From positions 1 through 64,000 of the forward strand of contig JACQZN010000049.1 of the NCBI GenBank assembly GCA_016213845.1: a DNA stretch of 64,000 nucleotides. Reading direction: 5' to 3'. The position numbers were made by a program, and so were the translations under genes. Below the pieces are notes generated by a model. That model was not told the DNA's origin, did not search any database, and saw only the letters and a program-made list of their open reading frames with translations. This document shows positions 1 through 64,000 of the stretch, piece after piece; the stretch's first letter is position 1, and the number at the start of each line of letters is the position of its first letter. The stretch is from Candidatus Wallbacteria bacterium (GTDB lineage Bacteria > Muiribacteriota > UBA6191 > JACPRK01).

Positions 1-96
1 CCGCTGCTGCCGTGGCCGCCGCTGCCCCCGCTGCTGCCGTGGCCGCCGCTGCTCTCACTGCCCCCGCCGCTCCCGTGTCCGCCGCTGCCGCCCTCG
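1..96. repeat. Degenerate tandem repeat coding for Gly/Ser/His tail
   Basis: A unit of about 27 bp containing ctgctgccgtggccgccg appears near-perfectly at 1-27 and again at 28-54, then degenerates. It lies inside the pilin-like gene, where the other strand encodes GGHGSSGGS-type peptide repeats. It continues off the window edge, so the copy number is unknown. Confidence 0.6.
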
Positions 97-488
97 GAGC
101 CGCCACCCGGCGTCCCGCCCTGGGCACCCGGACTGCCGGGTCCCGTGCCGGCGCCGTCATTCTCCTGGGGCTCGCCCGGCGGTGCGCCATCCTCTCCGTT
201 GCCGACGCCGTTGTTCCCGTTGCTTCCGCTACCGGAGCCGCCGACCCCACCGCCGTCACCGTCTTCCTCGCTCGATTCGCCCGAGTCCGAACTGCCCGAG
301 CCCGTGTAGGCCAGGATGTTGTCCGCCGACGTCTGCAGCGTGGCGCTTGCGCGGGTTCCAATCAACTGGAACGTAGTCAAGGCCAGCCCAGCAAAGAACG
401 CCAGTAGCAGCACATACTCTGTAATGCCTGCGCCGCGCCGGTTCCAAACCTGCGGATGCTTCACTGCCAGACCTCCAACATCGGTCAT
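1..488 (-). CDS. Flp-type pilin-like secreted protein with Gly/Ser/His-rich tail (C-terminus beyond window)
   Basis: The frame opens with ATG at 488-486 and stays open to the window edge, so the C-terminus is missing. Residues about 17-40 read RRGAGITEYVLLLAFF, a class III (Flp/TadE-like) prepilin signal. Cleavage after Gly would leave Glu at +5 and Tyr at +6, followed by a hydrophobic helix. After about 35 more residues the protein becomes acidic and then almost entirely Gly/Ser/His/Asn, with short repeats such as GGHGSSGGS. Flp pilins are usually 50-70 residues, so this one is at least 162 residues and unusually tailed. It is divergent from the ATP-grasp gene. Processing by a prepilin peptidase is inferred. 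Confidence 0.6.
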   Translation of the reverse strand, partial: MTDVGGLAVKHPQVWNRRGAGITEYVLLLAFFAGLALTTFQLIGTRASATLQTSADNILAYTGSGSSDSGESSEEDGDGGGVGGSGSGSNGNNGVGNGEDGAPPGEPQENDGAGTGPGSPGAQGGTPGGGSEGGSGGHGSGGGSESSGGHGSSGGSGGHGSS

Positions 489-578
489 GATAACCCAGGA
501 ACCGCGACACCGCAGCCCACTCGACCCATTCGGTGATTCGTGGTACAGATCGAGAGCACACGCCACCGAGGAGGCATC

Positions 579-1991
579 GTGACTAGCCGCTCCTTCGAAG
601 TCGAGCCCCACGACGACACTCACCCGCTCGAGGCCGAGGCTGCTGCCCGGTTCATCGCCCTGGCGCCATCGGAACGGGAGCGGCTGATGGACCGACTCGA
701 GCACGAGCAATGGGCCCGCGGCTTCACCTACGAGCGCGACGGCAAACCAGGCCTGATCTCGCTGGGAACGATGCCGATCGTGCTCGCAGATTCGCTTGCG
801 AGCCGGCTCTTCGAAGTGGCCATGGCGGTTCGTCGCTTGATGGCAAACCTGCCCGATCTTTGGCTCGCCAGCGAGAGGGTCCGCCGGCTGATGCCGTTCT
901 CCGAGTCGGAGGCTCGCTGGATTCGTGACACGTGGACCCCCGCCCATCATCGCGCCCAGGGTATCGTCTCCCGCCTGGACGCCGACATCAAGCTCAGCGG
1001 CGAAGGCGCTGCGTCGACTCGATTCTTCGAGTACAACGGAGTGGCCTGCGGCGGCCTCTACTATGCCGAAGTCGCCGAGACACTGGCCGAGCAGGTCCTG
1101 CTGCCCGAGCTCGGGCTGAGCGGGTTGCGCCGCCCTCCCCGAATCCCCCAGATGATCTCGAATGAGCTGCGACGGCAGGCCACCGCCATCGGCCGGTCCG
1201 GCAATCGGGTACTGCTGCTGGAGAACAAGGACTGGGACAGCGGAATCACCGAGGCCCCGCAGTTCGTGCGAATCTGGCGCGAGCTGGGCCATGAGGCCGT
1301 GATTGCCGATCCCCGAGACCTCGAGCTCAGGGGCGACGACATTTTCTTCGAGGGCATCGCCTACGACCTCTTCTATCGCCACATGGAGGTCAGGGACCTC
1401 CTGGACCTGGAGGAAGTCCGTCCCCTCGATGCCGCCCGTCACGCGTTTCGAACCAATCGGGTCGTCAGCTCGCTTTCGGGGGAGTTCGATCACAAGTCCG
1501 CCTGGGAGGTCCTCGACGATCCGGCCAACGCCGGTTTCTTCTCTACGGCGGACCTGGCGCTTGTCACGCCGCATGTTCCCTGGACACGTGTCGTCCGGCC
1601 CTGCCGGACCCGCCTTCCCGACGCCTCCGAGGGGGATCTCTTGGCCTACCTCTCGAGAAGCCGCCAATCACTGGTCATCAAACCAAATCGAGAGTGCGGC
1701 GGCGTCGGCGTGACAATGGGTCCGCGCACCACCGATTCCGAGTGGTCCACCGCCATTCAGACCGCACTCGCGGCCCCGGGCGAGTGGGTCGCGCAAGCCC
1801 TGATCGCCAACGCCTCTAAGCGGTTCCCCGTGCCCGACTCCGATTCCGGTTACCAGGTCTCCCCGCGCTACGTCGCCTACGGTTTTGCCGCTACTCGAGA
1901 CGGTCTTGGCTGCCTGGGCCGTTACAGCAGCAGCCCCGTCGTCAACGTGAGCATGGGTGGCGGCATCGTCCCCGTGATGCGCGCGCCCTGA
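579..1991 (+). CDS. ATP-grasp-like protein (circularly permuted ATP-grasp type)
   Basis: The product is 470 residues. I chose GTG at 579 because a GAGGAGG box (568-574) precedes it at ordinary spacing; the in-frame ATG at 540 has no such box. Near residues 130-165 is a segment with RLDADIKLSGEG and FFEYNG, resembling the substrate and metal part of circularly permuted ATP-grasp proteins. The segment VIKPNRECGGVGVTMG near residue 370 looks like the ATP-grasp nucleotide lysine and glycine loop, and WVAQALI follows it. This family ligates amines or amino acids to carboxylates using ATP. The substrate cannot be read from the sequence. The gene stands alone, divergent from the pilin-like gene, and ends at a terminator. 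The family call is by motif only. Confidence 0.55.
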   Translation: MTSRSFEVEPHDDTHPLEAEAAARFIALAPSERERLMDRLEHEQWARGFTYERDGKPGLISLGTMPIVLADSLASRLFEVAMAVRRLMANLPDLWLASERVRRLMPFSESEARWIRDTWTPAHHRAQGIVSRLDADIKLSGEGAASTRFFEYNGVACGGLYYAEVAETLAEQVLLPELGLSGLRRPPRIPQMISNELRRQATAIGRSGNRVLLLENKDWDSGITEAPQFVRIWRELGHEAVIADPRDLELRGDDIFFEGIAYDLFYRHMEVRDLLDLEEVRPLDAARHAFRTNRVVSSLSGEFDHKSAWEVLDDPANAGFFSTADLALVTPHVPWTRVVRPCRTRLPDASEGDLLAYLSRSRQSLVIKPNRECGGVGVTMGPRTTDSEWSTAIQTALAAPGEWVAQALIANASKRFPVPDSDSGYQVSPRYVAYGFAATRDGLGCLGRYSSSPVVNVSMGGGIVPVMRAP

Positions 1992-2046
1992 GCCGGCAGG
2001 CACCGGGCAACGCTCGGGCTGAGCATGCCGAAGCCCGCCCCTAAAA

Positions 2047-2078
2047 GAGGCCGCCGGAGAGTGCTCTCCGGCGGCCTC
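2047..2078. terminator. Rho-independent terminator between convergent genes
   Basis: A perfect 14-bp inverted repeat (2047-2060 and 2065-2078, gaggccgccggaga arm) surrounds a 4-base loop. On the minus strand it is followed by TTTT (2046-2043), a short U-tract, so it should stop transcription of the 24-kb minus-strand gene run. It may also act on the plus-strand ATP-grasp gene that ends at 1991, although the plus side has only gttct after the stem. Confidence 0.85.
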
Positions 2079-2100
2079 GTTCTACAACCGAATCGCGTAA

Positions 2101-5100
2101 CTACTGGTTGCTCTCGAGCGTGAGCGGCGCGCTCTGCGGGCTGCCCAGCAGGTAGCCCATCCCACGCCGGATCTCGAAGGAGCCCGTCGAACCCGGGACG
2201 AACGGCTGGAACGTGCCGCGGCCCGTCGCCGGGTCGCGGCCCGTCTGCACCACGAAGGAGGCACCGAGCTGCTCGGCAAGATCGCGTGAGTCGTGGTTCT
2301 CGGGAACGTCTCTGGGATACCCGATGGTGTTGACGCCACGACCGACCTCTCGATCCGCCTGTTCCTCCTCCCACTGGACGCCGCGGAACTGGAATTCCCG
2401 CTCGGTCCGATTTCCGCGACTGCAGATGTAACCTTCGTTACCCGTGACATTGAAGCCCGGCGTCAGGTCCGGCAGGAAGACGCGGAACCGCGGCTGTCCG
2501 TCGGCTCCAGTCTCCGTGCGAACGACCCAGTCGAGCCCCATGTCACGCGAAAGCGCTCCTGCATCGTAGTCCGTGCCGTCATTCGTGACCGGCCGCAACG
2601 GAACCGAGATCAGATTGACGCCCGGGAGCAGATCGATTCCCACGGGCGGCTCAAGCTTGGAGCGGAAATCTCTCTCATGCTCGCCCGCTGCGATTCCGCG
2701 GCGACCGATGCTGAACACCGGCGGGGCCACGGCCACCGAAACGCCGCCTGTGGTTGTGAGGCGCGCCTCGAACTTGTCACCAGGCGCTGCGACCGCCGTC
2801 TCTGCGCTGGTGAACTCCACGGAATACCGGCCCGTAGCGCGGTCGACCTCGGAGGCGACCTCCAGCCCGCGCGTCACGTTGCGAATCGTCAGCGTCAGTG
2901 GCTCCGTCGGGACCTCGCCTCGAGGCGCCGATCGGACCTTTCCGTAGATCGCAAGCCTGTCGGTGTCCTCCACGGCGTCTTCCAGGTAGATGGACCGTCG
3001 GGCCGTGTTGCTGAGTCCCCGGCCGATCGCCTTGAGAGCGATCTCGTTACGGCCGGGCTTCAACCTCTTGGCGTCCAGCGCGAAGCTCTCGCCCACGCCG
3101 ATGGTCCGCGGCGGATTGCCCAGGGACCAGACCAGGCGTCGTCCGGAGAGCCGGTTGCCGTCTTCGTCCGTACCCTGGCCTCGGAACTCGATCTTGTCAT
3201 CCGGGAAGAACCGCGCGTTCTCGTCGGGCTTCAAGATCTCGACCGTCACGTCTTCCTTGGCTGGAGGTGCCGTCAGCAAGTCCTGCGTGATCTCTCCGGC
3301 CTGCACTTCACCTGCTGTCACTACCCGGCTAGCCGGGTCGGAAACCTGCAGCCGCTCACCCTTGTCCGAGAGCACCTCGAACACGAGTGTGTCACCGTCC
3401 ACTACCAGGAAGCGGTTGGCGCCGAGACCGCCGAAGGTAGTGCTGAAGCTCCCATCCTCAGACGACGAGGACGGAGTGACCGAGGGCGAAGACACGGCCC
3501 GGCGCGCCTTGTTGATGGCGCGAACCTTGAAGCCCGGGCCGACCGGGTTACCGGAGGAGTCGAGCACCAACCCGTTCACCACGAACTGGGTCGCACCGAT
3601 GCGCCGCTCGCCAACGCTGATCTCGAGCGTGACCTGGTTGTTCCCGGTGTTCTGCTCCACGTTCGACGGGTCGGAGGAGTCGATGCGCACGACCACCTTG
3701 TGCTGCCCGACCGACGCGAACGCCGGCAGGGGCAAAGGTCCGACCTTTCGCACCTGCCGTGCACCGATGCCATCCAGAGTGAAGACCGTCGTGGGCGTGG
3801 TCGGCAGGGCGCCGTCCGCGCTGGCTTCTGGATCGACATAGGCCCTCAAGACGCAGCCGGGAGACCCGGTCGCGCCCCGATTCGCCAGCAAGACACCCAG
3901 ATCCAGCGGCTGTCCCTGCTCCGGGTCCCCGGGGACCACGGCAGCGTGCTCAATGACCAGGTCGTAGCCGCTGGCTTCAGTACCGCTGACGAAGAACTCG
4001 TGCACGCGGGTGTTGTTCTCTTCCACGATTTCGCCAATCGCGTTGCCGTCGTCGACGAACACCACGACGTTGTGCTGTCCCTCGGTGAGCGGTCCGAACG
4101 TGACCGGCTTGAGCGGGAAGACCGAATCGGGCGCCATGTGATCGATCGTCAGTGTCGTCAGCAACGTGCCGTTGGACGCCGCCGTTCGATCCAGGTAGAG
4201 GCTGACCGTAAACGTCGTCACCGGAGTGCCGCCCCGGTTGGCGACCGCGGTCTTGACCTCGATGGTGTCCGAAGTGCCCGGGCGGAACGGATTGATCTGC
4301 ACCAGCGCCGGCACGAGGTCCGTGCGGGCAAACCGATCGTCGGTGACCCGGCCGACGCCGAAGGGCGCGGGCCTGGAGTTGTTACCTTCCTCCTGCTCGT
4401 CGACCTCATTGCCCGTGTCGACGGATAGGACCAAGTCATAGCGACCCTCGGGGAGCGGACCGAAGTTCACCGGCGGGATCGGGCGCCCCGTGAAGGGCGG
4501 CAGATTCTCGACGGTCCCGGTTGCAATGACCGTGGCGGAGGCGTTCTGCCGGAACAGCAGGTCCGCCTGCTCCACGTGCGTCTCGAGCCTCAGCTCCCAA
4601 TTGAACTTCGCAGCGGGGGCGCTGCCGCCGTTGCCGACGGAGAAGAACGCAGTCAGTTCGGTCGAGCTGGTCGCGATCTCCGGCTTCACCGAAATCGGTC
4701 CCGGCACGATGTCGGCCTTGTCCTGACGCCCGGCGAAGGACTTGACCCCGATGAGGTAGGTTCCCGTCTGGAAGGAGAACGGAGCCGAAACGATGGCGTA
4801 GTAGGGACCGTCGTCCTCGGCCTGGAAGCTCACGTGGGACCCGCGTCCCTGTCCGAGGTCCCTGCGAATGGCCCGGCCCGTCTTGTCGCGAATCTCGAGG
4901 ATCGAATCGAAGAGGCCCTCGAGACCCACACCCACTTCGTAGAACTTCCCGGTCGCCGTCGCAAAGACGAAGACGTCACGATCTCCCAGCGGCTGCTTCT
5001 TCTGCAGTCCGGCCATGATGGGCGGCACGTCGACCGCCAGTCCATCGCGCCCGGGCTGCACCTCGGCGATGTTGTCCGCATGGTCATCTTGCTCGGCCTG

Positions 5101-8100
5101 GCCAGCCAGGATCTGCACGGGGACCGGGCTATCCAGGAAGTTGTTCTGCTTGTCGAACTCCGGAACCACGTTCTCGGGGTCGATGGCCATCGCGATCGTG
5201 TACTGGCCTGCGGTCAGCTCGGGCGGCAGCTTCACGACCGTCGCCGTTCCGAACGGTGTCGAGGCAGCCGCTTCGAGGTGGACTTTCACTCGCCCGATCG
5301 GCAGGTAGCGTCGCACCTCACCGTCGCTGGCCACGTTGAGTGCTTGACCGGTCTGGAACGTAAAGTTCTGGTCGGGCTGAGCCATGAAGATCACGTGGAA
5401 GTCGACCGGCCGGCGGATGTTCTCGCCTCGACCACTCCACTTGATCGTGAAGTCCTGACCCGCGGTGCCTTGCGACTGGCCAAACACGCCCGTCGCCACC
5501 AGGTCCGGAATCTCCTTGAGGTACTCAGGCGTGGTCACCTCGAGCGGGTTGGCCGAAAGGACCTTGTTGTTGCCTCGGGTCTCGGCCAGCTCGGGGAGTC
5601 GGCCGTCGGGGTCGACGACCATTGCGATGAAGTAGGGGCCGGGGCGGACGAACGGCGGGATGTTCGTCTCGAACCGGAGCTCCCGAACCTCCTCGCCGCC
5701 GATGCCCGGCACCGGCAACCGTCCCATCGGGAAGTTCTCGCCCACGACCGGGGCGGCCGCGCCGTCGCTCGACAGGATCTGTTCCCGCGTAGCGAAGAAA
5801 GCCACGTCGAAGCCGATCGGGACTGCCTGGGTCGTCACATTCTCGACCTGCCCGGTCACCAGCAACCGCTCTCCGGGGAAGGCAGCTGAGGCTGTCGGAC
5901 TGGCCGGCCTGGCGGAAACCGAAAGCGCAGCCAGATCGACGAGCTTGCCGCCTGAGGTCGGCGCCGTGATGGCCAGGGGTGCGAAGCTGCGCGCGACATT
6001 GTTGCGCTCATCGGTCTCCGCGACCAGGTTGCCACTGTCGACGACCATGCCCAGGAAGTAGCTTCCGGGCTTGAAGAACGGCGGCAACGGGAACTGCCCC
6101 GTCACCACTCGAGACTCACCCGCCGCCAGTGACGGGACAAACTGGGTCCCGAAGGCGAAGTTACCGAGCTCGATCGTGCTCTGAGTGGACAGCACGAACG
6201 ACACCCCGAATCCCGGGCTGGGGTTGGCACCCCGGTTGACTACCTCACCCGCGATCGGCATCAGCGCGCCGAGCTCGGCCGAGGTCGGCCCAGTGACGCC
6301 GACGGCGACCAGGTCGGTCACGCCTGCTTGCTGATCGCCGACGGTCATCGCGCCGAGGGAATCGACGACGTTGTCACCCTCGTTCGTCTCGAACACGAAG
6401 TTCTCGGGATCGACCCGCATCTGGACCTTGTACCCTCCCGGCCGCAGCGGCGGGAGAGGCACGGCCAGGGTCCTGGTGACCGACTCGCTCGGCGAGAGGT
6501 GGTCGACACCGGCTCTTCCCAGGTGAATGAAGTCCGTGAACGTGCCGATCTGCCCACCACCCACGAGCGAGAACTCGAGGGCGAAGGGCCGGAACACCTC
6601 GAAGGTCGAGCCGTTCCTGACCTGCCCTGCGATGCCGAGCACGCTCCCTGGCTGCCCCTGGGAAGGCGGGTTGAGCACGGAGACTGCAACCAGGTTTGGC
6701 TGCCCGCCCGAGGTGCTGCCGGAAATGGGAAGCGGGAACGGATTGGGCGAGCGGTTGTTGTGGTGCGGTTCCTGGATCCGGAAGTTCGGATCGATCACAT
6801 ACGACAGCGCGTACTTGGGAGTCACGCCCGCCATCGTCGGAAGCGGCGGCACGAAGAGCGTCACCGTCGTGAAGACGGAGGTGTCCTGCCCGGAGGGATT
6901 GACCCGCACGCTGGTGGTGAGCGCCTGGAACTCGCCCGAATCGGTGAAGAACTGGAAGGCCAGAGGAACGTCGATCGCCGTCTGCAGTCCCCGGGCGATG
7001 AAGAAGGCCGTGGCCTGGATCTGCGAACCGACGGTCACCGGGCTGAGAGGACCGCGGATCTCCCGGTTGTCCAGGTCGAGGAACTGGGTGGCGCCGCTGC
7101 CGAAAACGCTGACGCGCTGGCGGGAGAAGCGGGAGTTGTTGCTCTCGTCGAGCTCGGGGATCTGGCGATCATGGTCCGCGTACATCGCCAGCAGATACTG
7201 GCCGGGCGCCACCGTGGCGGGCACAGGGAAGTGGCCGAAAACGGGGCGCGTGGTGCCGGGCTGCATGCCCTCTCCCACGAACGTGGCGCCCAGGAAGACC
7301 AGGCCGGTCGACTCGTCCTGACTGTCGAGCGGCGCGTCGGAGGCCGTCAGTGCAAACCCGACCGGGAACCCGGGCGCAAAGCCCGTGTTCTCCCGGTTGG
7401 CCACGACGCCCCGGACAGCGATGAAGCCGCCGGCCTGCGCCGTCGTATCGCCACCGCACTCGAGCGAGACCAGGTCGGGCAGGGCAGTGGAGGCCGTGCC
7501 GCCGATGTCCGTCGTGTTCGGCGCGCCGCGCTCGTTATCGCCCTCGTTCGACTCGTTGACGAAACCCTGCGAATCGGCGAGAGCCGCGACCTTGTAGAGA
7601 CCTGGAGCCATGAACCCGGGCACGAAGAACTGGGTGGTCACGGGCGTCCCGGAGTTGGCGGCCAGTCCCGGAAGCGGAACCTCGCCCAGGAAGAAGCGGC
7701 GGGAATCTCCCGTGACCGCGCTCGAGGAGGCCAGGTTGAAGGCGACCGCGAAGCGTCCGGCGGGTGCAGAGCCCGTGTTCGTCACCTCCGCACTCACCGA
7801 GATCATCTGACCGATCGTGGCGGTGGACGGGCCGCCGACCGCCGTGAAGGTGAGATTCGGTGCGTTCACCGTCTGGCCGGAGCCGACGTTGATTCCGCGG
7901 AAACTTCGGATGGAGTTGTTGAACTCGTTGGACTCGCCAATGAGCTTGCCCGGGTCGGCCTCGAGCCGCAGGAAGTAGAAGCCAGCCGGTAGATCGAGCG
8001 GCAGTTGTACCGTCTCGGTCGACCTGAAGGCCCCTCCGGCGCTCAAACCGGGAGCGAAGAACTTCTTCAGGAACCGCGGCGCCATGGGCGTCGCCGAGTT

Positions 8101-11100
8101 CGGATCCGAATCGAGCAGCAACCCGACCTCGAACTGCGGGACCGAAATCGTGCCGACGTTCTTGACGACGACACCGGCTTCGATCGGCTGGCCGGCCTTC
8201 GCGTCGAAGATTCTCGGACTGACCTCTGCGGCCGCGAGATCGGGCTGCTGGTCGCCGATGGTCTGCCCCGTGCGGATCGACACCGCACCGGCGCTGACCA
8301 GGTAGTTGTTGAGCTCGTTGCCCTCAGCGACACCGAAGCTGGGATCGTCGGCACCGGCCGCCGGGAAGTAGGTGCCCTCACCTACATTTGCCGGCAGAGT
8401 GACAGACTGGAAGACGTCGAAGGATTGGCCCGGCTGCAGACCCGGCACGACCACGTCGGCCAGCCGGCTGCCGTAGGGCGGACCTCCGTTGGCAGGCAGG
8501 AACTGGTTCAAGGAGAAGCCGAAGCCGACCCGGAACGAACCGGCTGCGGCGCGGCCCTGGTTGAGGATGGTCGCGTTGAACGGATACTGGCCGCCCGGCG
8601 TGCCCGTGCTGGGCCCTCCGACCGCCGTCACGATCAGGTCCGGCTTGTCCCCGCCGCCGCCGTTTTGGGGCGGCTGGACGGTGACGGAGGAGCCGGAACG
8701 GATCTGATTGTTCGACTCGTTGAGCTCCGCGACACGATTCCCGGGGAGGTCCACGTCGAGTCTCAGGAAGAACTCGCCCGCCACGAAAGTGGGGACGATC
8801 CGATCGGTCGTGAAGTTGAGCGGGGTGCGGCTGGCCAGCCCAGGGAAGAACTGCTCACCGAGCACGATCGGGGCCGCGGTGGAGTTCGTCGCGGACTGAA
8901 GCAAGAACTGAACACCGAACGGACCGGACGCGCCCGAGCCGGCGTTCTCGACGGCTGCGGAGATCGTGAGGGTGCTGCCGGCGGTGGTCACCGGCGACCC
9001 GCCGACCGCGACGGCCACGAGATCCGGTCCCGTGCCCGTGGTTGTTGTCGAGCCCCGGACCTGCGTTCGGTTCGGCGAGAAGACTGTGTTGTTGTCGTAG
9101 GTCAGCTCGCCGAAGACCTTGGCGGGATTGGCCACTGCGACGACGAAGTAGTCGCCGGGGGACACGTTCTGCGGCACGAACACGGAAGCCGAGAACTGAT
9201 CGGAGCCGGTCGCAGGCAACGTGGGCCTGATGATCGGCTCGCCCAGCGGCACATCGCCACCGGCACCGGCGGCAGCCGGCGGGTTGAAGATGGAATCCGA
9301 AGAGAGAAAGAAACGCACCGCCCAGTCCGGAGCGGGGCCACCGCCCGCGTTGTGGAAGGCACTGGAGACAGAGAGGAGCGCGCCCGCGGAGGTCACCGGG
9401 GCAGGCGAAACGGAGTCGGCCACGAGATCCGGAGGCTGGAAGTTCGGCTGCGCCGCGATCCGCGTGGCGTTGAGACTCGAAACATCGTTGTTGTTCTCGT
9501 CGATCTCGGCGACCTCGTTGAATCGGTCTGCCGCCATCAGCGTGAAGTAGGCGCCCGCGGCCAGCGACGCCGGAATCTTGGGGCTGGTCGTGATCACGTC
9601 AACGGCGCCTGCCGCCAGCGCCGGCCGGCGCATCTCGGCGATCACCAGGTCGGAAGGAGCCGACGGATTGGGCGGATCGAACTCCGTGTCCGTGGAAAGC
9701 GCGAAGCCGACCCCGAAACCTCCGGAAGCGGCGGTGCCAGCATTGCGGACCTCCACCCGGAGACCGAACGGGGACCCGGCGGTGGCCGTCTCGGGCGCCG
9801 TCAGGTTCTGCGACACCAGGTCGGGCCGGTCGCCTGTGGTCTGACCCTGCACAAAGAAGGGCTGGGCCGTGAAGCGTGTGTTGTTCGCCTCGTTGGTCTC
9901 CGTCACGTTCTTGGTGACGTCCGCCACGAGCGCCACGTAGTACTCCCCGGGCGGCAAGTCACCCGGCAGCTTGACATCCGTGGCGAAGGTCGAGACCGCG
10001 AGCGAGCCCAGAGGCGGTCGCGGCAACGGCGCCAGGAAGAGAGGCCTGTCCCCCGGGTTTCCCGCGGAGGGAAGATCGAAGAGCTGGTCCGTGGACAGGA
10101 AGAACTGCACCCCGAAGCCCGGTGCTCCGCCCGAACCGCCATTCTTGATGCCACCACCGACGTTGACCGTGGCACCGGCCGTCGGCGTGGTGGCGCTGGT
10201 GATGGTCACGCCCTCGACCACGAGGTCCGGACTGCCGCTCGGCGTCTGGTTATTGATCTGAGTGGCATGGGTAGCGCCCCGGACGTTGTCGGCCTCGTTG
10301 GTCTCGGTGATCAGCTGGGCGGCATCGACGACCGCGAAGACGACATACTGGCCGGGCTGCAGATCGCTCGGCAGACCCAACGTCAGCGTGAGGTCCCGCG
10401 ATTCGGCGGGGGCGAGGCCCGCGAAGGGGATGTTGTCCCCGAACGGCCGGTCACCCGTGCCGCCTGCACCGGGCGGGTTGAAGACGGTGTCCGTGGAAAG
10501 CAGGAACCGCACGGCGAAAGGTCCCGCCGCCGTACCACCCAGGTTGCGGAATCGAGCGCCGACGAAGATGTTTCCCGGGACGGTCGCCGAAAACGCGGCG
10601 TCGACGCTCTCCATCGCCAGGTTGATTCCGGCAGGCGGCTGCGTCGTGCCCGGCTTGATCTCGAAGAGGTCCTGGCGCACGAACTTGTTGTTGGCGGTGG
10701 TCGATGGGCTGTCACCGGAGCTCTGCGGGTCGATGAAGACGCCGATGGCATAGTGGCCCGTCGTCACGTTCTGCGGAAGCGTCGCCGTCAGCGGAATCTC
10801 TCGCCTGGGATTCTCGGGCGAGATCGGACCCAGCGGGCCCTCGGCCAGGAGCCCCTCGAAGAAAGGCGAATCGCGGCGGATGAAGACCTTGACGACGGTC
10901 TGGTTGGAAGTCGCGGAGCCCATGTTCTCCACGCTGGCCGTGACCGGGAAGCTCTCGCCAATCGTCGCAGCGAGAGGTGCCTGCAGTCCCGTGGCCGCCA
11001 GATCGATTCCCGGAAGGCCGGGACCGCCGCCAGCAACCAGCTGGATGGCGCGTGTGGCCCGATTGTCCGGCGTCGTCAGCGGGGTCTCGTTGACCGACCG

Positions 11101-11457
11101 CGGATCAATCTTCACATGAAGCTGATGTGCGCCTGCCGGAACTCCCGGAGGCAGCTGCACGACAACGACCTTGCTCTGCTCGACCTGCAATTGCAGGCTG
11201 TCCAGGGGCTCGCGCTTGATCGGAGCCGGCTGGTTGTCCATGAGGAAATCGATCGTCGTGGGCGGCGACGGCGCATCGCCCACGTTCTTGACGACGACCG
11301 TGAGCACGAGCGGCTCGTTCAGGGGCGCTTGGGGCGGCCCCTGAAAATCGAGAATCTTGAGATCCGGCGCAGCAAGCGCCTGGCCCCCCCCGGCCAGCAC
11401 CAGGACCGCAGCCAACAATGCGCCCAGGATTGCAGAACCGCTCCGCTGAACCGTCAT
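2101..11457 (-). CDS. Giant secreted CARDB-repeat protein (about 3118 residues)
   Basis: I chose ATG at 11457 because GGAGG lies 6 bases upstream and a clean signal peptide follows (GALLAAVLVLAGGGQALA). Upstream in-frame starts (11508 TTG, 11493 ATG) lack good spacing. About 16 repeats of 110-130 residues follow, each opening with PDLV-like residues and containing V-NxGxxxxxxF and DxxNxVxExxExNN signatures, typical of CARDB Ig-like domains. At about 2120-2240 is a domain resembling the bacterial pre-peptidase C-terminal (PPC) fold. Three more CARDB repeats follow (to about 2620), then a carboxypeptidase-regulatory-like domain (2620-2730), an Ig-like domain (2735-2830), a second regulatory-like domain, and a terminal module with LLPGVNLISVPLRP. 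CARDB domains are adhesion-type modules, so a cell-surface or matrix role is inferred. It is last in an operon with two related genes, 82 bases after the 236-residue protein's stop. Confidence 0.8.
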   Translation of the reverse strand: MTVQRSGSAILGALLAAVLVLAGGGQALAAPDLKILDFQGPPQAPLNEPLVLTVVVKNVGDAPSPPTTIDFLMDNQPAPIKREPLDSLQLQVEQSKVVVVQLPPGVPAGAHQLHVKIDPRSVNETPLTTPDNRATRAIQLVAGGGPGLPGIDLAATGLQAPLAATIGESFPVTASVENMGSATSNQTVVKVFIRRDSPFFEGLLAEGPLGPISPENPRREIPLTATLPQNVTTGHYAIGVFIDPQSSGDSPSTTANNKFVRQDLFEIKPGTTQPPAGINLAMESVDAAFSATVPGNIFVGARFRNLGGTAAGPFAVRFLLSTDTVFNPPGAGGTGDRPFGDNIPFAGLAPAESRDLTLTLGLPSDLQPGQYVVFAVVDAAQLITETNEADNVRGATHATQINNQTPSGSPDLVVEGVTITSATTPTAGATVNVGGGIKNGGSGGAPGFGVQFFLSTDQLFDLPSAGNPGDRPLFLAPLPRPPLGSLAVSTFATDVKLPGDLPPGEYYVALVADVTKNVTETNEANNTRFTAQPFFVQGQTTGDRPDLVSQNLTAPETATAGSPFGLRVEVRNAGTAASGGFGVGFALSTDTEFDPPNPSAPSDLVIAEMRRPALAAGAVDVITTSPKIPASLAAGAYFTLMAADRFNEVAEIDENNNDVSSLNATRIAAQPNFQPPDLVADSVSPAPVTSAGALLSVSSAFHNAGGGPAPDWAVRFFLSSDSIFNPPAAAGAGGDVPLGEPIIRPTLPATGSDQFSASVFVPQNVSPGDYFVVAVANPAKVFGELTYDNNTVFSPNRTQVRGSTTTTGTGPDLVAVAVGGSPVTTAGSTLTISAAVENAGSGASGPFGVQFLLQSATNSTAAPIVLGEQFFPGLASRTPLNFTTDRIVPTFVAGEFFLRLDVDLPGNRVAELNESNNQIRSGSSVTVQPPQNGGGGDKPDLIVTAVGGPSTGTPGGQYPFNATILNQGRAAAGSFRVGFGFSLNQFLPANGGPPYGSRLADVVVPGLQPGQSFDVFQSVTLPANVGEGTYFPAAGADDPSFGVAEGNELNNYLVSAGAVSIRTGQTIGDQQPDLAAAEVSPRIFDAKAGQPIEAGVVVKNVGTISVPQFEVGLLLDSDPNSATPMAPRFLKKFFAPGLSAGGAFRSTETVQLPLDLPAGFYFLRLEADPGKLIGESNEFNNSIRSFRGINVGSGQTVNAPNLTFTAVGGPSTATIGQMISVSAEVTNTGSAPAGRFAVAFNLASSSAVTGDSRRFFLGEVPLPGLAANSGTPVTTQFFVPGFMAPGLYKVAALADSQGFVNESNEGDNERGAPNTTDIGGTASTALPDLVSLECGGDTTAQAGGFIAVRGVVANRENTGFAPGFPVGFALTASDAPLDSQDESTGLVFLGATFVGEGMQPGTTRPVFGHFPVPATVAPGQYLLAMYADHDRQIPELDESNNSRFSRQRVSVFGSGATQFLDLDNREIRGPLSPVTVGSQIQATAFFIARGLQTAIDVPLAFQFFTDSGEFQALTTSVRVNPSGQDTSVFTTVTLFVPPLPTMAGVTPKYALSYVIDPNFRIQEPHHNNRSPNPFPLPISGSTSGGQPNLVAVSVLNPPSQGQPGSVLGIAGQVRNGSTFEVFRPFALEFSLVGGGQIGTFTDFIHLGRAGVDHLSPSESVTRTLAVPLPPLRPGGYKVQMRVDPENFVFETNEGDNVVDSLGAMTVGDQQAGVTDLVAVGVTGPTSAELGALMPIAGEVVNRGANPSPGFGVSFVLSTQSTIELGNFAFGTQFVPSLAAGESRVVTGQFPLPPFFKPGSYFLGMVVDSGNLVAETDERNNVARSFAPLAITAPTSGGKLVDLAALSVSARPASPTASAAFPGERLLVTGQVENVTTQAVPIGFDVAFFATREQILSSDGAAAPVVGENFPMGRLPVPGIGGEEVRELRFETNIPPFVRPGPYFIAMVVDPDGRLPELAETRGNNKVLSANPLEVTTPEYLKEIPDLVATGVFGQSQGTAGQDFTIKWSGRGENIRRPVDFHVIFMAQPDQNFTFQTGQALNVASDGEVRRYLPIGRVKVHLEAAASTPFGTATVVKLPPELTAGQYTIAMAIDPENVVPEFDKQNNFLDSPVPVQILAGQAEQDDHADNIAEVQPGRDGLAVDVPPIMAGLQKKQPLGDRDVFVFATATGKFYEVGVGLEGLFDSILEIRDKTGRAIRRDLGQGRGSHVSFQAEDDGPYYAIVSAPFSFQTGTYLIGVKSFAGRQDKADIVPGPISVKPEIATSSTELTAFFSVGNGGSAPAAKFNWELRLETHVEQADLLFRQNASATVIATGTVENLPPFTGRPIPPVNFGPLPEGRYDLVLSVDTGNEVDEQEEGNNSRPAPFGVGRVTDDRFARTDLVPALVQINPFRPGTSDTIEVKTAVANRGGTPVTTFTVSLYLDRTAASNGTLLTTLTIDHMAPDSVFPLKPVTFGPLTEGQHNVVVFVDDGNAIGEIVEENNTRVHEFFVSGTEASGYDLVIEHAAVVPGDPEQGQPLDLGVLLANRGATGSPGCVLRAYVDPEASADGALPTTPTTVFTLDGIGARQVRKVGPLPLPAFASVGQHKVVVRIDSSDPSNVEQNTGNNQVTLEISVGERRIGATQFVVNGLVLDSSGNPVGPGFKVRAINKARRAVSSPSVTPSSSSEDGSFSTTFGGLGANRFLVVDGDTLVFEVLSDKGERLQVSDPASRVVTAGEVQAGEITQDLLTAPPAKEDVTVEILKPDENARFFPDDKIEFRGQGTDEDGNRLSGRRLVWSLGNPPRTIGVGESFALDAKRLKPGRNEIALKAIGRGLSNTARRSIYLEDAVEDTDRLAIYGKVRSAPRGEVPTEPLTLTIRNVTRGLEVASEVDRATGRYSVEFTSAETAVAAPGDKFEARLTTTGGVSVAVAPPVFSIGRRGIAAGEHERDFRSKLEPPVGIDLLPGVNLISVPLRPVTNDGTDYDAGALSRDMGLDWVVRTETGADGQPRFRVFLPDLTPGFNVTGNEGYICSRGNRTEREFQFRGVQWEEEQADREVGRGVNTIGYPRDVPENHDSRDLAEQLGASFVVQTGRDPATGRGTFQPFVPGSTGSFEIRRGMGYLLGSPQSAPLTLESNQ

Positions 11458-11539
11458 CTCAAACCTCCGCTGAGTTCGATGGATGCTCTTCATGATGTTT
11501 TCTCTCAAAACTCCCGATGGGGTGTCGCGTTCCAGTCTT

Positions 11540-12250
11540 CTACAACTTCACCTTGAATTCCAGTGTGGAGATCGAGGAGTTGGCAATGTCCGTTCGCGTC
11601 AGCCCGTACCCCGAGGGCTCGACGGAGAACTCCTTGCCACTCTTGTCCCGCACGGCGAACCGGAATCGGTCGCCCTCCTTGATGCGCGGGAACTCGCCCT
11701 GCAGATCGATGAAGATCAGGGCGAACTTGCCGCCCTCGATCTCCTCGCTTGTCTTGCGATCGCCCCGTTCCGTGGTGACGTGCATGACGTAGCCGGGCGC
11801 AAGCGGCTTGCCGCCCGAGTCGTAGACCCGGCCGCCGAAGGCGAACGCCTCCACCGCTTCCTGAGGCGGCAGCTCGACCCGCACCACCCCGACGTCCAGC
11901 ACGCCGGCCGATAGAGCCGCCTGGTCGAGCTTGAAGCTCGCGGCCTGCCCCGCCCTCATCGGCACAGGTTTCGCCATTGGGTCCTCGACCAAGATTCCCA
12001 CTTCCTGCCCAGCCGATAGCCCCGAAACGGTCAACGTGAACTCTCCAGTGCTCCGATTGGGACTTGCGGTCCCGCTCACTTCCACACCCTTCGTCCGCGC
12101 CCTGACCGTGAAGCCATTAGGCGCAGCCTGGTCTGTCTCCGTCTTTACGATTCCCCGGATCTTGACCGACGCCGGCGTCTCCGCCGCGTGCGCCAAGGTC
12201 CAAGCAAAAACAAGGCCGAGAATTCCGAACATGATCGAACGAAGTCTCAT
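11540..12250 (-). CDS. Small secreted protein made of domains shared with the giant CARDB proteins
   Basis: The protein is 236 residues with a signal peptide (FGILGLVFAWTLAHA). It contains two copies of a beta-rich domain of about 100 residues. The first has GIVKTETDQ..NGFTVRARTK and the second GRVYDSGGKPLAPGYVMHV. The same signature is found near the C-termini of both flanking giants (GLVLDSSGNPVGPGFKVRAINK and GTVSGGG..GTRVRALNRTR). The gene lies between them on the same strand, with gaps of 40 and 82 bases. It looks like the regulatory-like domain of the giants as a free-standing protein, perhaps a partner or minor surface subunit. No catalytic motif is visible. The domain relationship is read from the sequence; the role is inferred. 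Confidence 0.65.
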   Translation of the reverse strand: MRLRSIMFGILGLVFAWTLAHAAETPASVKIRGIVKTETDQAAPNGFTVRARTKGVEVSGTASPNRSTGEFTLTVSGLSAGQEVGILVEDPMAKPVPMRAGQAASFKLDQAALSAGVLDVGVVRVELPPQEAVEAFAFGGRVYDSGGKPLAPGYVMHVTTERGDRKTSEEIEGGKFALIFIDLQGEFPRIKEGDRFRFAVRDKSGKEFSVEPSGYGLTRTDIANSSISTLEFKVKL

Positions 12251-12290
12251 TTTCCTGCTCGCCTCCCGGTGGCTCTCCTCGCGGCAGCTC

Positions 12291-15200
12291 TCACGGCTGA
12301 CCCGGCAGGGTCAACGGCTGCGGCCTAGGAGCTCCCACAATGTAACCCTTCCCCTCCTCCAGAGGGAAGCCCGATCCTAGACCCCGCACGAAGACCTCGA
12401 ATCGGCCCCCGAGCGTCCGCCCCACAAAGGCACTTCCCGACCGTTCCAGAAGCTCCGACGCCATCGACCCGGCCTGGGGGCCAAACGGCAGCCCCACCAG
12501 CCCCGTCCCCCTGGGCAACGTCGTCCTGAGCTGCTCGGCAGGCCATGACACGCCGCTCCAGTCGACCGTGCCGGGTCCGCCAGCTCGAAGCACCAGGTAT
12601 CCCTCGCTGCCGCTGAGCTCGAAGTCCTCGCTCACATTCGGAAGGAAGAGCTGGAAACGCCCCTGCCCCGAGCCGTCCGCGCGCACGCGCACCGCGAACG
12701 TTCCGCCCGTCGCCCGGACCAGGTCGGAAGCCCTCGGAGGAGCTTGGCCCGTCGTGTCCGGATTGACCGGCACGCTGAGCAGGTTCAACCCCCGCTCGAG
12801 CGCCACGCGCCTCTGCCGGGCCAGCAAGCCCACGCGCAGGTCCACCGTCCGCTGCTGCGTTACCAGGTCCCGCAGCCCCACGCGGAACAGGGCCGGCGTC
12901 ACGGGCAGCCGCGCCAGCCGCGCGTCCCGCACCTCCAGCCGCATCGTCTCCCCCAGCACGGCCACCGATTCCGCGGGCGATAGAAGCGTCACCGAATAGG
13001 CCCCCCCGCCGCGCACCAGCCCGCTCGCCGCCCGACCCGTTCGCGCGTTCACCAGCGTCACCACCGACCCGGCCGCCACTGCCGCCCCGGTGGCCGAGAG
13101 CCTCGCCACGCCGGCCGCGCCAAGTCTACGAGTGAAAGGCTCCGAATGCTCCTGGACTTGCACGTCGAGGAAGAGCTGCGCCAGCTGACCGGATTCGTCG
13201 CGCGCCTCCAGGCGGACACGATTCCGTCCCGCCGGCAGCCGGCTGGCCAGCTCCTCCCCCACACCGAACGGCACGGACAACCGATCCGAGCTCCAGCTCA
13301 ACCTCTGGCCGGTCAGCCGCCGTCCGTCGGACCCGGTCGCTATCGCCTCGAAGGCTATCGGCTCGTCGGCAAGGAACAGGTCGCCCCCTGCCGGCCGCAG
13401 GATGCGCGCCGTCACCATCCCCCTCGGAGACGGCACCACGCGCACGTCGGCCCGGACCCTGCCGGCCGAGACCGCGCCGGCAGTCACGACCAGAGTCGCC
13501 GGCGACGCCACCGCCGGTAGCGCACCGGACGGCTCCTCGACCACCAGCTCCAGCTCATCACCCACGGCGGCCGCGATCGGCTCCTGGGAATCGAGACCTC
13601 CCAGCGTGACCACGTAGCTCCCCTCTACCGACGCGTCCGCGGGGACCAGCGCCCGGGCAGTGGACCGCCCCCGCGTGCGGTTCAACGCCCGCACGCGCGT
13701 TCCGGCGAGAACCGCCGCCCCACCTCCGCCGGAGACTGTCCCGAAGAGCTCCAGCGCCTTCGTGGAGACCCGGCTCTCCGAGACGGCGAAGGAGAGCGTC
13801 GTCTCGTTGTCGAATGGATTGACCTCCCCCGCGGCGACTGCCGCCACCCGGACCGAAAGCCGGTGGATTCCGGCCCTCGACAGCGTCCCGAGCTCCACCG
13901 CCGGCAGCGTCGCCGTCGAAGCAGCCGCCACCGACAAGAGCCGAGTGGCCGCGCCGACCTCCACTCCGTCCAGGAACACGCGCGCGTCCAGCGGACCCGA
14001 CCCCGTATCGCCCAGGTTCGAGACGAATCCCGCGAGCGCGATTGCATCACGAGTCGTTGGAGCCGCCGGCTCCACCGAGATCGGACCGGGCACGAGCTCG
14101 AAGCCAGACACCTGCGAGGGGGCCACACCGAAGGCAATCGACAGCCGCCCGTCCCCGGCGTCCGCTCTGGGAACGACTCCCTGCGGATCGACCTCGAGCG
14201 TGAGCGAGTGCGCCCCCGCCGTCAGACCTGCCAGCGCGACAGGCGGCAGCGCAACCCGCCCGCCGGCTGCCAATCCATCGATCGAGAAGACGGTCACGAT
14301 TCGTCCCCGCGCCACCGAGCTCCGGTCCAGCACCAGCTGAGCCGAGAACCCGGGTGCCCGGGCCGTCCCCAGGTTCCCGATCGTGCCGAGAGCGACGACC
14401 CGCCCCGTGGCCGTCGTCGGCCGGAACGGATCGATCGAGAGCGCCAGCGCCGCCAGGCTTGCGGCAGGACGGGCCGCGGCCACCCTCAGCGCCACTGCCG
14501 CCGAGTTGTTCCCCTCCGCGCCCTCGGCCACCTCATCTGCGGCGTCGACATTCAGGACGACGTCATAGTCGCCGGCTGCCAGCGGGCCCGTCACGACAGG
14601 CCCGATCGCGGCGGACGCCAGCGCCGCGAGCCCTCCGATACGTCCCGATCCGAGCGAGACCGCGGCAAGCGCGGCGCGGCCCTCACCGCAAAGGACGCAG
14701 ATCCTGGGAACCGCCCGGAGCTCCCATCGGAACGCCCCGGCACCAGCCGTTCCGGCATTCGAGACCCTCGCCTCCACGCGGACCGACTCGCGAGTCGTCG
14801 GACTCGATGGCGAAAGCGACACCGGGCCGGCAACCAGGTCGGCTGCCGCGGGCAGGGAGGAGCCGACACTCAGGCCGAGCGAGTAACCGCCCAGGGGCGC
14901 CGGCACCTCGTGGAGCACCAGGACGGTGTACCTGCCAACCTGGGCCAGCTCCAAGACGTCCAGCCGCACCGGCTGCCCGGGTGCGGGAACCACGCCGCGC
15001 ACACGGGAGCCATCGGGCCGGACCACTTCCAGCGCGGGCGCCGAACCGCCGAGGGCCGAGAGCGTCACCTGGGCGAACCCTCCTGCCGTCGAGACGTCGA
15101 AGAAGTAGGCGTCGCGATCACCCGCCGCCTCGAGGAGACCCTGCCGGGCCGCCGGCCCGGCCGACAGGCGCTGAGACTCCGAGAGGCTCGAAGGCACCGG

Positions 15201-18200
15201 CTGCCCGGGTGCGGGCGGTGAGTCGTCGGCCGCGAACGTGCCGGCCGCGACGGCCACGAGCGGGCTCTCCAGCACGCGCACGTTGTCGAGCTCGTCAGTC
15301 TCGGCGTACGCATTTGCCGGATCGATGACCAGCGCTATGCGGTACTGGCCCGCCGTCAAGCCCGGCCGGATCAGGCACGGCACGGAAACAGTCGCCGACG
15401 CGTTGGCGGGCACGCGCGCCGTGGCGCGGCCCAGCACGATGTCGGCGGGTGACGGCACCCGGCCACCCTGGGCAGACAGGACCACCTGAGCCTCCACCGG
15501 CAGCGTCGCGGCCGAGCCGCGCGCCGCCACGGTGACCGACACAGGGAAAGTGGAGCCTGTGACGGCAGCCGCAACCGAACCGAGCGCGGCTGCTGCAAAA
15601 TCCGGCGCGCCCGCCAGCAGAGGTGGCGTCGAGATCGCGATGGAAGAGGCCGACGCCAGCGTGTTGTTGCGCCGGTTCGCGTCCGGAACCCTCCGCTCGA
15701 AATCGGCGGAGACTCCGAGGAAGTAGTCGCCGGGCGGCACAGGCGGCATCGGGAAGGCCCCGGTCGCGAGCACGGTCTGCCCGCTCGAGAGCGCCGAGAG
15801 CGCCACCGAGCCGAGAGCGCTCCCGGCCTCAGGTCCGTCCAGCGGCCGCGTCGTCAGGAAAAACCGCACGAGGAAAGGCGAAGCCACCCCCGAACCGCCG
15901 GAGTTGGCGACGGCAGCGACCGCCGTCACGCGGTCGCCCGGGAACCTCGGGGCCGGACTGAATCGCGCGAGCGACACCTGCAGCACGGACAGGTCGGGCA
16001 GCGCGGCCGGGCTCACCGGAAGCAAGAGCGCTGTCGGCGCGGAGGACCGGGCCACGTTGTCCAGCTCGCTCGGCTCCGCGACGAAGTCGTTCGGGTCGAC
16101 CAGCATCGCGACCGTGTAACTCCCCGGAGAAAGGAAGGACGGCACTCCGCGAGTGGCGGAGAGGCTCCGCACTTCCCCGGGGGCCAATGCCCCGAGCAGT
16201 GCGGGCTCCCCAAGCGGCGGGTCCAGGATGCTCGACTCGCCGCCCGAGGTCAGGACGAAGACGATCGAGGCGTCGGCCTGGGCCGGACCGTCGTTTCGGA
16301 CGGTTCCGGTGACACTCAGCCCTCCCCCGAGCGACGCGGCGCCGCCCGCGACGACCGACACGGCCGCCAGGTTGGTCAGCGCCGCGCTCCTCGCCAGTCG
16401 CGTCAGGACCGTTGCCGTTCCCAGATTGTCCAACTCGCTCGACTCCACGACGCTTCGTGCGGAATCCACTTCGGCTCGGACGGCGTAGCTGCCAGGTCCC
16501 GCGGCGGCGGGCACCGGCGCGGTGGGGGAGAGCGCGATCGACTCGCCTGCCCCCGGCCCCGGCAGCTGCAGGGTGAGCAGCGGGAGTCTCGCAGCCGGAT
16601 TCGAAGCCGGATCGCGCTCCTCGAGGAAGAAGGCCACGGCCACCGGACCCGACACAGGCACGGCCGAGGAGTTTGCGACCGTCGCGGCAAGTTGCATGAC
16701 CTGGCCGGGCTGTGCGCTGACCGGCCCCGAGACCGCCGTGACCGTCAGATTGGGAAGCGACGCGGGCGGCGGCGGCTGAATCGTGACCGCCACCGCGAGG
16801 GCGGGCGAATCGTTGAAACGCGGCTGGTCGATCGCGGCCGAGGGATCGGCAATCGACTCGAGAGAGTAATTCGCTCCGCCCAGATTCGGGTCGGGCACCG
16901 GCACCGGGGGCACCACGACCTGCTGCGTCAGGGTCCGGACCTCTCCGGGCGCCAGGCCGGGCACCACCAAGCGGCCGAAGAGGTGAACGTTTCCGCCCGG
17001 GGGCGTGAAGAGGTTCAAGGCCAGCTCCACGTCCAGGGGCGAGGTGCCGCCGACGAGCGCCACCACCGAGGTGACCGAGATCGTCTGGCCCACGGTGAGG
17101 TCGCGCGGGTTGCAGTCGACACTCCGCACCACCACGTCGGCGGGAGAAACGATGGTCACGGCCGCGCCTGCGGTCGCCACGTTGTTCCCCGGATCGGGGT
17201 CCGCGGCGGAAGCGCCGGAATCGACGACGACCCCTACGAAGTAGACACCCGTGGCAATCCCGCTGGGCACAGCGGCGCGGCCCGCGACCTGTGCGCTGCT
17301 CCCCTCGCCGGCGGTCGCCACCGAGAGCGGCGTGCCGAGCAGGATGTCCGTGCCAGCAGAGAAGTTGCGGTCGCGCGAGAGGAAGAATCGGGCCGTCGTG
17401 GAAGTCGACGCGGGCCCCAGGTTGGTGACGGTGGCCGAGAACTCGAGCGTGCCGTTTGCGGCAACGCGGGTGCTGGCCGTCACGGCCGTCACGGACAGAT
17501 CGGCCGGTTCCCCCAGCAGCACAGGCGCAGCGCTGAACGTGAAGTTGTTGGCCTCGCTGGCTTCGAGGACGGCGCGCGCGCTGTCCGCCTCGCAGTAGGC
17601 GAATGCGGGGCCGGTCGCGATGTTCGACGGGAAGGTGCCCGTGACGGCGACGGTGGCGGCGGAACCTGCGGAGAGCGGCGGAACCTGTGCGAGGCCGAGC
17701 AAGACGTCGGTCGTGGCGCGGGAGGCCGAGCGCGCCAGCCAGAGTGATGCCCGGCTCGCGGGCGCCGGCGACCCGCCTGCGTTCCGCAGCACGGCCGAGA
17801 AGCCTGCCCGGGTGCCGAGCTGACCCGCAGACGGCGCCGTGAGAAGCTCGACGACCAGGTCGGCCAGCGTGGCGGGAGTCGTCACGGGGAAAGCCGCAGC
17901 GCTGGCCGCCGTGTTGTTCGTCTCGTCGGACTCCTGGACGCGGCCTGTGACGTCGGCGATCAGCCCGACACGGTAGCTGCCGGCGGGGAGCGCCGCCGGA
18001 ACCGTGGCTGTGAGGGCGCACGGGACGGCTTGTCCCGAGGGCAGCGTCCCTACGAGGACCGTGCCCAGGAGCGCATCGGCCAGCGAGATCGTCGAGTCCG
18101 AGGAGAGGACGAAGCCGGCCTCGAAGGAGCCGGCGGCCTGCGAGCCCGAGTTGGTGACCACGCCGCTCACGAAGACGGGACGATCGACCTCCCCTGCCGA

Positions 18201-19133
18201 GGGCCCCGTGACGGAGCCAGAGACGAGGTCGGGATCACCGGCGTTGCCCTGCTTGGGGCTGACCGTGAAGGCGGCGGGCGTGCTGAGATTGTTCGCCTCG
18301 GAGGACTCGCGCACGAGGTCCTCGGGGTCGGCCCGCAACAGCAGCTGGTACTCGCCCGGCAATACCGGCGGGATGGTGAGCGTGACGCGGGTAGAGATCG
18401 TGCCGGCGTCGACCGTCCCGGGTGCGGCCGTGAAGTTCAGGAACGCCGTCCGGCCTGCCTCCGGATCACGTGCGTCTGCCACCGCGTCGGGCGAAAGCAG
18501 GACGGCAGCCGTGGCGTGGAAGGCGCTGTTGCCGTCCACGATGCCGCTGAGAAGTCCGTCGAGCGTGATATCGGCCAGCACGACGTCGCTGGCCACGGCA
18601 CCGGGCGGGGCCGAGATCGTGGCGTTGCCGAAGTCGGGGAGGTTGGCGTTGGCGGCGCGGTAGACGCCGACCACGAAGTCGTAGCGCGTCATCGTGATCC
18701 CACTCGTGCAGCGGAACAGGTAGTCCGCGGCCGCGGGCGCGGTGAAGCTGATGGCGGACACCCGCCGCGAGAGCGCGTCCAGCCCCTGAAAGGCAGGCAG
18801 CGCTCGCGCGCCGGTGGCGTCGAAGAACGTGGCGCCGAACTGGGGACCGGGCGCAGAGACGGCCGTCACCCGCAACGTCACGACGTCGCCGAAGCGGGCG
18901 CGGACCTTGTAGAAGTCGACGTCCGAATCGGTCTCGAATGCCCCTCGGAAAGATCCGACCCCGAAGAGCGTGCCGGCACCCAGAAGAGTCGCTGTATCCG
19001 CTGTGTCGTTGCGGCCGGCGCCTTCGAGCTGCGAGTCGAGCGGCTGCGCCACAGCCAGCGGGGGCGCCCCGAAAAGCGCAAGGAGTAGAAGGACCCAGAT
19101 GAAGGGCCAGCGGGCTCGAGCTTCGAGGTGCAT
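12291..19133 (-). CDS. Giant secreted CARDB-repeat protein (about 2280 residues)
   Basis: An AGGAGG box directly abuts the ATG at 19142, leaving no spacer, so I chose the ATG nine bases on at 19133. A signal peptide follows (VLLLLALFGAPPLAVA). Residues about 40-160 resemble a PPC domain, followed by nine CARDB-like repeats (LPDF, DPDLV, LADLV, PADLS and similar openings). A second PPC-like domain lies at about 1300-1420, then three more CARDB repeats, a regulatory-like domain (about 1795-1895), an Ig-like domain (1900-2000), another regulatory-like domain, and a terminal module with LERGLNLLSVPVNP. From the second PPC onward the domain order is the same as in the 3118-residue neighbour, so the two are paralogues with different repeat numbers. 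Surface adhesion is inferred from the domain type. Confidence 0.8.
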   Translation of the reverse strand: MHLEARARWPFIWVLLLLALFGAPPLAVAQPLDSQLEGAGRNDTADTATLLGAGTLFGVGSFRGAFETDSDVDFYKVRARFGDVVTLRVTAVSAPGPQFGATFFDATGARALPAFQGLDALSRRVSAISFTAPAAADYLFRCTSGITMTRYDFVVGVYRAANANLPDFGNATISAPPGAVASDVVLADITLDGLLSGIVDGNSAFHATAAVLLSPDAVADARDPEAGRTAFLNFTAAPGTVDAGTISTRVTLTIPPVLPGEYQLLLRADPEDLVRESSEANNLSTPAAFTVSPKQGNAGDPDLVSGSVTGPSAGEVDRPVFVSGVVTNSGSQAAGSFEAGFVLSSDSTISLADALLGTVLVGTLPSGQAVPCALTATVPAALPAGSYRVGLIADVTGRVQESDETNNTAASAAAFPVTTPATLADLVVELLTAPSAGQLGTRAGFSAVLRNAGGSPAPASRASLWLARSASRATTDVLLGLAQVPPLSAGSAATVAVTGTFPSNIATGPAFAYCEADSARAVLEASEANNFTFSAAPVLLGEPADLSVTAVTASTRVAANGTLEFSATVTNLGPASTSTTARFFLSRDRNFSAGTDILLGTPLSVATAGEGSSAQVAGRAAVPSGIATGVYFVGVVVDSGASAADPDPGNNVATAGAAVTIVSPADVVVRSVDCNPRDLTVGQTISVTSVVALVGGTSPLDVELALNLFTPPGGNVHLFGRLVVPGLAPGEVRTLTQQVVVPPVPVPDPNLGGANYSLESIADPSAAIDQPRFNDSPALAVAVTIQPPPPASLPNLTVTAVSGPVSAQPGQVMQLAATVANSSAVPVSGPVAVAFFLEERDPASNPAARLPLLTLQLPGPGAGESIALSPTAPVPAAAGPGSYAVRAEVDSARSVVESSELDNLGTATVLTRLARSAALTNLAAVSVVAGGAASLGGGLSVTGTVRNDGPAQADASIVFVLTSGGESSILDPPLGEPALLGALAPGEVRSLSATRGVPSFLSPGSYTVAMLVDPNDFVAEPSELDNVARSSAPTALLLPVSPAALPDLSVLQVSLARFSPAPRFPGDRVTAVAAVANSGGSGVASPFLVRFFLTTRPLDGPEAGSALGSVALSALSSGQTVLATGAFPMPPVPPGDYFLGVSADFERRVPDANRRNNTLASASSIAISTPPLLAGAPDFAAAALGSVAAAVTGSTFPVSVTVAARGSAATLPVEAQVVLSAQGGRVPSPADIVLGRATARVPANASATVSVPCLIRPGLTAGQYRIALVIDPANAYAETDELDNVRVLESPLVAVAAGTFAADDSPPAPGQPVPSSLSESQRLSAGPAARQGLLEAAGDRDAYFFDVSTAGGFAQVTLSALGGSAPALEVVRPDGSRVRGVVPAPGQPVRLDVLELAQVGRYTVLVLHEVPAPLGGYSLGLSVGSSLPAAADLVAGPVSLSPSSPTTRESVRVEARVSNAGTAGAGAFRWELRAVPRICVLCGEGRAALAAVSLGSGRIGGLAALASAAIGPVVTGPLAAGDYDVVLNVDAADEVAEGAEGNNSAAVALRVAAARPAASLAALALSIDPFRPTTATGRVVALGTIGNLGTARAPGFSAQLVLDRSSVARGRIVTVFSIDGLAAGGRVALPPVALAGLTAGAHSLTLEVDPQGVVPRADAGDGRLSIAFGVAPSQVSGFELVPGPISVEPAAPTTRDAIALAGFVSNLGDTGSGPLDARVFLDGVEVGAATRLLSVAAASTATLPAVELGTLSRAGIHRLSVRVAAVAAGEVNPFDNETTLSFAVSESRVSTKALELFGTVSGGGGAAVLAGTRVRALNRTRGRSTARALVPADASVEGSYVVTLGGLDSQEPIAAAVGDELELVVEEPSGALPAVASPATLVVTAGAVSAGRVRADVRVVPSPRGMVTARILRPAGGDLFLADEPIAFEAIATGSDGRRLTGQRLSWSSDRLSVPFGVGEELASRLPAGRNRVRLEARDESGQLAQLFLDVQVQEHSEPFTRRLGAAGVARLSATGAAVAAGSVVTLVNARTGRAASGLVRGGGAYSVTLLSPAESVAVLGETMRLEVRDARLARLPVTPALFRVGLRDLVTQQRTVDLRVGLLARQRRVALERGLNLLSVPVNPDTTGQAPPRASDLVRATGGTFAVRVRADGSGQGRFQLFLPNVSEDFELSGSEGYLVLRAGGPGTVDWSGVSWPAEQLRTTLPRGTGLVGLPFGPQAGSMASELLERSGSAFVGRTLGGRFEVFVRGLGSGFPLEEGKGYIVGAPRPQPLTLPGQP

Positions 19134-19194
19134 GTCGGCCATCCTCCTACCGGGGCGCCTCGCCCGCCGGTCGCGGCCTCGCCCGTGCGGCCCC

Positions 19195-19683
19195 TCAAGG
19201 GCCGGGGAAACAGGCTCGGACGTCCTCGAACAGCTCTGGAGGCACCAGCCCCGAGATATCGCCCTGCAACCGGGCGATCTCCTTGACGATGCTGGACGAA
19301 AGGTAGTGGTACTTGGGCGACGTCATCATGAACACGGTCTCGATCTCCTGCGCAAGGTATCGATTCATCGAGGCCATTTGAAACTCGTACTCGAAGTCCG
19401 AAATGGCGCGCAGCCCGCGCACCAGCACGGCAGACCCGCGGCTTCTGGCGAAGCTCGTCAGGAGCCCTCCGAAGGTGGTCACGCTCACGTTGGGGAACGG
19501 CTTGACGATCTTCTCCAGCATCTCGAGCCGCTTCTCCTCGGGGAAGGCGAATCGCTTGGTGTTGGAGCTCTCGGAGATGGCGACGACCACACGAGCGAAG
19601 AGCTTGGAGGCGCGCTCGATGATGTCGAGATGACCCAGGGTCGCCGGATCGAAACTGCCGGGGTAGATGGCGGTGATGTCCAT
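19195..19683 (-). CDS. coaD: Phosphopantetheine adenylyltransferase
   Basis: A 162-residue cytoplasmic enzyme of normal family length. It transfers AMP from ATP to 4'-phosphopantetheine, the fourth step of coenzyme A synthesis. The nucleotidyltransferase motif YPGSFDPATLGHLDII is at the N-terminus, LVRGLRAISDFEYEFQ in the middle, and YHYLSSSIVKEIA near the C-terminus, all as in CoaD. It lies 61 bases upstream of the first giant CARDB gene on the same strand, so it may be co-transcribed. The housekeeping function has no obvious link to the surface proteins. The start has no clear ribosome binding site. The upstream leader is made of 7-bp repeats. Confidence 0.95.
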   Translation of the reverse strand: MDITAIYPGSFDPATLGHLDIIERASKLFARVVVAISESSNTKRFAFPEEKRLEMLEKIVKPFPNVSVTTFGGLLTSFARSRGSAVLVRGLRAISDFEYEFQMASMNRYLAQEIETVFMMTSPKYHYLSSSIVKEIARLQGDISGLVPPELFEDVRACFPGP

Positions 19684-19712
19684 GGCTAGTAGAAGTCGGA
19701 AGGTGGGGGGAG

Positions 19713-19750
19713 AGTAGTCAGTAGACAGTAGTCAGAAGACAGTAGTCAGT
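19713..19750. repeat. Heptamer tandem array, AGTAGNC family
   Basis: Five full 7-bp units (AGTAGTC, AGTAGAC, AGTAGTC, AGAAGAC, AGTAGTC) plus a partial one. It lies just upstream of coaD and faces an inverted array of the same family at 19911-19935. The same unit recurs at 25530, 44127, 44334 and 48381. Confidence 0.85.
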
Positions 19751-19910
19751 CGTGAGCTTTGCGGGTCGCTGGTGGGGAAACTGGCACAAGGTCGAGCGTC
19801 CGCAGAACCGGGGCCTGGACGTCCTTCGGCGGGAGCGGGACGAGTGTTACCCCGGATGGATCAAGGTGCATGACAGGCGGCCTCGGAGGGATCGTGACCG
19901 GCAGACTTCC

Positions 19911-19935
19911 TACTGGCTACTGACTACTGGCTACT
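19911..19935. repeat. Heptamer tandem array (inverted orientation), overlapping the end of the HEAT-repeat gene
   Basis: Units TACTGGC, TACTGAC, TACTGGC and a partial TACT, the reverse complement of the array at 19713. Its right end supplies the last codons and TAG stop of the HEAT-repeat gene (Ser-Ser-Gln-stop at 19924-19935). The 160 bases between this array and the one at 19713 show no gene I can support. Confidence 0.85.
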
Positions 19936-21906
19936 CCCGTACGCCGGGCTCTCCGCCAGCGAGCGCACGAGTCGGCCGATGCCCTGGGTCGTGAGAATGC
20001 CGGCCATCAGCGTGCCGATCTCGCCCAGGGCGTAGGCTCCGCTCTTGCGCTCCTCGGCGCGGTTGCTGGAGAGCATCCCGTGGAGGGTCGTGACGACGCG
20101 CAGCTCGCCGAACTTCCAGATGGCCTTCACGGCGTTGGCCCGCACGCGGTGGTCGGGGTCGCGCAGGCACGTGGCGATGTGCGTGACACTCTGGCGGGTG
20201 AAGACATGCTCGAGCGCCTCGATGGCGTTGGCGCGCACGCGGGAGTCTTCGTGCTTGAGGAAATCGACGATGAGCCGGGTGCTCTCGTCGCCCGTGCCGG
20301 TGCGGGCAACGGCCAGCAGCGACGTGGCGATGACCTGATGATTCGACTCCTGCTTGAGGCAGGCGCGCAACCGGGAGTTGGCGGCCTTCACCTTCATGTT
20401 GCCGAGCGATTCGATGGCGTAGAGGCGGACCCAGATGTTGCGATCGTTGATGGCGCCGATGAGAGTCTGGGCGGCACCCGGGTCGCCCAGCTCGCGCAGG
20501 GCCTTGGCGGCGTTGACGCGCACGGCGGGGTCGGCGTCGCGCAGCCCCTTGATGAGGAAGTTGGCGCCATCCGGGGGCCGGAGCGCACCGATGGCGTAGC
20601 AGGCGCTGGCGCGGTGCCACTTGTTGGCGTCGGCCAGCATCGCAACGAGCGAGTCGAGCGCCCGGCGGTCCCCCAGCCGGCCGAGAGTGATGCACGCGTT
20701 GGCGCGGACACGGTTGTCGGGGTCGGCCAGCATCGGTCGCAAGATGCGCTGCTTGACCGGGTCGCTGACGTCGAGCGCGGAGATCGCCTCGACGGCGTTT
20801 GCGCGCACGCGCCGGTCGCGGTGGGCTGTGAAGGGCTCAAGCGTGTCGACCAGACGCGCGTCGCGGGTTCGGGCCAGAGCCATCACGAGGCTTGCCAGCT
20901 TCCGGGGATTCGCCTCGGTCTTGAGGAGCCCGCTGAAGCGCACGATGACGCGGGGGTGGCCCGGGGCAAGCCGGCCGAGCGCCTGGATGGTGGTCATCTC
21001 CAGGTACTCGTCCATGCGGCCGACGCGGTCGAGCAGGTAGTCGGCCCACGCCGGGTTCAAGCTCTCCCCCATCACTCGCACGACGGCCGTCTGGACGCCG
21101 GGATCGGAACTCTCCAGGGCGTCCCTGAGGAACTCCTCGGCGGCTGGCGTGCGGATCTTGGCGACAGCCGCGACGATGGCCTGCTTGAAGCCAGGTCTGG
21201 CGTCCTCGCGAAAGATGCGCACGAGCGGCCCTAGGGCCCGCGCGTCACCCATTTCGCCCAGGGCTAGCGGGACGTTTTCGTCGGCGGCACCGCCCCTGAG
21301 CAGATCGATCAGGCGATCGATGGCCTCGCGGGCGTGGAGCTTTCCGAGCGCGGCGGCGGACTCGGAAGCAACCGCCAGGTCATGATGCTCGAGATTGTCG
21401 ATCAGGAGCTGGACGCAGGGGCGGAGGATGGCGTGGGCGGTGCGCTGGAGGCGTTCGGAATCGCGAATGGTCAGGGCCGGCGTGTCGGCGGGTTCCGAGG
21501 GAGTCTCCGGACTCATCGCCTCGAGGTCGGAGAGCGGGACCAGCAACGACCCCCTGCTGCTGCCGGCGGACGGGGTGGGAGGGGCGGGGCCGACTCCCGT
21601 GAGCGAGCCGGTGGTGCTTGCGCTTCTGCTGGCGCGTGGTGTGCCTGCCAGCCCCGAGGGCGGGTCGAAGGCGTCGGGCGCAGCGAGCTCGCGCAGCTCC
21701 TCGGCGGGGTCGAGCTCCAGGACACGCAGGGCCTTCTTCACGAAGTGGCGAACGGCCAGGCTGCAATCCGAGAGCCCACGAGCCTTGAGGACCTCGACGG
21801 CTTCTGGGGTCCCGATACCGGCCAGCCGTCGAGCTCCCGCAAGCCGCACCCGCTCCTCCGGGGAGTCGAGCATCTCCACGATCGGCCCGAGCTCCAGTTC
21901 GGTCAC
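19924..21906 (-). CDS. HEAT-repeat (PBS-lyase type) scaffold protein
   Basis: The 660-residue protein has no signal peptide, so it is probably cytoplasmic. An N-terminal pair of HEAT-like helices (about 1-85) is followed by a Ser/Thr/Pro/Gly-rich linker (about 85-150). After that come some 14 short alpha-helical repeats of about 31 residues with signatures such as DPDNRVRANACITLGRLGD, DPAVRVNAAKALRELGD and DHRVRANAVKAIWKFGEL. These repeats form a protein-binding solenoid and show no enzymatic residues. The GTG start at 21906-21904 overlaps the stop of the upstream gene (GTGA), so the two are translationally coupled and probably act together. Its partner is unknown. Confidence 0.75.
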   Translation of the reverse strand: MTELELGPIVEMLDSPEERVRLAGARRLAGIGTPEAVEVLKARGLSDCSLAVRHFVKKALRVLELDPAEELRELAAPDAFDPPSGLAGTPRASRSASTTGSLTGVGPAPPTPSAGSSRGSLLVPLSDLEAMSPETPSEPADTPALTIRDSERLQRTAHAILRPCVQLLIDNLEHHDLAVASESAAALGKLHAREAIDRLIDLLRGGAADENVPLALGEMGDARALGPLVRIFREDARPGFKQAIVAAVAKIRTPAAEEFLRDALESSDPGVQTAVVRVMGESLNPAWADYLLDRVGRMDEYLEMTTIQALGRLAPGHPRVIVRFSGLLKTEANPRKLASLVMALARTRDARLVDTLEPFTAHRDRRVRANAVEAISALDVSDPVKQRILRPMLADPDNRVRANACITLGRLGDRRALDSLVAMLADANKWHRASACYAIGALRPPDGANFLIKGLRDADPAVRVNAAKALRELGDPGAAQTLIGAINDRNIWVRLYAIESLGNMKVKAANSRLRACLKQESNHQVIATSLLAVARTGTGDESTRLIVDFLKHEDSRVRANAIEALEHVFTRQSVTHIATCLRDPDHRVRANAVKAIWKFGELRVVTTLHGMLSSNRAEERKSGAYALGEIGTLMAGILTTQGIGRLVRSLAESPAYGSSQ

Positions 21907-22697
21907 GGTCCCGGCGCTCCCGTCGGCGCGACGCGCCGGTCGCCGCTCAGCTCGCGTTCGATGTCACTTGGCTTCGACTCCACGCGGGGCGGCTCGGGAA
22001 TGCTCAGCTTGAGCTCGGGCTCCCGGCGGCCGCCGTCGTCCTTGCGACTCACCGGACTCGAAGGAGCCGTCGCATCCACCGACACCGGGTCGGGGCCGGT
22101 CTCGGCGCCCGGCGGCGGCCAGACGAAGTCGGGGTGCTCCGAACGGAACTTGTCCAGAGCCAGGGCGAGCTGCCGCTTGTACTCGACGTGGAAAATCTTG
22201 TAGGCCTGGTAGGCCGCTTCCAGCTCCGGCGTCACGCCCGAACGGTTCGCGAGGAGCAGCCTCGAGAGGTTCTGGTAGGCCCGCACGTACTTCTGGCGAG
22301 CTACTTCGACGGAGCCAGCCGCGTAGCTCGTCGGCAGCAAGGTCTTGTCGAGCGAGGTCTCGGACTTGTAACACTCCTCGATCCGGATCGCCGCCAGCCG
22401 GCTGTACGGGGAATCCGGATAGAGCCGGACCAGCTCGAAGTAGTAGTCGCGGGAGCGGTCGAAGTCGCGGTTGTTCTGGTAGGCCAGCCCGATCTTGTAG
22501 AGGAGCCGCCCCTGGCCCAGGAACTTCGCCTCGCCGTAGGACTTGATGAAGCTACCTGCTGCGTCGTCGTACTTGGCCGAGCGGAACTGCTCGTCCCCCT
22601 GGCTCTCGTAGTACCACTGGTTGCCCAGCAGGAAGATGAGAATCAGCAACAGGACCGTCAGGCCCAGGATGATCCCCAGCAGGATGTTGCGATACAC
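21903..22697 (-). CDS. Single-pass membrane protein with TPR-like periplasmic or cytoplasmic domain
   Basis: A 264-residue protein starting with GTG (22697-22695). Residues 5-25 (ILLGIILGLTVLLLILIFLL) form one transmembrane helix. Residues about 28-110 are helical and look like tetratricopeptide-type repeats (YDDAAGSFIKSYGEAKFLG, FDRSRDYYFELVRLYPDSP), with more helices to about 185. The last 80 residues are Pro/Ser/Glu-rich and probably disordered. It overlaps the HEAT-repeat gene by four bases. A membrane anchor for the HEAT protein is a reasonable inference, but nothing in the sequence fixes the function. Confidence 0.6.
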   Translation of the reverse strand: MYRNILLGIILGLTVLLLILIFLLGNQWYYESQGDEQFRSAKYDDAAGSFIKSYGEAKFLGQGRLLYKIGLAYQNNRDFDRSRDYYFELVRLYPDSPYSRLAAIRIEECYKSETSLDKTLLPTSYAAGSVEVARQKYVRAYQNLSRLLLANRSGVTPELEAAYQAYKIFHVEYKRQLALALDKFRSEHPDFVWPPPGAETGPDPVSVDATAPSSPVSRKDDGGRREPELKLSIPEPPRVESKPSDIERELSGDRRVAPTGAPGP

Positions 22698-22742
22698 GGG
22701 CCCACTTCCAGTTCTCGCGGCGTCCGGTTCGAGGCCCCTATT

Positions 22743-23717
22743 CTAGCCCAGGACCTGGTAGCGGTCACCCACTCTTGCGACGTTGCCCTTCAGCAAATCG
22801 ATCTCGACGGCCCGGCCGCCGTCCTCGACGACCGCGAATGGCACCCGAAACATGCCCAAGTTGATCAGTTCCACCGAGCAGCTGGGCCTCACGGGGGGTG
22901 AGGGCGGCCCCTTCCGGTGGGTGCGCTCGTCCTGGATGCGCTTGATCTTCTCCTCGATTTCCTGCTCCTTCTCGAAGAAGTAGAGGTGGTAGTAGACGGA
23001 GCGCCGTTCCTCCTCGAGCTCCTTGGCGAGCTCGTCGAAGTAGCTCTCCATGACCTCTTGCCGCGCGCGATCCTGCTGGGCAAGCCACTGACGGATCTCG
23101 TCGAGCCGCCTCTGGGCGTGGCTGTCGAGCTCACGGACCGCCAGGTCGTGAACGCGTTCCAGCGCTTCCCGCAGCGGGCGCTCCACCGACCCCGACAGCC
23201 CCTCCCATGGATGCTCCGGCGCCAGCAGTCCGCCGGCCTCCAGGGCGGGGTGACCGCTCTTGAGGTCGAAGACGAAGGCCGGATGCGAAACTTCGTCCTG
23301 GACGTGGCGGTAGACCAGCCGGAAGTTCAGGAGACCGAGCGGCCGGTAGACCAGCGCCGGTTCCGCATCGCCGACTCCCCCCCCCGGGGTTCCGAGCACG
23401 GTGCGCGCGGCGTCGAGAGCGGCCGCCATCCCGATCCTGGGCTCGCACCGGACGTTGCAGAAGTGGCCCTGGGCCATTCCGTGCTCGACCAGCTTCGACA
23501 GGTCGCGGCAGCTCGACTCCTCGGCGGCCGGGTCGACGGCCTGGCTCAGGATCAGCGGGAACTCCACGCGCTTCCTCGAGGGCAGGATGTCCTGCATCGA
23601 AGAGCTCACCTCGAAGCCGAGAATGTCGTTCGTGACGTCGACGAGATCAGCGCCATGGAGCTCGCAGAACTGCTCGAGGAACCTCCTCAGGACCTGGCGG
23701 GGTTCAGTAGAGTGCAT
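22743..23717 (-). CDS. SNF2-helicase-associated coiled-coil protein
   Basis: A 324-residue soluble protein whose ATG (23717-23715) lies inside the end of the SNF2 helicase gene (14-base overlap). The helicase and this protein should therefore be made together. The N-terminal 180 residues are globular and unrecognised. Residues about 185-265 are a charged helical region (DELAKELEEERRSVYYHLY, EQEIEEKIKRIQDERTHR) likely to be a coiled coil. A short beta-rich tail (RVPFAVVEDGGRAVEIDLL) ends the protein. The layout recalls the C-terminal segments fused to some bacterial SNF2 proteins, so it may be the split-off C-terminal half of the enzyme. That is inference. Confidence 0.55.
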   Translation of the reverse strand: MHSTEPRQVLRRFLEQFCELHGADLVDVTNDILGFEVSSSMQDILPSRKRVEFPLILSQAVDPAAEESSCRDLSKLVEHGMAQGHFCNVRCEPRIGMAAALDAARTVLGTPGGGVGDAEPALVYRPLGLLNFRLVYRHVQDEVSHPAFVFDLKSGHPALEAGGLLAPEHPWEGLSGSVERPLREALERVHDLAVRELDSHAQRRLDEIRQWLAQQDRARQEVMESYFDELAKELEEERRSVYYHLYFFEKEQEIEEKIKRIQDERTHRKGPPSPPVRPSCSVELINLGMFRVPFAVVEDGGRAVEIDLLKGNVARVGDRYQVLG

Positions 23718-25425
23718 CCTGAGCCTTCTTCACCCGATCGTAGTCGCGCAGCGCCCGGGAGAAGTGCCGACCGAGCTTGTCGAAGTTGTACTTCAGCTCG
23801 CGCTTCGACTTCGACTGTACGACGATGTCCATGATCTTCTCTTCCAGGTCGATGCTCTGCTTGGTCAATCCGAGGATGATGTCGAGCTCTCCGACGACCA
23901 GTTTGAAGAGCCGGATCTTGTGCATCAGAAGCTCGACGACGTACTCCTCGATGCTGTCCCGGTAGAAGATGTTGAAGATGTCGACGTCGCGCTGCTGGCC
24001 CAGCCGGTGGACGCGGCCGATGCGCTGCTCCACCTTCATCGGATTCCAGGGCAGATCGAAATTGATCAGGTTCCGGCAGAACTGCAGGTTGCGCCCCTCG
24101 GCACCGGAGTCGGTACTGATGAGGACCCGGACGTCCTTGGCGAACTTGGCGATGATCTCGTCCTTGTGGCGGGGCGTGAGGCCTCCGTAAAACAGGATGT
24201 TGTCGATGTTCGCCTCGTTCATCACACGCGCCAGGTGCTCCTGGGTCTCGCGAAACTGCGTGAAGATGATGATCTTGTCCTTCACGCTCTTGACGATGTC
24301 GACGGCCTTCTTGACCTTCGCCACCGTCTTGATCTTGAGCGCCATCCGCTTCAGATGCGCCAGCTGCTCGGCGAAGCCCGGGGGCAGAGAGGGGTTGACC
24401 AGGATGCGCTCCAGCGTGCTGATGAGCGACTGCGGGCTCGACGTCACCATTCGCTCCAGCAGGATGAGCGTAAGCCGGTTGATGCCCTTCTCGAAGTGGC
24501 TGACGCTGCCGTAGCTGGAGCTGATGAACTGGTTCAGGTAGCTGTACGTCTCGAGCTCCTGCTTGCCGAACTCGACGGGAATCAGGTGGACGTTGCGCTG
24601 CGTGAACGGAATTGAAGTCTCGCTGCGCCGATGGCGGATGACGACCTTCTCGAGCAACTCCTTGAGCTTGTCCGGATTCTTCGGGAGCTTGGAGTTGGAC
24701 GTGATGGTGAACTGCTTGCGGAAGAGCTTGCGAGTCTGCAAGAAACCCGGCTTCAAAAGGAAGATCAGGTTGTACAACTCTTCGAGCGAGTTCTGGATGG
24801 GAGTGGCGGTCAAGAGCAGGAGGAACTTCGTCGAGAGGCCCTGGACGAACTTCCAGTTGAGGCTCCGGTGGTTCTTGAGCTTGTGCGCTTCGTCGACGAT
24901 GACCAGGTCGTAGGGGTTCGTCTGGAAATTCTTGCAGAACCGCTTCGCCTTCGCGCTATCGATACTGACAATGAGCTGGTCGGCGTCGTTCCACTTCTCC
25001 TTGTCCAGGTGAGTCTTGAAGTTGAAGCCGAACTTCGTCGTCATCTCCTCGCGCCACTGCAGCACGAGGCTGGCCGGCGTCAGGATCAGCACGCGCCGGA
25101 CCAGCCCGCGGTGGAGGTACTCGCGCAGAACGAGGCCGGCCTCGACAGTCTTGCCCAGACCGACCTCATCGGCGAGCAGCCCCCGGCCGTGGAAGTCCTC
25201 GATGACGTGAACGACGGTCTCCACCTGGTGCGGGTAGAAGTAGATGCGGTCGACCTTCGCGCAACGCAGCAGCGTGCCGAACCCCCGGCTGTCAGCCAGC
25301 TTCTGCGCCGCCGCTCTCAAGAAAAACTGCTGCGGTGACGAGACCTTCTCGAACACGCTGCCCGCAAGAGGCTCTGCCCCGCTGACCGATTCCAGCTCTG
25401 GTGACTTGTTTTGATTTTGACGCAT
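23704..25425 (-). CDS. SNF2/SWI2-family DNA-dependent ATPase (helicase-like)
   Basis: A 573-residue protein with all SNF2 motifs in order: I LADEVGLGKTVEAG, Ia LILTPASLVLQWREEM, II LVIVDEAHKLKN, III LLLTATPIQNSLEEL, IV IIIFTQFRETQEHLA, V LISTDSGAEGRNLQF, and VI QRIGRVHRLGQQRD. Such proteins translocate on double-stranded DNA or remodel protein-DNA complexes, as RapA does with stalled RNA polymerase. I chose ATG 25425-25423. The open frame extends 390 bases further, but only through intergenic repeats that translate to low-complexity peptide. A weak promoter (TTGCTC, 18 bases, TACAAT) lies just upstream on the minus strand. No nuclease or methylase neighbours suggest a defence role. Confidence 0.85.
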   Translation of the reverse strand: MRQNQNKSPELESVSGAEPLAGSVFEKVSSPQQFFLRAAAQKLADSRGFGTLLRCAKVDRIYFYPHQVETVVHVIEDFHGRGLLADEVGLGKTVEAGLVLREYLHRGLVRRVLILTPASLVLQWREEMTTKFGFNFKTHLDKEKWNDADQLIVSIDSAKAKRFCKNFQTNPYDLVIVDEAHKLKNHRSLNWKFVQGLSTKFLLLLTATPIQNSLEELYNLIFLLKPGFLQTRKLFRKQFTITSNSKLPKNPDKLKELLEKVVIRHRRSETSIPFTQRNVHLIPVEFGKQELETYSYLNQFISSSYGSVSHFEKGINRLTLILLERMVTSSPQSLISTLERILVNPSLPPGFAEQLAHLKRMALKIKTVAKVKKAVDIVKSVKDKIIIFTQFRETQEHLARVMNEANIDNILFYGGLTPRHKDEIIAKFAKDVRVLISTDSGAEGRNLQFCRNLINFDLPWNPMKVEQRIGRVHRLGQQRDVDIFNIFYRDSIEEYVVELLMHKIRLFKLVVGELDIILGLTKQSIDLEEKIMDIVVQSKSKRELKYNFDKLGRHFSRALRDYDRVKKAQDALY

Positions 25426-25529
25426 GCGCTCGCTTCCGCCTCGCGACCTCGGAAGCGGGATTTGCAATTGTAATACAGCGACCCCGTCCGGAGCAATGGA
25501 AGTGGGCGGGGAGGTGGAAGATGGGAGGG

Positions 25530-25562
25530 AGTAGTCAGTAGACAGTAGACAGTAGACAGTAG
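25530..25562. repeat. Heptamer tandem array, AGTAGNC family
   Basis: Units AGTAGTC, AGTAGAC (three times) and a partial AGTAG. It lies in the 512-bp intergenic region 25426-25937, upstream of the SNF2 gene. Apart from this and the larger repeat cluster next to it, that region shows no gene I can support. Confidence 0.85.
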
Positions 25563-25608
25563 GGGGGGCGGGCACGGTCGGCTCGGCCATCGGTGCCGGT
25601 GGCTCCTC

Positions 25609-25823
25609 GTCAGCTCGGTGACGGACGCCCCTGCCCCTGCCCCTGCCCGCGAAAACCCGGTACAGGTATACGCCACGCACCTTCCCCCGCCACGCACCTT
25701 CCCCTGCCCGCGAAAACCCGGTACAGGTATACGCCACGCACATTCTCTCAGCTCGGTGACGGACGCCCCTGCCCCTGCCCCTGCCCCTGCCCGCGAAAAC
25801 CCGGTACAGGTACACGCCACGCG
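25609..25823. repeat. Intergenic direct-repeat cluster (about 75-bp unit, two full and one partial copy)
   Basis: Units at about 25609-25679 and 25748-25822 share tcagctcggtgacggacg, a CCCCTG hexamer run (three and four copies), then a core containing gaaaacccggtacaggta. A third, truncated copy with only the core lies at about 25703-25740. Core starts (GAAAAC) are at 25651, 25712 and 25795, so spacing is 61 and 83 bases. Copies 1 and 2 have ggtatacgcc and copy 3 has ggtacacgcc. CRISPR is excluded by the spacing and the low-complexity runs. A homologous-recombination or slippage origin is inferred. Confidence 0.8.
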
Positions 25824-25937
25824 CATTCTCTTCGCATTCTCTTCGCGGCGATTGCCGTGAACTTGGGCGCGCCGGGACTGGCCGGCGGTCAGCGGTCGGG
25901 CTGGCTGCGGGCGGTCTCTGCCTCCCCCGATGACGGG

Positions 25938-26879
25938 CTAGGAGCCCTTGCCCGGGTGCTCGGCCTTGGGCAGAGGGATCAGGATCTTCTCGCCGGGCTT
26001 CAGCGTCTCCTTCTTGTTGTTGTAGAGCTTGATCAAGGAAGGATCGCCCTTGCCGCCGTAAAACTTGTCGGCAACCGAGGCGAACGTGTCGCCGGCCTGC
26101 ACTTGGTAGAGCTTGAAGTCGTAGGAGGCGTAGTCCAGCTTGCCCTCGGCCGGAGCAGCCGCCTTCGGGGCCGCGGGCGCCTTTTCCTGGCCAGTCTTCG
26201 CGCCGGAATCGGCCGCGGCGGCGCTGTGCGCCGTGGCGCGGGCTGCCGGACGCGCTGCTCGCGGAGCCGTGGCCTTTGCCTCCGGATCTTGGGGGATGAC
26301 CAGTTCCTGGCCGACGCGAATGCGATCCGTTGGAGCCAGTCCGTTGGCGTCGGCGATCAGGTAGAACTTCTGGCCCGAGCCGAAGAACTTCTTGGCGATC
26401 CGGGCCAGCGTGTCCCCTCGCTGCACCTTGTACATGTCGCCCTCGGGGGAATTGCGAAGTGCGGAGCGCGAGGGAGCGGCCGGTTGAGCCAGGGGCTCTG
26501 CCGGCCCGGAGGGCTCGACCTCCGTCCGGTGCCTGGGCTCGGCCACGCCGTACTTTTCGGGCCGAGGGCGCTCGGGGCCCGCCTCGTCGTCATCGCGGGA
26601 GACGCCTTTCATCTTGCCGAAAACCGACCGGATGCGCTCCAGGCGCTCATTTTTCTTGCCTTCGATGTCGGTGAAACGCTCGACCGGGGCCGCAGCGCTG
26701 TCGGCCTTGGCGGCGTCCACTTCGTCGGAGGACCCCTCCTGCTCCAAGGGGAGCTTCGTCGTCCGGGGCGGTGGGTCGAGGTCGATCACCTCGATCCCCT
26801 TCTTTCCAGTCTCTGCGGCCGCCAGCGAGAAGACCAGCGCCGTAGCAAATGCCAGCGATAGCAACCTTCGGGTGATCAC
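25938..26879 (-). CDS. Secreted protein with two LysM domains
   Basis: I chose GTG 26879-26877. It has AAGGAG six bases upstream and begins a good signal peptide (ITRRLLSLAFATALVFSLAAA); a longer in-frame extension lies upstream of the likely transcription start. The product is 313 residues. After a charged linker come two LysM domains of about 45 residues: MYKVQRGDTLARIAKKFFG at about 148 and KLYQVQAGDTFASVADKFYG near 255. They are separated by an Ala/Pro-rich linker. LysM binds N-acetylglucosamine polymers such as peptidoglycan, so the protein probably sits at the cell wall in the periplasm. It carries no visible hydrolase domain. It is first in the long minus-strand run and divergent from the creatininase-family gene. 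Confidence 0.8.
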   Translation of the reverse strand: MITRRLLSLAFATALVFSLAAAETGKKGIEVIDLDPPPRTTKLPLEQEGSSDEVDAAKADSAAAPVERFTDIEGKKNERLERIRSVFGKMKGVSRDDDEAGPERPRPEKYGVAEPRHRTEVEPSGPAEPLAQPAAPSRSALRNSPEGDMYKVQRGDTLARIAKKFFGSGQKFYLIADANGLAPTDRIRVGQELVIPQDPEAKATAPRAARPAARATAHSAAAADSGAKTGQEKAPAAPKAAAPAEGKLDYASYDFKLYQVQAGDTFASVADKFYGGKGDPSLIKLYNNKKETLKPGEKILIPLPKAEHPGKGS

Positions 26880-26961
26880 GAACGACTCCTTTTTCTGATG
26901 AGTGGGGCTTTCCGTCACCGCCGCTTGCGAGCGAGTGACATGATCGTCATTTTTCGCGTTC

Positions 26962-26970
26962 ATTTTATCA
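26962..26970 (-). promoter_or_regulatory. Extended -10 promoter for LysM gene
   Basis: On the minus strand this reads TGATAAAAT, an extended -10 (TGN plus TAAAAT). Transcription would begin near 26955, about 75 bases before the GTG start at 26879, and after the ATG at about 26963, which supports the shorter protein. No convincing -35 box. Confidence 0.45.
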
Positions 26971-27020
26971 CGACACACCGGAGGATCGCGCGTCCAGAGA
27001 AAATTTTTTGAGCGGGACAT

Positions 27021-27029
27021 TGCTATACT
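27021..27029 (+). promoter_or_regulatory. Extended -10 promoter for creatininase-family gene, short leader
   Basis: TGCTATACT is a TGN-extended -10 with five of six consensus bases. The predicted transcription start is around 27036, only about 8 bases before ATG 27044. There is no Shine-Dalgarno sequence between them, so the message may be nearly leaderless. Confidence 0.5.
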
Positions 27030-27043
27030 GCACCTGACGCGCG

Positions 27044-27970
27044 ATGCCGATCCACCGACTCGAAGAACTCACATGGAGGCAGCTCGATCAGCTGCCGCGG
27101 GATCGCACCGCGATCCTCTTGCCGATCAGCCCCCTGGAGGAGCACGGGACCCATCTCCCTGTTGGGATGGATGGGTTCACCGCGGTGGCGCTCGCCGAGA
27201 CCTGCGCCGACGAGTTCGTCACTCGCGATCCCGGCCGGCACGCCGTTCTCGCCCCTCTCGTTCCTCTGGGGACGTGGACCTTCGACATGGTCGGGTCGGT
27301 GAAGGTGCGACAGCGCGTCGTGCGCGAGCTGGCCTCGGACCTGGGCGAGTCCTTTGCGCGCTACGGCTTCCGCCACATCGTGGTGACCAACGGCCACGGC
27401 GCGCCGGGACACATCGTGGCGCTGGAGGAAGCTTGCGACCGCATCACCCGGCGCTACAGGAGCAAGGGCGTGCAGATGGTCAGCCCATTCGGCCCGATGG
27501 TCTCGCGCTACTTCGAGGGCCAGTACGGCGCCGAGCTGGCGGCCGAGACCCAGGGCGAGCTCTCTGCCGAGCAAGCCGCCCACCTTCCGGACGACATCCA
27601 CGCGGGGATGTTCGAGACGTCCCTGCTCCTGCACCTCAAGCCGCACCTCGTGGGGCCGGAGTACAGAACACTCCCACCGGTCCTGATGCCAAAGGAGAGT
27701 CTGGGCCTCACCTCTGCGCAGGTCGCCGGACAGGGGCTGGGTTATCTCGGCTACCCGGCCAGCGCCCGCGCCAGCTTCGGCGAGGCGGCGGTTCGCCTGG
27801 TCCGCCGGGAGCTGGGCGAGCTGCTCGACCGGATGGTGGCCGGCGAGGACGTGAGCGCGCTGGTCCACTCCAGCTATGGGCGCATACCCTACTTCCGGAC
27901 CGACTTCTTGCGAGTGCTGCTCGGAGCGGCCCTCGCGCTCGTCCTGGCGATATGGCTGTTCTGGCGGTAG
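27044..27970 (+). CDS. Creatininase-family amidohydrolase with C-terminal membrane anchor
   Basis: A 308-residue protein. Family motifs are clear: PLEEHGTHLPVGMD (metal ligands Glu/His and Asp), VTNGHGAPGH, and HAGMFETSLLL with the His and Glu expected late in the fold. Creatininase-family enzymes are metal-dependent amidohydrolases acting on cyclic amides such as creatinine or on biosynthetic intermediates. The substrate here is unknown. Unusually, residues 284-308 (LRVLLGAALALVLAIWLFW) form a hydrophobic tail ending at the C-terminus. This suggests the enzyme is tail-anchored in the inner membrane facing the cytoplasm. It is transcribed away from the LysM gene and is followed by the promoter of the large lipoprotein. 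Confidence 0.8.
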   Translation: MPIHRLEELTWRQLDQLPRDRTAILLPISPLEEHGTHLPVGMDGFTAVALAETCADEFVTRDPGRHAVLAPLVPLGTWTFDMVGSVKVRQRVVRELASDLGESFARYGFRHIVVTNGHGAPGHIVALEEACDRITRRYRSKGVQMVSPFGPMVSRYFEGQYGAELAAETQGELSAEQAAHLPDDIHAGMFETSLLLHLKPHLVGPEYRTLPPVLMPKESLGLTSAQVAGQGLGYLGYPASARASFGEAAVRLVRRELGELLDRMVAGEDVSALVHSSYGRIPYFRTDFLRVLLGAALALVLAIWLFWR

Positions 27971-27990
27971 GACCAGCACGGAATGGTGCG

Positions 27991-28019
27991 TTGACATGAT
28001 CGCAGGCGCGCTCTATAGG
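27991..28019 (+). promoter_or_regulatory. Sigma-70-type promoter for the giant lipoprotein gene
   Basis: Perfect -35 TTGACA (27991-27996), 17-base spacer, -10 TATAGG (28014-28019). It predicts a leader of about 95 bases before GTG 28120. That leader contains a hairpin (CTCGTG at 28052-28057 with CACGAG at 28076-28081). Confidence 0.65.
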
Positions 28020-28119
28020 CAATGGCGGGCCCGCGGCGCCGTAGCCCGAGGCTCGTGTTCGGCCGTTTCCACCGGCACGAGACGCAGGCCCGAAAGTTGC
28101 TGAGGCGGCTCCCAGTCCC

Positions 28120-31100
28120 GTGAACAAGCTCTCCGGTCCGATCGCGCTCCTGCTGGCGTGGCTTGCCTTCGCCTCGACGACCGGGTGCGGCGGCGGTGGC
28201 GGCGGGAGCAGCTCCACGGCCGGAGGAGGCTCCGGCCCAGGGACGGCCGGCACCACCAGCGGCGCGGCGGTGAAGGGCCCGTTCTTGCGGGGAAGCCCGG
28301 TCAAGATTTTCCGGGTGACGGGTGGCCAGCAGGGTGACCTGATCGGCACCGGAACGGTAGGTGACGGCGGCACCTTCAGCATCCGGCTCGCCGACGGCAG
28401 CTACTCGGGACCGCTGCTCTTCAGCGTGTCGGGGAGCTACTCGAGCGAGTCGGGCGGCACGGACACCATCTCGGAGACCAACCCGATCTTCGGCTTCCTG
28501 CCGAGCTACTCGGCCGGCACGACCGAAGCGAACATCTCCGTGACGCCGCTGACGCACCTGGCGCTGCAGCTGGCGCTGGGCCGCGGGCCGCTCGGCTCCG
28601 CGTCCATGCAGTCGGCTTCCGACGAGATCGGCACGCGCTTCGGCCTGACCAACATCGGCCGGACCGTGCCTGCCGACCCAACGGCCGCGGGCAGCCAGGA
28701 CAGTCCCGCACTGCGGTACGGGCTCGTGCTGGCGGGGCTCACCCAGCAGGCCCAGATCAAGAGCGTGTCGACCGAAGCGCTCATCGCCAGCCTGGGCAGC
28801 GACGCGGCCGACGGCAGCCTGGACGGCCAGGCGGCCTCGGGGGCGCTGGCAGGGTACAGCTCTAGCTTCTTCACCAGCGATCTGGCGGCGGGCGTGGACA
28901 GCTTCGTCCAGAGCACGAACAACCGCTCCAACGTCACCGAGACTCCGACGGAGCTCAAGCAGAGCCTGACGCGCGCGCTGGTCTCCATCGGCAACCTCGC
29001 ACTGCCGTCGCTTGCGGCGAGGGGCCAGATCGTGACGGCGACGGTGCTGCTGGCCAACACGGGAGGCAACCCGGCGCGCATCGACGCCGTCACGCTCACG
29101 CCCAGCCAATCGGGCGTCTCGGTGACGGCATCGGCCTCCAACCCGGGCACGCTCGGCGCCGGGCAGAGCGCGGTCTTCACGTTCTCGATATCGATCGACT
29201 CGAACGCTCCTCCAGGTACACCGACTTTCCAGCTGCGCGTGGACGCGACCGACACAGTCACCAACCAGCCCGCTGGCGCCGCTCGTTCCAACGCGGGCTC
29301 TCTGGCGATCCAGGAGCCGTCGTCGGTCTCGATCGGCAACCTGCAGACTCCCGGGACGGTGGTGCGCGGCGGCAGTTTCAGCGTGCTGATGCCGGTGACG
29401 AACTCGGGCGGGGCCGCGGCGACCCTCGAATCGGCGGCGCTCACGTTCTCCGTCGCCGGATTCGGCGCGCAGGCCGATTCGGCCAATCCGGTCCGGGTGG
29501 AAGCCGGCGACTCGGTCGCCCTGCGCTTCATCGTGACGGTCGGCTCCGGTGTGGCGCCCGGCAATGTGACCATCGACGCGCGGGTGACTTCGAGGGATAC
29601 CGCCAGCAACGGCACGGGGGAGGCAGTGCTGGCAGGGGCGGGCGTCGTGAGAGTGCTGTCGCCGGCGGCGCTGGCCATCGGGACGATCCTGGGCTCGGGG
29701 CCGCTGGTGGCGGGGCAGACGATCGTGGTGAGCCTACCGGTGACGAACTCCGGCGAGTCGGTGGCGACGATCCAGTCGGTGACGCTCGGGTTCGGCACGA
29801 CGGACCTCACGGTCACGCCGCTTTCCGGCAACCCGGGCTCGATCTCGCCTGGCATCACCAGCCTGTTCCGCTTCCGAGTGACCGCGGGCGCCAACACGGC
29901 CGGCCGCAGCTTCACGGCGAGCGCCACGGCCCAGGGCACCGACTCCTCGAGCGGCGCATCGGTCTCGGCCCCGCCGCGAGGGGATGCTGGAACGCTCGTC
30001 ATCGTGCGGCCGGCCACGCTCTCAATCGGCTCGCTGGCGCTGCCTGCGTCGGTGAGCGTCGGCCAGACGTTCACAGCGACGCTTTCCGTGACGAACACGG
30101 GCGAGTCGACGGCGGACATCGGGCTGGTGTCGGTGACGTTCGACAACCCGGGAGTCAACACGGTCGCGGGGGTCTCGAACCCTGGCTCGATTCTGCCGGG
30201 GGCCACGCAGACTTTCCGCGTGAGCGTGCTGGTGAGTAGCAACGCATCGCCCGGGCCGGTGGTCGGGTCGGTAGCGATCACGGCCGTCGATCGGTTGAGC
30301 GGCGCAAGCGCCTCGACCTCGCAGGCGAACCTGGCCACGGTCAATGTGCTGACACGCGCGGCGCTGGCGCCGCTGTCGGTGGCGATAGCCCCGCTCGTCT
30401 CCAAGGGCCAGACGACCGTGGCTACGCTGACGGTGCAGAACGCCGGCCAGGCACGGGCAACGATCACCGCGGCCAGCCTGACCTTCAGCGATCGCAACAT
30501 CACCGCCGCGGCCCGCGCCGACAACCCGGCGTCGGTGGCAGGAAATGCGACAGCGCAGCTCAGGTTCGACGTGACGATCGGCTCGGCCGCCGCAAGCGGC
30601 ATCGCCACGATCGGGGCCAGCATCTCCGGCAAGGACGCCAACAGCAGCGCTCAGACCGGGGGCTCCGTGGCCGACGCGGGCTCCACGCTGGTCCAGACAC
30701 CCGCCGCGCTCTCCGTGAGCACGGTGAGCGGGCCGGCACGGCTCAGCCAGGGGCAGACGTTCACGGCCACGGCGACGATCGCCAACCTGGGCGAGGCAGC
30801 CGTGAGGCTCTCGGCTGCGTCCTTGACCTTCAGCAACCCCAACGTCACGGCGTCGGTCGCAAGCCCCAGTCCCTTGCCGACACTGGGCCAGGGGCAGAGC
30901 GTGCTCCTGCGCTTTTCGGGGACGGTCGGGGCCGCAGCCGCACCTGGGCCGATCACCGCCGTGTTCGAGGCATCCGGCCGCGACGTGAACTCGAGCGCCA
31001 CGGTTCGCGCCAGCCAGACGCAAGCGCTGTCCGCGACCGTCGACACGCCGGCGGCCGTTTCGGTCGTCAGCCTGGTGCCCAGCACCGGTACCGTGAGCCA

Positions 31101-34100
31101 GGGGCAACAGTTCACGGCCTCCCTGACACTGCGCAACAGCGGTTCGGCAACGGCCGTCTTGACGGCCATCTCGCTGGATTTCGGCTCGACGGGCCTGACG
31201 GCTCCGGCCGCCAGCACGCCCGTGAGCTTGGCCGGCAACGGCAGCCTTACCACCCTCGTGTTCCAGCTGTCGGCAGCAAGCGCGGCGGCGGGCGCGGCCT
31301 CGTTCTCCTCACGCGTGAAGGGATTCGATCAGAACAGCCTGACGGCGTTGACCGTGGCGGCGGGGAGCGCGGCAGTGCTGGTGCAGACACGGGCCGCTCT
31401 GCGAGTCTCGGGGCTCGCCTTTTCCCGGCCTGCCTTCACGATGACGCAGGCCCAGTCGGCCAGCATCACGCTGACGCTCACCAACGATGGGCAGGCCGGC
31501 GCCGACGTCTCCTCGGCCCAGCTCCTCTTCGACCGGGCCGTCCTCTCGGCGGCCGGCCAGTCAGTGAACCAGCGAATCGCGGGCGGCGCCAGCAGGAGCT
31601 TCGTCTTCGGCGTGACGGCCTCCCCGACGCTGACGGCGGTGGTCAAGGTCGACGGAGACGCCACGGCGCTCGACGCCAACAGCCGGGCGAGCGTGGCGGT
31701 GACGCGAGGCAACACGCTGACGATCACCGTGCAGCGCCCCGCGGGCCTGACCCTGGACAGGATCGACGTTCGGCGGACGGTGACGCTGGGTCAAGTGACG
31801 GCTGCGACGATGGTTTTCCGCAACTCGGGCGAGGCCGCGCTGACCTTGACGGCAGCCGACGTGGTCCGGAACCTGCCGCTGGTGAACCTCTCGAGCTTCT
31901 CGGGCTCGGTGGCGATCGCGGGCGGCCGGACGGCGCCTGCAGTCGTGAACATGACAGCCGTGGCGCTGGGCGCGGTGACGCTGACCTCGGCCACGGCACA
32001 GGCGACAGAGGACAACACGGGCAAGCGGCTGACGATCGTGAACGGGATGACGCTGCCGCCGACGATCACGGTGCAGGAGCCGCCCGGAATCCGCGTCGAT
32101 CTGCCCCAGGTTCCGGCGTTCGTGTCGATCGGTCAGACGTTCAGCGTGACGGCGATGATCGCCAACACGGGAGAGGCGCCGCTCGTGCTGACGGCGGCGA
32201 CCGCGGCCTTCCGGCCTCCGCCGACGCTTCCGGCGACGGTCGTGACGAACCTGGCGTCGCTCACGATCCCCGGATTCACGACGGCTCCGGTGGTCTTCTC
32301 GGTGACGGTGCCGGTGACCGAGACCGCGGGCGTGCGGGACCTGGACCTGGACGCCACGGGCCAGGACGCAAACACGGGCCTGGCCTTGCCGACCGCGACC
32401 CGCAGCCCGGCGGCACAGGTGACGCTGCAGACGACGCCGCAGCTCTCGATCCTGCCGCTGGTCAAGCAGGGGACGGCCAGCCGCGGACAGACCTTCACGG
32501 TGACGATCCCGGTGCGGAACCTGGGCCAGGCGACGGCCCGGGTGACGGCCGCAACGCTGGTTTGGAGCAAGACGAAGGTGACTTCGGCACTGGCCGCGGG
32601 TCAGACGCTGGACGTCCCCGGCGGCACCACCGGCACCGTGGCCATGACCGTTACCGTCGCCTCGGATGCTCCATTGGGTCCAGTGACGTCAGTGGCTACA
32701 GTGGATGCGATTGACGTCAACAGCCGGCTCGCCCTGCCGCGCCTGAGCTTCGCCAGCTCCGTCCCCACCACCATCGAGGCGCCCGCCGCGCTCTCCATCG
32801 TCAGCTACAAGGGACCGAGCCGCGTCAGCCAGGGACAGAGCTTCACCGCCACTGTCGGCGTCAAGAACCTGGGCGGCGCCCTCGCGCGGATTCGCGACGC
32901 CACGCTGGTCTGGTCGCGCCCCGGTATCACGGCTACGCTGACCAGCCCGGCCACGCCCACCTTCGTCACCGGGGGAAGCTCCGTCACCACGACCGTCCTG
33001 CAGTTCACCTGCTTCGTCGACGCCGCCGCTCAGACGGGCCTCACCACTGGCGACGTCACCGTCAGCGCCAACGACGCCAACGGCGAGCTGCTCGACATCA
33101 CCGCCTTCGCCCCGCGCATCGCCAGCACCACCGTGCAGACGAAGGCGACGCCGCTCTTGGTCTCGCTCGGCACTCCGCCCACCATCTCCCAGGGCCAGAC
33201 CGCCCGAGTCTCGCTCACCGTCACCAACACCGGCGAGGCGCGCGTCCTGCTCGATCCACCCACGCTCTCCGTCCTCGGCAACACCATCGTCTTCAGCGCG
33301 CGGGCCTCCAACCCGACCAGCATCGCCGGGCTCGCCTCGGCGGCGCTCTCATTCGACCTGACGGTCTCGGCCTCGGCGACCCCGGGCACCACCGACATCT
33401 CCGTGCAGCTCTCCGCCCACGACGAGAACAACCCGGGCCCCACCATCGTCGCGTCCAATCCGAGCATCCGTCAGATCGTCATCCAGCGCCCCCCTCAGCT
33501 GACCCTGGGCGACCTCATCAGCGTGCCCGCCCACGTCTCCCGCGGCCAGCTCGTGAAGCTCTCTCTTCCCGTGACCAACCCGCCGGACGCTGCCACGGCG
33601 CGCTTCAACGGGCCCAGCCTGGCCGGCTCGGCCGCCGGCGTCTCCACCGTGACCACGCCCCCTTCGCCCAGCGTGATTACCAGCGGCCAGACCACCAACC
33701 TCGTCTTCCTGACCTCGATCTCGTCTACGGCCACCACCGGCACCATCTTCCTCCAGGGCATCGTCCCGTTCATCGACGCCAACACCGGCCTGCCCGCCGG
33801 CACCGTCACGCGCAACCCCGTTGGCCAGCTCGACGTCCAGCTCGGCGCCAAGCTCTCACTCGGCCAGTCAGGCGCGCGCACGTCCGTCACCCAGGGCCAG
33901 AGCTTCAGCGCGACCATCGCGGCACTCAACCAGTCGGGCGGCGCCGGCGCAGCAGCCACCGGCACAGCCGCGGTTCTCGTCAAGAGCGACTCCACTTTCT
34001 CCGCCACGCTGACGCAGCCGCCGGGAACCATCAACGGTGGCGACACTGCCAACTCCACCCTCAACATCGCCACCACCAACCCAGCGACGACTCTGGGCAC

Positions 34101-36519
34101 CAAGAGCGTCTTCATCACCTACACCGCCCGCGACGCCAACAGCGGGCTCATCACACCCGACACCACCGCGTCCCTCACGGTCAGCTTCATCGTCCAGCGC
34201 CGTCCCACGCTCACTGCCCAGTCGCCGACCATCCCCGCCACGATCTCCCGAGGCGAGCTGAAGGTTCCGGTGTCCATCTCGTTCACCAATGGCGCCACCG
34301 ACAGCGCAACTGCGCTCGTGACAGCCGTCAGCTTCAAGTTCCTTGCGGGCGGCTCCACCGACGAGAGCGCGCGCTACACGCCGACTTTCGTGACCGCGCT
34401 GCCGCTGGCCATAGGCGGCGGGGCCACGGGGACGGTCAAGGCCCTCTTCGACGTCGGGGCAAACGCTTCCCTGGGCGCCCTATCGGTCACGGCAGACATC
34501 TCGGCCCAGGATGCCAACGACTCCGCGCCGTTGACGGTCCCCTCCCCCGCCGGCACCGGCAGCTCCGTGGTCGCCGCCAAGCCCGTGCTGAAGCTTGCGG
34601 GTCCCACCAACGCGCTCCCGGCCATCTTCCCGGCCCAGAGCACGCTCTCCACGGGGCAGACGGTCCAGTTCCGCATGGAGGTGCGCAACTTCGGCGCCGC
34701 CAACGCCAACATCACCGGCGGCAGCCTCTCCTTCTTCTCGGGCTTCGTCAACAAGACCTCCGAGTACACCGTCGCCCTGGTCTCGGGCGCCGGCACACTC
34801 GGCGTCGGCAGCACCGGAAACACCAGCGCAGCTACGCTCGTCTTCAACGTCACACCGTCATCGGGGGCGGCCGGCTTCGGGACGATCTCGGTCGGGGGAA
34901 CGGTCGTCGCCACGGCTTCCTCGGGCGGCGCCGATGTCACCACGTCGATCACCCCGCCCGTCACGGGGGGCACCTTCGTCCTGCAGAAGGCCGTCAGCCT
35001 GACGGCCCCGGACATCTTCTTCGACCCCATCCTGCCGACCGGCGTCGACCGGGCCAGCACCACGACTCCGGGCGACATCGCCTTCAGCCTGGTTTCGGTC
35101 CGTGTGAGAGTCAATAACTCCAACGGACCCAGCGGGGCCTCGATGCTGATCTCGGCAGCGACCCTCGAGCTCAAGACCGGCGCCGTCAGCGTCGACAGCG
35201 AGTACAGCGTCACCGGGCCCGCAGGCTTCCCGCTCACGCTCGCCGGCAACGCGACGGCCTTCCTCACCTTCACCGTCGCTGCGAAGCCTACGGCACAGAA
35301 GGCCGTCATCGTCAGCGTCGTCCCGAAGATCACGGCCGCCGACGCAAACATCGGCTCCGCCTCGCAGGTCTCCGGGACTGCCGGCTCGTGGATCGTCCGA
35401 GACAAGGCCAAGGCCCTCGTCGGCCAGCCCGACTTCCAGACGGCCACCTCGGTTCCGCCTGCCGCAGGTCGCATCAATGGCGCGCTCGCAGCCATCTCCG
35501 ATGGCGTCCGGCTCTTCGTGGCCGACACGCAGAACAGCCGGGTCCTCATCTTCCCGAGCCTCACCGCCACTACTCCCGTGACCTGCTTGGGCCAGGCCAG
35601 CTTCACCGCCGGCGCTGTGAACGGGGGCGGAGCGGCCGGTAGTTCCACCCTGAATGCACCTAGCGGCCTGGCGATCTCGGGCACGAAGCTGGTCGTCATC
35701 GACGGCGGCAACAACCGAGGCCTGGTCTTCAACAACTACACGACGCTGCCTCAGTTCAGCGCCCCCGCCGACGCGGTCTTCGGCCAGGCCGACTTCACCA
35801 GCAACATCGCCAACCGCACCGGCGCAGTGAGCGCCGACGGTCTCTCCAACCCCAGGTCGGCCGTCGTTATCGCCGGCAAGCTGCTCGTCAGCGACAGCGG
35901 CAACAGCCGCGTGCTCCTCTACGACCAGATTCCCACCAATTCCAGCAACACGCCTACCGTCGTCATCGGCCAGACCGGCATGACCGGCGGCAGCGTCAAC
36001 ATGGGCGGAGCAAACCCGAGCGCGGCCTCACTTGCGTTCCCGGCGGGCCTGGGCACCGACGGGCAGCGGCTCTTCGTCGCCGACCAGGGCAACGATCGGG
36101 TCCTGGTCTTCTCGCCGGTGCCGTCCGCCAACGGCGCCTCCGCCGGAAGCGTCCTCGGTCACGTCGACTTCGTCTCCGGCACCGCTTCCAAGCCGACCAC
36201 CGACGGCGGCCTCAGCCGCCCGACTGGCGTCACCGCGGCCCTGGACAAGATCTTCGTGGCCGATCAGGGCAACAACCGAGTGGTCGTCTTCCTCAACCCC
36301 TCGCCCCCGACGCTGCCGGCCATCGGCGCCACGGCGCTCGATCTCTTCGGCCAGTCCCGCTTCACGGAAAGCGGCGCCAACAACTCCGTCAGCGGCACGC
36401 GTGACGCCTTCAGCCTCTCCAGCCCTGCCGACGTCGCCACCACCTCCATCACGGACGCCGCACGCCTCTTCGTGGTCGACTCCGCCAACCACCGCATCCT
36501 GGTCGTGCCGGTGCCCTGA
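28120..36519 (+). CDS. Giant lipoprotein with about 18 Ig-like repeats and C-terminal NHL propeller
   Basis: The GTG start gives 2799 residues. The signal peptide ends in a lipobox (STTGC, Cys23) followed by a Gly/Ser linker, so it is a lipoprotein. Residues about 45-280 hold a regulatory-like beta domain (VKGPFLRGSPVKIFRV) and a helical segment. Then come about 18 repeats of around 110 residues. Each opens like LSIGSLALPASVSVGQTFT, then a V-NTGE motif, SLTF and DxNSG. They resemble CARDB- or Ig-type surface repeats but form a separate set from the minus-strand giants. Residues about 2430-2799 contain repeated VADTQNSRVLIFP, VSDSGNSRVLLYD, VADQGNDRVLVFS and VADQGNNRVVVFL motifs: an NHL-type six-bladed propeller, likely a ligand- or protein-binding tip. 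Surface attachment is inferred. Confidence 0.8.
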   Translation: MNKLSGPIALLLAWLAFASTTGCGGGGGGSSSTAGGGSGPGTAGTTSGAAVKGPFLRGSPVKIFRVTGGQQGDLIGTGTVGDGGTFSIRLADGSYSGPLLFSVSGSYSSESGGTDTISETNPIFGFLPSYSAGTTEANISVTPLTHLALQLALGRGPLGSASMQSASDEIGTRFGLTNIGRTVPADPTAAGSQDSPALRYGLVLAGLTQQAQIKSVSTEALIASLGSDAADGSLDGQAASGALAGYSSSFFTSDLAAGVDSFVQSTNNRSNVTETPTELKQSLTRALVSIGNLALPSLAARGQIVTATVLLANTGGNPARIDAVTLTPSQSGVSVTASASNPGTLGAGQSAVFTFSISIDSNAPPGTPTFQLRVDATDTVTNQPAGAARSNAGSLAIQEPSSVSIGNLQTPGTVVRGGSFSVLMPVTNSGGAAATLESAALTFSVAGFGAQADSANPVRVEAGDSVALRFIVTVGSGVAPGNVTIDARVTSRDTASNGTGEAVLAGAGVVRVLSPAALAIGTILGSGPLVAGQTIVVSLPVTNSGESVATIQSVTLGFGTTDLTVTPLSGNPGSISPGITSLFRFRVTAGANTAGRSFTASATAQGTDSSSGASVSAPPRGDAGTLVIVRPATLSIGSLALPASVSVGQTFTATLSVTNTGESTADIGLVSVTFDNPGVNTVAGVSNPGSILPGATQTFRVSVLVSSNASPGPVVGSVAITAVDRLSGASASTSQANLATVNVLTRAALAPLSVAIAPLVSKGQTTVATLTVQNAGQARATITAASLTFSDRNITAAARADNPASVAGNATAQLRFDVTIGSAAASGIATIGASISGKDANSSAQTGGSVADAGSTLVQTPAALSVSTVSGPARLSQGQTFTATATIANLGEAAVRLSAASLTFSNPNVTASVASPSPLPTLGQGQSVLLRFSGTVGAAAAPGPITAVFEASGRDVNSSATVRASQTQALSATVDTPAAVSVVSLVPSTGTVSQGQQFTASLTLRNSGSATAVLTAISLDFGSTGLTAPAASTPVSLAGNGSLTTLVFQLSAASAAAGAASFSSRVKGFDQNSLTALTVAAGSAAVLVQTRAALRVSGLAFSRPAFTMTQAQSASITLTLTNDGQAGADVSSAQLLFDRAVLSAAGQSVNQRIAGGASRSFVFGVTASPTLTAVVKVDGDATALDANSRASVAVTRGNTLTITVQRPAGLTLDRIDVRRTVTLGQVTAATMVFRNSGEAALTLTAADVVRNLPLVNLSSFSGSVAIAGGRTAPAVVNMTAVALGAVTLTSATAQATEDNTGKRLTIVNGMTLPPTITVQEPPGIRVDLPQVPAFVSIGQTFSVTAMIANTGEAPLVLTAATAAFRPPPTLPATVVTNLASLTIPGFTTAPVVFSVTVPVTETAGVRDLDLDATGQDANTGLALPTATRSPAAQVTLQTTPQLSILPLVKQGTASRGQTFTVTIPVRNLGQATARVTAATLVWSKTKVTSALAAGQTLDVPGGTTGTVAMTVTVASDAPLGPVTSVATVDAIDVNSRLALPRLSFASSVPTTIEAPAALSIVSYKGPSRVSQGQSFTATVGVKNLGGALARIRDATLVWSRPGITATLTSPATPTFVTGGSSVTTTVLQFTCFVDAAAQTGLTTGDVTVSANDANGELLDITAFAPRIASTTVQTKATPLLVSLGTPPTISQGQTARVSLTVTNTGEARVLLDPPTLSVLGNTIVFSARASNPTSIAGLASAALSFDLTVSASATPGTTDISVQLSAHDENNPGPTIVASNPSIRQIVIQRPPQLTLGDLISVPAHVSRGQLVKLSLPVTNPPDAATARFNGPSLAGSAAGVSTVTTPPSPSVITSGQTTNLVFLTSISSTATTGTIFLQGIVPFIDANTGLPAGTVTRNPVGQLDVQLGAKLSLGQSGARTSVTQGQSFSATIAALNQSGGAGAAATGTAAVLVKSDSTFSATLTQPPGTINGGDTANSTLNIATTNPATTLGTKSVFITYTARDANSGLITPDTTASLTVSFIVQRRPTLTAQSPTIPATISRGELKVPVSISFTNGATDSATALVTAVSFKFLAGGSTDESARYTPTFVTALPLAIGGGATGTVKALFDVGANASLGALSVTADISAQDANDSAPLTVPSPAGTGSSVVAAKPVLKLAGPTNALPAIFPAQSTLSTGQTVQFRMEVRNFGAANANITGGSLSFFSGFVNKTSEYTVALVSGAGTLGVGSTGNTSAATLVFNVTPSSGAAGFGTISVGGTVVATASSGGADVTTSITPPVTGGTFVLQKAVSLTAPDIFFDPILPTGVDRASTTTPGDIAFSLVSVRVRVNNSNGPSGASMLISAATLELKTGAVSVDSEYSVTGPAGFPLTLAGNATAFLTFTVAAKPTAQKAVIVSVVPKITAADANIGSASQVSGTAGSWIVRDKAKALVGQPDFQTATSVPPAAGRINGALAAISDGVRLFVADTQNSRVLIFPSLTATTPVTCLGQASFTAGAVNGGGAAGSSTLNAPSGLAISGTKLVVIDGGNNRGLVFNNYTTLPQFSAPADAVFGQADFTSNIANRTGAVSADGLSNPRSAVVIAGKLLVSDSGNSRVLLYDQIPTNSSNTPTVVIGQTGMTGGSVNMGGANPSAASLAFPAGLGTDGQRLFVADQGNDRVLVFSPVPSANGASAGSVLGHVDFVSGTASKPTTDGGLSRPTGVTAALDKIFVADQGNNRVVVFLNPSPPTLPAIGATALDLFGQSRFTESGANNSVSGTRDAFSLSSPADVATTSITDAARLFVVDSANHRILVVPVP

Positions 36520-36551
36520 GGTCCCAGCCGCTGCCGCGGCCACTCACCGGC

Positions 36552-36580
36552 TTGTCATGGGCGCAATCGGGGGCTATCCT
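36552..36580 (+). promoter_or_regulatory. Sigma-70-type promoter for CrtC/AttH-like gene, near-leaderless
   Basis: -35 TTGTCA (36552-36557), 17-base spacer, -10 TATCCT (36575-36580). A start near 36587 would leave about three bases before ATG 36590, so the transcript may be leaderless. No Shine-Dalgarno sequence is present. Confidence 0.5.
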
Positions 36581-36589
36581 GTGGACGCC

Positions 36590-37867
36590 ATGAACGCTGC
36601 GAAGCTCGTCCTCACCGCTCTGCTGTCTTTCGCCCTCTGCCAACCGGCGGTCCACGCCGGTGGATTTCCGTCGCTCTCCGGCCAGGCCTATCTGGAGCAG
36701 GCCGCCGCGGCCATCGAGGAGGCCCTCGACCGGGGCGATCCCGGGCTGGTCGAGGAGTTCGCGGCCTTGAGCGAATCCGGCGCCTACGCAACGGAGCCAC
36801 TCGTCGGCAAGGCGTTGAAGCGGCGCGTGGTCCGGCTGGCGACCGCCCGGCTGGCGTCGACCGCCGACACGGCGTCCGCCGTGAAGCGCCGGCTCGCGGC
36901 GGCGCTGACGAGGCTCGAGAAGCCACCTCAGGCCCCGGCACCGGCGGGCAGTCACGCGCCCATCCGGCTGCCCGCAGACGAGGCAGCCCACATGCGACTG
37001 GCGGAGTGGTGGTACATCAACGGCCACCTGCGCGACGACGAGGGCCGGGAGTACGGCTACGAGCTGACCTTTTTCCATGTGCGGCCGGGGATCTTCTTCG
37101 TTCACACCGCCATCACCGACATCGCGGGCGGCAAGTTCCACCGGCGCCGCGAGTACCTTTCGCCCCTGGCCTGCCGGACCCCGACGGACCGCCTGGACGT
37201 CGTCTACGGCAAGACCCACGCGCTGACACGCGGTGAATCGGGCCGGGGCTACGCGATCCGCGCCACCACGGACGGCGGCGCGCTGGCACTCTCATTGCGA
37301 CCGCTCAAGGCCCCCATGATGGTCAACGGCGACGGGATCATCGACATGCCAGAGGGCACCTTCAGCTGGTACTACTCGATGACCCGGCTGGCCACGGCGG
37401 GCGAGCTCGAGCTGGACGGGAAGAAGTTCCGGGTTGCCGGCCTGAGCTGGATGGATCACCAGTGGGGGAATTTCGTCACGCTGAGGATCGGGTGGGACTG
37501 GTTCTCCGTGCAACTCGACGACGGCAGCGACTTCAACATCTTCAGCTTCCGCAAAGGCAACAGCGCCCCGATCGCCCAGTACGTCAACCGCCTGGACGGC
37601 GCGGCGGTGCTGACCACCAGCCACCAGGTCGGGCTGGAGCGGCTCGCCTGGTGGAAGAGCCCCGAGACCGGAAAGGACTACGTGACGCGCTGGCGTCTGG
37701 CGGTCCCGGGGCATGCCCCGATCGATATCGAGTCCCGGCTCGACGGGCAGGAGCTTCCTCGCGCTCCGTTCGATCCCGCTCCGGGATACTGGGAAGGCAA
37801 GTGCCGCCCGAGCAGCGGCGGGGTGGGCGGGGTCGCCTACTGCGAGCAGTTCGCCTACCCGCGGTAG
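36590..37867 (+). CDS. Secreted CrtC/AttH-like lipocalin-type protein
   Basis: 425 residues. ATG 36590 starts a signal peptide (LVLTALLSFALCQPAVHA), and the longer open frame upstream lies in another reading of the lipoprotein gene. Residues about 25-110 are helical. From about 135 on, the CrtC/AttH two-domain lipocalin signature is visible: AEWWYINGHL, YELTFFHVRPGIFF, FSWYYSMTRL, LSWMDHQWGN, WDWFSVQL and ESRLDGQ. The family contains carotenoid 1,2-hydratase (hydroxyneurosporene synthase) and many AttH-like proteins of unknown role binding hydrophobic ligands. No carotenoid genes lie nearby, so a periplasmic lipid- or polyketide-modifying role is as likely. It is convergent with the next gene, 13 bases away. 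Confidence 0.7.
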   Translation: MNAAKLVLTALLSFALCQPAVHAGGFPSLSGQAYLEQAAAAIEEALDRGDPGLVEEFAALSESGAYATEPLVGKALKRRVVRLATARLASTADTASAVKRRLAAALTRLEKPPQAPAPAGSHAPIRLPADEAAHMRLAEWWYINGHLRDDEGREYGYELTFFHVRPGIFFVHTAITDIAGGKFHRRREYLSPLACRTPTDRLDVVYGKTHALTRGESGRGYAIRATTDGGALALSLRPLKAPMMVNGDGIIDMPEGTFSWYYSMTRLATAGELELDGKKFRVAGLSWMDHQWGNFVTLRIGWDWFSVQLDDGSDFNIFSFRKGNSAPIAQYVNRLDGAAVLTTSHQVGLERLAWWKSPETGKDYVTRWRLAVPGHAPIDIESRLDGQELPRAPFDPAPGYWEGKCRPSSGGVGGVAYCEQFAYPR

Positions 37868-37880
37868 CGGGCGTCCGGTG

Positions 37881-38441
37881 TTACTGCCGGGCGGCCAGCA
37901 CGCGCTCGGCGATGGCGTTGGCGCGGCCGCGGTAGGCGCTGCGGGCGCCGAGGACGTGGGTGGCGTGCCGCGAGGCGCCGGCCACCAGATCGCGGGCCCG
38001 GACGGAATCAGCCTCGGCCAGACCCTCGATCCCCTCGGGAACGCCGGCGGTGCCGTCGGCGACCACATCGACGCCGGTCGCCTTCTTCAGCTCGGCCAGC
38101 GCTGCCATGAAGGACTCGTAGGCCGTGTCGGCGGTCGCCTTCAGCGTCGCCAGCTCGGCGGCATATCCGCCCGCGGACTTGTTGCCTGCGCGCACTTCCT
38201 CGGCCAGCGCGGCCATCAGCCGGGAGTGCAGCTCGTCGAAGGCGGGAGCCTGGCGATCCGAGGCGAGGGCATAGTCGATCTTCTCGAGGGTGAAGTCCTG
38301 CGGGGCGGCCGTCTGGGTGTGGGCCGGCTCGGAGCCGGGCGTGAAGATGATGTCACCGCTGCTCGGCGGCTCGGCGGCGAAAGTGACGCCCAGGGAGAGC
38401 GCCAGGGCCGTGAAAGTCGGGAGCAATCGGGTGCGTGTCAT
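37881..38441 (-). CDS. Secreted Ala-rich helical protein, function unknown
   Basis: I chose ATG 38441-38439, which has GAGGAGG about nine bases upstream and starts a signal peptide (LLPTFTALALSLGVTFAAE). The mature part, about 160 residues, is helical and Ala/Glu-rich (FDELHSRLMAALAEEVRAG, YESFMAALAELKKATGVDV). I do not recognise the family. It is on the same strand as the sugar-nucleotide genes, 67 bases downstream of the epimerase start-proximal operon, and could be co-transcribed with them. Confidence 0.5.
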   Translation of the reverse strand: MTRTRLLPTFTALALSLGVTFAAEPPSSGDIIFTPGSEPAHTQTAAPQDFTLEKIDYALASDRQAPAFDELHSRLMAALAEEVRAGNKSAGGYAAELATLKATADTAYESFMAALAELKKATGVDVVADGTAGVPEGIEGLAEADSVRARDLVAGASRHATHVLGARSAYRGRANAIAERVLAARQ

Positions 38442-38508
38442 CGAAAGGGCCTCCTCGCAAGTTGATGCCACCAGCGACTACGTCCCGGCTGGGCCGAAGG
38501 TTGCGCCC

Positions 38509-39426
38509 TCAGCGGCCGCGGAAGAAGTCGACGGTTCGGGCCAGTCCCTCGCGCAGGGAGGTCTTCGGCTCCCAGCCGAGCAGCTTCGCGGCCTTTGCGG
38601 CAGAAAGCGAGCTGCGCCGTTGCTCACCCGGCTTGGCCGGGGCGTGGACCTCGTCGGCCTTGCTCCCGGTCAGCTCGCGCAGGATGCGGAAGAGGTCGTT
38701 GACGTCGGTCTCGATACCGGTTCCGATGTTGTAGGCGCCGCTGGGCACAGACTGCAGCGCGCGCACGTTGGCCGCCGCGACGTCCTCGACGAAGACGTAG
38801 TCGCGCGTCTGGCCCCCGTCGCCGTTGATGACGGGCTGGTCGCCGGCCAGCAACTTCTCAGCGAAAATGGCGACGACGCCGGCCTCGCCGTGGGGGTCCT
38901 GGCGGGGGCCGTAGACGTTGGCGTAGCGCAGCGCCACGTAGGACAGACCCGTGAGGGTGTGGAAGTAGTGGAGGTACCTCTCGAAAGCCAGCTTCGCGAC
39001 CCCATAGGGGCTCAGGGGGTAGCACGGGTGGTCCTCGGAAGCCGGAAAGGACTCCTGCTCGCCGTAAATGGCACCTCCGGTGGACGAGAAGATGAACTTG
39101 CGGCAGCCTGCGTCCACGGAGGCCTTCAGGACTCGCAGGCCTCCCAGGATGTTGATGTCGGCATCGAGCATCGGGTCCTCGACCGACTTGCGTACCTCCA
39201 TCTGGGCAGCCAGGTGATTGACCACGTCGGGCGCCCACTCGGAGACGGCACGCACGGCCTCGGGCGACCGGATGTCGCAGGGGAAGAAACGCGTCTGCGC
39301 CTGAAGATTGGAGCGCTTGCCATGGGAGAGATCGTCGATGACGGCGACCTCATGGCCGGCGGCCAGGTAGGCATCCTGGATGTGGGAGCCGATGAACCCG
39401 GCGCCCCCGGTGATGAGGATCTTCAT
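38509..39426 (-). CDS. NAD-dependent sugar-nucleotide epimerase (UDP-glucose 4-epimerase type)
   Basis: 305 residues, a short-chain dehydrogenase/reductase of the extended type. The N-terminal Rossmann motif is GGAGFIGSHI; the catalytic Tyr-Lys pair is in SPYGVAKLAFE with Ser/Thr in FSSTGGAIYGE; RYANVYGPRQDP is the substrate-binding stretch. The family interconverts UDP-sugars such as UDP-glucose/galactose or their N-acetyl or uronic forms. ATG 39426-39424 overlaps the stop of the WecA-type gene (ATGA), so it is translationally coupled. It probably feeds a sugar to that transferase's glycan pathway. The exact sugar cannot be told from sequence. Confidence 0.85.
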   Translation of the reverse strand: MKILITGGAGFIGSHIQDAYLAAGHEVAVIDDLSHGKRSNLQAQTRFFPCDIRSPEAVRAVSEWAPDVVNHLAAQMEVRKSVEDPMLDADINILGGLRVLKASVDAGCRKFIFSSTGGAIYGEQESFPASEDHPCYPLSPYGVAKLAFERYLHYFHTLTGLSYVALRYANVYGPRQDPHGEAGVVAIFAEKLLAGDQPVINGDGGQTRDYVFVEDVAAANVRALQSVPSGAYNIGTGIETDVNDLFRILRELTGSKADEVHAPAKPGEQRRSSLSAAKAAKLLGWEPKTSLREGLARTVDFFRGR

Positions 39427-40502
39427 GGGAGCTCCGAACTCCTTTCCGGGTTGGCTGCGGGGAGCTTGCCCGAGGACAGTGGCGCAGGTCGATTGTAGAC
39501 GGCCGCGCTGCCGAGCTTTACGAACACCAGGAGGGTACCGACGGCCGCGACACCTCCCGCCAACCAGGCGAGCTGGCTCGAGGCCACGTGTACGGTCACG
39601 GCCAGCAGCCCGTAACCGATCGAAAGGAGGTAGAGGGCCAGGACCGCCCTCTTGCGCGACAGTCCCAGGGCGACCAGCCGGTGGGAACAGTGGTCCGCGC
39701 CACCGACGTACACCGGCCGTCCATTCGCCGTGCGGTGGATGGTGACCAGCGTGGTGTCGAGGATAGGCAGCGCCAGCACGAGCATGAGGATCAAGAAGTT
39801 GACGTGGTCGGAATGCGGCAGGCGCAGCTTCATCGTCAGCACGGCCAGCATGTAGCCGAGAAACAGGCTCCCCGCGTCGCCCATGAAGATGGACGCCGGT
39901 CCGATGAAGTTGTACCGCAGGAAGCCGATGCAGGCGCCGGCCAGGGCGATGGCCATCGAAGCCACGAGGAACTGTCCTCCCGCCGCCGCCAGGCCGAAGA
40001 GAAAGGCGCTTGCGATGGCCACGAGGCCGCTCGACAGCCCGTCCATGTTGTCGAGGAGGTTCACGGCGTTGGACAGGCCGACCACCCACAAGACCGAGAG
40101 GAGCAGGTCGGCCGCAGGCACGCCGATGACGCGCAGCTGGATGCCGGCCAGGATGGCCAGTAGTGCCGCCACGAACTGGCCGGCCAGCTTCACCTTCGGC
40201 TCCATGCCCGAGTGGTCGTCCCAGAGACCCAGGAAGAGCAGTACGGTGGCCCCGGCCAGGATGGAGCCCGTCTGCTGGAAGAGCTGCGGGTTGGAGCCGA
40301 CGGCCAGCATCACGGCAGCGACGAATCCGGCGTAGATGGCGAGGCCGCCGAGATAGGGGGTGACGATCTTGTGGATCTTGCGACCGCCGGGCTTGTCGAC
40401 GATGTCGAGATGCAACGCCAGCGACCGCGCGAGCGGCGTGGCGAAGATCGACAGCCCCAGGGACGCGGCGAAGACGAGCGCGTAGACGAGACCCAGTGTC
40501 AG
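39423..40502 (-). CDS. WecA/MraY-family polyprenyl-phosphate sugar-1-phosphate transferase
   Basis: A multi-pass membrane protein that transfers a sugar-1-phosphate to undecaprenyl phosphate and begins a cell-surface glycan. Family signatures: GLWDDHSG, NLLDNMDGLSSG, FMGDAGSLFLG, and DHCSHRL (the HxxHRL loop). The first obvious start (TTG 40415) would cut away the first membrane helix. Reading further up, the frame continues through LGLVYALVFAASLGLSIF, and a CTG codon at 40502-40500 is preceded by GGAGG with a 7-base spacer. I therefore propose a CTG start, giving 359 residues. The gene is sandwiched between two epimerases: 30 bases after the upstream one and overlapping the downstream one. 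Confidence 0.8.
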   Translation of the reverse strand: MTLGLVYALVFAASLGLSIFATPLARSLALHLDIVDKPGGRKIHKIVTPYLGGLAIYAGFVAAVMLAVGSNPQLFQQTGSILAGATVLLFLGLWDDHSGMEPKVKLAGQFVAALLAILAGIQLRVIGVPAADLLLSVLWVVGLSNAVNLLDNMDGLSSGLVAIASAFLFGLAAAGGQFLVASMAIALAGACIGFLRYNFIGPASIFMGDAGSLFLGYMLAVLTMKLRLPHSDHVNFLILMLVLALPILDTTLVTIHRTANGRPVYVGGADHCSHRLVALGLSRKRAVLALYLLSIGYGLLAVTVHVASSQLAWLAGGVAAVGTLLVFVKLGSAAVYNRPAPLSSGKLPAANPERSSELP

Positions 40503-40532
40503 GGCGCTGCCTCCGAACGACTCGAGCTCAAC

Positions 40533-41510
40533 CTATCGGTGCTGGACATAGTTTTCGCGGCACCACTCGATCGTCTTGCGGAGCCCGTCTTCCAGCTTCA
40601 CCGCCGGCTGCCACTCGAGCAGCTCCCGGGCGCGCTCCATGGAGGGCAGACGCCGGGAGGTGTCCTCGAAGGCCTTGCCGAAGGCCTCATCGTAGGAGAT
40701 GAAGCGAGGCTCGGACTTCGAGTCGGTCAGTCGGAGAATCAGCCTGGCCAGATCCAGGATGCGAGTCTCCTCCGTGGCGCCGACATTGAAGGCCGTGCCG
40801 AGCGCCGTCGCGCGCTCGCCGGCCAGCAGGGTGCCGTCGATGGTATCGCTGACGAACGTGAAGCAGCGGCTCTGCAGGCCGTCGCCGTGCACGGTGAGGG
40901 GCTGGCCGGTGAGAGCCTGGCGGATGAACTGTGCGACGACGCTTCCGTATCCCCCCTCGTCGATGCGGGGACCGTAGCTGTTGAAGTAGCGAACGATCGA
41001 GACCGGCAATCCCTTGTCGGAGTAGGCGAACGCAATGTGCTCGTCGATCCCCTTGGAGGTCGAGTACGACCAGCGGTGCACTCGGGTGGAGCCCAGGACG
41101 CGGTCGTCGTCTTCCCGGAAGGGGAACTTCGTCGTCTTGCCGTAGATCTCGGAAGTCGACGCCAGCAACACGCGCTTCCAGTACTTGAAGGCGTACTTGA
41201 AGACGATCTCGGTCCCCTGCACGTTCGTGAGAACGCCGGCCAGCGGGTTGACCACGACGTGCTTGACGCCGACCGTGGCTGCCAGGTGATAGACGGTGTC
41301 GACCGTCTCGATCATCCGATCCATCAGCTCTTCGTTGAGGATGGAATCGTTGACGAAGTGGAAGGCTCGGTTGGCGAGGTGGCCGGCGATGTTGCGGATG
41401 TTGCCGGTGGTCAGGTTGTCGACGACCCAGACCTCGTCGCCGCGCCCGAGCAGTCGATCGACCAGGTGAGATCCGATGTATCCGGCACCGCCGGTGACGA
41501 GGATTTTCAT
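40533..41510 (-). CDS. NAD-dependent epimerase/dehydratase (UDP-glucuronate decarboxylase or epimerase type)
   Basis: 325 residues. Rossmann motif TGGAGYIGSHL, NAD pocket VDNLTTGN, catalytic Tyr-Lys in WSYSTSKGIDEH, and FNSYGPRIDEGGYGSV for substrate binding. The stretch EDDDRVLGSTRVHRWSYS resembles UDP-glucuronate decarboxylases (UDP-xylose synthases), but 4-epimerase activity is not excluded. It begins the operon that continues with the WecA-type transferase and a second epimerase, with a promoter at 41553-41581. It most likely supplies a precursor for the same glycan. Confidence 0.8.
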   Translation of the reverse strand: MKILVTGGAGYIGSHLVDRLLGRGDEVWVVDNLTTGNIRNIAGHLANRAFHFVNDSILNEELMDRMIETVDTVYHLAATVGVKHVVVNPLAGVLTNVQGTEIVFKYAFKYWKRVLLASTSEIYGKTTKFPFREDDDRVLGSTRVHRWSYSTSKGIDEHIAFAYSDKGLPVSIVRYFNSYGPRIDEGGYGSVVAQFIRQALTGQPLTVHGDGLQSRCFTFVSDTIDGTLLAGERATALGTAFNVGATEETRILDLARLILRLTDSKSEPRFISYDEAFGKAFEDTSRRLPSMERARELLEWQPAVKLEDGLRKTIEWCRENYVQHR

Positions 41511-41552
41511 GGCTAGAAAGGCCCGACTGGAGAGGCCACCCGGGCGTCACAT

Positions 41553-41581
41553 ACGTTAATGGCGGTGCTGCGAGAAGTCAA
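41553..41581 (-). promoter_or_regulatory. Promoter for the epimerase/WecA operon
   Basis: Minus strand: -35 TTGACT (41581-41576), 17-base spacer, -10 TAACGT (41558-41553). Five of six -35 bases match consensus; the -10 is weaker. The leader to ATG 41510 is about 35 bases. Confidence 0.45.
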
Positions 41582-41589
41582 TTTCGCTC

Positions 41590-41651
41590 GGCGTCAGGGA
41601 TCAGGCGTCAGGCGTCAGGGATCAGGCGTCAGGCGTCAGGGATCAGGGACA
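41590..41651. repeat. Heptamer tandem array, GGCGTCA/GGGATCA family
   Basis: Eight 7-bp units of two kinds in the order GGCGTCA, GGGATCA, GGCGTCA, GGCGTCA, GGGATCA, GGCGTCA, GGCGTCA, GGGATCA, then a broken unit. Same period as the AGTAGNC arrays but another sequence. Located in the 299-bp divergent region 41511-41809, which otherwise holds only the promoter at 41553 and the ribosome binding site of the next gene. Confidence 0.85.
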
Positions 41652-41809
41652 GGCTTCGGGGGGGGGCGCGTGGACGAAGGGAAGCGTCGTTGTGCTGGGG
41701 TGTCGGGTTCCGGTACCGACCTGGCGCCAGGTGGGGAAGGGGCGGAAACCGGCCAACTGTGGTCTAATGAAGTCCGGGCGTGTAGAGCGTCCGGAGGAGG
41801 TCGAAGGTC

Positions 41810-42244
41810 ATGTCGCTCATTGGCTACCTGCTACAGCTGGCTGTAAACGCGGGTGCGTTTCTGCTCATAGCCAGATTGCTTCCTGGATTCACGGTGAAGC
41901 GCAAGGAAACGGCCTTCGTCATGGCCTTCGTCTACAGTCTGCTGGCGGGGATTGCCAACAAGCTCGCGGAAGTGTTCCTGCTGAGCGTGCTGGTGTCAGC
42001 GGTCGGCATGATGGTGACGATCCCTATCCTGGGCTGGATCGCCGGTGCGCTGTTGCTGGTGTCGCTGCCGCTACTGACGCTGGTCGTCTCCTTCGCCTCG
42101 GCCATCCTGGTACTGGTTGTGACCGACGAGGTCATCGAGGACTTCGAGATGGACAGCATGGCAACCACGGTGATCGCCGCGGCGATGCTGGGACTGGTCG
42201 GCGGGGTCGGCCGCTGGATGCTGAAGCTCCTGCTGGGGTTCTGA
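41810..42244 (+). CDS. Small integral membrane protein, phage-holin-4/DUF360-like family
   Basis: 144 residues with four predicted membrane helices (about 5-25, 33-55, 62-105 and 122-142). The start ATG 41810 follows GGAGGAGG (41793-41800). The C-terminal segment VTDEVIEDFEMDSMATTVIAAAMLG and the N-terminal LLPGFTVKRKE match the pattern of the small membrane proteins called phage holin family 4 (Pfam PF04020). These are widespread chromosomal proteins and mostly not phage lysis proteins. It precedes the PilB-like gene by 73 bases on the same strand. Function unknown. Confidence 0.6.
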   Translation: MSLIGYLLQLAVNAGAFLLIARLLPGFTVKRKETAFVMAFVYSLLAGIANKLAEVFLLSVLVSAVGMMVTIPILGWIAGALLLVSLPLLTLVVSFASAILVLVVTDEVIEDFEMDSMATTVIAAAMLGLVGGVGRWMLKLLLGF

Positions 42245-42317
42245 GGTCCCGGGTTCATCCTGGCCGTCCGGACGGCCGATACTCGACGTGGTGCTATGTG
42301 CGCCCGTGGAGGTTGTC

Positions 42318-44117
42318 ATGCCATCCGGACGGACCCATTTGCGACTCGGAGAGATCTTCGCCCAGGACGGTCGGCTGTCGACGCTGACCCTCAGAGCGCT
42401 GCTGCGGGAGCAGGAGCAGGCGGCCAGCTCACGGCGGGAGCGGCCGCGGATAGGCGAGCTGTTGCTGCGCTACCAGCTGGTCGACGAGGTCGACATCGCC
42501 CGCGCGCTCTCGGCGCAACGGGGCTGCGCGTACCTGGAGCCCGACCCGGCCAACGTGCGGCCGGACCTATTCGGAGACATCCCACAGGCGCTGCTGGACA
42601 CGTACCGGTTCGTGCCGCTGGGGCGGGACGATCAAGTCCTGACGATTGGCGTCTGCGACTTCGAGGAGCCGGACTTGCCGGACCTTTTGAGGAGCGTGAC
42701 AGGGCTCGGCATCACCTTCGGCGTCATGACGGGCCAGCGGCTCCGCGAGCTGCAACAGGCGTATCGCATCGCGGCCAGCGCTCTGCGGGACCGCGTGGAG
42801 ATCGTCGGCACTTCGCCGGCCGCGGGCGCAGCGCTGGCGGTGGCGTCGTCGGCGTCGACGGTGCCGGCGCGCGAACACTCAGAGGAGCCGACGTCTGCGG
42901 CCCCGCCGGTCCTCCGCCCCGCCACGCAGCACCTGCCGCTACCAGAGCCGATCGAGATTCCATTTCCGAAGGCGGTCGACGACCTGCTGCACCGGCTGCT
43001 CTCGACGGCCGTGCGGGAACGCTACACGAACATCTCCTTTGCGCCCGGCGACGCGCCGGTGAGGGTTGTGGCCCGGCGGGCAGGCGGCAGGTCCGACCGG
43101 ACTCACGTCAGCGCCGAGGCACGCGCGCGGGTGCGACGCTCACTGGCAACGGCCTTCGGCCTGGAAGAGCACGCGCTTCGGGGCCCCATCCACAGGCGGG
43201 TGCGGTGGGCCCACGAGGACGGCGTCGCGCTCTTCGAAGCGGTCCTCTTCGGCCCCGAGAGCCCGCAGGTCGACCTCAGCCTGATCGCCGCCCGGGAGGA
43301 GTCCTGGAGCCTGGAGGATGCGGGCGTGACGGTGCCCGCCGTGGCCCTGATCCAGGCGTACTTGCGGGAGCAGCCCCGCCTGTTGATCGTCTCGGGACGG
43401 GCGCTCTGCGATTCCCAGCGGCTGTGGGTAGCGCTCTTGGCGCAGCTGGCCGGCGAGGGCCGCAAGGTGCTCTCCTTCGAGCGACAGCACGACACGGAGA
43501 TTCCCGGAGTCTTCCACCACCAGATCCGGCCGAGCGATGCCCGGCAAGCGCTCTTCACCGAAGCGGGCCGCAGCGCGTTCCTGGCGTCGCAGTCCGATGT
43601 GCTGGCCGTGCGGACCGAGGAGCTTCCACCGGACACGCAGTTCCTGCTGGAGCTGCCCCGACAGGACGTCCTGGTCACGCTCTCGGTCACGGCCGCTTCA
43701 CCATTCGCGGCACTGCGACAGCTGGAGCAGGCAGGGCGCGCGCCGCTCACGAGTGGCCTCTACCTCACGGCGTACCGGGTCGCCAGACTTTGCCCCTTCT
43801 GCCGGGAAGGCTACCCGATTGCCGCTGCCGGACTGCCGCGCGGGTTCCAGGCGCTGGCCGGCAAGATTGCCTACCGATCGCCCGGCTGCGAGTCGTGCCA
43901 GTTCAGCGGCCGATTCGGCTGGCAGCACTTCTACGAGGTGCTCAGGCTCGACGGCGATCGCCTCGACCGCGACGGCGTCGACTTCTACGCCCGTCCACTG
44001 AAGGAGTACCTGCTCGAGGAGGGACTCTACGTCCCCGCGATCCCGGACGTCCGCCGCGCGCTCCTGGCCGGCAGCATCGGAATCGACGACTACTTGGAGC
44101 TGGCGAGGCGGCCGTGA
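42318..44117 (+). CDS. PilB/GspE-like pseudo-ATPase (ATPase motifs lost, zinc motif kept)
   Basis: I chose ATG 42318 (GGAGG five bases upstream). 599 residues. Residues about 1-150 resemble the MshEN/GspE N-terminal domain (LRLGEIFAQDGRLS, GELLLRYQLVDEVDIARALS). The C-terminal half follows the GspE/PilB order: SLEDAGV..ALIQAYLREQPRLLIVSG, then the Walker A position reads SGRALCDSQR instead of GPTGSGKTT. The Walker B and TLHTN regions are also changed (VRTEELPPDT, LSVTAASPF). Yet the tetracysteine zinc site remains (C492xxC495, C524xxC527) and is followed by GRFGWQHFYEVL, as in PilB. So nucleotide hydrolysis is unlikely. A regulatory or structural partner of a type IV pilus or type II secretion assembly ATPase is inferred. 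Confidence 0.75.
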   Translation: MPSGRTHLRLGEIFAQDGRLSTLTLRALLREQEQAASSRRERPRIGELLLRYQLVDEVDIARALSAQRGCAYLEPDPANVRPDLFGDIPQALLDTYRFVPLGRDDQVLTIGVCDFEEPDLPDLLRSVTGLGITFGVMTGQRLRELQQAYRIAASALRDRVEIVGTSPAAGAALAVASSASTVPAREHSEEPTSAAPPVLRPATQHLPLPEPIEIPFPKAVDDLLHRLLSTAVRERYTNISFAPGDAPVRVVARRAGGRSDRTHVSAEARARVRRSLATAFGLEEHALRGPIHRRVRWAHEDGVALFEAVLFGPESPQVDLSLIAAREESWSLEDAGVTVPAVALIQAYLREQPRLLIVSGRALCDSQRLWVALLAQLAGEGRKVLSFERQHDTEIPGVFHHQIRPSDARQALFTEAGRSAFLASQSDVLAVRTEELPPDTQFLLELPRQDVLVTLSVTAASPFAALRQLEQAGRAPLTSGLYLTAYRVARLCPFCREGYPIAAAGLPRGFQALAGKIAYRSPGCESCQFSGRFGWQHFYEVLRLDGDRLDRDGVDFYARPLKEYLLEEGLYVPAIPDVRRALLAGSIGIDDYLELARRP

Positions 44118-44126
44118 GGGGGGGGA

Positions 44127-44159
44127 AGTAGACAGTAGCCAGTAGCCAGTAGACAGTAG
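44127..44159. repeat. Heptamer tandem array, AGTAGNC family
   Basis: Units AGTAGAC, AGTAGCC, AGTAGCC, AGTAGAC and a partial one, immediately after the pseudo-ATPase stop. It forms an inverted pair with the array at 44334-44372, with about 175 bases between them. Confidence 0.85.
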
Positions 44160-44333
44160 GGAGACATGGGGGCAACCCTGACGGCGCGCGGGTTGCCGCG
44201 CCAAAGGCTGGGCTGGGGCCCGCGCATCTTTCGACCTGCTCAGGACGAGAGGCCGATCGATTGGCTGGGAGATTGTGAGCGGCCTCGGTGCCTCCCCCAC
44301 TTGCTGCTATTCCCTTCCAACTTCCACCTTCCC

Positions 44334-44372
44334 TACTGGCTACTGTCTACTGACTACTGGCTACTGGCTACT
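44334..44372. repeat. Heptamer tandem array, inverted orientation
   Basis: Units TACTGGC, TACTGTC, TACTGAC, TACTGGC, TACTGGC and a partial one. It ends 19 bases before the ABC permease start. The region between it and the 44127 array holds no gene. It contains a short motif (tttcgacctgctcaggac, 44229-44246) of the kind found as dispersed intergenic repeats in other bacteria. Confidence 0.85.
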
Positions 44373-44391
44373 CCTGCAGTATGCTGCAGCC

Positions 44392-45108
44392 ATGCAGCCA
44401 GTCACCGCGCTCTGCGCGCGAGAGCTGAAGGCGGCAGCGCGCAGCCCGGGGACGTGGCTGGTGCTGGCGGGGTTCCAGGCGCTGACGGGGCTTCTCTTTC
44501 TGCTCATCCTGTCGAACACGGGGAGCACGGTTCTGGCGGCGCTCTACTACGACGTCGGGGTGCTCTTTCTCTTCATGGCTCCGATGCTCACGGCGTCGAG
44601 CTTCGGAGCGGAGTGGCGGGATGGCACGATGGAGCTCTTGCTGACGAGCTCGCTGGCACCCCGACACATCGTGGCCGCCAAGTTCGCTGGGGCGCTGGGG
44701 GTGCTCTGGGCAGCGGCGCTATCGGCACTGCAGTATCCGTTCTGGGCCTCGCTCTTCGGCAGGATCGACTCCGGGGCGAGCGCGGCCGGATTGGCCGGCT
44801 GCCTGCTCCTGGCGTCGACGCTGGCGGCGATCGGCACCTTCGCGGCCGCAGCCACTCGTTCCACCGCCGCGGCCGCCGTGCTCGGATTTGCCGCCTCGAT
44901 GTTCTTCTGGTTCCTGCACAGCCTGGGCCTGCTCCTGGGAGGCGCCGCGGGCGGCGCAGCGGACCGCTTCAGCCTCTACCTGCGCTTCAGCCCCTTCACG
45001 CGCGGGATGTTCGACACGGCCGACGCGGCTTTTTTCGTCCTGATGACAGCAGCGTTCCTGGCGCTGGCCGCCACGGGGCTCGAGGCAGTCCGCTCCGCGC
45101 GCAGCTGA
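44392..45108 (+). CDS. ABC-2-type transporter permease (GldF-like)
   Basis: I chose ATG 44392, because the open frame further upstream runs through the heptamer array. 238 residues with six likely membrane helices. The N-terminal ALCARELKAAARSPGTWLVL and the loop SFGAEWRDGTMELLLTSSLAPRHIVAAKFAG are typical of GldF/ABC-2 permeases (usual wording: fEFxxGTlExLltsPv). Such proteins form the membrane pore of an export or gliding-associated transporter together with an ATPase (GldA) and GldG. GldG- and DUF4340-type genes follow. No ATPase gene is found in the window next to it. Confidence 0.8.
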   Translation: MQPVTALCARELKAAARSPGTWLVLAGFQALTGLLFLLILSNTGSTVLAALYYDVGVLFLFMAPMLTASSFGAEWRDGTMELLLTSSLAPRHIVAAKFAGALGVLWAAALSALQYPFWASLFGRIDSGASAAGLAGCLLLASTLAAIGTFAAAATRSTAAAAVLGFAASMFFWFLHSLGLLLGGAAGGAADRFSLYLRFSPFTRGMFDTADAAFFVLMTAAFLALAATGLEAVRSARS

Positions 45109-45144
45109 GCCGCAGACCCGATGAGCGGATGACCCGGTGACCCC

Positions 45145-46605
45145 ATGAAATCTCGAGCGCTGGGTCTGGTACTTCTGGCTGCGCTGTTCCTGCTCCTCGC
45201 CGGGACCGTGGCAGCCTCGGCGGGCCTCTCCGGGAAGCTCTTCATCGCCTCCGGACTGGCGCTGGCTGCAGGAGCCGCGGCAGCATCGAGGGGCCCAGGC
45301 GGCTGGCCGGGCCTCACGCGGAGCCTGCTCCTGGGACTCTACACGCTCCTGGTCCTGGCAATCCTGGCAGTCTCAGACGGCCTGCTGGAGAACCACCGGG
45401 CGCGTTACGACTGGACCGGTGCGCGCGCCTTCACACTGACGCCCGCCACGCTTCGCGTGCTGCGCGAGCTCGACGAGGACGTCGCCGTCACCGCCGTCTT
45501 CTCCGCGACCTCGCCAGGCCGCCACATGGCGCGCGATCTCCTCAAGCTCTACGAGCTGGCGTCCGGGAGAATCCGGATCAGGACGCTCGATCCCGACCTG
45601 CATCCCTCCGAGGCCCGGCGCCACGGAGACGCCGCAGGGGGCGGCCTCGTCGTCGAGCGCGGCAACCGACGCCGCGTGGTGCGCCGCCCCGCCGAACGCG
45701 AGCTCACGATGGCCATCCACGGCCTGGGTAAGGCAGCCCGGGCCCGGGTCGCATTCGCGTGCTTCCCGGGCGAGGGTACCGCGACGGATCGGGGTGTCCT
45801 CGGCTACGCACTTGCCGCCGCGGCGCTCGAGAAGGAGAACTTCCAAGTAGTCTCGATGGACCCGACGGACCCATCGACGTCTACGACTCCCGTGACCTTG
45901 ATCGTCCCGTACGGCCGACGCGACCTCCCGTCGCGCGCTCCCGACGCAATCGAGGCGCTCAGGACGCGCGGCACCTCCGTCCTCGTCGCCGTCGAGCCCG
46001 GCGAGCCGCGGCCCGTGCTGGCGGGCCTGGTCGCGAGCTGGGGACTGCTCTGGCAGCGCGCCAAAGCGTCCGATCCTTCCAGCCACCTGGAGAACGACCC
46101 CGGCACGCTCGTGGTCCGTTGCCGCAGCGACCACCCCGCAACCCAGGGGCTGGCCGAAGCCTTGCTGCCGGGCGCCACGCCTTTCGCGCTCCCCTCGGAG
46201 GACGACATCGCCACCTGGCAGCCTCTGGCGGCGCTCTCCCCCAGGGCCTCGTCGACGTTGCCGGACGGGGGCGCAGGACCCGCCGGCGCCCTGGTCGTCC
46301 TGGCCGCTGCGGAGCGCCGAACGGGACCCGAGCCGGGACGCCGGGCCGTCATCGGAGACACCGACTTCTTCACCAACGGCGCGCTCTCACGGTGGCCGGT
46401 CAACCGGGAGCTGCTCGTGAACCTGGTCAACTGGCTCTCCGAACGTGAAGAGCTCCTGGGCCCGTGGCCCCAGCCCGAGGGCCCGCCGCAAGTCATCCTG
46501 ACGGATCGCCAGTTGCGAGCCATCGCCGCCATCGTGCTTGTCGGCATGCCCGGGCTCTTCTGCCTGATCGCTCTCGGTGTCTGGCTGGAGGGGCGGCGGC
46601 GGTGA
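45145..46605 (+). CDS. GldG-like ABC transporter auxiliary protein
   Basis: 486 residues. Two N-terminal membrane helices (about 5-25 and 53-75), a large extracytoplasmic part beginning with the family's hallmark YDWTGARAFTLTPATLRVLREL, and a C-terminal membrane helix (AAIVLVGMPGLFCLIALGVWL) followed by basic residues. This is the domain order of the GldG/ABC_transp_aux (PF09822) family. The central region contains RRAVIGDTDFFTNG, as in relatives. It works with the permease upstream. The spacer of 36 bases contains short GATGA/GTGACCC repeats and no good ribosome binding site. Confidence 0.8.
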   Translation: MKSRALGLVLLAALFLLLAGTVAASAGLSGKLFIASGLALAAGAAAASRGPGGWPGLTRSLLLGLYTLLVLAILAVSDGLLENHRARYDWTGARAFTLTPATLRVLRELDEDVAVTAVFSATSPGRHMARDLLKLYELASGRIRIRTLDPDLHPSEARRHGDAAGGGLVVERGNRRRVVRRPAERELTMAIHGLGKAARARVAFACFPGEGTATDRGVLGYALAAAALEKENFQVVSMDPTDPSTSTTPVTLIVPYGRRDLPSRAPDAIEALRTRGTSVLVAVEPGEPRPVLAGLVASWGLLWQRAKASDPSSHLENDPGTLVVRCRSDHPATQGLAEALLPGATPFALPSEDDIATWQPLAALSPRASSTLPDGGAGPAGALVVLAAAERRTGPEPGRRAVIGDTDFFTNGALSRWPVNRELLVNLVNWLSEREELLGPWPQPEGPPQVILTDRQLRAIAAIVLVGMPGLFCLIALGVWLEGRRR

Positions 46606-47141
46606 CGTTGGGCCGGCGGGCGGCTGCCGCGGCGGTCCTGTTGGCGGCGCTGGGGCTGTACTACTGGCTGGACACCGGGCGAACGACATGGGCGGTGCCG
46701 GAGCCGGCCGCCGGAGTCACCAAGCTCACGGTGGAGCTCGCCGGCGCCCGCATCGAGCTCGAGCGCAGCCAGGCGAGCTGGAGGGCCATCAGCCCCGCCG
46801 CCGTGGCGCCGGAGCGCAGCGGTCCTGGATATCGTGGCCTGGCTTCCCCACAATCCGGCGAGGTACCCGCCCGGGTGGACTGGGTGCTGGGGCAACTCTG
46901 CCGGCACGACTTCCCTACCTTGCCGGCAAGCGAAGTCTCGGGGCCCGCCTTCGGGCTCGACCCGCCAGCCCTCCGTTTGACAATCGTCGGCGCTCGCACC
47001 TATCATCTGGCGATCGGCGGCACCAACCCCGCCCGAGACAGCCGCTACTTCAGGCTCGAAGAGCCCGCGCGGGCAGGCCTTCTGCCCCGCGCCCTGGTGG
47101 GCGAGATCGCCGCCCTGGCCGGTGGCGGCCCCGAACATTGA
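46602..47141 (+). CDS. DUF4340-like membrane-anchored protein
   Basis: GTG 46602 overlaps the previous stop by four bases (GTGA). 179 residues. An N-terminal membrane helix (AAAAAVLLAALGLYYWL) is followed by a beta-rich part with VTKLTVELAGARIELER, SWRAISP, and FGLDPPALRLTIVGARTYHLAIGG. This is the repeated pattern of DUF4340 proteins, which follow GldG-type genes in many genomes. It is shorter than many relatives (often 300 or more residues), so it may be one repeat or a truncated version. Translation coupling supports a role in the same transport complex. Confidence 0.7.
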   Translation: MTLGRRAAAAAVLLAALGLYYWLDTGRTTWAVPEPAAGVTKLTVELAGARIELERSQASWRAISPAAVAPERSGPGYRGLASPQSGEVPARVDWVLGQLCRHDFPTLPASEVSGPAFGLDPPALRLTIVGARTYHLAIGGTNPARDSRYFRLEEPARAGLLPRALVGEIAALAGGGPEH

Positions 47142-47154
47142 GGAGCGCCCCGGA

Positions 47155-48240
47155 ATGAAGATCGGCATCATCGGACTACCCCAGTCGGGAAAGTCGACCT
47201 GCTTCGACCTGTTGCAGGGACCTGGCGCCTCGCGTGCCGCCGAGGAGCCCGGCAAGGGACGGATCGGCGTCATCAAGGTCCCCGACGCCCGCATCGACCG
47301 GCTCTCGAAGCTCTTCAACCCGAAGAAGACCACCTTCTCCGACATCGAGTTCGTCGACTTCGCAGCCATCCAGCGGGCCGCCTCGGGAGGCAGCGCGTTC
47401 AGCTCCCGGATGTTGAGCGAGATCAAGACCGTCGACGGTCTGCTGCAAGTCGTGCGGTGTTTCGCCGACGACAACGTCTACCACGTCGAGGAGTCGATAG
47501 ACCCCACGCGGGACTTCAAGCTCCTTACCGGAGAGTTGCACCTGGCCGACCTGATCCAGGTCGAGCAGAGGCTGGAGAAGCTGGGCACGAGCGCCGCCAA
47601 GGGGCAGAAGAAGGACGCCCGCGAGCAGGCGCTTCTCGAGAAGATCAAGGCCGCACTCGACGCCGAGCAGCCCGCCAGCTCGGTGGAGCTTGCCCCCGAT
47701 GACGAGCCGCTCATGCGCAGTGCCGCCATGCTGACGGCCAAGCCGTTGGTCACCGTGCTGAACCTGGACGAGGGCCAGCTCAGGGACAAGGCCGACCCGA
47801 TGCTCTCGCGCTTCTCGAGCCAGCTTCCGGATGTACCGGCCATCCGGCTCTGCGCGCGCATCGAATCCGAGATCGCAGCCCTCGACACCGAGGAGGAGCG
47901 ACAGGCCTTCCTCGAGGACCTCGGGATGACCGAGCCGGCCAGGACGCGACTTATCCGGACTTGCTACGAGATGCTCCAGTACATCAGCTTCTTCACGGTC
48001 GGCGAGGACGAGGTGCGCGCCTGGACGATCCGCAAAGGAATGAACGCCCAGCGCTCCGCCGGCAAGATCCACAGCGACCTCGAGAAGGGCTTCATCCGCG
48101 CCGAGGTGATCAGCTACGACGACCTATCGAGGCTCGAGGGTTCTTACGCCGCCGCCAAGAAGGAGGGGGTCATGCGGTTGGAAGGCAAGGAGTACATCGT
48201 GCAGGACGGCGACGTGTTGAACATCCGGTTCAATGTCTGA
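47155..48240 (+). CDS. Divergent YchF-like P-loop NTPase with TGS domain
   Basis: I chose ATG 47155 (GAGGAG box about ten bases upstream). 361 residues. Motifs: G1 GLPQSGKST, G3 position VDFAAIQ, and VTVLNLDEG where YchF has N-x-x-E, which lets YchF prefer ATP over GTP. The C-terminal TGS/DUF933 part is well conserved: FFTVGEDEVRAWTIRKG, AGKIHSDLEKGFIRAEVI, EGKEYIVQDGDVLNIRFNV. In canonical YchF G1 is GLPNVGKST and G3 contains DIAGL, so this is a side branch in which both are altered. YchF proteins bind ribosomes and modulate stress responses. Function of this branch is uncertain, and it may coexist with a canonical ychF elsewhere. Confidence 0.75.
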   Translation: MKIGIIGLPQSGKSTCFDLLQGPGASRAAEEPGKGRIGVIKVPDARIDRLSKLFNPKKTTFSDIEFVDFAAIQRAASGGSAFSSRMLSEIKTVDGLLQVVRCFADDNVYHVEESIDPTRDFKLLTGELHLADLIQVEQRLEKLGTSAAKGQKKDAREQALLEKIKAALDAEQPASSVELAPDDEPLMRSAAMLTAKPLVTVLNLDEGQLRDKADPMLSRFSSQLPDVPAIRLCARIESEIAALDTEEERQAFLEDLGMTEPARTRLIRTCYEMLQYISFFTVGEDEVRAWTIRKGMNAQRSAGKIHSDLEKGFIRAEVISYDDLSRLEGSYAAAKKEGVMRLEGKEYIVQDGDVLNIRFNV

Positions 48241-48242
48241 GG

Positions 48243-48276
48243 GAGAATCGAGAATCGAGAATTGAGAATTGAGAAG
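48243..48276. repeat. Heptamer tandem array, GAGAATN family
   Basis: Units GAGAATC, GAGAATC, GAGAATT, GAGAATT then GAGAAGA. Directly after the YchF-like stop. A third 7-bp family in this window. Confidence 0.8.
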
Positions 48277-48333
48277 AGGGAAGGTGGAATGTGGAGGGCC
48301 ACTCTGGGGAGAAGGGCGGGGGGCGTTCTCCCC

Positions 48334-48358
48334 TCGTGGTTCGGCAGGCTCACCACGA
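48334..48358. repeat. Intergenic hairpin repeat (TCGTGGT / ACCACGA)
   Basis: Perfect 7-bp arms TCGTGGT (48334-48340) and ACCACGA (48352-48358) around tcggcaggctc. Elements containing this kind of GTGGTTCGGCAGGCTCACCAC palindrome occur dispersed between genes in other bacteria. It could also serve as a terminator between the convergent YchF-like and pseudopilin genes. Confidence 0.6.
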
Positions 48359-48380
48359 ACGGATTCAAACAGCCCGAGAT

Positions 48381-48405
48381 GACTGGCTACTGACTACTGG
48401 CTACT
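48381..48405. repeat. Heptamer tandem array, AGTAGNC family (inverted)
   Basis: Units GACTGGC, TACTGAC, TACTGGC and a partial TACT, ending six bases before the stop of the downstream pseudopilin gene. Confidence 0.85.
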
Positions 48406-48410
48406 TCCCC

Positions 48411-48953
48411 CTACGGCTCCGGTAGCGGATTCCAGGTCTTATCGGTCCTCAGGTTCTTGAGGAAGAGCACCTTGGCGAAATCGGTCGGGGCATTGTCCGC
48501 CTCGATCTCGAAGCGCACGCTGACATGGATGTTCGAGGCGCTGCGCAAGGTGCCAGGCTTCACGTCGAAGGCCTTCAGTTTGTCGAGTCCGAACTTGCGG
48601 TGCTCTTTGTCGGCCGCCGGACCCGAGGTCTCCAGGCGCCGATGGATGGTCCCGCCTTCGCGTTTGTAGGTGACCCGGACAGGGACGGAGCGATAGGGGT
48701 TTCGCTCGACCTTGAGGATGTCGAGCTTCAGCTCCCCGGCGGCGGCGTTCCAGACCGGGGACTTCCGAAGTGCCTGCACATCGAGCTTGAGGGATTGAAA
48801 GAGAAGGTTGGCCTCCCCGATGTACTCGAGCTTGCCTTCGCCTCGAACCATTCCGCGGCGGCTGCTCACCAGGAGCGTATAGAGCACGGCCATCAGCATC
48901 ACGGCCACGCCGAACGCCAGCAGCGCCTCCACCAGCGAGAACCCGCGCCTCAC
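48411..48953 (-). CDS. Prepilin-type protein (GspJ/PilW-like minor pseudopilin)
   Basis: 180 residues. The start is GTG or the adjacent codons: GTG 48953-48951 overlaps the stop of the upstream pseudopilin gene (GTGA). The N-terminus reads MRRGFSLVEALLAFGVAVML, a type IV prepilin signal with cleavage after Gly and Glu at +5. The rest is a beta-rich domain with LLFQSLKLDVQALRKS. It fits a GspJ/PilW-like minor pseudopilin. It is the last gene of a four-gene operon with a LysM protein, a GspK-like protein and another pseudopilin. Confidence 0.75.
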   Translation of the reverse strand: MRRGFSLVEALLAFGVAVMLMAVLYTLLVSSRRGMVRGEGKLEYIGEANLLFQSLKLDVQALRKSPVWNAAAGELKLDILKVERNPYRSVPVRVTYKREGGTIHRRLETSGPAADKEHRKFGLDKLKAFDVKPGTLRSASNIHVSVRFEIEADNAPTDFAKVLFLKNLRTDKTWNPLPEP

Positions 48954-49405
48954 CGATCCACCTTCGTCTTGAGCGCCACCAGCTCGATGCGGCGCTTCTC
49001 CTCGTCGCCCCCGCCTTGCCAGACGACCTTGATGCGCACCGTCTTCACGCGGAACTTTCCCTTCCCGTCAATCGTCGCAGAGACATCCTCCTTGGGATCG
49101 ACCTCGACCGTACGCGTGTAGAGCGGCGAGCCGACCGGCATGTTCGTCGCAATCTCGCCCGGCAGAGCGGCGTCGACCTCCTCGTACCCGAGCGCGCCGA
49201 CGGCCTCGACGACGTCGTCGGCCAGGAGGAAGGCCTTCGTCTGGTGCAGCGTCTGGGCCGTCCCCTGGTGGCCGGCGATCAGCAGCCCGAGAAGCGGCAT
49301 GAGCGCGATCGACAGGAAGATGACGGCGACCACGATCTCGGTCAGGCTGACGCCCGCCCTGCCGGGTCGCCGCCCGCCCATCACATCCGCTCGAGCACGC
49401 CTCAT
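48950..49405 (-). CDS. Prepilin-type protein (GspI/PilV-like minor pseudopilin)
   Basis: I chose ATG 49405-49403, which overlaps the upstream stop (ATGA). 151 residues. A signal of about 20 residues precedes GVSLTEIVVAVIFLSIALMP, giving cleavage after Gly and Glu at +5. Then LLADDVVEAVGALGYEEVDA resembles the GspI/PilV pattern of Ala-Glu-x-x-x-Gly after the helix. Short C-terminal beta domain (FRVKTVRIKVVWQGGG). Translational coupling on both sides shows it works with the two flanking prepilin-like proteins. Confidence 0.75.
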   Translation of the reverse strand: MRRARADVMGGRRPGRAGVSLTEIVVAVIFLSIALMPLLGLLIAGHQGTAQTLHQTKAFLLADDVVEAVGALGYEEVDAALPGEIATNMPVGSPLYTRTVEVDPKEDVSATIDGKGKFRVKTVRIKVVWQGGGDEEKRRIELVALKTKVDR

Positions 49406-51636
49406 TGCACCATCAGGAAGTCGTCGGAGTGGTCGACACAGAGCGACCATCCCGGATCGATCTTCTTGGACTCCTTGAGCCACGGCCCCACTTTGAAGTT
49501 CGGGTTGTACTGCAAGAAGGACACGGACTTGGCCTGGAAGCTCTTTTGAAAATCGATTCCCTGGGCGATGATCGCCCCGAAGAGCTGCAGTCCCTTCGGC
49601 GCCTCGATCAACCCCTTCGGCGCCACCAGGATCGCCTGCACCGCGTGGCGGTCCGCGATCCGGATGTTTCCCTTCCGCGCCACCAGCATCAGCGGCGGCT
49701 TGTCGGGGTCTCCCGGCCCGTCCCCTCCCACCAACGGCGAGGCCACGTCGAACTCATCGGCGACGAGCACCCCACCGCGCTTGATGTGGTGGATTGCCCC
49801 GAGCGGGAAGGGGCCGTCCTTCTCCCAGACCAGCACGGTCCCCAGATCCAGCGTGTCGCCTCCGACCAGGTACCCCTCGTCGGCCAGGAAGCGCGTTGGG
49901 TTGTCGGCCTCTCCCGAGCGGCGGCAGACTTTCAACATGTCGGGGAACGAGGTCGCCAGGCTGTTCACCACGCTCTCGAGCTCAGCCTCGCCGATGCCGT
50001 CCTGCTCGGCGTCGGGCAAGAGTCCCGCGACCAGCTTCGTCCTGGGATCGGAGTCGTCCTTCGGAGTGAAAAACTCCTTTGGAACCTTCGACACCCCGAC
50101 CCCCTTCTGCACGGGGAAGGCCTCGTGGTTCTCGCTGGAGAGAAACAGCATGCCCTGGTTGTAGGGTCGCGTCGCCACGCGAGAGGCCATCTGCGAGTAG
50201 ACTTGCGGGCTCACCGAGGGATCGGCTGCCAGCGTCCGCGTGGCGGGATCGACGAACAAGAACTTGCCCGGATTGTAGATGTCGGCCGCGCCAGCGACGT
50301 CGTCGAAGGTCCCCGCCGACACCGGCACCGCCGCCCTGAACTGCGCCATCGGGATCGGATCGGGCGGCATCGGCAGCAGCGTGAAGAAGGCCGCGGCCGT
50401 GGTGTCGTCCACCGCGGTCTTCAAGCTCGCCGCCGTCAGCCGCAGCAGCCCCGCCGAGACTTTTCCCAGCACCAGCGTCGGGCTGATCCGGTTCCTGGGC
50501 GCGCCCATCAAGTGCAGGACGCTGGAGAGCAGCTTCTGCGTGACGTCGGGTGGCCCGAACGCCTTGCGCGAGCTGTCGAGCTCCGGCCCGTCGAGCCGCG
50601 AGATCCCCATGTCCCAGAACCGGACCGACCAGGGCGAGCCCGCCGGCAACTTGGCATTGACGTCGTCGTCGATGTAGCTGCGCTGAGCAGTCTTGGGGCC
50701 GGGACCGGCCGCCTCGTGAAAGAACAGGAAGTCCTCGCCCGCCTGGGCCGCGTTGTCGGTTTCGTCGTGGCTGAACGCGTGATTCAAGATCAGGTCCCCG
50801 CGCGCTCCGAGATAGACCCAGCCCTGGCTGGCCAGCCGCTCGCCCGTCAGGCCCTTGAAGGCGCTGGCGTCGTCGACCTCGCCGTTGTTCAGCACCAGCG
50901 GGCCCTTGCCGTCCGCCACGAGCCCGTGGAAATCGGTGTTCGCGGAGTTGATCAGCTCGGGGCTGCAGGCCGGGTTGGTCGGGTCCGAAAGAAACAGCGT
51001 GAAGTGGTTGAAGAGCGGCAAGAGCGGCGAAACGACCCGATACTCCATGAACCCGAGTAGCCTTCGCGAAACACCCTCCAGCAGAGCTCCGACCTTGAAG
51101 ACGCTCTCCACCTCGATGAAGAGGCGCCCGTACTTCTGGCGCACGTCCTGCAATCCCTTGGTCCAGCCATGCGGATCGAAGGCGAGCGAATCGTCCGGCA
51201 GCGCATAGAATCGCGCCTTGAGTGTGCCGACGTTCGCGACGCCGCCCTCGAAGGATTGCGCCACCCGATCGACCAGCGGCAGGTAGTCGGTCTTGAAGTC
51301 GATTTCCCCCAGCGGGATCGGCTTTCCAGAGCTCCACGCCGGGTCGTCCATCGACTTCATCAGCGCCTTCGAGATGGCAGATTCCGGGTCGAGCAACCCG
51401 GCCTGCACCTCGGCCTTCGAAAGTTCCATCGCTGCCCGGGCCAGCGTGTAGGCGAACTCTCCGAAGAGCTGGCGGTACTGCAGCAGCCGTCGCCCACGCA
51501 TGAAGGAGAAGTAGCTGAAGACGCCAATCGTCAGGACCAGAAGGACGAAGAAGACGACGATGGTGGCGATACCGCGCCTCGTGGGCCGGAATCTTCTCTC
51601 GCCACCGGAAGCGTGTTGGCTATCGCGTCGTGACAC
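49402..51636 (-). CDS. GspK/PilX-like large tip pseudopilin candidate
   Basis: I chose GTG 51636-51634. It overlaps the end of the LysM gene by 17 bases, and GGAGG sits about 12 bases upstream. 744 residues. After a basic leader comes TRRGIATIVVFFVLLVLTIG, which looks like a prepilin-type signal without Glu at +5. GspK and PilX-type proteins at the pilus tip also lack it. The following helix LFGEFAYTLARAAMELSKAEV is typical of the PilX/GspK N-terminus. The remaining 680 residues are not a known family to me. They contain several beta-rich parts and late motifs such as VAPKGLIEAPKGLQLFGAI. This is much longer than GspK (about 300). A tip role is inferred from order and signal. Confidence 0.6.
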   Translation of the reverse strand: MSRRDSQHASGGERRFRPTRRGIATIVVFFVLLVLTIGVFSYFSFMRGRRLLQYRQLFGEFAYTLARAAMELSKAEVQAGLLDPESAISKALMKSMDDPAWSSGKPIPLGEIDFKTDYLPLVDRVAQSFEGGVANVGTLKARFYALPDDSLAFDPHGWTKGLQDVRQKYGRLFIEVESVFKVGALLEGVSRRLLGFMEYRVVSPLLPLFNHFTLFLSDPTNPACSPELINSANTDFHGLVADGKGPLVLNNGEVDDASAFKGLTGERLASQGWVYLGARGDLILNHAFSHDETDNAAQAGEDFLFFHEAAGPGPKTAQRSYIDDDVNAKLPAGSPWSVRFWDMGISRLDGPELDSSRKAFGPPDVTQKLLSSVLHLMGAPRNRISPTLVLGKVSAGLLRLTAASLKTAVDDTTAAAFFTLLPMPPDPIPMAQFRAAVPVSAGTFDDVAGAADIYNPGKFLFVDPATRTLAADPSVSPQVYSQMASRVATRPYNQGMLFLSSENHEAFPVQKGVGVSKVPKEFFTPKDDSDPRTKLVAGLLPDAEQDGIGEAELESVVNSLATSFPDMLKVCRRSGEADNPTRFLADEGYLVGGDTLDLGTVLVWEKDGPFPLGAIHHIKRGGVLVADEFDVASPLVGGDGPGDPDKPPLMLVARKGNIRIADRHAVQAILVAPKGLIEAPKGLQLFGAIIAQGIDFQKSFQAKSVSFLQYNPNFKVGPWLKESKKIDPGWSLCVDHSDDFLMVQ

Positions 51637-52039
51637 TCGAACGGGGGACCTCCGTGCGCGCGGACAGCCCCGAGACGGGATCGAAGGGTGTCGGACCCGA
51701 CGGCGCCGCAGGTGTCGTGGCGCCCGTCCCCGCGCCACCGTCCTCCTTGAGGATGCGCGCTCGCTCGGCCGGGTCGGTCACACCGCGCAGCTTTTGCAGC
51801 GTCGCCTTCGACGGAAGCGTGATGACTGTACCGTTGGGAATGGTCCGGGTGTTGGAGATGTTGTTCGCCTTCTGGAGATCGACCCAGAAAGACGGGTCCC
51901 CGTACTTCACACGGGCTATCTCCCAGAGCGTGTCCCCTTCCTTCATCGTGTAGGTTTCGGCAAGCGCCTCTGGCGTGACGAGCACGGCCAGGACCAGGAC
52001 GGATGCCAGCAAGGCGACCGGCGAGCGCGGAGCAATCAT
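51620..52039 (-). CDS. Small secreted LysM protein at head of pseudopilin operon
   Basis: ATG 52039-52037 has GGAGG five bases upstream. 139 residues. Signal peptide (VALLASVLVLAVLVTPEALA), then one LysM domain beginning directly after cleavage (TYTMKEGDTLWEIARVKYGD, with NNISNTRTIPNGTVITLPS). The tail is Thr/Pro/Gly-rich. Probably binds peptidoglycan in the periplasm and may position the pilus-like machine encoded downstream, by analogy with LysM proteins such as FimV that help pilus assembly. That role is inferred from operon context. Confidence 0.75.
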   Translation of the reverse strand: MIAPRSPVALLASVLVLAVLVTPEALAETYTMKEGDTLWEIARVKYGDPSFWVDLQKANNISNTRTIPNGTVITLPSKATLQKLRGVTDPAERARILKEDGGAGTGATTPAAPSGPTPFDPVSGLSARTEVPRSSVTTR

Positions 52040-52075
52040 CGAACACCTCCGGTTCAGACTTGGGGGTTCCCGCTC

Positions 52076-52129
52076 AGTATATGCCCCTGCAGCTCGCCGG
52101 TTCATGAAATCGCACGGGCGGCACCCGTG
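52076..52129. promoter_or_regulatory. Divergent control region: -10 box for pseudopilin operon and a dyad
   Basis: Minus-strand -10 TATACT (52081-52076) sits about 37 bases before ATG 52039, with no good -35. Further out is a perfect dyad CACGGG-cggca-CCCGTG (52113-52129), 46 bases before the kinase gene. A regulator binding there could couple the pseudopilin operon to the two-component genes. This is a candidate only. Confidence 0.35.
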
Positions 52130-52174
52130 TTCCCCTGGCAAAGGAGTCCCCCAAGGAGGTAGATCATCTCTACG

Positions 52175-53473
52175 ATGCGGTTGCGGCAACTGAGCGTGGG
52201 GGCCAAGCTCGGGATCGCCCTGGCGACGATCTATGGATGCGCGCTGGCGGCTGTCCTGGTGGCGGTGCTCTCGCACCACGAAGCGACGCTCTCGGAGAGG
52301 TGCCGGGAGGAGCGGCGGGCCGTGCTGGGGACCCTGGCACACCTGGCACAGCGTCCCTTCGCCCCATCGGAGGAGCGTGAGCTGGGACAGATGCTGGCGA
52401 CACAGGAAGAGGCCTGGCGCGCCACCAGCTTCAGCGTGCGCTGCTCGGTCGTCGGGATCGGGTTGCTCTCCGTGGCCGTGGGGCTCTTCGGCGCGCTGCT
52501 GCTGGCGCGGCTGGTCACCGCTCCCATCTCGCGGCTGCGCGAGGACATGCTGGAGCTGGCCCGCGGAGGCTTGCCGCCGGTGCCGCCCCCGTGCCAGCCG
52601 TCGCGCTTCGAGGTGATCAGCTGCGAGCGCGCCGGAGCAGCCCCCGCGGCCCGCGGGTTCCTCGAGGGGCTCCTGGCAGACCAGGGGGATGAGCTCTACC
52701 AGCTCCGACAGGGATTCCAGTTGATGGTGTACGAACTGCAGCAGCGCATGGCGGAGCTCGAGCAGAGCACCAAGGAGCGGGAAGTCGCCAAGCGGCTGGG
52801 CGAGATCGGGGCCCTGGCCGCCACGGTGGCGCACGAGATGCGCAACCCGCTCAACACCATCGAAGGCGCCGTGTACCACCTGAAGCGGACCTATTCGCAG
52901 AACTCGGACATCGCCGAGTATGCCCAGCTGGTCCAGGAACAGGTTGAGCGCCTCACCAGCGTCAGCGCACACCTGCTCGACGCCACGCGCCCGCTGGCGC
53001 CCGACCGCCAGCCGACCGACCTCAACAGCCTGGTGCGCGACACGGCGCTCAGGCTGGTCAGCGAATCGGCCGCCCAGAAGGTGAGCCTCGAGTTCCGCTT
53101 CGCCCCGGAGCTCCCGTGCGTACCGGTGGATCGCATCCAGATGAAGCAGGTGGTCGAGAACCTGGTGGAAAACTCGCTGCAGGCGATGCCCGACGGCGGC
53201 AAGGTCGTCCTCGAGACGGCCGTCCACGAATCGGGCGACATCCTGCTGCGGGTAGCCGACGACGGTCCCGGAATCCGCATGGAGCTCCGCGAGCGCGTCT
53301 TCGACCCGTTCTTCACCACGCGAACGACGGGAACGGGGTTGGGTCTCTACATCGTCAGCCGCATCGTCGGAACGCACGGCGGCTCCGTGAAGCTCGACGG
53401 CTCTCCCGGACCGGGCGCCCGCTTCGAGATTCGCCTGCCCGGCCCCGAGCTGGCCGTGGCCGCGGCCGGGTAA
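52175..53473 (+). CDS. Membrane sensor histidine kinase
   Basis: 432 residues. Membrane helices about 10-33 and 88-110 flank a short periplasmic sensor domain, followed by a HAMP-like linker and a coiled coil. Then HisKA with VAHEMRNPLNTIEG (the phosphorylated His near 225), N box ENLVENSLQAM, DDGPGI, DPFFTTRTTGTGLGLYIV and GARFEIRLPG. It ends 7 bases before the NtrC-type regulator, so the two form a cognate pair. The AAGGAGG box is about 15 bases from ATG 52175, longer than ideal. Confidence 0.9.
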   Translation: MRLRQLSVGAKLGIALATIYGCALAAVLVAVLSHHEATLSERCREERRAVLGTLAHLAQRPFAPSEERELGQMLATQEEAWRATSFSVRCSVVGIGLLSVAVGLFGALLLARLVTAPISRLREDMLELARGGLPPVPPPCQPSRFEVISCERAGAAPAARGFLEGLLADQGDELYQLRQGFQLMVYELQQRMAELEQSTKEREVAKRLGEIGALAATVAHEMRNPLNTIEGAVYHLKRTYSQNSDIAEYAQLVQEQVERLTSVSAHLLDATRPLAPDRQPTDLNSLVRDTALRLVSESAAQKVSLEFRFAPELPCVPVDRIQMKQVVENLVENSLQAMPDGGKVVLETAVHESGDILLRVADDGPGIRMELRERVFDPFFTTRTTGTGLGLYIVSRIVGTHGGSVKLDGSPGPGARFEIRLPGPELAVAAAG

Positions 53474-53479
53474 ACCGTC

Positions 53480-54874
<1,395 letters not shown>

Positions 54875-54902
54875 GCCGTGTGACAGGAACGTGACGGTCG
54901 AG

Positions 54903-55073
54903 GGGAGCATCGAAGTTCCCCTCAAAGTCGGACCCGCGGAGGCGGAAATCGGGGGCTGGCTCCGAAACCCCGCATGAAATCTGCCCCATGCCGAACCGGT
55001 TGCTTGGGGTTTCGGTGCCTGCACCTGATTTTCGCCGACTTTGCCGGAGCCCTGGGAGCGCATCGAAGTTCCC
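54903..55073. repeat. Nested imperfect inverted repeat with matching terminal boxes (possible structured RNA or miniature element)
   Basis: The arms pair in order. GGGAGCATCGAAGTTCCC (54903-54920) matches GGGAGCGCATCGAAGTTCCC (55054-55073) as a near-palindrome. CAAAGTCGG (54923-54931) pairs with CCGACTTTG (55035-55043), CGGAAATC (54943-54950) with GATTTTCG (55027-55034), and CCGAAACCCC (54962-54971) with GGGGTTTCGG (55006-55015). GCATG (54972-54976) pairs with CATGC (54987-54991) inside. It lies between the NtrC-type regulator and the hybrid kinase and would be transcribed. No protein-coding frame is supported here. Confidence 0.7.
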
Positions 55074-55136
55074 TTCCCATCCGAGGGCCCGACAGGTCAT
55101 AATGAAAGGGATAGGGAGGGCGTTCGAGCGCCCCAC

Positions 55137-56303
55137 TTGGCAGAGGAGAAACGACATAGCCTTCTGGTCGTTGACGACGAGAAGGAGATCACGGCCTCGC
55201 TCGTCGGGCTGTTTCGGCGCGAGTTCCGGGTCATCCCGGCAAACTCCGCCGCGGAAGCGCTCGAAGCGCTCGAGCGCGAAGAGGTCCACGTCCTCATGAC
55301 GGACCAGCGAATGCCCGGCACGACCGGAACGGCCTTCCTGGCTTCGCTGGCGGACCGCCACCCCGACATGGTGCGCATCCTGCTCACCGGCTATGCCGAC
55401 GTGCAGGCCGCCATTGACGCCATCAACTCCGGACAGGTTTACCGGTACATCACAAAGCCCTGGAACCCCGAGGAGCTGACCGCCATCGTCCGGCAGGCCG
55501 TTCAGCGCCACACGCTGATCCGGGAACGCGCCCAGCTCATCACCGATCTGCAGGCCGCCAACGAAGAGCTCCGCGAGCTCGACCGCGTCCGTCGGGCGTT
55601 CATGGAGGTCGCCGGCCACGAGCTCAAGACCCCCATCACCGTGCTCCTGGGCTACACGCACCTCATCCAGAGCGGGTGCTATGGCGCCCTCCCAGACACG
55701 GCGAAGCCCGCGCTCGGCAACATCACCAAGACCCTCGCCCACCTCAACGAGCTCGTGATGCGCATGCTCAAGCTGCTCAAGGCCCAGATGCCCTCCGGCG
55801 CCATGAGCTGGGAAGAGCTGCCGTTGGCAGACGTCGTCCGAGAGACCCAAGGGATGATCCAGCTCTTCTTGGACCTGCGCAAGCAGTCGCTTCGCGTCCG
55901 GCTGGACCCGCCAGACCTGCGGGTGCGCGGCGACCACCACAAGCTGGTCGACATCCTCGTGAACCTCTTGACCAACTCCATCAAGTTCAGCAAGGACGGA
56001 GCCGAGCTCGAGCTCGAGGCCGTCGCCGAGCCCGGCGGACATGTCCGCGTCACGGTCGCCGATCCGGGCGTGGGCATTTCCGACGAGGACCTGCCCCATG
56101 TCTTCGACCACTTCTTCGCCAGCTTCGACGTCGGCCACCACTCGACCGGGGACTACCAGTTCGGCAGGCGCGGCGTGGGCCTGGGGCTGGCCATCGTGAA
56201 GCGCTTCGTGGAGCTGCACGGCGGCACGCTGGCGCTCCAGTCGAAAAAGGACGCCGGCACCCGGGTGAGCTTCACGGTGCCGATGGCCCGGCCCACGGCC
56301 TGA
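55137..56303 (+). CDS. Receiver-histidine kinase hybrid (response regulator fused to kinase)
   Basis: The start is uncertain. I use TTG 55137, just before GEEKR-type sequence and the receiver, since upstream frame lies in the inverted repeat and no good ribosome binding site is visible. Receiver: LLVVDDEKEI, phospho-Asp in VLMTDQRMPG, Lys in YITKPWNPEEL. A short helical linker precedes HisKA with AGHELKTPITVLLGY, then HATPase: VNLLTNSIKFSKDG, DPGVGIS, HHSTGDYQFGRRGVGLGLAIVK. It has no membrane helix, so it is a cytoplasmic phosphorelay protein able to receive and pass on phosphate. It probably belongs to the kinase and regulator upstream. Confidence 0.85.
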   Translation: MAEEKRHSLLVVDDEKEITASLVGLFRREFRVIPANSAAEALEALEREEVHVLMTDQRMPGTTGTAFLASLADRHPDMVRILLTGYADVQAAIDAINSGQVYRYITKPWNPEELTAIVRQAVQRHTLIRERAQLITDLQAANEELRELDRVRRAFMEVAGHELKTPITVLLGYTHLIQSGCYGALPDTAKPALGNITKTLAHLNELVMRMLKLLKAQMPSGAMSWEELPLADVVRETQGMIQLFLDLRKQSLRVRLDPPDLRVRGDHHKLVDILVNLLTNSIKFSKDGAELELEAVAEPGGHVRVTVADPGVGISDEDLPHVFDHFFASFDVGHHSTGDYQFGRRGVGLGLAIVKRFVELHGGTLALQSKKDAGTRVSFTVPMARPTA

Positions 56304-56314
56304 CCCGAATGGAA

Positions 56315-56343
56315 GCGGCCGGGCCCATTGGGGACCCGGCCGC
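56315..56343. terminator. Hairpin between convergent genes
   Basis: Perfect 9-bp arms gcggccggg (56315-56323) and cccggccgc (56335-56343) around an 11-base loop. There is no T-tract on either strand, so it is a hairpin pause or factor-dependent end rather than a classic intrinsic terminator. Confidence 0.5.
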
Positions 56344-56375
56344 AGCTGCTCGATGGCTCGAGACGTGGAGCGCCG

Positions 56376-56963
56376 TCAGTTGTCGGTGACGACGATGACG
56401 CGCTGGTACTTCAGGAAGTCCCACTTCGCCGCCGCGTCGACTACCGCAGCCGCGGAGGCATCGTCCAGGATGCCGTCTGAGTTGAAATCGGAGCCGATGG
56501 CTGCCAGTTTGACCACCAGCGGGTTCTCGCCGGCCTGGGGGGCCTCGGTGGCCGACTTCATGTCGCCGGCGTAGGTGATGACGCCATTCTCCTGGGCGTA
56601 CTCGAAGTTGCTCTCGAAGTTGCCGTAGACGAGCTGCCCGCTCTGGGAGTAGAACCGCGGCCCCATGCCGCGGGACAGTTGGGTGCCGCGAGCGTCGATG
56701 ATGAGCCCGGTGTGGGCGCCCTCGGGCGGGATGCCGATCGAGCCACCCGGCCGCGCGGCGGTGGCGATCTTCATCTTCGAACCCTTGGACTTGCGGGCCG
56801 CCTTCTTCTTCATGGCGTGCGCGCTGGACTTCTTCGACTTGGCCTTGTCCGGGCCAAGCCCCTCGAAGGCCGGCGTCGCGGCCCACGCGACGGGCTGCGT
56901 CACGAGCGCCAAGGCCAGCAACTTCGAAATTGTCGTTCGATTCAGTTTCAGCAAGCCAAACAC
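56376..56963 (-). CDS. Secreted protein with FlgT/LPP20-like TGLIIDARG domain
   Basis: 195 residues. GTG 56963 follows AGGAGG at a 7-base spacer. Signal peptide (LLALALVTQPVAWAA), then a Lys-rich segment. From about residue 85 there is HTGLIIDARGTQLSRGMGPR, FYSQSGQLVYG, FEYAQENGVITYAGD and NPLVVKLAAIG. The TGLIVDARG..MxPxIY..G..VYG pattern is found in LPP20/FlgT-like envelope proteins, and some of these belong to flagella. It ends the minus-strand flagellar region, so a periplasmic flagellar accessory is plausible. The final VIVVTDN suggests a beta strand closing the domain. Confidence 0.6.
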   Translation of the reverse strand: MFGLLKLNRTTISKLLALALVTQPVAWAATPAFEGLGPDKAKSKKSSAHAMKKKAARKSKGSKMKIATAARPGGSIGIPPEGAHTGLIIDARGTQLSRGMGPRFYSQSGQLVYGNFESNFEYAQENGVITYAGDMKSATEAPQAGENPLVVKLAAIGSDFNSDGILDDASAAAVVDAAAKWDFLKYQRVIVVTDN

Positions 56964-57033
56964 GATTGAACCTCCTCTTCCTCCATCTTCTCGATATCGA
57001 CAGCCGAACCGCCAAGACTTAGGTCGGCGACCG

Positions 57034-57780
57034 TCACTTCTCCATCTCCTGGATCAGCTGCTCGAGGTCGACCGTCACCGAGCCCGCCGCGGGGGCCGGA
57101 CGCCGCCGCGCCGGCGAGCGCAACTTCACGGGCGGATGTGCCAGCTCCGCGGTGGCCCGCGCACGGGCCGCCACCGGCGCGGACGGCTCCTCGAAGGCCG
57201 CCAGCGTTGGGTCGTCCACCTCATCCGGCTGCCCGGCTACTGGCGCGCGGTCGTGCTGAGCCATCCTTTCGCGGACAGTGGCCAGGAGCTGCTCGCGGCG
57301 ACGGGGGTCGGCCTGCGACTCCACGGTGGTCACCAGCTGGGTGCGCGCCTGTTCGAGCTCCTCGCGAAGAGACTTGTAGAGCACTTCCGAGCTCGAGAGC
57401 AGCCCCGCGAGGCGTTCGAAGTAGCGGCGAATCTGCTCGCCATCTTCGGGAAATCGCTCCTGGAGACTTGCCCGGAGCTCGTCCACCTTGTCGACCTTGC
57501 TCCGCAGCGACTGCATCGTGCGAGCGGAGCCACCCCCGATGACCTGCAGGTCGGCCGCGACGCGGGACGCCGAGGGCGGGCCCTTGTCGAGCCGTGCGCC
57601 GAGCTGAACCTGGTCGATGCGGCTCTGGTAGTCGACGAGCTGCTGGTGGCTTGCCCGGAAGTCTTTCTCGATATCGCCGAGGATGTCGAGCACTTCGCTC
57701 GCCACGGCGACGCCTGTCGTCAGGCAGCAGCAGGCCGCGGCGATGCCGAGTCTGCCGATGAACGAACGCGCTGGGGGCAT
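57034..57780 (-). CDS. Secreted coiled-coil protein near flagellar genes
   Basis: 248 residues; ATG 57780 has AAGGAG six bases upstream. Signal peptide (LGIAAACCCLTTGVAVAS). Residues about 30-160 are a long helical region (EVLDILGDIEKDFRASHQQ, VDKVDELRASLQERFPEDG, LREELEQARTQLVTTVESQ), likely a coiled coil. The C-terminal half is Ala/Pro/Arg-rich. I do not recognise the family. It lies between flhF and the TGLIIDARG protein, on the same strand. The 274-base gap to flhF holds no gene I can support. Confidence 0.5.
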   Translation of the reverse strand: MPPARSFIGRLGIAAACCCLTTGVAVASEVLDILGDIEKDFRASHQQLVDYQSRIDQVQLGARLDKGPPSASRVAADLQVIGGGSARTMQSLRSKVDKVDELRASLQERFPEDGEQIRRYFERLAGLLSSSEVLYKSLREELEQARTQLVTTVESQADPRRREQLLATVRERMAQHDRAPVAGQPDEVDDPTLAAFEEPSAPVAARARATAELAHPPVKLRSPARRRPAPAAGSVTVDLEQLIQEMEK

Positions 57781-58054
57781 ACGGAGCTCCTTTCCGCGAA
57801 ACGGCCGGGCACGAGCCGACAGGGCCGAGTCGCCATCCTACGTATCGGAGCCGCTTTCAGGCTCAGTTGAGGCCCGCGGCGAACGTTGCCAAGGGGCAGG
57901 CGGCGCGCAGGCCGCATCGGTGCTTGCGCGGGGCCTCGAGCAGCCCGGACGGGCGGCAGCAGAAAACCTCGCGGGTGTTACAATCCGCCGGCCGTGATCG
58001 CGTGTCCTGTCGGGTCGAGGGCGGCGTGCCTCGCCGGGAGGACGCCGGCGCCGA

Positions 58055-59488
58055 TCACGCCGCGGGGGAGACGCCGTCGGAGGCTTCGACCTGCGGACGG
58101 GCCGGCAGCAGCTCCGGCGTCAGGCCGCGCTTGCTGAACGCCATCGAGGCCAGCGTCACGGCGTCGGCCTCGAGAATGTCGTCGGGGACGCATTGCCCGG
58201 TCGTCATGTAGCTGGCGCCCTCGCGGTGCCCCGCGAGCAGGGAGACGACGGAGCCGAAACAGGAGGTTTCGTCGGTCTTGGTGACCAGCACCTTCTGGAA
58301 GCCAAGCTCCTTGAACCCGGCGGTGATTCCCCGCAGGTCGGAGAGCTTCGTCAAGGCGCTGACCAGCAGGTGCGTCTCGATCGGCATGCCGAACTCGAGG
58401 AACTTCTTCAGATCGAGCAGGTCCTCGCGATTGCGGGGGCTGCGGCCCACCGTGTCGATCAGGATGACGTCCTTGTTGCGGAAGCCGTGGACCAGCTCGA
58501 TCATCTCCTCGGGCTTGAAGACGACCTTGACCGGGACCTCGACGATCTCGGCGTACTTCTTGAGCTGCTCCGGAGCCGCGATCCGGTAGGTGTCGATGGT
58601 GATGAAGGCGACGTCGAGCCTGTGGTTGAACATCAGGCCGCCGGCAAGCTTGGCCAGGGTCGTGGTCTTGCCGACGCCGGTTGGGCCGACCAGGGCGACG
58701 AGCTTGCCCTTCTGACCGCCGACGAGCCCGAGTCCACCGGCCACGGAGAGCCGGGAGGCCAGGTACTCGACGGCGCGCTCGCGGACCCGGGAAGGCTGGC
58801 GCAGCTCCCGCTCGGAGAGGGCCTCCACGAGGTACTGGCGCACCTCGCAGATGAGGTCGTCGGCCAGCTCATTGGCGCGCAGAGTCTGCATCGCCAGCTC
58901 GACGTACTGCAGGTCCCGGGCGGGGGCCGGGTCCCGGATGAGGATCATCGGTCCGACCGAGCCGCTGTCCGTGGCGAGGGCGTCGGAGGGAGAGCCGGAA
59001 CAATCCGTTCCGGTCGGTCCCTCGGGGCTCGACGAGGGCGGTGCAGAAACCGGTCCGGCGGGCGGTTCCGCCGGTGACGCCTTGAGCTGACTCAAGACAT
59101 CCTTCAAGTCTTTCAACTCCGAGAGGACGGAGAGCTGCTGCTTGATCTGGAGGATCTCGTCCTTCATCAGGACCAGCTCCTGCGACGGGGGGGGCGGGGC
59201 GAGCTGCGCCGGCGGGTCCGACCGCAACTGCGGAGAGGGGGCAATCTCGGCGACGCCGGAGCTGAGCAGCTGCCGGGCGGCCTCGACGGTCGGATGGGAG
59301 CGCGCCTCGCCGCTGGACCGATCGGCGCGCACGCCGACCACCTCGATCCATTCCCGGCGGAAGAAGCCGAAGATGCCGCCTCGCTTGTGGGCGGCGGCGT
59401 GGACGATCTCGACCTCGGGCCCGAGCTCCTTGCGGAGCTTCTCGTAGGCTTCCTGTCGCGTGGGCGCGGTGACTCTCCGGATCAGCAT
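58055..59488 (-). CDS. flhF: Flagellar-biosynthesis SRP-type GTPase FlhF
   Basis: 477 residues. An N-terminal basic B domain (RRVTAPTRQEAYEKLRKELG and GGIFGFFRREWIEVVGV) is followed by a variable Ser/Pro/Gly linker. The SRP-type NG GTPase from about 230 has GPTGVGKTTTLAKLA, DTYRIAAPEQLKKYAEI, ILIDTVGRSPRN and VTKTDETSCFG. FlhF is membrane-associated and sets the place and number of flagella together with FlhG. Two FlhG-type ATPases lie directly upstream. This is the usual flhA-flhF-flhG neighbourhood but with the order flhA, flhG-like, flhG-like, flhF in the direction of transcription. Confidence 0.9.
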   Translation of the reverse strand: MLIRRVTAPTRQEAYEKLRKELGPEVEIVHAAAHKRGGIFGFFRREWIEVVGVRADRSSGEARSHPTVEAARQLLSSGVAEIAPSPQLRSDPPAQLAPPPPSQELVLMKDEILQIKQQLSVLSELKDLKDVLSQLKASPAEPPAGPVSAPPSSSPEGPTGTDCSGSPSDALATDSGSVGPMILIRDPAPARDLQYVELAMQTLRANELADDLICEVRQYLVEALSERELRQPSRVRERAVEYLASRLSVAGGLGLVGGQKGKLVALVGPTGVGKTTTLAKLAGGLMFNHRLDVAFITIDTYRIAAPEQLKKYAEIVEVPVKVVFKPEEMIELVHGFRNKDVILIDTVGRSPRNREDLLDLKKFLEFGMPIETHLLVSALTKLSDLRGITAGFKELGFQKVLVTKTDETSCFGSVVSLLAGHREGASYMTTGQCVPDDILEADAVTLASMAFSKRGLTPELLPARPQVEASDGVSPAA

Positions 59489-59523
59489 GGCGGGTGTTCT
59501 CCTGCGAAACTGGCTCGGCGGGT

Positions 59524-60483
59524 TCAGGACCTGCGGAAGAGGCCGGCGAGGCGCTCGAAAAATCCTGGCTGGTTCGCGGGGGCGGGCGGGGCCGGCGAGT
59601 CGAACAGGCCGGCGACTATGTTGGTGATGCAGACCGAAGCGTACGAGTTCGGATAGAGCATCACCACGGGCTTCTGGCGCCGCACGCTGAGGCTGACGTT
59701 CTCGTCCTCGAGGACGAAGCCGGCGTAGTCGACCCTGAGCTGCAGATGCTCGCGCGCCACCTTGCTGAAGCGCCGCGCAACCAGCAGCCCCTCCTCGGGG
59801 TCCTTGACCTTGTTGACGACGATCGACGTCCTCGGCACGCTCGACCCCTCCATCGCCAGCGTCTTGAGGACGCCATAGGCGTCGGCCATCGCGGTCGGCT
59901 CGGGGGTGGTGACGAGCAGGACTTCGTCGGCCGCGCGCACGAAGGAGAGGACGTTGCGGGAGAGCCCCGCCCCGGTGTCGATGAGCAGCACGTCGGAGTA
60001 GGACTCCAGGCGTCGCAGGTTTTGCAGCAGCTCGCCCATCGCCCGGTCGTCGAGGTCGGCCAGCTCGGCCATACCGCTGCCTCCGGCGATGAACTTCACG
60101 CCCGGAGGTCCGCTCACCAGGATTCCCGGCAAGTCGCGCTTGCCCTTGAGGACGTGGTACAGCGTGTACTGGGGACGCACACCGAAGAGCACGTCCAGGT
60201 TGGCCATGCCGAGGTCGGCGTCGAAAGCCAGAACGGACTTGCCAAGCCGCGTCATCGCGACGGCCAGGTTTGCGACCATGCTGCTCTTGCCGACGCCGCC
60301 CTTGCCGCTCGTCACGGTGATGACGCGGGCGCGCTTTGCCTGGACAGGCTCGACCGCCTGTGGCGCTGGCGGGGCAGGCCGCACCGAGGGCAGGGCGCGG
60401 AGCCCAGGAGCGGGATCGCGCCGACGGGGCGCCATCATCGCGTGCGAGCTGGCCTGGGTTCGGCTGGGCTGGGTCATGGTCAT
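59524..60483 (-). CDS. FlhG/MinD-type ATPase, paralogue lacking the DQA motif
   Basis: 319 residues. A Pro/Ala-rich leader (about 1-50) is followed by the MinD fold with the deviant Walker A ([20 protein letters not shown]), switch I and II (FDADLGMANLDVLFG, LLIDTGAGLSRNVL) and TPEPTAMADAYGVLK. A C-terminal amphipathic helix (FFERLAGLFRR) could bind membrane, as in MinD and FlhG. The FlhF-activating DQAxxLR motif seen in its neighbour is absent, and its N-terminus has only SRTQASSHAMM. Gap to flhF is 35 bases. It may act in a dimer or partnership with the upstream paralogue. Confidence 0.8.
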   Translation of the reverse strand: MTMTQPSRTQASSHAMMAPRRRDPAPGLRALPSVRPAPPAPQAVEPVQAKRARVITVTSGKGGVGKSSMVANLAVAMTRLGKSVLAFDADLGMANLDVLFGVRPQYTLYHVLKGKRDLPGILVSGPPGVKFIAGGSGMAELADLDDRAMGELLQNLRRLESYSDVLLIDTGAGLSRNVLSFVRAADEVLLVTTPEPTAMADAYGVLKTLAMEGSSVPRTSIVVNKVKDPEEGLLVARRFSKVAREHLQLRVDYAGFVLEDENVSLSVRRQKPVVMLYPNSYASVCITNIVAGLFDSPAPPAPANQPGFFERLAGLFRRS

Positions 60484-60627
60484 CGTTGTCCGTCCCTTGC
60501 TGGGCGGGTCACGGGTGCCCGTGGAGTGTTCGTGTCGGAATTGGTTCCGTCCGGGGGTGGGATTCCAGGTAGGCCGAGGGAGGCGACTGCCGGGGCTGCG
60601 AGCCGCGTGAGCTGCGCTGGTGGGGGG

Positions 60628-61572
60628 TCAGTGAAACCAGCCGGCGAGCCGTTCCAGGAAGCCTCTGAACCCTCCGTGGCCGGTCTGCTCGCCCTCCAGC
60701 AGCTTGGCGCCGATCTCCCGTATGCCAGCTGCCGCGCTACTGTCCGGGTAGGCCAGAATCAGCGCCTTCTGCTCGCGCACGGCGCTGCCAACGGCGGAGT
60801 CCTCGCGCACCGAACCGATCGCCTTCAGGTTCGCGGCCAGAAATCGCTTCACCACAAGCCCGAGCTTGTCGTGAACCGCCTTGGCTTCGAAATCGCGGCG
60901 CACCCGGTTGACCACCAGTCGCACGTCGACACCCGGGTTGGAAGCGTAGAGCGCCTTGATGATGCCGTAGGCGTCCGCCATCGCGGGCGGCTCGGGCACG
61001 GTCACCACCAGCACCGTGTCGGCAGCCAGCGCGAAGCCGAGCACGTTCTTGCTGATGCCGGCGGCCGTATCGATCAGCACGAAATCGGCGTCCTGCGCCA
61101 CCCGATGAAAGGCCGTCAGGAGCCTCTCCCGCGCAGCGTCGCCGAGGTCCGCAAGCTCCGCGACGCCGTTGCCCCCGGGGATGATGCGGATGCCCTCCGG
61201 CCCTTCCACCATCACTTCTTGCAGCGTCCGCGCCCCGGACAGCACGTCCATCACGCTGAACACCGCGTGCAGCCCGAGCGCCACCGTCACGTTCGCCAGA
61301 CCCAGGTCCGCGTCCATGATCAGCACCCGCTTGCCCCTCTTCGCCAGGGAGAGCGCCAGGTTGATCGTGAGGTTGGTCTTGCCGACGCCGCCCTTGCCGC
61401 TCGTCATCGCCAGGACCCTGGGGCCTCGAGCCGGTGCCGCAAAGCCCGGAACCGAGGCCGATACGGGCTGGCGCGCCAGCTCTCGGAGTTTGACAGCTTG
61501 GTCTCTCATCGGCCCTGCAGTTCCCTCGATGCCCCGAAAACCGTTGGGCTCCGGACGAATCGCACTCATCAT
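60628..61572 (-). CDS. flhG: FlhG-type MinD ATPase with DQA motif
   Basis: 314 residues from ATG 61572; an inner ATG at 61509 would give [12 protein letters not shown] at the very N-terminus, which is where FlhG proteins keep the DQAxxLR helix that stimulates FlhF GTP hydrolysis. MinD motifs: [67 protein letters not shown] and [13 protein letters not shown]. The C-terminal amphipathic helix (FLERLAGWF) is kept. It lies 24 bases downstream of flhA and 145 bases before the second paralogue. Controls flagellar number. This copy is the better FlhG ortholog candidate. Confidence 0.85.
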
Positions 61573-61596
61573 ATCACAAGATCTCGCCCAACGGCA

Positions 61597-63552
61597 CTAG
61601 ATTTGTTCGGTCGCGCCCACGATCGCCAGCGCCGGCCGGCCTTCCGCGGGCCCGCCGATCCGCCTCCGCAGCTCCGGCCTCACCTCGCGGGAGATCTCCC
61701 GGCGCGACAGCACCGCCAGCTCCGGGAGCCAGTGTCCGAACAGGTTCCTCACGTGCCGGCGCAGCGTCGGCTTCGTCAAGAGCACCGGGCGCAGCCCGTC
61801 CTTCTCGAAGGCCTCGCAGCCGTCCGTCAACATCCCCAGGAGCGACTGGAGCCTTTGAGGTGAGATGGCCAGGAAGTCCTCCTGGGCGACATAGGCACCC
61901 TCGAGCTCCTTCTCCAGATCATCGGCCAGCACCATCACCGGCAAGCTCCCCGCCGCCGTCCGGAGGTGGCCGGAGACCTGCCGGGCCAGCGCGGCGCGCA
62001 CGCATTCCGTCAGGAGCGCAGGCTGCTTGGCCAGCTCCTTGGCGCTCGCGACGGCCTCCAGGATGCCGGCGGCGTCGCGGATGCCGACTCCCTCGGCGAG
62101 CAGCCCGCGCAAGACGGCCAGGAGCGCGCCCCGATCCACACCGTCCACCGCCTCGAAGAGCGCCGGCTTCGCCCGTCTCACTTGACTCAACAGGTCTTCC
62201 AACTCCTGACGACCCATGAGCTCGTCCGCGTAGGCTCGCACCTTCTTGGCGACGAAGGCGGCGATCCGGCCCTCGACCGGCTCTCCGGCCTCCCGGCTCC
62301 CCGGGAGACGCCCCTCCCCGACCTGCTGCCCACGCAGGTCGAGCGTGTAGCTCAGTCGCGTGAGCCCCTCGTCGACGGTGACGCTGATAGGCGGCACGGC
62401 CAGCCCCAGCTCGTCCCTGATCTGGCGCCGCACCTGCGACAGCTCGGCGTCCAGCCGGCCGCCCTTCTCCTGGAGAGCCTCGAAAACGCCTTGCGATAGC
62501 CGGACCTCTAGCGGCCGGAACCCGAGCTCCCTGGGGGCCGCGGCGGCCGTCACCTCGAGCTGGTCGGGCTCGACGGAGAGTCCCTTCCAGGCGGCCCAGC
62601 CGAAGATCCCCGCCAGCGCGACCAGCGGCAGCCCGGCCACGCCGGCCGAAAGGCCGCAAACGGCGAGCAGACTGCCGACCACGCCCGCAGCCCCGGCCAT
62701 CGGGCGGGTGCTCGAGAAAACCTGGGCGACTGTTTCGCCGGCGACGCTCTGGCCGCTGGCGCTCTTGGTGATGAGCAGTCCTGTGGCGAAGCTGATCAAG
62801 AGCGACGGCACCAGCGAGGCGAGCCCGTCGCCGACGGAAAGCAATGCGAACGTTGAGGCGACGCGGGCCCAGTCGCCGCTGTCATTCGACCAGCCGAAGA
62901 CCAGCCCGGCGCCCAGGTTCACACCGAAGATGGCGATGCTGGCGATGGTCTCGTTCTTTACCCAGCGCGAGGCCCCGTCCATGTGGCCGAAGAAGTCCGA
63001 TTCGCGGTGGACCTGGTCGACCCGTTCCTCGGCCTCGGCGGCGGTGATCTGGTGGCTGTCGAGCTGGGCCTGGACCGCCATGAGCTTGTGGGGGAGACCG
63101 TCGAGCCGGAACCTGGCGGCAACCTCCGCCACGCGCTCGGAGCCCTTGGAGATGACCTGATACTGGATGCAGACGAGGATGAAGAAGAGCACCAGTCCGA
63201 CGGCCAGACTGCCGCCGACGACGAAGCCGCCGAAGGCGCGGATCAGGATTCCCTCGAACTCCGCCCCTTGCGTCAGGATGAGGCGGGTAGAGGCGACGTT
63301 CAGGCTCAGGCGGAGAAAGGTGAGCACCAGCAAGAGCGTGGGGAAGCACGACAGGTCCAGCGTGCGGCGCACGGAGCTGACCATCAGCAGGCACATCACT
63401 GCCATCGCCAGGTTCAGCACCAGGGCCACGTCCAGGAGTCTGGCCGGAATCGGGACGACCAGCACCAGGATGATGCCGACCAGACCCAAAGGTACGAGTG
63501 ACTCCGCTTGCCGCTGAAGCGCGGCGGCGTCCACGCCACATCTGTTGCTCAT
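61597..63552 (-). CDS. flhA: Divergent FlhA, flagellar type III export gate protein
   Basis: 651 residues, a little shorter than typical (about 690). GGGGAGG precedes ATG 63552. Eight membrane helices in the first 300 residues, LLVLTFLRLSLNVASTRLIL and ISKGSERVAEVAARF show it is FlhA/SctV-type. The FHIPEP core is altered: canonical MPGKQMAIDADL becomes LPHKLMAVQAQL (residues 153-164), and MDGASKFVxGDA becomes MDGASRWVKNET (191-202). Thus two conserved Asp are Gln and GD is NE. The C-terminal cytoplasmic domain (about 320-651) is present and ends with LPELAVLSRREIS. FlhF/FlhG neighbours favour FlhA over a virulence-type SctV. Confidence 0.85.
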   Translation of the reverse strand: MSNRCGVDAAALQRQAESLVPLGLVGIILVLVVPIPARLLDVALVLNLAMAVMCLLMVSSVRRTLDLSCFPTLLLVLTFLRLSLNVASTRLILTQGAEFEGILIRAFGGFVVGGSLAVGLVLFFILVCIQYQVISKGSERVAEVAARFRLDGLPHKLMAVQAQLDSHQITAAEAEERVDQVHRESDFFGHMDGASRWVKNETIASIAIFGVNLGAGLVFGWSNDSGDWARVASTFALLSVGDGLASLVPSLLISFATGLLITKSASGQSVAGETVAQVFSSTRPMAGAAGVVGSLLAVCGLSAGVAGLPLVALAGIFGWAAWKGLSVEPDQLEVTAAAAPRELGFRPLEVRLSQGVFEALQEKGGRLDAELSQVRRQIRDELGLAVPPISVTVDEGLTRLSYTLDLRGQQVGEGRLPGSREAGEPVEGRIAAFVAKKVRAYADELMGRQELEDLLSQVRRAKPALFEAVDGVDRGALLAVLRGLLAEGVGIRDAAGILEAVASAKELAKQPALLTECVRAALARQVSGHLRTAAGSLPVMVLADDLEKELEGAYVAQEDFLAISPQRLQSLLGMLTDGCEAFEKDGLRPVLLTKPTLRRHVRNLFGHWLPELAVLSRREISREVRPELRRRIGGPAEGRPALAIVGATEQI

Positions 63553-63568
63553 CGATTGCCTCCCCGGT

Positions 63569-64000
63569 TCAGGTTCGCGGGGCGCCGATGGCGCTCCCGG
63601 GTGTCGAGTTCACGATGGAGTTCGGAGTCCGGAGCTTTGCCCGCGCGCGCGGTCCGGGCTCCGCGGCGGTGCGCCGCTCGATGGCCTCGAGGATCTGTCC
63701 CCGCACGTGCGGGTCGCCCTCTGCCATCTTGAAGTCGTCCTTCACCTCGACGCGCGTCATCCGCTGCGAGGCAGCGAAGCTGGCGCGCGCCAGGAGGTGT
63801 TCGGCCGTACCGAACGCCAGCCAGGTCACCGTCAGCCAGAGCGCGAGCCGCAGTGCGCCGGCCAGCACGCCAGCCAGCTCCTGGGCCGGCGTGATCGCGG
63901 GGAATGCCGCCCAGACAAGGGCGGCGACGGCCGCGAGCTTGGCCGCGATCCAGGCTGTGTTGGCAGCCAGGTTGGGCAGCGCCAGGCGGGTCCAGGGCAG
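63569..64000 (-). CDS. flhB: FlhB (N-terminus beyond window), ending before the autocleavage domain
   Basis: The open frame runs off the right edge. It contains two membrane helices (LAAVAALVWAAFPAI and LRLALWLTVTWLAFG) and then RMTRVEVKDDFKMAEGDPHVR, the highly conserved FlhB juxtamembrane segment (usual: MxxxEvKdE.K..EGdP). In FlhB a cytoplasmic domain with the NPTH self-cleavage site should follow. Here only about 30 more residues remain (KLRTPNSIVNSTPGSAIG...) before a TGA at 63571-63569. FlhA starts 16 bases later, leaving no room for the domain. It may be encoded elsewhere, or the switch function is lost. Confidence 0.8.
   Translation of the reverse strand: MPWTRLALPNLAANTAWIAAKLAAVAALVWAAFPAITPAQELAGVLAGALRLALWLTVTWLAFGTAEHLLARASFAASQRMTRVEVKDDFKMAEGDPHVRGQILEAIERRTAAEPGPRARAKLRTPNSIVNSTPGSAIGAPRT

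Follow-up and report, generated by a model that had tools for sequence, protein, structure and literature searches.

Genomic organization of the locus

The window (the whole 64,000-nucleotide stretch of DNA analysed here) belongs to a 6.2-Mb MAG of an uncultivated bacterium from groundwater that is 83.9% complete (G000), and two relatives of the same genus (G001 and G002) were used for comparison. Four genes on its minus strand, in the direction of transcription a coaD-like gene, giant 2, a gene for a 236-residue protein and giant 1, are separated by 52, 40 and 31 bp, respectively (Table 1). A previous sequence-only reading of this DNA had described three adjacent minus-strand genes, two coding for CARDB giants and one for the 236-residue protein, and the open reading frames confirmed this arrangement. 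The lengths that it gave for the giants (about 3118 and 2280 residues) match inner ATG start codons (at 11457 and 19133); G002 also has a Met at the equivalent of 11457 (RRFDM for RRFEM). A scan of window positions 1950-20000 found no promoter- or terminator-like sites above chance, so that the operon rests on the spacing and orientation of the genes. The coaD-like gene, which was kept in all eight genomes searched, has the same orientation and is 52 bp upstream of giant 2, so that transcription may cover more than the three genes.

Several other features of the window were recorded. A further giant of 2799 residues (28120-36519, plus strand) has a lipobox-like start, many Ig-like repeats and, by eye, an NHL-like C-terminus; it does not carry the terminal module described below. 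Arrays of a 7-bp unit (CTACTGN) lie mostly between likely genes (19714-19745, 19910-19934, 25531-25562, 44128-44159, 44333-44371 and 48387-48404), with 15 matches to an 18-mer at no more than two mismatches and none expected. In addition, an imperfect repeat of about 58 bp is present in three copies at 25610-25828 (minus strand), in the 5' part of the open reading frame 23704-25815.

Table 1. Features of the locus (window positions; R, 'regulatory-like' domain; M, two-fold GxNLxSVP module)
Feature	Position	Strand	Remarks
Giant 1 (P0001)	2101-11508	minus	3135 aa from TTG, 3118 aa from ATG at 11457; N to C: signal peptide, 16 CARDB, PPC-like, 3 CARDB, R, Ig-like, R, M
16 CARDB, giant 1	5140-11361	minus	iterated profile, each E 5e-18 or better
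PPC-like, giant 1	4786-4983	minus	weak, Pfam PPC E 0.0095, under cut-off
3 further CARDB, giant 1	3637-4692	minus	iterated repeat profile
R domain 1, giant 1	3250-3597	minus	R profile
Ig-like stretch between R domains, giant 1	2962-3249	minus	label of the sequence-only reading
R domain 2, giant 1	2644-2961	minus	R profile
M, giant 1	2104-2640	minus	two units, 2356-2640 and 2104-2355; ends at stop codon
Small secreted protein (P0002)	11540-12250	minus	236 aa; signal peptide and two R, without M
R domains, P0002	11864-12172 and 11543-11851	minus	R profile
Giant 2 (P0003)	12291-19142	minus	2283 aa, 2280 aa from 19133; N to C: signal peptide, 9 CARDB, 3 CARDB, R, Ig-like, R, M
9 CARDB, giant 2	15282-18572	minus	iterated repeat profile
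3 CARDB, giant 2	13869-14837	minus	iterated repeat profile
R domains, giant 2	13425-13766 and 12813-13139	minus	R profile
Ig-like stretch, giant 2	13140-13424	minus	between the R domains
M, giant 2	12294-12809	minus	two units; ends at stop codon
coaD-like gene	19195-19683	minus	named from sequence; upstream anchor of the locus

Domain architecture of the giants and the small protein

The fibre part of both giants belongs to the CARDB family (PF07705; Pfam E 2e-150 and 4e-81, 490 and 268 bits against a cut-off of 22.7), of which the R-Ig-R-M end is not part. As had been proposed, the giants differ in the number of these repeats, 16 + 3 in giant 1 and 9 + 3 in giant 2 (19 and 12 by the iterated profile). 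An alignment of 2128 columns with 28% identity (E 4e-147) runs lengthwise through both. Each ends in two M units of about 90 residues (E 4e-25 to 9e-21). The common C-terminal order described in the sequence-only reading holds for CARDB, R and M; the PPC-like domain (PF04151) of giant 1 reached only 17.2 bits (cut-off 25.9) and was not reproduced in two stretches of giant 2, and the Ig-like stretch had no Pfam match.

That the 236-residue protein consists of two R domains was borne out by a profile of the giants' four R copies, which found it among 4837 open reading frames at E 9.7e-11 (second copy E 9e-7, first copy only 0.12); pairwise BLASTP did not show its likeness to the giants. Its best Pfam hit was CarboxypepD_reg (PF13620), with a strand pattern similar to R by eye, yet far under the cut-off (12.6 bits, E 0.18, cut-off 32.3). 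The idea that it is a broken piece of a giant was ruled out by its own signal peptide (by eye) and by a full-length ortholog in G002 (69%).

Gene order in related genomes

In G002, the ortholog of the small protein directly follows coaD, and the start of a giant 1 ortholog, recognised by its N-terminus, comes next at the contig end. The other end of giant 1 in this genome (62% over 1447 residues) lies on another contig, where it adjoins an ATP-grasp-like gene (our naming; 72%), as it does in the window. Giant 2 is missing at the G002 locus. The coaD gene of G001 is 98% identical; shortly beyond it the similarity at the DNA level breaks off, and the next gene, on the opposite strand, codes for a different M protein. 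Within the gaps of these MAGs, which limit the count, one of the two relatives has the pair of small protein and giant 1, and neither has all three genes in order. A conserved three-gene system is thus not what the relatives show, and a fixed cassette was rejected on gene order. Giant 2 appears to be a paralog that was either acquired or lost here.

Occurrence of M in the genome

M was identified in 35 proteins of G000 (69 units), with two or more units in 33 of them and a single unit in two. This count leaves out a 37-residue fragment on contig C66 and a weak hit on C106, and the two rows of C22, like the two of C110, were taken as one protein. In 27 proteins M is flush with the C-terminus (0.7 expected under random placement); six copies are near the N-terminus, one is internal with three units, and one ends 35 residues before the protein end. 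It should be noted that the unit profile was built from 26 C-terminal G000 copies, which match by construction, and the other nine do not. M was also C-terminal in all of the best 19 loci examined in G001 and G002, one of them at a contig end. The M proteins appear to be mostly exported: a crude hydropathy scan gave signal-peptide-like starts for 23 of the 35 frames, although for two of these (loci L037 and L061) the position is doubtful, and by eye several of the remaining 12 look exported as well.

Besides the two giants, 20 of the 35 proteins were scanned with Pfam, some of them as frames that are partial at the end of the fetched stretch. Their heads are unrelated and include matrixin (L043, L047 and L053), fungalysin (L050), kelch with PKD (L037), CARDB (L046) and a hydrolase-like domain (L048). 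Cohesin-like stretches were seen in three M proteins (L049, L056 and, weakly, L061), none of which reached the Pfam cut-off (E 6e-5, 9e-5 and 0.027). Two genes upstream of the one at L061 lies a gene for an R protein that has dockerin repeats. This secreted protein of 579 residues (6172-7911 of the locus, contig C67) carries R, two dockerin type I repeats (Pfam E 7.9e-6) and, by eye, a cohesin-like stretch. In cellulosomes, cohesins are linked to SLH anchors by anchoring scaffoldins, and a similar joining would suit an anchor role for M. Also at L061, a gene beside that of the M protein codes for a secreted protein of 1159 residues (2641-6120), whose tail consists of a Gly/Cys-rich stretch followed by a hydrophobic segment and RRNR and resembles GlyGly/JDVT/MYXO-CTERM tails; against NCBIfam the protein gave only a partial match, to a myxosortase-dependent M36 family.

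Family, predicted fold and distribution of M

No meaningful match was found when 19 copies of M were scanned against Pfam and NCBIfam, in neither of which it is a named sorting domain. The M profile had no match among PDB sequences, nor had the M of giant 1 in PHROGs, and neither M nor a system of this composition was found in open-licence PMC papers. On the basis of these searches, M would be a paired domain that was previously uncatalogued.

A single unit (about 85 residues; from L072, eight rows) was predicted with pLDDT 91.8 and pTM 0.79 as two strands, a helix and four strands. The double module (four rows) was predicted poorly (pLDDT 64), and its fold search was set aside. Comparison of the unit model with the PDB (best Foldseek E 0.35, best VIA-align Z 3.9) shows neither a relative nor a new fold. 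The top VIA-align row, BusR RCK_C (Z 3.9), was tied with other rows and was not taken as a relative.

With the last 180 residues of giant 1 as the query, a search of 56 genomes found M in G000 (36 matches), G001 (22) and G002 (42) and had no match in G003, which belongs to the same order; the remaining genomes contributed a single marginal match (G005). Similarly, a 19-row M profile matched 37, 24 and 47 times in these three genomes among 39 genomes of the phylum, with weak matches (E 1e-6 to 1e-3) in G009, G010, G015 and G017 that are two-fold or single GWNLISL-type modules at either protein end. A profile search of genome contigs with a 3-row M query gave two loci. Among the candidates scored in 286 genomes (12 per genome, so that counts are lower bounds), M was found outside the phylum at E 1e-6 or better only in G077 (at least seven places) and G222 (at least six). 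In its distribution, M is nearly restricted to a single genus of the 'Candidatus Wallbacteria' lineage.

Association of M with R and with T9SS tails

R was found in 12 open reading frames of G000, nine of which carry M; 0.08 would be expected by chance for an assumed 5500 genes (p about 1e-18), a figure that is inflated because the R profile was partly built from M loci. In seven G000 proteins R directly precedes M, ending no more than six residues from its start. In G077 and G222, R follows M in all 13 places among the matches listed, and is weak in three of them: one G222 case (weak in one search, E 1.6e-8 in another) and two in G077, on C26 (E 5e-4) and C78 (in one search only). This pairing gives independent support to the link between the two domains. 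From these sequence profiles, R and M appear to belong together, and the pair is seen in three lineages.

All 13 M proteins of G077 and G222 have a T9SS type A tail (TIGR04183) at the C-terminus, after R. Matches to this tail numbered 35 in G077 and 30 in G222, and four, two and none in G000, G001 and G002; they were over the cut-off in two G000 proteins. None of the 35 M proteins of G000 ends in TIGR04183, and the 19 M copies scanned against NCBIfam did not match it either. SprA_N was over the cut-off in G222 and under it in G077; none was found in G000-G002, which are MAGs only 72-84% complete, nor in 14 control genomes.

Envelope context and comparison with known systems

At L096 (17098-18969, contig C80), G000 encodes a protein in which an SLH domain is followed by a coiled coil and then by a barrel-like part with Phe as its last residue (coil and barrel as judged by eye), similar to an OmpM-like outer-membrane tether. 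Such a protein points to a diderm envelope for G000. The genus also has SLH proteins that are separate from the M proteins. Considering these together with the two T9SS-tail proteins of G000, M is not the only candidate anchor there.

In layout, M is closest to modules that many secreted proteins of a genome carry in tandem at either terminus. CWB2 of Clostridioides difficile is described in 29 proteins, as tandem motifs at either end with about 27% average identity between motifs (PMC4973711). M resembles it in its dozens of paralogous proteins per genome, in tandem divergent repeats at the N- or C-terminal end and in unlike heads that include proteases and adhesins (PMC4973711). However, CWB2 has three units and M usually two, the host of M looks diderm, and no sequence match to CWB2 or SLH was found when 19 M copies were scanned with Pfam. 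SLH (PF00395) is likewise a repeated envelope module on large secreted proteins, whereas the genome with M has its own separate SLH proteins, one of them with the coiled coil and barrel-like end. The T9SS type A domain is C-terminal on many secreted proteins of one genome, as M is, but M also occurs at the N-terminus and lies upstream where both are present.

Possible role of M

We suggest that M is a terminal envelope-anchoring module of CWB2/SLH-like layout with R as its companion, a reading to which we give about an even chance, as the function is inferred from placement. The sequence-only reading had supposed an anchoring or assembly module common to the operon; the idea as such is well supported, but with 35 proteins in G000 the module is not specific to this operon. 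The six copies near the N-terminus are better explained by a binding module that can be placed freely than by a signal restricted to the C-terminus. Counting against an anchor, the fold search of the M unit gives no functional lead, and in G077 and G222 a recognised sorting domain follows the non-terminal M, so that M need not anchor there.

Alternatively, M might be a C-terminal export signal, perhaps processed, for an undescribed outer-membrane translocon, as the T9SS C-terminal domain is in Bacteroidota. The high number of copies flush with the C-terminus, the diderm appearance of the genome and the distribution of SprA_N (over the cut-off in G222 and under it in G077, none in G000-G002) would agree with this, as would the fact that M and the T9SS tail do not share a C-terminus in G000, G077 or G222. 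However, the lack of SprA comes from MAGs 72-84% complete, no conserved linker or cleavage motif was seen by eye before M, and of the 35 copies six are near the N-terminus and one, with three units, is internal; moreover, M lies inside the protein in G077 and G222 and cannot be a terminal signal there. We consider an export signal unlikely. That M is simply a domain for capping or for binding a ligand such as glycan, which was shuffled within one genus and is terminal by habit, seems rather unlikely too. This would explain the mobility of M, the distant GWNLISL-type relatives at both protein ends and the many enzyme or adhesin-like heads, which recall proteins with carbohydrate-binding modules; on the other hand, M is common to proteins with very unlike heads, ends most of them exactly, pairs with R in three lineages and has no resemblance to known binding modules in Pfam, NCBIfam, PDB sequences or Foldseek. 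CARDB repeats are common in surface proteins, and one might take the locus for an adhesin operon that has been described before and whose sorting domain is known. Given that M lacks a meaningful Pfam or NCBIfam match, that gene order is not kept in relatives and that the open-licence PMC literature yielded no such system, this is highly improbable.

Under the anchoring interpretation, the giants would be Sec-exported, rod-like proteins of Ig-type CARDB repeats, and M, their last 180 residues or so, would be a pair of compact beta-rich units that holds exported proteins on the envelope genome-wide, with R just before it as a companion. The small R-R protein, made beside giant 1, may pack against the R/M end of the fibre as an accessory subunit. 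The architecture, the spread and position of M, its pairing with R and the adjacency of the small protein and giant 1 in G002 can be read directly from the sequences, whereas we infer both that M holds proteins on the envelope, through a binding partner there, and that the small protein binds giant 1. A bolder proposal appears quite unlikely to us: M would be the tag by which an undescribed system of this lineage for export through, and anchoring at, the outer membrane recognises its proteins, having replaced the T9SS tail that closes the M-R proteins of other phyla, with R as docking partner and the R-R protein as a free adaptor of the machinery.

The kind of device proposed here is already known; what seems to be new is the genus-wide expansion of an uncatalogued terminal module and its pairing with R across phyla. 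If M does act as a surface anchor, a large part of the surface proteins of an uncultivated diderm lineage could be recognised by sequence alone, with a profile that annotators lack. The M-R pair, which is accompanied by a T9SS tail in two other genomes but not in this one, would also offer a natural comparison by which a change of sorting route, if there was one, could be tested.

Follow-up and report, generated by a model that had tools for sequence, protein, structure and literature searches.

A variant FlhA in what is probably a flagellum-derived type III export apparatus retained after loss of the flagellum

The FlhA export-gate protein encoded in this DNA lacks acidic residues of the FHIPEP signature, and the locus raises the question of whether its gate works by another mechanism, has decayed, or belongs to an apparatus that has been put to another use. 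The window, the whole stretch of 64,000 nucleotides that was analysed, belongs to the draft genome referred to here as G000; a second, separately assembled genome of the same genus is referred to as G002. The match of FlhA to its Pfam profile consists of two stretches, the membrane and the C-terminal domains. The protein scores 471.5 bits against the NCBIfam FlhA model and 378.8 bits, 93 bits lower, against SctV, both under the equivalog cut-off, which for flagellar FlhA (TIGR01398) is 772 bits. No second flhA was detected in the G000 assembly (6.23 Mb, 83.9% complete); the gene is single-copy within that assembly, and the idea of a normal copy elsewhere in the genome was rejected. FlhA of G002 (643 residues) is 72% identical and lies on its own contig. 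For the comparison of residues, the G000 protein was aligned with Salmonella FlhA (chain 36hw) and with a comparison set of 33 FlhAs, most of which come from the same phylum. An AlphaFold model built from a three-row alignment reached a mean pLDDT of 49.8 and was uninformative. The features of the locus are collected in Table 1.

Table 1. Features of the export-gate locus, in positions of the window; residue names with D refer to Salmonella FlhA.
Feature	Position	Strand	Basis
flhB, C-terminal part in window; 270 aa, without NPTH domain	63569..64000; continues to contig position 64381	-	PF01312 and alignment
flhA, variant export-gate protein, 651 aa	61597..63552	-	PF00771 (E=4.3e-157) and NCBIfam scores
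FlhA codons 161-163, QAQ replacing D168-A-D170 of the FHIPEP loop	63064..63072	-	alignment; Q-Q also in G002
FlhA codon 201, Glu at the D208 position, conservative	62950..62952	-	alignment; D208 placed through primers in PMC3139655
FlhA codon 242, Asp kept at the D249 position	62827..62829	-	alignment
FlhA residues 419-435, 17 aa against 58 in Salmonella; most of dimple segment absent	62248..62298	-	alignment
FleN/MinD-like ATPase 1	60628..61572	-	CbiA/AAA_31 matches; same place in flagellate relatives
FleN/MinD-like ATPase 2	59524..60483	-	profile matches
flhF, SRP-type GTPase	58055..59488	-	NCBIfam FlhF, 187.6 bits, over cut-off

The two FlhA motifs quoted in the preliminary description are exact, with LPHKLMAVQAQL at residues 153-164 and MDGASRWVKNET at residues 191-202. 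The corresponding motifs of G002 are LAHKLMAIQSQF and MDGASRWVKNET. As the same variant occurs on a separate contig of a separate assembly, an assembly error or frameshift in flhA was rejected, and the substitutions are a trait of the clade. Where the FHIPEP signature carries an acidic IDAD, G000 reads HKLMAVQAQ, with H, L, Q and Q in place of G, Q, D and D. Each of the 33 comparison FlhAs has Asp at the D168 position (Salmonella numbering throughout) and Asp or Glu at the D170 position; G000 and G002 have Gln at both. The replacement of DxD by QxQ first read from the sequence is thus real and far from chance. No published test of D168 or D170 was found in the accessible FlhA literature.

The second substitution that had been described, GD to NE, is of a different kind. 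The primers of Hara et al. (2011; PMC3139655) place K203, R206 and D208 within ASKFVRGDAIAG, and D249 within TIGDGL, and by them the Asp of GD is identified as D208. The letters NE are correct, and the description fails only as a loss of acid, since the second position is Glu at D208. Asn at the first position is found in 11 of the 33 comparison FlhAs and is common in the phylum. In Salmonella, D208E was the sole replacement tried at this position that preserved function, export being slowed and not stopped (PMC3139655). According to the alignment R85, R94, R147, R154, D158, D199 and D249 are all retained, and the experimentally critical R94, acidic D208 and D249 are represented by R90, E201 and D242 (cf. 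PMC3139655). With these residues kept and D208 changed only to Glu, a loss of the proton path is not demonstrated, and neither is the suggestion that a proton-driven gate here works by another mechanism (PMC3139655, PMC8179193). One solved flagellar FlhA (12dv) carries Asn in place of D208 and Ala in place of D170. Two further positions, N137 and Q254, have been called essential in a 2026 preprint (PMC13308203). The N137 position is Gln in G000 and in 28 of the 33 comparison FlhAs, and that of Q254 is Leu in G000 and Ile in four flagellate class relatives; as flagellate relatives also differ there, neither position supports a lost proton path and both were dropped as candidates. The FHIPEP loop has been proposed as a contact of the cytosolic domain and as a control of proton flux (PMC8179193), and loss of the DxD would fit a change in how the loop meets the cytosolic domain better than it would fit loss of the proton path.

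The loop is not the only part that has changed. Of the columns that are at least 97% invariant among the 33 FlhAs, both G000 and G002 keep 21 of 23 in TM1-4, 17 of 24 in the FHIPEP loop and 12 of 15 in TM5-8, and just 3 of 11 in the cytosolic domain. The statement that the surrounding sequence is intact holds only for the membrane half and not for the cytosolic domain. The shortened segment of that domain (Table 1) is the region of the chaperone-docking dimple, formed by D456, F459 and T490 (PMC8166844). FlhB matches PF01312 over 2-234 of 335 only and stops after the linker, and G002 FlhB (259 residues) likewise has no NPTH domain. An NPTH-type domain, which serves in rod and hook subunit docking and in specificity switching (PMC8983047, PMC7064499), is present in every other FlhB of the phylum that was aligned. 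A separate, hidden FlhB cytoplasmic domain was rejected, as the flhB stop lies 16 bases (G000) or 85 bases (G002) ahead of the flhA start and the genome contains no other PF01312 match. The M-loop of FliP reads GLAA or GLAG in the genus against GM[MIVL]M in relatives, so that the methionine gasket is gone. Husing et al. found the first and last Met of the gasket to be 99% conserved among about 2500 FliPs, and its loss renders the Salmonella pore leaky or inactive (PMC8239009), which counts against a working exporter here. FliQ retains the E and K of its stabilizing salt bridge. With changes elsewhere in FlhA and in FlhB, FliP and FliF, the reading of the motif as a specific change, as opposed to general decay, was wrong as stated. 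FlhA, FlhB and full-length FliP were seen in two genomes of one genus, the assemblies of the other two genomes of the order (G001 and G003) having no flhA.

The gene content of the order was compared across 40 genomes of the phylum, 4 from this order (two families; drafts, 72-84% complete) and 36 others. Rod/hook domains were found in none of the four and in 35 of the 36 others. The same absence from the order applies to FliE (32 of 36 others), flagellin (34 of 36), the MotB plug (36 of 36) and a separate FliG (34 of 36). The set retained in the order comprises FliF, FliHIJ, a FliN-like protein, FliPQR, FlhB, FlhA, two FleN-like proteins and FlhF, with fliF-fliH-fliI-fliJ found in all four genomes. 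The C-terminus of FliF has a FliG_C-like stretch, which is above cut-off in G002 and G003 and below it in G000 and G001. In G003 the FliF sequence is divided between two overlapping frames that lie beside a run of N (L070 4740-7462, G003:C268), either an assembly gap or a frameshift. Outside the order, two genomes of the phylum (G009 and G016) also have no flagellin match, and G009 no rod/hook match; both have FlhA, FliE and MotB and possibly represent further partial flagellar sets.

These observations are best explained if the order lost its flagellum and retained from it a type III export apparatus, to which the variant FlhA belongs; this reading is considered probable. The tested axial and motor components are absent, yet the frames of the export genes stay open and under constraint, a combination that supports the repurposing raised in the preliminary description. 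The constraint was assessed by comparing nine genes between G000 and G002. No internal stop or frameshift was found in either genome, at a distance where synonymous differences are near saturation. Values of pN/pS are 0.20 for FliI, 0.21 and 0.24 for the two FleN-like proteins, 0.26 for FliP, 0.33 for FlhA and 0.40 for FliQ, and the altered FlhA loop itself gives 0.27-0.28. The MDGASRWVKNET motif differs by five synonymous and zero amino-acid changes. Open frames and low pN/pS argue for genes in use.

A non-functional relic, in which loss of the flagellum has left the export genes to drift, would account for the changes in FlhA, FliP and FlhB as relaxed constraint. It has on its side the higher pN/pS of FliF (0.53), FliR (0.54) and FlhB (0.68), genes which look loosely constrained, and the poorly kept cytosolic domain of FlhA; partial flagellar sets are also found in non-motile bacteria, often enough for surveys to count them (PMC12199754). 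Decay of this kind is nevertheless unlikely in view of the nine frames that stay open in both genomes, the identities of FliI (85%), FliP (81%) and FleN (82-85%), and a motif that varies at synonymous sites only.

It could also be supposed that the core has ceased to export protein and now serves as a scaffold, inner-membrane or polar, or as a platform of nanotube type, whose position and number would be controlled by FlhF and FleN. FlhA and FlhB no longer have their substrate docking sites, whereas FlhF and FleN are well preserved, and FlhA-related inner-membrane structures and a link between core complex and nanotubes have been reported (PMC9380563). However, FliI, FliH and FliJ have been retained, and none of the genes compared is under stronger constraint than FliI, which points to transport and leaves such a conversion improbable.

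That an ordinary flagellum is present, with its remaining genes either absent from the draft assemblies or so diverged that they escape matching, is very improbable. The assemblies are indeed incomplete, and with FlhB, FliR and FliF much diverged the axial proteins could be so too. Incompleteness alone, however, would remove a single gene from all four genomes with a probability of about 0.003, and five component types are absent together, leaving the four genomes with none of the rod, hook, FliE, flagellin, stator and FliG of a working flagellum. Class relatives carry these genes on several contigs. In G000 and G002 the FlhB NPTH domain and the FliP methionine gasket are missing as well, and an FlhB with no switch domain could not build a hook and then a filament in the known way. 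Finally, an unbroken stretch of sequence has no flgB-flgC-fliE where these genes usually stand. In flagellate members of the phylum, xerC-hslV-hslU is followed by flgB-flgC-fliE-fliF and fliI. In G003 the order is xerC-hslV-hslU-fliF-fliH-fliI-fliJ, and hslU and fliF are about 70 bases apart, a junction that resembles a deletion scar, as if flgB-flgC-fliE had been removed.

The origin of the genes can be judged from their order and their family scores. The gate operon FliN-FliP-FliQ-FliR-FlhB-FlhA-FleN-FlhF has the same order in flagellate relatives of the phylum. Flagellar NCBIfam models outscore injectisome models for FlhA, FliR, FliQ, FliP, FliN, FliF, FliH, FliI and FlhB, with the equivalog cut-off reached by FliP and FlhF only; the better fit to Sct models that would mark a non-flagellar T3SS (injectisome) was not found. 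A full-length FlhA tree joins the long branch of this FlhA to another long branch, of injectisome-like type; because long branches meet, it was set aside for placement in favour of the membrane-domain tree, in which the order stands beside flagellate class relatives (support 86/99, not decisive). Acquisition of a Myxo-type or other non-flagellar T3SS by transfer, in place of descent from the phylum's own flagellum, might be read from a list of missing parts that is the same as in Myxo systems (PMC3459982) and from the full-length tree, whose joining may be an artefact, and is extremely improbable against the flagellar scores of every component compared, the operon order and the grouping by membrane domain.

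For the retained, flagellum-derived exporter, protein would still be moved through FliPQR, driven by FliI and the remaining proton-path residues of FlhA. The ATPase, the pore and much of the charge network of the FlhA membrane domain appear to remain, whereas the sites that serve the different classes of flagellar substrate and the switch between them appear to have gone. The cargo may be one or a few substrates of one class, in which case neither FlhB-based switching nor docking of filament chaperones would be needed. Delivery would be across the inner membrane only, with a separate route through the outer membrane beyond, possibly Tad pili.

Genes for Tad CpaB are present in two or three copies in each of the four genomes of the order, and none were found in three flagellate class relatives. 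A full Tad locus of G000 (L107 6336-15287, G000:C123) encodes CpaB, a secretin, a CpaE-like protein, an ATPase and two T2SSF proteins, and its contig carries another CpaB gene (L108 4309-5349); a secretin was seen only inside this locus. The link between Tad and the export apparatus is one of co-occurrence and is suggestive only. Two TadB/TadC-like genes of an unrelated genome are directly followed by a gene that resembles SctV (485 bits against NCBIfam SctV, 453 against FlhA; L035, G047:C2:354000-360000, 233-4012). No candidate substrate of the export apparatus was identified. Just downstream of flhF two small proteins with signal-like N-termini are encoded (window 56376-56963 and 57034-57780, minus strand); they have no Pfam match over cut-off and are possible substrates or accessory parts. 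A histidine kinase and a sigma-54-type response regulator near the gate operon (52175-54874, plus strand) are possible regulators, and three genes at 48411-51636 (minus strand), with no Pfam match, have by eye the look of type II secretion or pilus minor pilins.

The closest known counterparts are found in Myxococcales, whose systems lacking FlgBCDEK, FliEG, FlgH and MotAB were described by Abby and Rocha as derived from a form intermediate between the flagellum and the injectisome (PMC3459982). In Myxococcus a needleless T3SS* acts with the Tad-type Kil pilus (PMC12075869). For the parts tested, the order has the same composition, with gate and ATPase kept and FlgBCE, FliE, FliG and MotAB lost (PMC3459982, PMC12075869); like the Myxo system, it is long conserved and has Tad pili in the host genome. 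In contrast, the components of the order fit flagellar and not injectisome models, its operon still includes FlhF and FleN, FliF has a FliG_C-like tail and, possibly as a further difference, FlhB has no switch domain. For the tested parts the order's system combines the loss pattern of Myxococcales with flagellar sequences.

Other systems are similar in fewer respects. With the Salmonella apparatus the order shares FliPQR, FlhB, FlhA, FliF, FliHIJ and a FliN-like protein, and within FlhA the charged residues listed above from R85 to D249. It differs from Salmonella in having no FHIPEP DxD, FlhB NPTH domain, FliP MMM loop or FlhA docking dimple, and no FliE, rod, hook, filament or stator. The partial flagellar protein sets of Chlamydiota contain FliF, FlhA and FliI. 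These sets likewise occur with no flagellum (PMC12199754), although in Chlamydiae a full injectisome is also present. Lysobacter enzymogenes OH11 is a piliated bacterium with flagellar export genes and no flagellum, and its flagellar T3SS-like genes are reported to export protein and to affect twitching (PMC7277350). It is a single species in which flhB was needed for flagellin export, whereas FlhB is shortened here, and the accessible part of the source describes no change of the FliP gasket or the FHIPEP loop (PMC7277350).

It is possible, as a tentative further step, that a flagellum was converted within this lineage into a non-flagellar exporter that does without FlhB switching, the M-gasket and the FHIPEP DxD, perhaps a Tad-coupled counterpart of the Myxococcus predation complex. 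Such a conversion would be independent, would lie outside the taxa known for it, and would have left deletion scars that are still visible. Injectisomes are thought to derive from the flagellum through an intermediate that kept the gate and had no axial or motor parts, of which Myxococcales were the living example in a 2012 survey (PMC3459982). If true, the present order would add a second case from a different phylum, and flagellate members of its own class would be available for comparison. It would show which losses are linked and which parts of a type III gate are dispensable, and would test the universality of three textbook features, the switch domain of FlhB, the methionine gasket of FliP and the acidic character of the FHIPEP loop.

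Follow-up and report, generated by a model that had tools for sequence, protein, structure and literature searches.

Autocleavage of FlhB and the docking of substrates on FlhA are considered key to type III export. The C-terminal domain of FlhB is the docking site of the early (rod/hook) substrates (PMC9307174), and the linker of FlhB, which passes through the basket of FlhA, has been proposed as a coupling element (PMC13308203). The dimple of FlhA has a part in recognising substrates; it binds chaperone-substrate complexes and, in the rod-hook state, the linker of FlhA (PMC10965912), and the GYXLI motif of FlhA is required for domain motion (PMC9431611). In Salmonella, removal of CC from FlhB abolishes the export of FlgE; FlgM can still reach the periplasm, under over-expression and in the absence of Flk (PMC13344023). 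The Salmonella FlhB-deltaCCD mutant, which has a gate without the cleaved domain as the system described here does, is locked in the late mode, and periplasmic export of FlgM-Bla is possible (PMC13344023). However, that mutant was engineered or selected, is truncated at residue 258 or 270 and has an intact FlhA, whereas the present system is natural, is cut somewhat earlier and has lost FlhA D2 as well.

Lysobacter enzymogenes OH11 is non-flagellated and, as in our case, keeps FlhA, FlhB, FliPQR and FliI; it has lost fliC, fliD, flgB, fliE, fliG, fliM and motAB (PMC7277350, PMC9927559). Its export genes are scattered and form no operon, and it belongs to a different phylum. Loss of the FlhB C-domain or of FlhA D2 is not reported for Lysobacter; a FliF with a FliG_C remnant is a further feature in which the present system differs from it. 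The needleless T3SS* of Myxococcus (Myxo NF-T3SS) is alike in having an export apparatus and a sorting platform with no secretin, needle, rod, hook or stators (PMC3459982, PMC12075869), and in that FliO is present and the system is under selection. Nevertheless, the Myxo NF-T3SS belongs to the injectisome line, whereas the present one is flagellar by its scores and has FlhF/FlhG and FliF-FliG_C. The fT3SS-related inner-membrane 'hat' and the nanotube export core have been linked to flagellar export genes and not to the flagellum itself; unlike the present system, they occur in species whose flagellar gene sets are normal (PMC9380563). The retention of export genes without a flagellum is already known. 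In the open-licence literature, truncated FlhB was met as laboratory mutants only and never as a natural form, and we found no report there of a gate that naturally has neither FlhB_C nor FlhA D2.

We analysed a stretch of 64,000 nucleotides (the window) from contig C80 (110 kb) of the draft genome G000 (6.23 Mb in 135 contigs, 84% complete). The window ends inside flhB, whose 3' part (63569..64000, minus strand) encodes neither NPTH nor the cleaved C-terminal domain. A sequence-only reading had claimed that this FlhB stops before the NPTH autocleavage domain, after some 30 low-complexity residues, and that flhA begins 16 bases later. When the sequence was extended past position 64000, the whole gene was found to occupy C80:63569-64381 on the minus strand and to encode 270 aa beginning with MIDLLPLLDDSRTEEPTQRRL, and the C-domain was still absent. 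The stop codon of this frame lies at 63569-63571, 43 residues after ...RMTRVEVKDDFKMAEGDPHVR. Among these 43 terminal residues (GQILEAIERRTAAEPGPRARAKLRTPNSIVNSTPGSAIGAPRT), the first ~10 form a family-like helix and about 32 are of low complexity. The ATG of flhA was located at 63552, 16 bases past the flhB stop. All three points of the claim were thereby borne out, the early stop also by the Pfam match and by the same end in a second genome, as follows.

PF01312 matched FlhB over positions 2-234 of 335 (E 4.8e-26; Pfam) and the NCBIfam flhB model over positions 1-241 of 348; the score was 58 bits, compared with the TIGR00328 cut-off of 349. FlhB retains the TEEPT start, the membrane part, the EGDP linker and the first CN helix. 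Its end falls inside FlhB_CN; the rest of CN is absent, as are NPTH and the entire CC. The N-terminal membrane domain with the linker (about positions 1-235) is present and was aligned to residues 6-265 of the solved Salmonella FlhB. In the full-length FlhB of flagellated phylum members, the PF01312 match reaches position 333-335, and NPTH is present in nearly all of those checked. The FlhB of G002, a genome of the same genus, has 259 aa and ends at the same place (PF01312 2-239), with 85 bases between the flhB stop and flhA. Over the stretch before flhA, C-domain coding was absent from the other two frames in both G000 and G002. A frameshift or an assembly error in flhB was rejected, since the other frames carry no C-domain and the second genome has the same end. 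Between the two genomes, FlhB is 46% identical overall. Identity is 69% over residues 206-238 (SQRMTRVEVKDDFKMAEGDPHVRGQILEAIERR; 63668..63766, minus strand), the conserved linker and start of CN directly before the truncation, and 29% over the aligned residues of the low-complexity tail which, with the stop, replaces the missing domain (63569..63667, minus strand). No other part of the protein is as well conserved as the linker just ahead of the stop. Since the constraint reaches the cut and ends there, the short form is old and the one under selection. On these sequence comparisons, chance or a sequencing error is ruled out as the origin of the FlhB truncation.

The same reading had suggested that the substrate switch is altered or supplied in trans. 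In a survey of 37 genomes of the phylum (G000 included), a full FlhB is encoded by nearly all of those outside the order, and in most it is accompanied by a stand-alone C-domain (FlhX). PF01312 gave a single match in the genome G000. A profile built from 10 FlhB CC domains and 7 FlhX found the C-domain in four relatives outside the order with E 7.5e-30 to 2.9e-41, one of these genomes being only 76% complete. In the four genomes of the order, G000 and its three nearest relatives (G001-G003), the profile had no match at E<=10, and thus no stand-alone FlhX/YlqH-type gene was found. Supply of the C-domain in trans was rejected on this ground; the other half of the suggestion holds insofar as the switch-bearing domain is missing. 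As a separate observation from the survey, G009 (L029; 97% complete, with a single PF01312 match) encodes a full-length FlhB in which NPTQ replaces NPTH, which may mean that in this other member of the phylum the cleavage site is non-canonical or has been lost.

FlhA, which the sequence-only reading had called changed, is encoded at 61597..63552 (minus strand) and has 651 aa; the transmembrane part is well kept and the cytoplasmic part is reduced. The residue numbers were obtained from the alignment to Salmonella. The alignment to the solved Salmonella FlhA breaks off at residue 435 and restarts at 494. The block missing from both G000 and G002 (Salmonella ~436-493), whose site is at about residues 416-430 of the present protein (62263..62307, minus strand), represents most of subdomain D2, the limits of which are taken in part from PMC10965912. 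The dimple residues L438, I440, P442, D456, F459, L461, V482 and V487 are absent with the block. In both genomes T490 of Salmonella aligns with Ala and the GYXLI motif is changed or lost; the D2 block and the motif are retained in the FlhA of flagellated phylum members. The alteration of FlhA was thus substantiated as a deletion of most of D2 together with the loss of the GYXLI motif. The charged residues R85, R94, R147, R154, D158, D199 and D249 are retained and D208 is Glu; these residues have been named as the proton path and inner ring (PMC13308203). Three further changes were considered and rejected. The change of MAIDADL to MAVQAQL is not a loss of the proton residue D208, since its positions correspond to D168/D170, and the position of D208 itself holds a conservative Glu; N137Q is normal across the phylum, and Q254 varies already in flagellated class-mates. 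FlhA is 72% identical between G000 and G002. In the FlhA tree, which held no injectisome sequences, the branch of these sequences is far longer than those of flagellated relatives, and an AlphaFold2 model from a three-sequence input reached a pLDDT of 49.7 and was set aside. Judged by the alignment, FlhA has retained its transmembrane part and is reduced in the part that handles substrates. Taken with FlhB, the encoded proteins have neither of the substrate docks known for the gate, the FlhB C-domain and FlhA D2.

The genes around this gate are transcribed from contig position 67522 to 58055 in the order fliN-like, fliO, fliP, fliQ, fliR, flhB, flhA, flhG, flhG and flhF, and the order from fliO to flhF is identical in G000 and G002. 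The product of the fliN-like gene is a C-ring-like protein with a FliN domain. flhA and flhF are separated by two tandem genes for FlhG/MinD-type ATPases (59524-61572), and this duplication is present in G002 too. Copy 1 (60628..61572, minus strand) has the N-terminal DQAVKLREL, which we take to resemble the FlhG DQAxxLR motif, and copy 2 (59524..60483, minus strand) has an altered version of it, DPAPGLRAL. flhF (58055..59488, minus strand) encodes an SRP-type GTPase (PF00448, E 5.5e-33). FlhF and the two FlhG suggest a defined position of the machine in the cell. A second locus, xerC-fliF-fliH-fliI-fliJ, lies on contig C78 of G000 and occurs also in G001 and G002. G003, which belongs to another family, has xerC-hslV-hslU-fliF-fliH-fliI-fliJ and also carries a fliN-like gene, fliO and a fliP interrupted by a contig end. 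flhA and flhB were found in G000 and G002 only, their absence from G001 and G003 being perhaps due to gaps. FliJ is named by position alone, with no Pfam match, and FliI has intact GSGVGKST and GERG motifs. Flagellar models scored better than injectisome models for all components compared (FliP, FliQ, FliR, FliO, FlhA, FliF, FliI and FlhB), with narrow margins for FliI and FlhB; for example, FliF scored 116 vs 61 bits and FlhA 471 vs 379 bits. The equivalog cut-off was exceeded by FliP only. In G000-G003, the MS-ring protein FliF is fused at its C-terminus to a FliG_C-like domain, the N and middle domains of FliG being absent (G000:C78, L057:10345-11937; also L058, L059 and L060). The E values of the FliG_C match were 9.1e-6 in G003, 2.8e-5 in G002, 0.005 in G000 and 0.014 in G001; those of G000 and G001 are weak alone, and the case is carried by the shared position and the two stronger matches. 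The FliF frame of G003 is broken and adjoins an N gap, and the fusion in that genome rests on draft sequence.

Several other genes lie nearby. Upstream of the fliN-like gene are a beta-barrel-like protein and a TPR protein (C80:69500-70642 and 67941-69440; L032:7500-8642, 5941-7440), the former with a signal-peptide-like start, an outer-membrane look by eye and no Pfam match. In G002 a tRNA-synthetase-like gene stands upstream of fliO at that place, and thus the beta-barrel-like and TPR genes are probably outside the system. flhF is followed on its own strand by two genes (57034-57780 and 56376-56963) that have signal-peptide-like starts and no convincing family match. Three adjacent genes at 48411-51636 have prepilin/pseudopilin-like N-termini, with a weak N_methyl match for the first only. 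The ORFs 2101-11418, 12291-19142 and 28120-36519 (3105, 2283 and 2799 aa) have secretion-signal-like starts. An Rfam search of the window gave no match.

Flagellin (PF00669), rod/hook proteins (PF00460, Flg_bb_rod), FliE (PF02049) and the stator protein MotB (PF13677) had no match in G000-G003, which are drafts (MAGs) with completeness of 84/72/74/78%, respectively. The same searches found all four families in the class-mates G004/G005. A separate fliG was not found in G000-G003, and FliG_C was seen only as the FliF tail. Upstream of fliF, the class-mates have flgB-flgC-fliE, and G000-G003 have xerC or hslU. Since no rod, hook, filament or stator genes were found to switch between, the switch appears to be less altered than no longer needed. 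As for selection, the dN/dS values between G000 and G001 (NG86) were about 0.05 for fliI, 0.09 for fliH, 0.12 for fliF and 0.28 for fliJ. Between G000 and G002, FliP is 81%, FliI 87% and FlhG 85% identical, FliJ/FliO are about 50% identical, and all frames are open. Among the gate genes, flhB evolves fastest (46% identity, dN/dS 0.3-0.5); synonymous sites between G000 and G002 are close to saturation. The dN/dS values and the open frames argue against a pseudogene cluster, and by these measures selection is still acting on the machine.

We consider it probable that the locus encodes a flagellum-derived, filament-less type III export apparatus, which was kept after loss of the flagellum and in which the substrate switch is obsolete. 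Once the axial genes were lost, the early dock and the switch would have become useless, and the autocleaving domain of FlhB could then be lost. With one substrate class or none, the switch and both docks would be dispensable. The FlhB membrane part and linker would have stayed as structural parts of the gate, the linker presumably being retained because it is part of the gate, and the late dock in FlhA may have disappeared along with the filament substrates and their chaperones. The machine would probably sit at a defined cell position and is predicted to move substrates into the periplasm without a switch, with substrates recruited by FliH-FliI-FliJ or another factor. Counting against this reading, the short Salmonella FlhB requires over-expression and the absence of Flk for any export, flhB is the least constrained of the gate genes, and flhA and flhB were seen in two of the four draft genomes. 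With both docks gone, secretion itself is a prediction. A bolder version, which we put forward tentatively and hold to be possible though doubtful, is that this order has, after flagellum loss, a natural gate without FlhB CC, the FlhA D2 dimple or autocleavage, which would constitutively export non-flagellar substrates to the periplasm by an undescribed recruitment route.

Alternatively, the base may serve as a platform or accessory for a type IV or Tad-like pilus or another envelope machine, and not for secretion. The twitching of Lysobacter needs flhA, flhB, fliI and fliR (PMC7277350), the Myxococcus T3SS* works with the Tad-like Kil pilus (PMC12075869), a weak prepilin motif (PF07963, E 0.0019) is present at window 48411-48953, and a non-export role fits the loss of both substrate docks. 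However, a direct pilus link was not found, the prepilin-like genes being separated from flhF by about 7 kb that include regulatory genes, and the complete ATPase complex with the gate suggests transport; we regard a platform role as unlikely. The strong divergence of FlhA, FliR and FlhB, the long FlhA branch and the low identities of FlhB and FliJ/FliO between G000 and G002 could also be those of a decaying relic, in which the flagellum was lost and the export genes are on the way out, with FlhB and FlhA further along. A relic is nevertheless rather improbable, given frames that stay open throughout (two to four genomes), dN/dS values far below 1 (0.05 for fliI), intact FliI motifs, an identical reduction (FlhB end and FlhA D2) fixed in G000 and G002, and a FliF-FliG_C fusion maintained across two families.

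Horizontal acquisition of a Myxococcales-type non-flagellar T3SS, which is also without rod, hook, stator and needle genes, would account for the resemblance in gene content, the Myxo systems having no FlgBCDEK, FliEG, FlgH, MotAB, secretin or needle (PMC3459982), and for FliO, which is reported in Myxococcota systems too (PMC12403147). We hold such an origin to be very unlikely, because the components compared prefer flagellar models (narrowly for FliI and FlhB), the FlhF/FlhG neighbourhood and the xerC(-hslVU)-fliF setting are as in flagellar operons, and FliF bears the FliG_C remnant. An artefact, be it a frameshift, a misassembly or an ordinary flagellum with missing contigs and perhaps its C-domain in trans, could be suspected in draft MAGs of 72-84% completeness. 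However, the truncation is shared by two MAGs, in which no frame ahead of flhA encodes a C-domain, and four genomes yielded no C-domain at E<=10. Moreover, the chance absence of one locus from all four genomes is ~0.3%, calculated from the completeness values as a simple product, which would apply to the four missing axial/stator families even if they formed one cluster. An artefact is hence hardly credible.

If the reading of a retained, filament-less export apparatus is true, this lineage, with gate, ATPase and placement factors but no docks, would show what a gate minimally needs, and it would represent another independent flagellum stripped of its filament and reused. The function of a gate without FlhB_C and FlhA D2 would then become a directly testable question.
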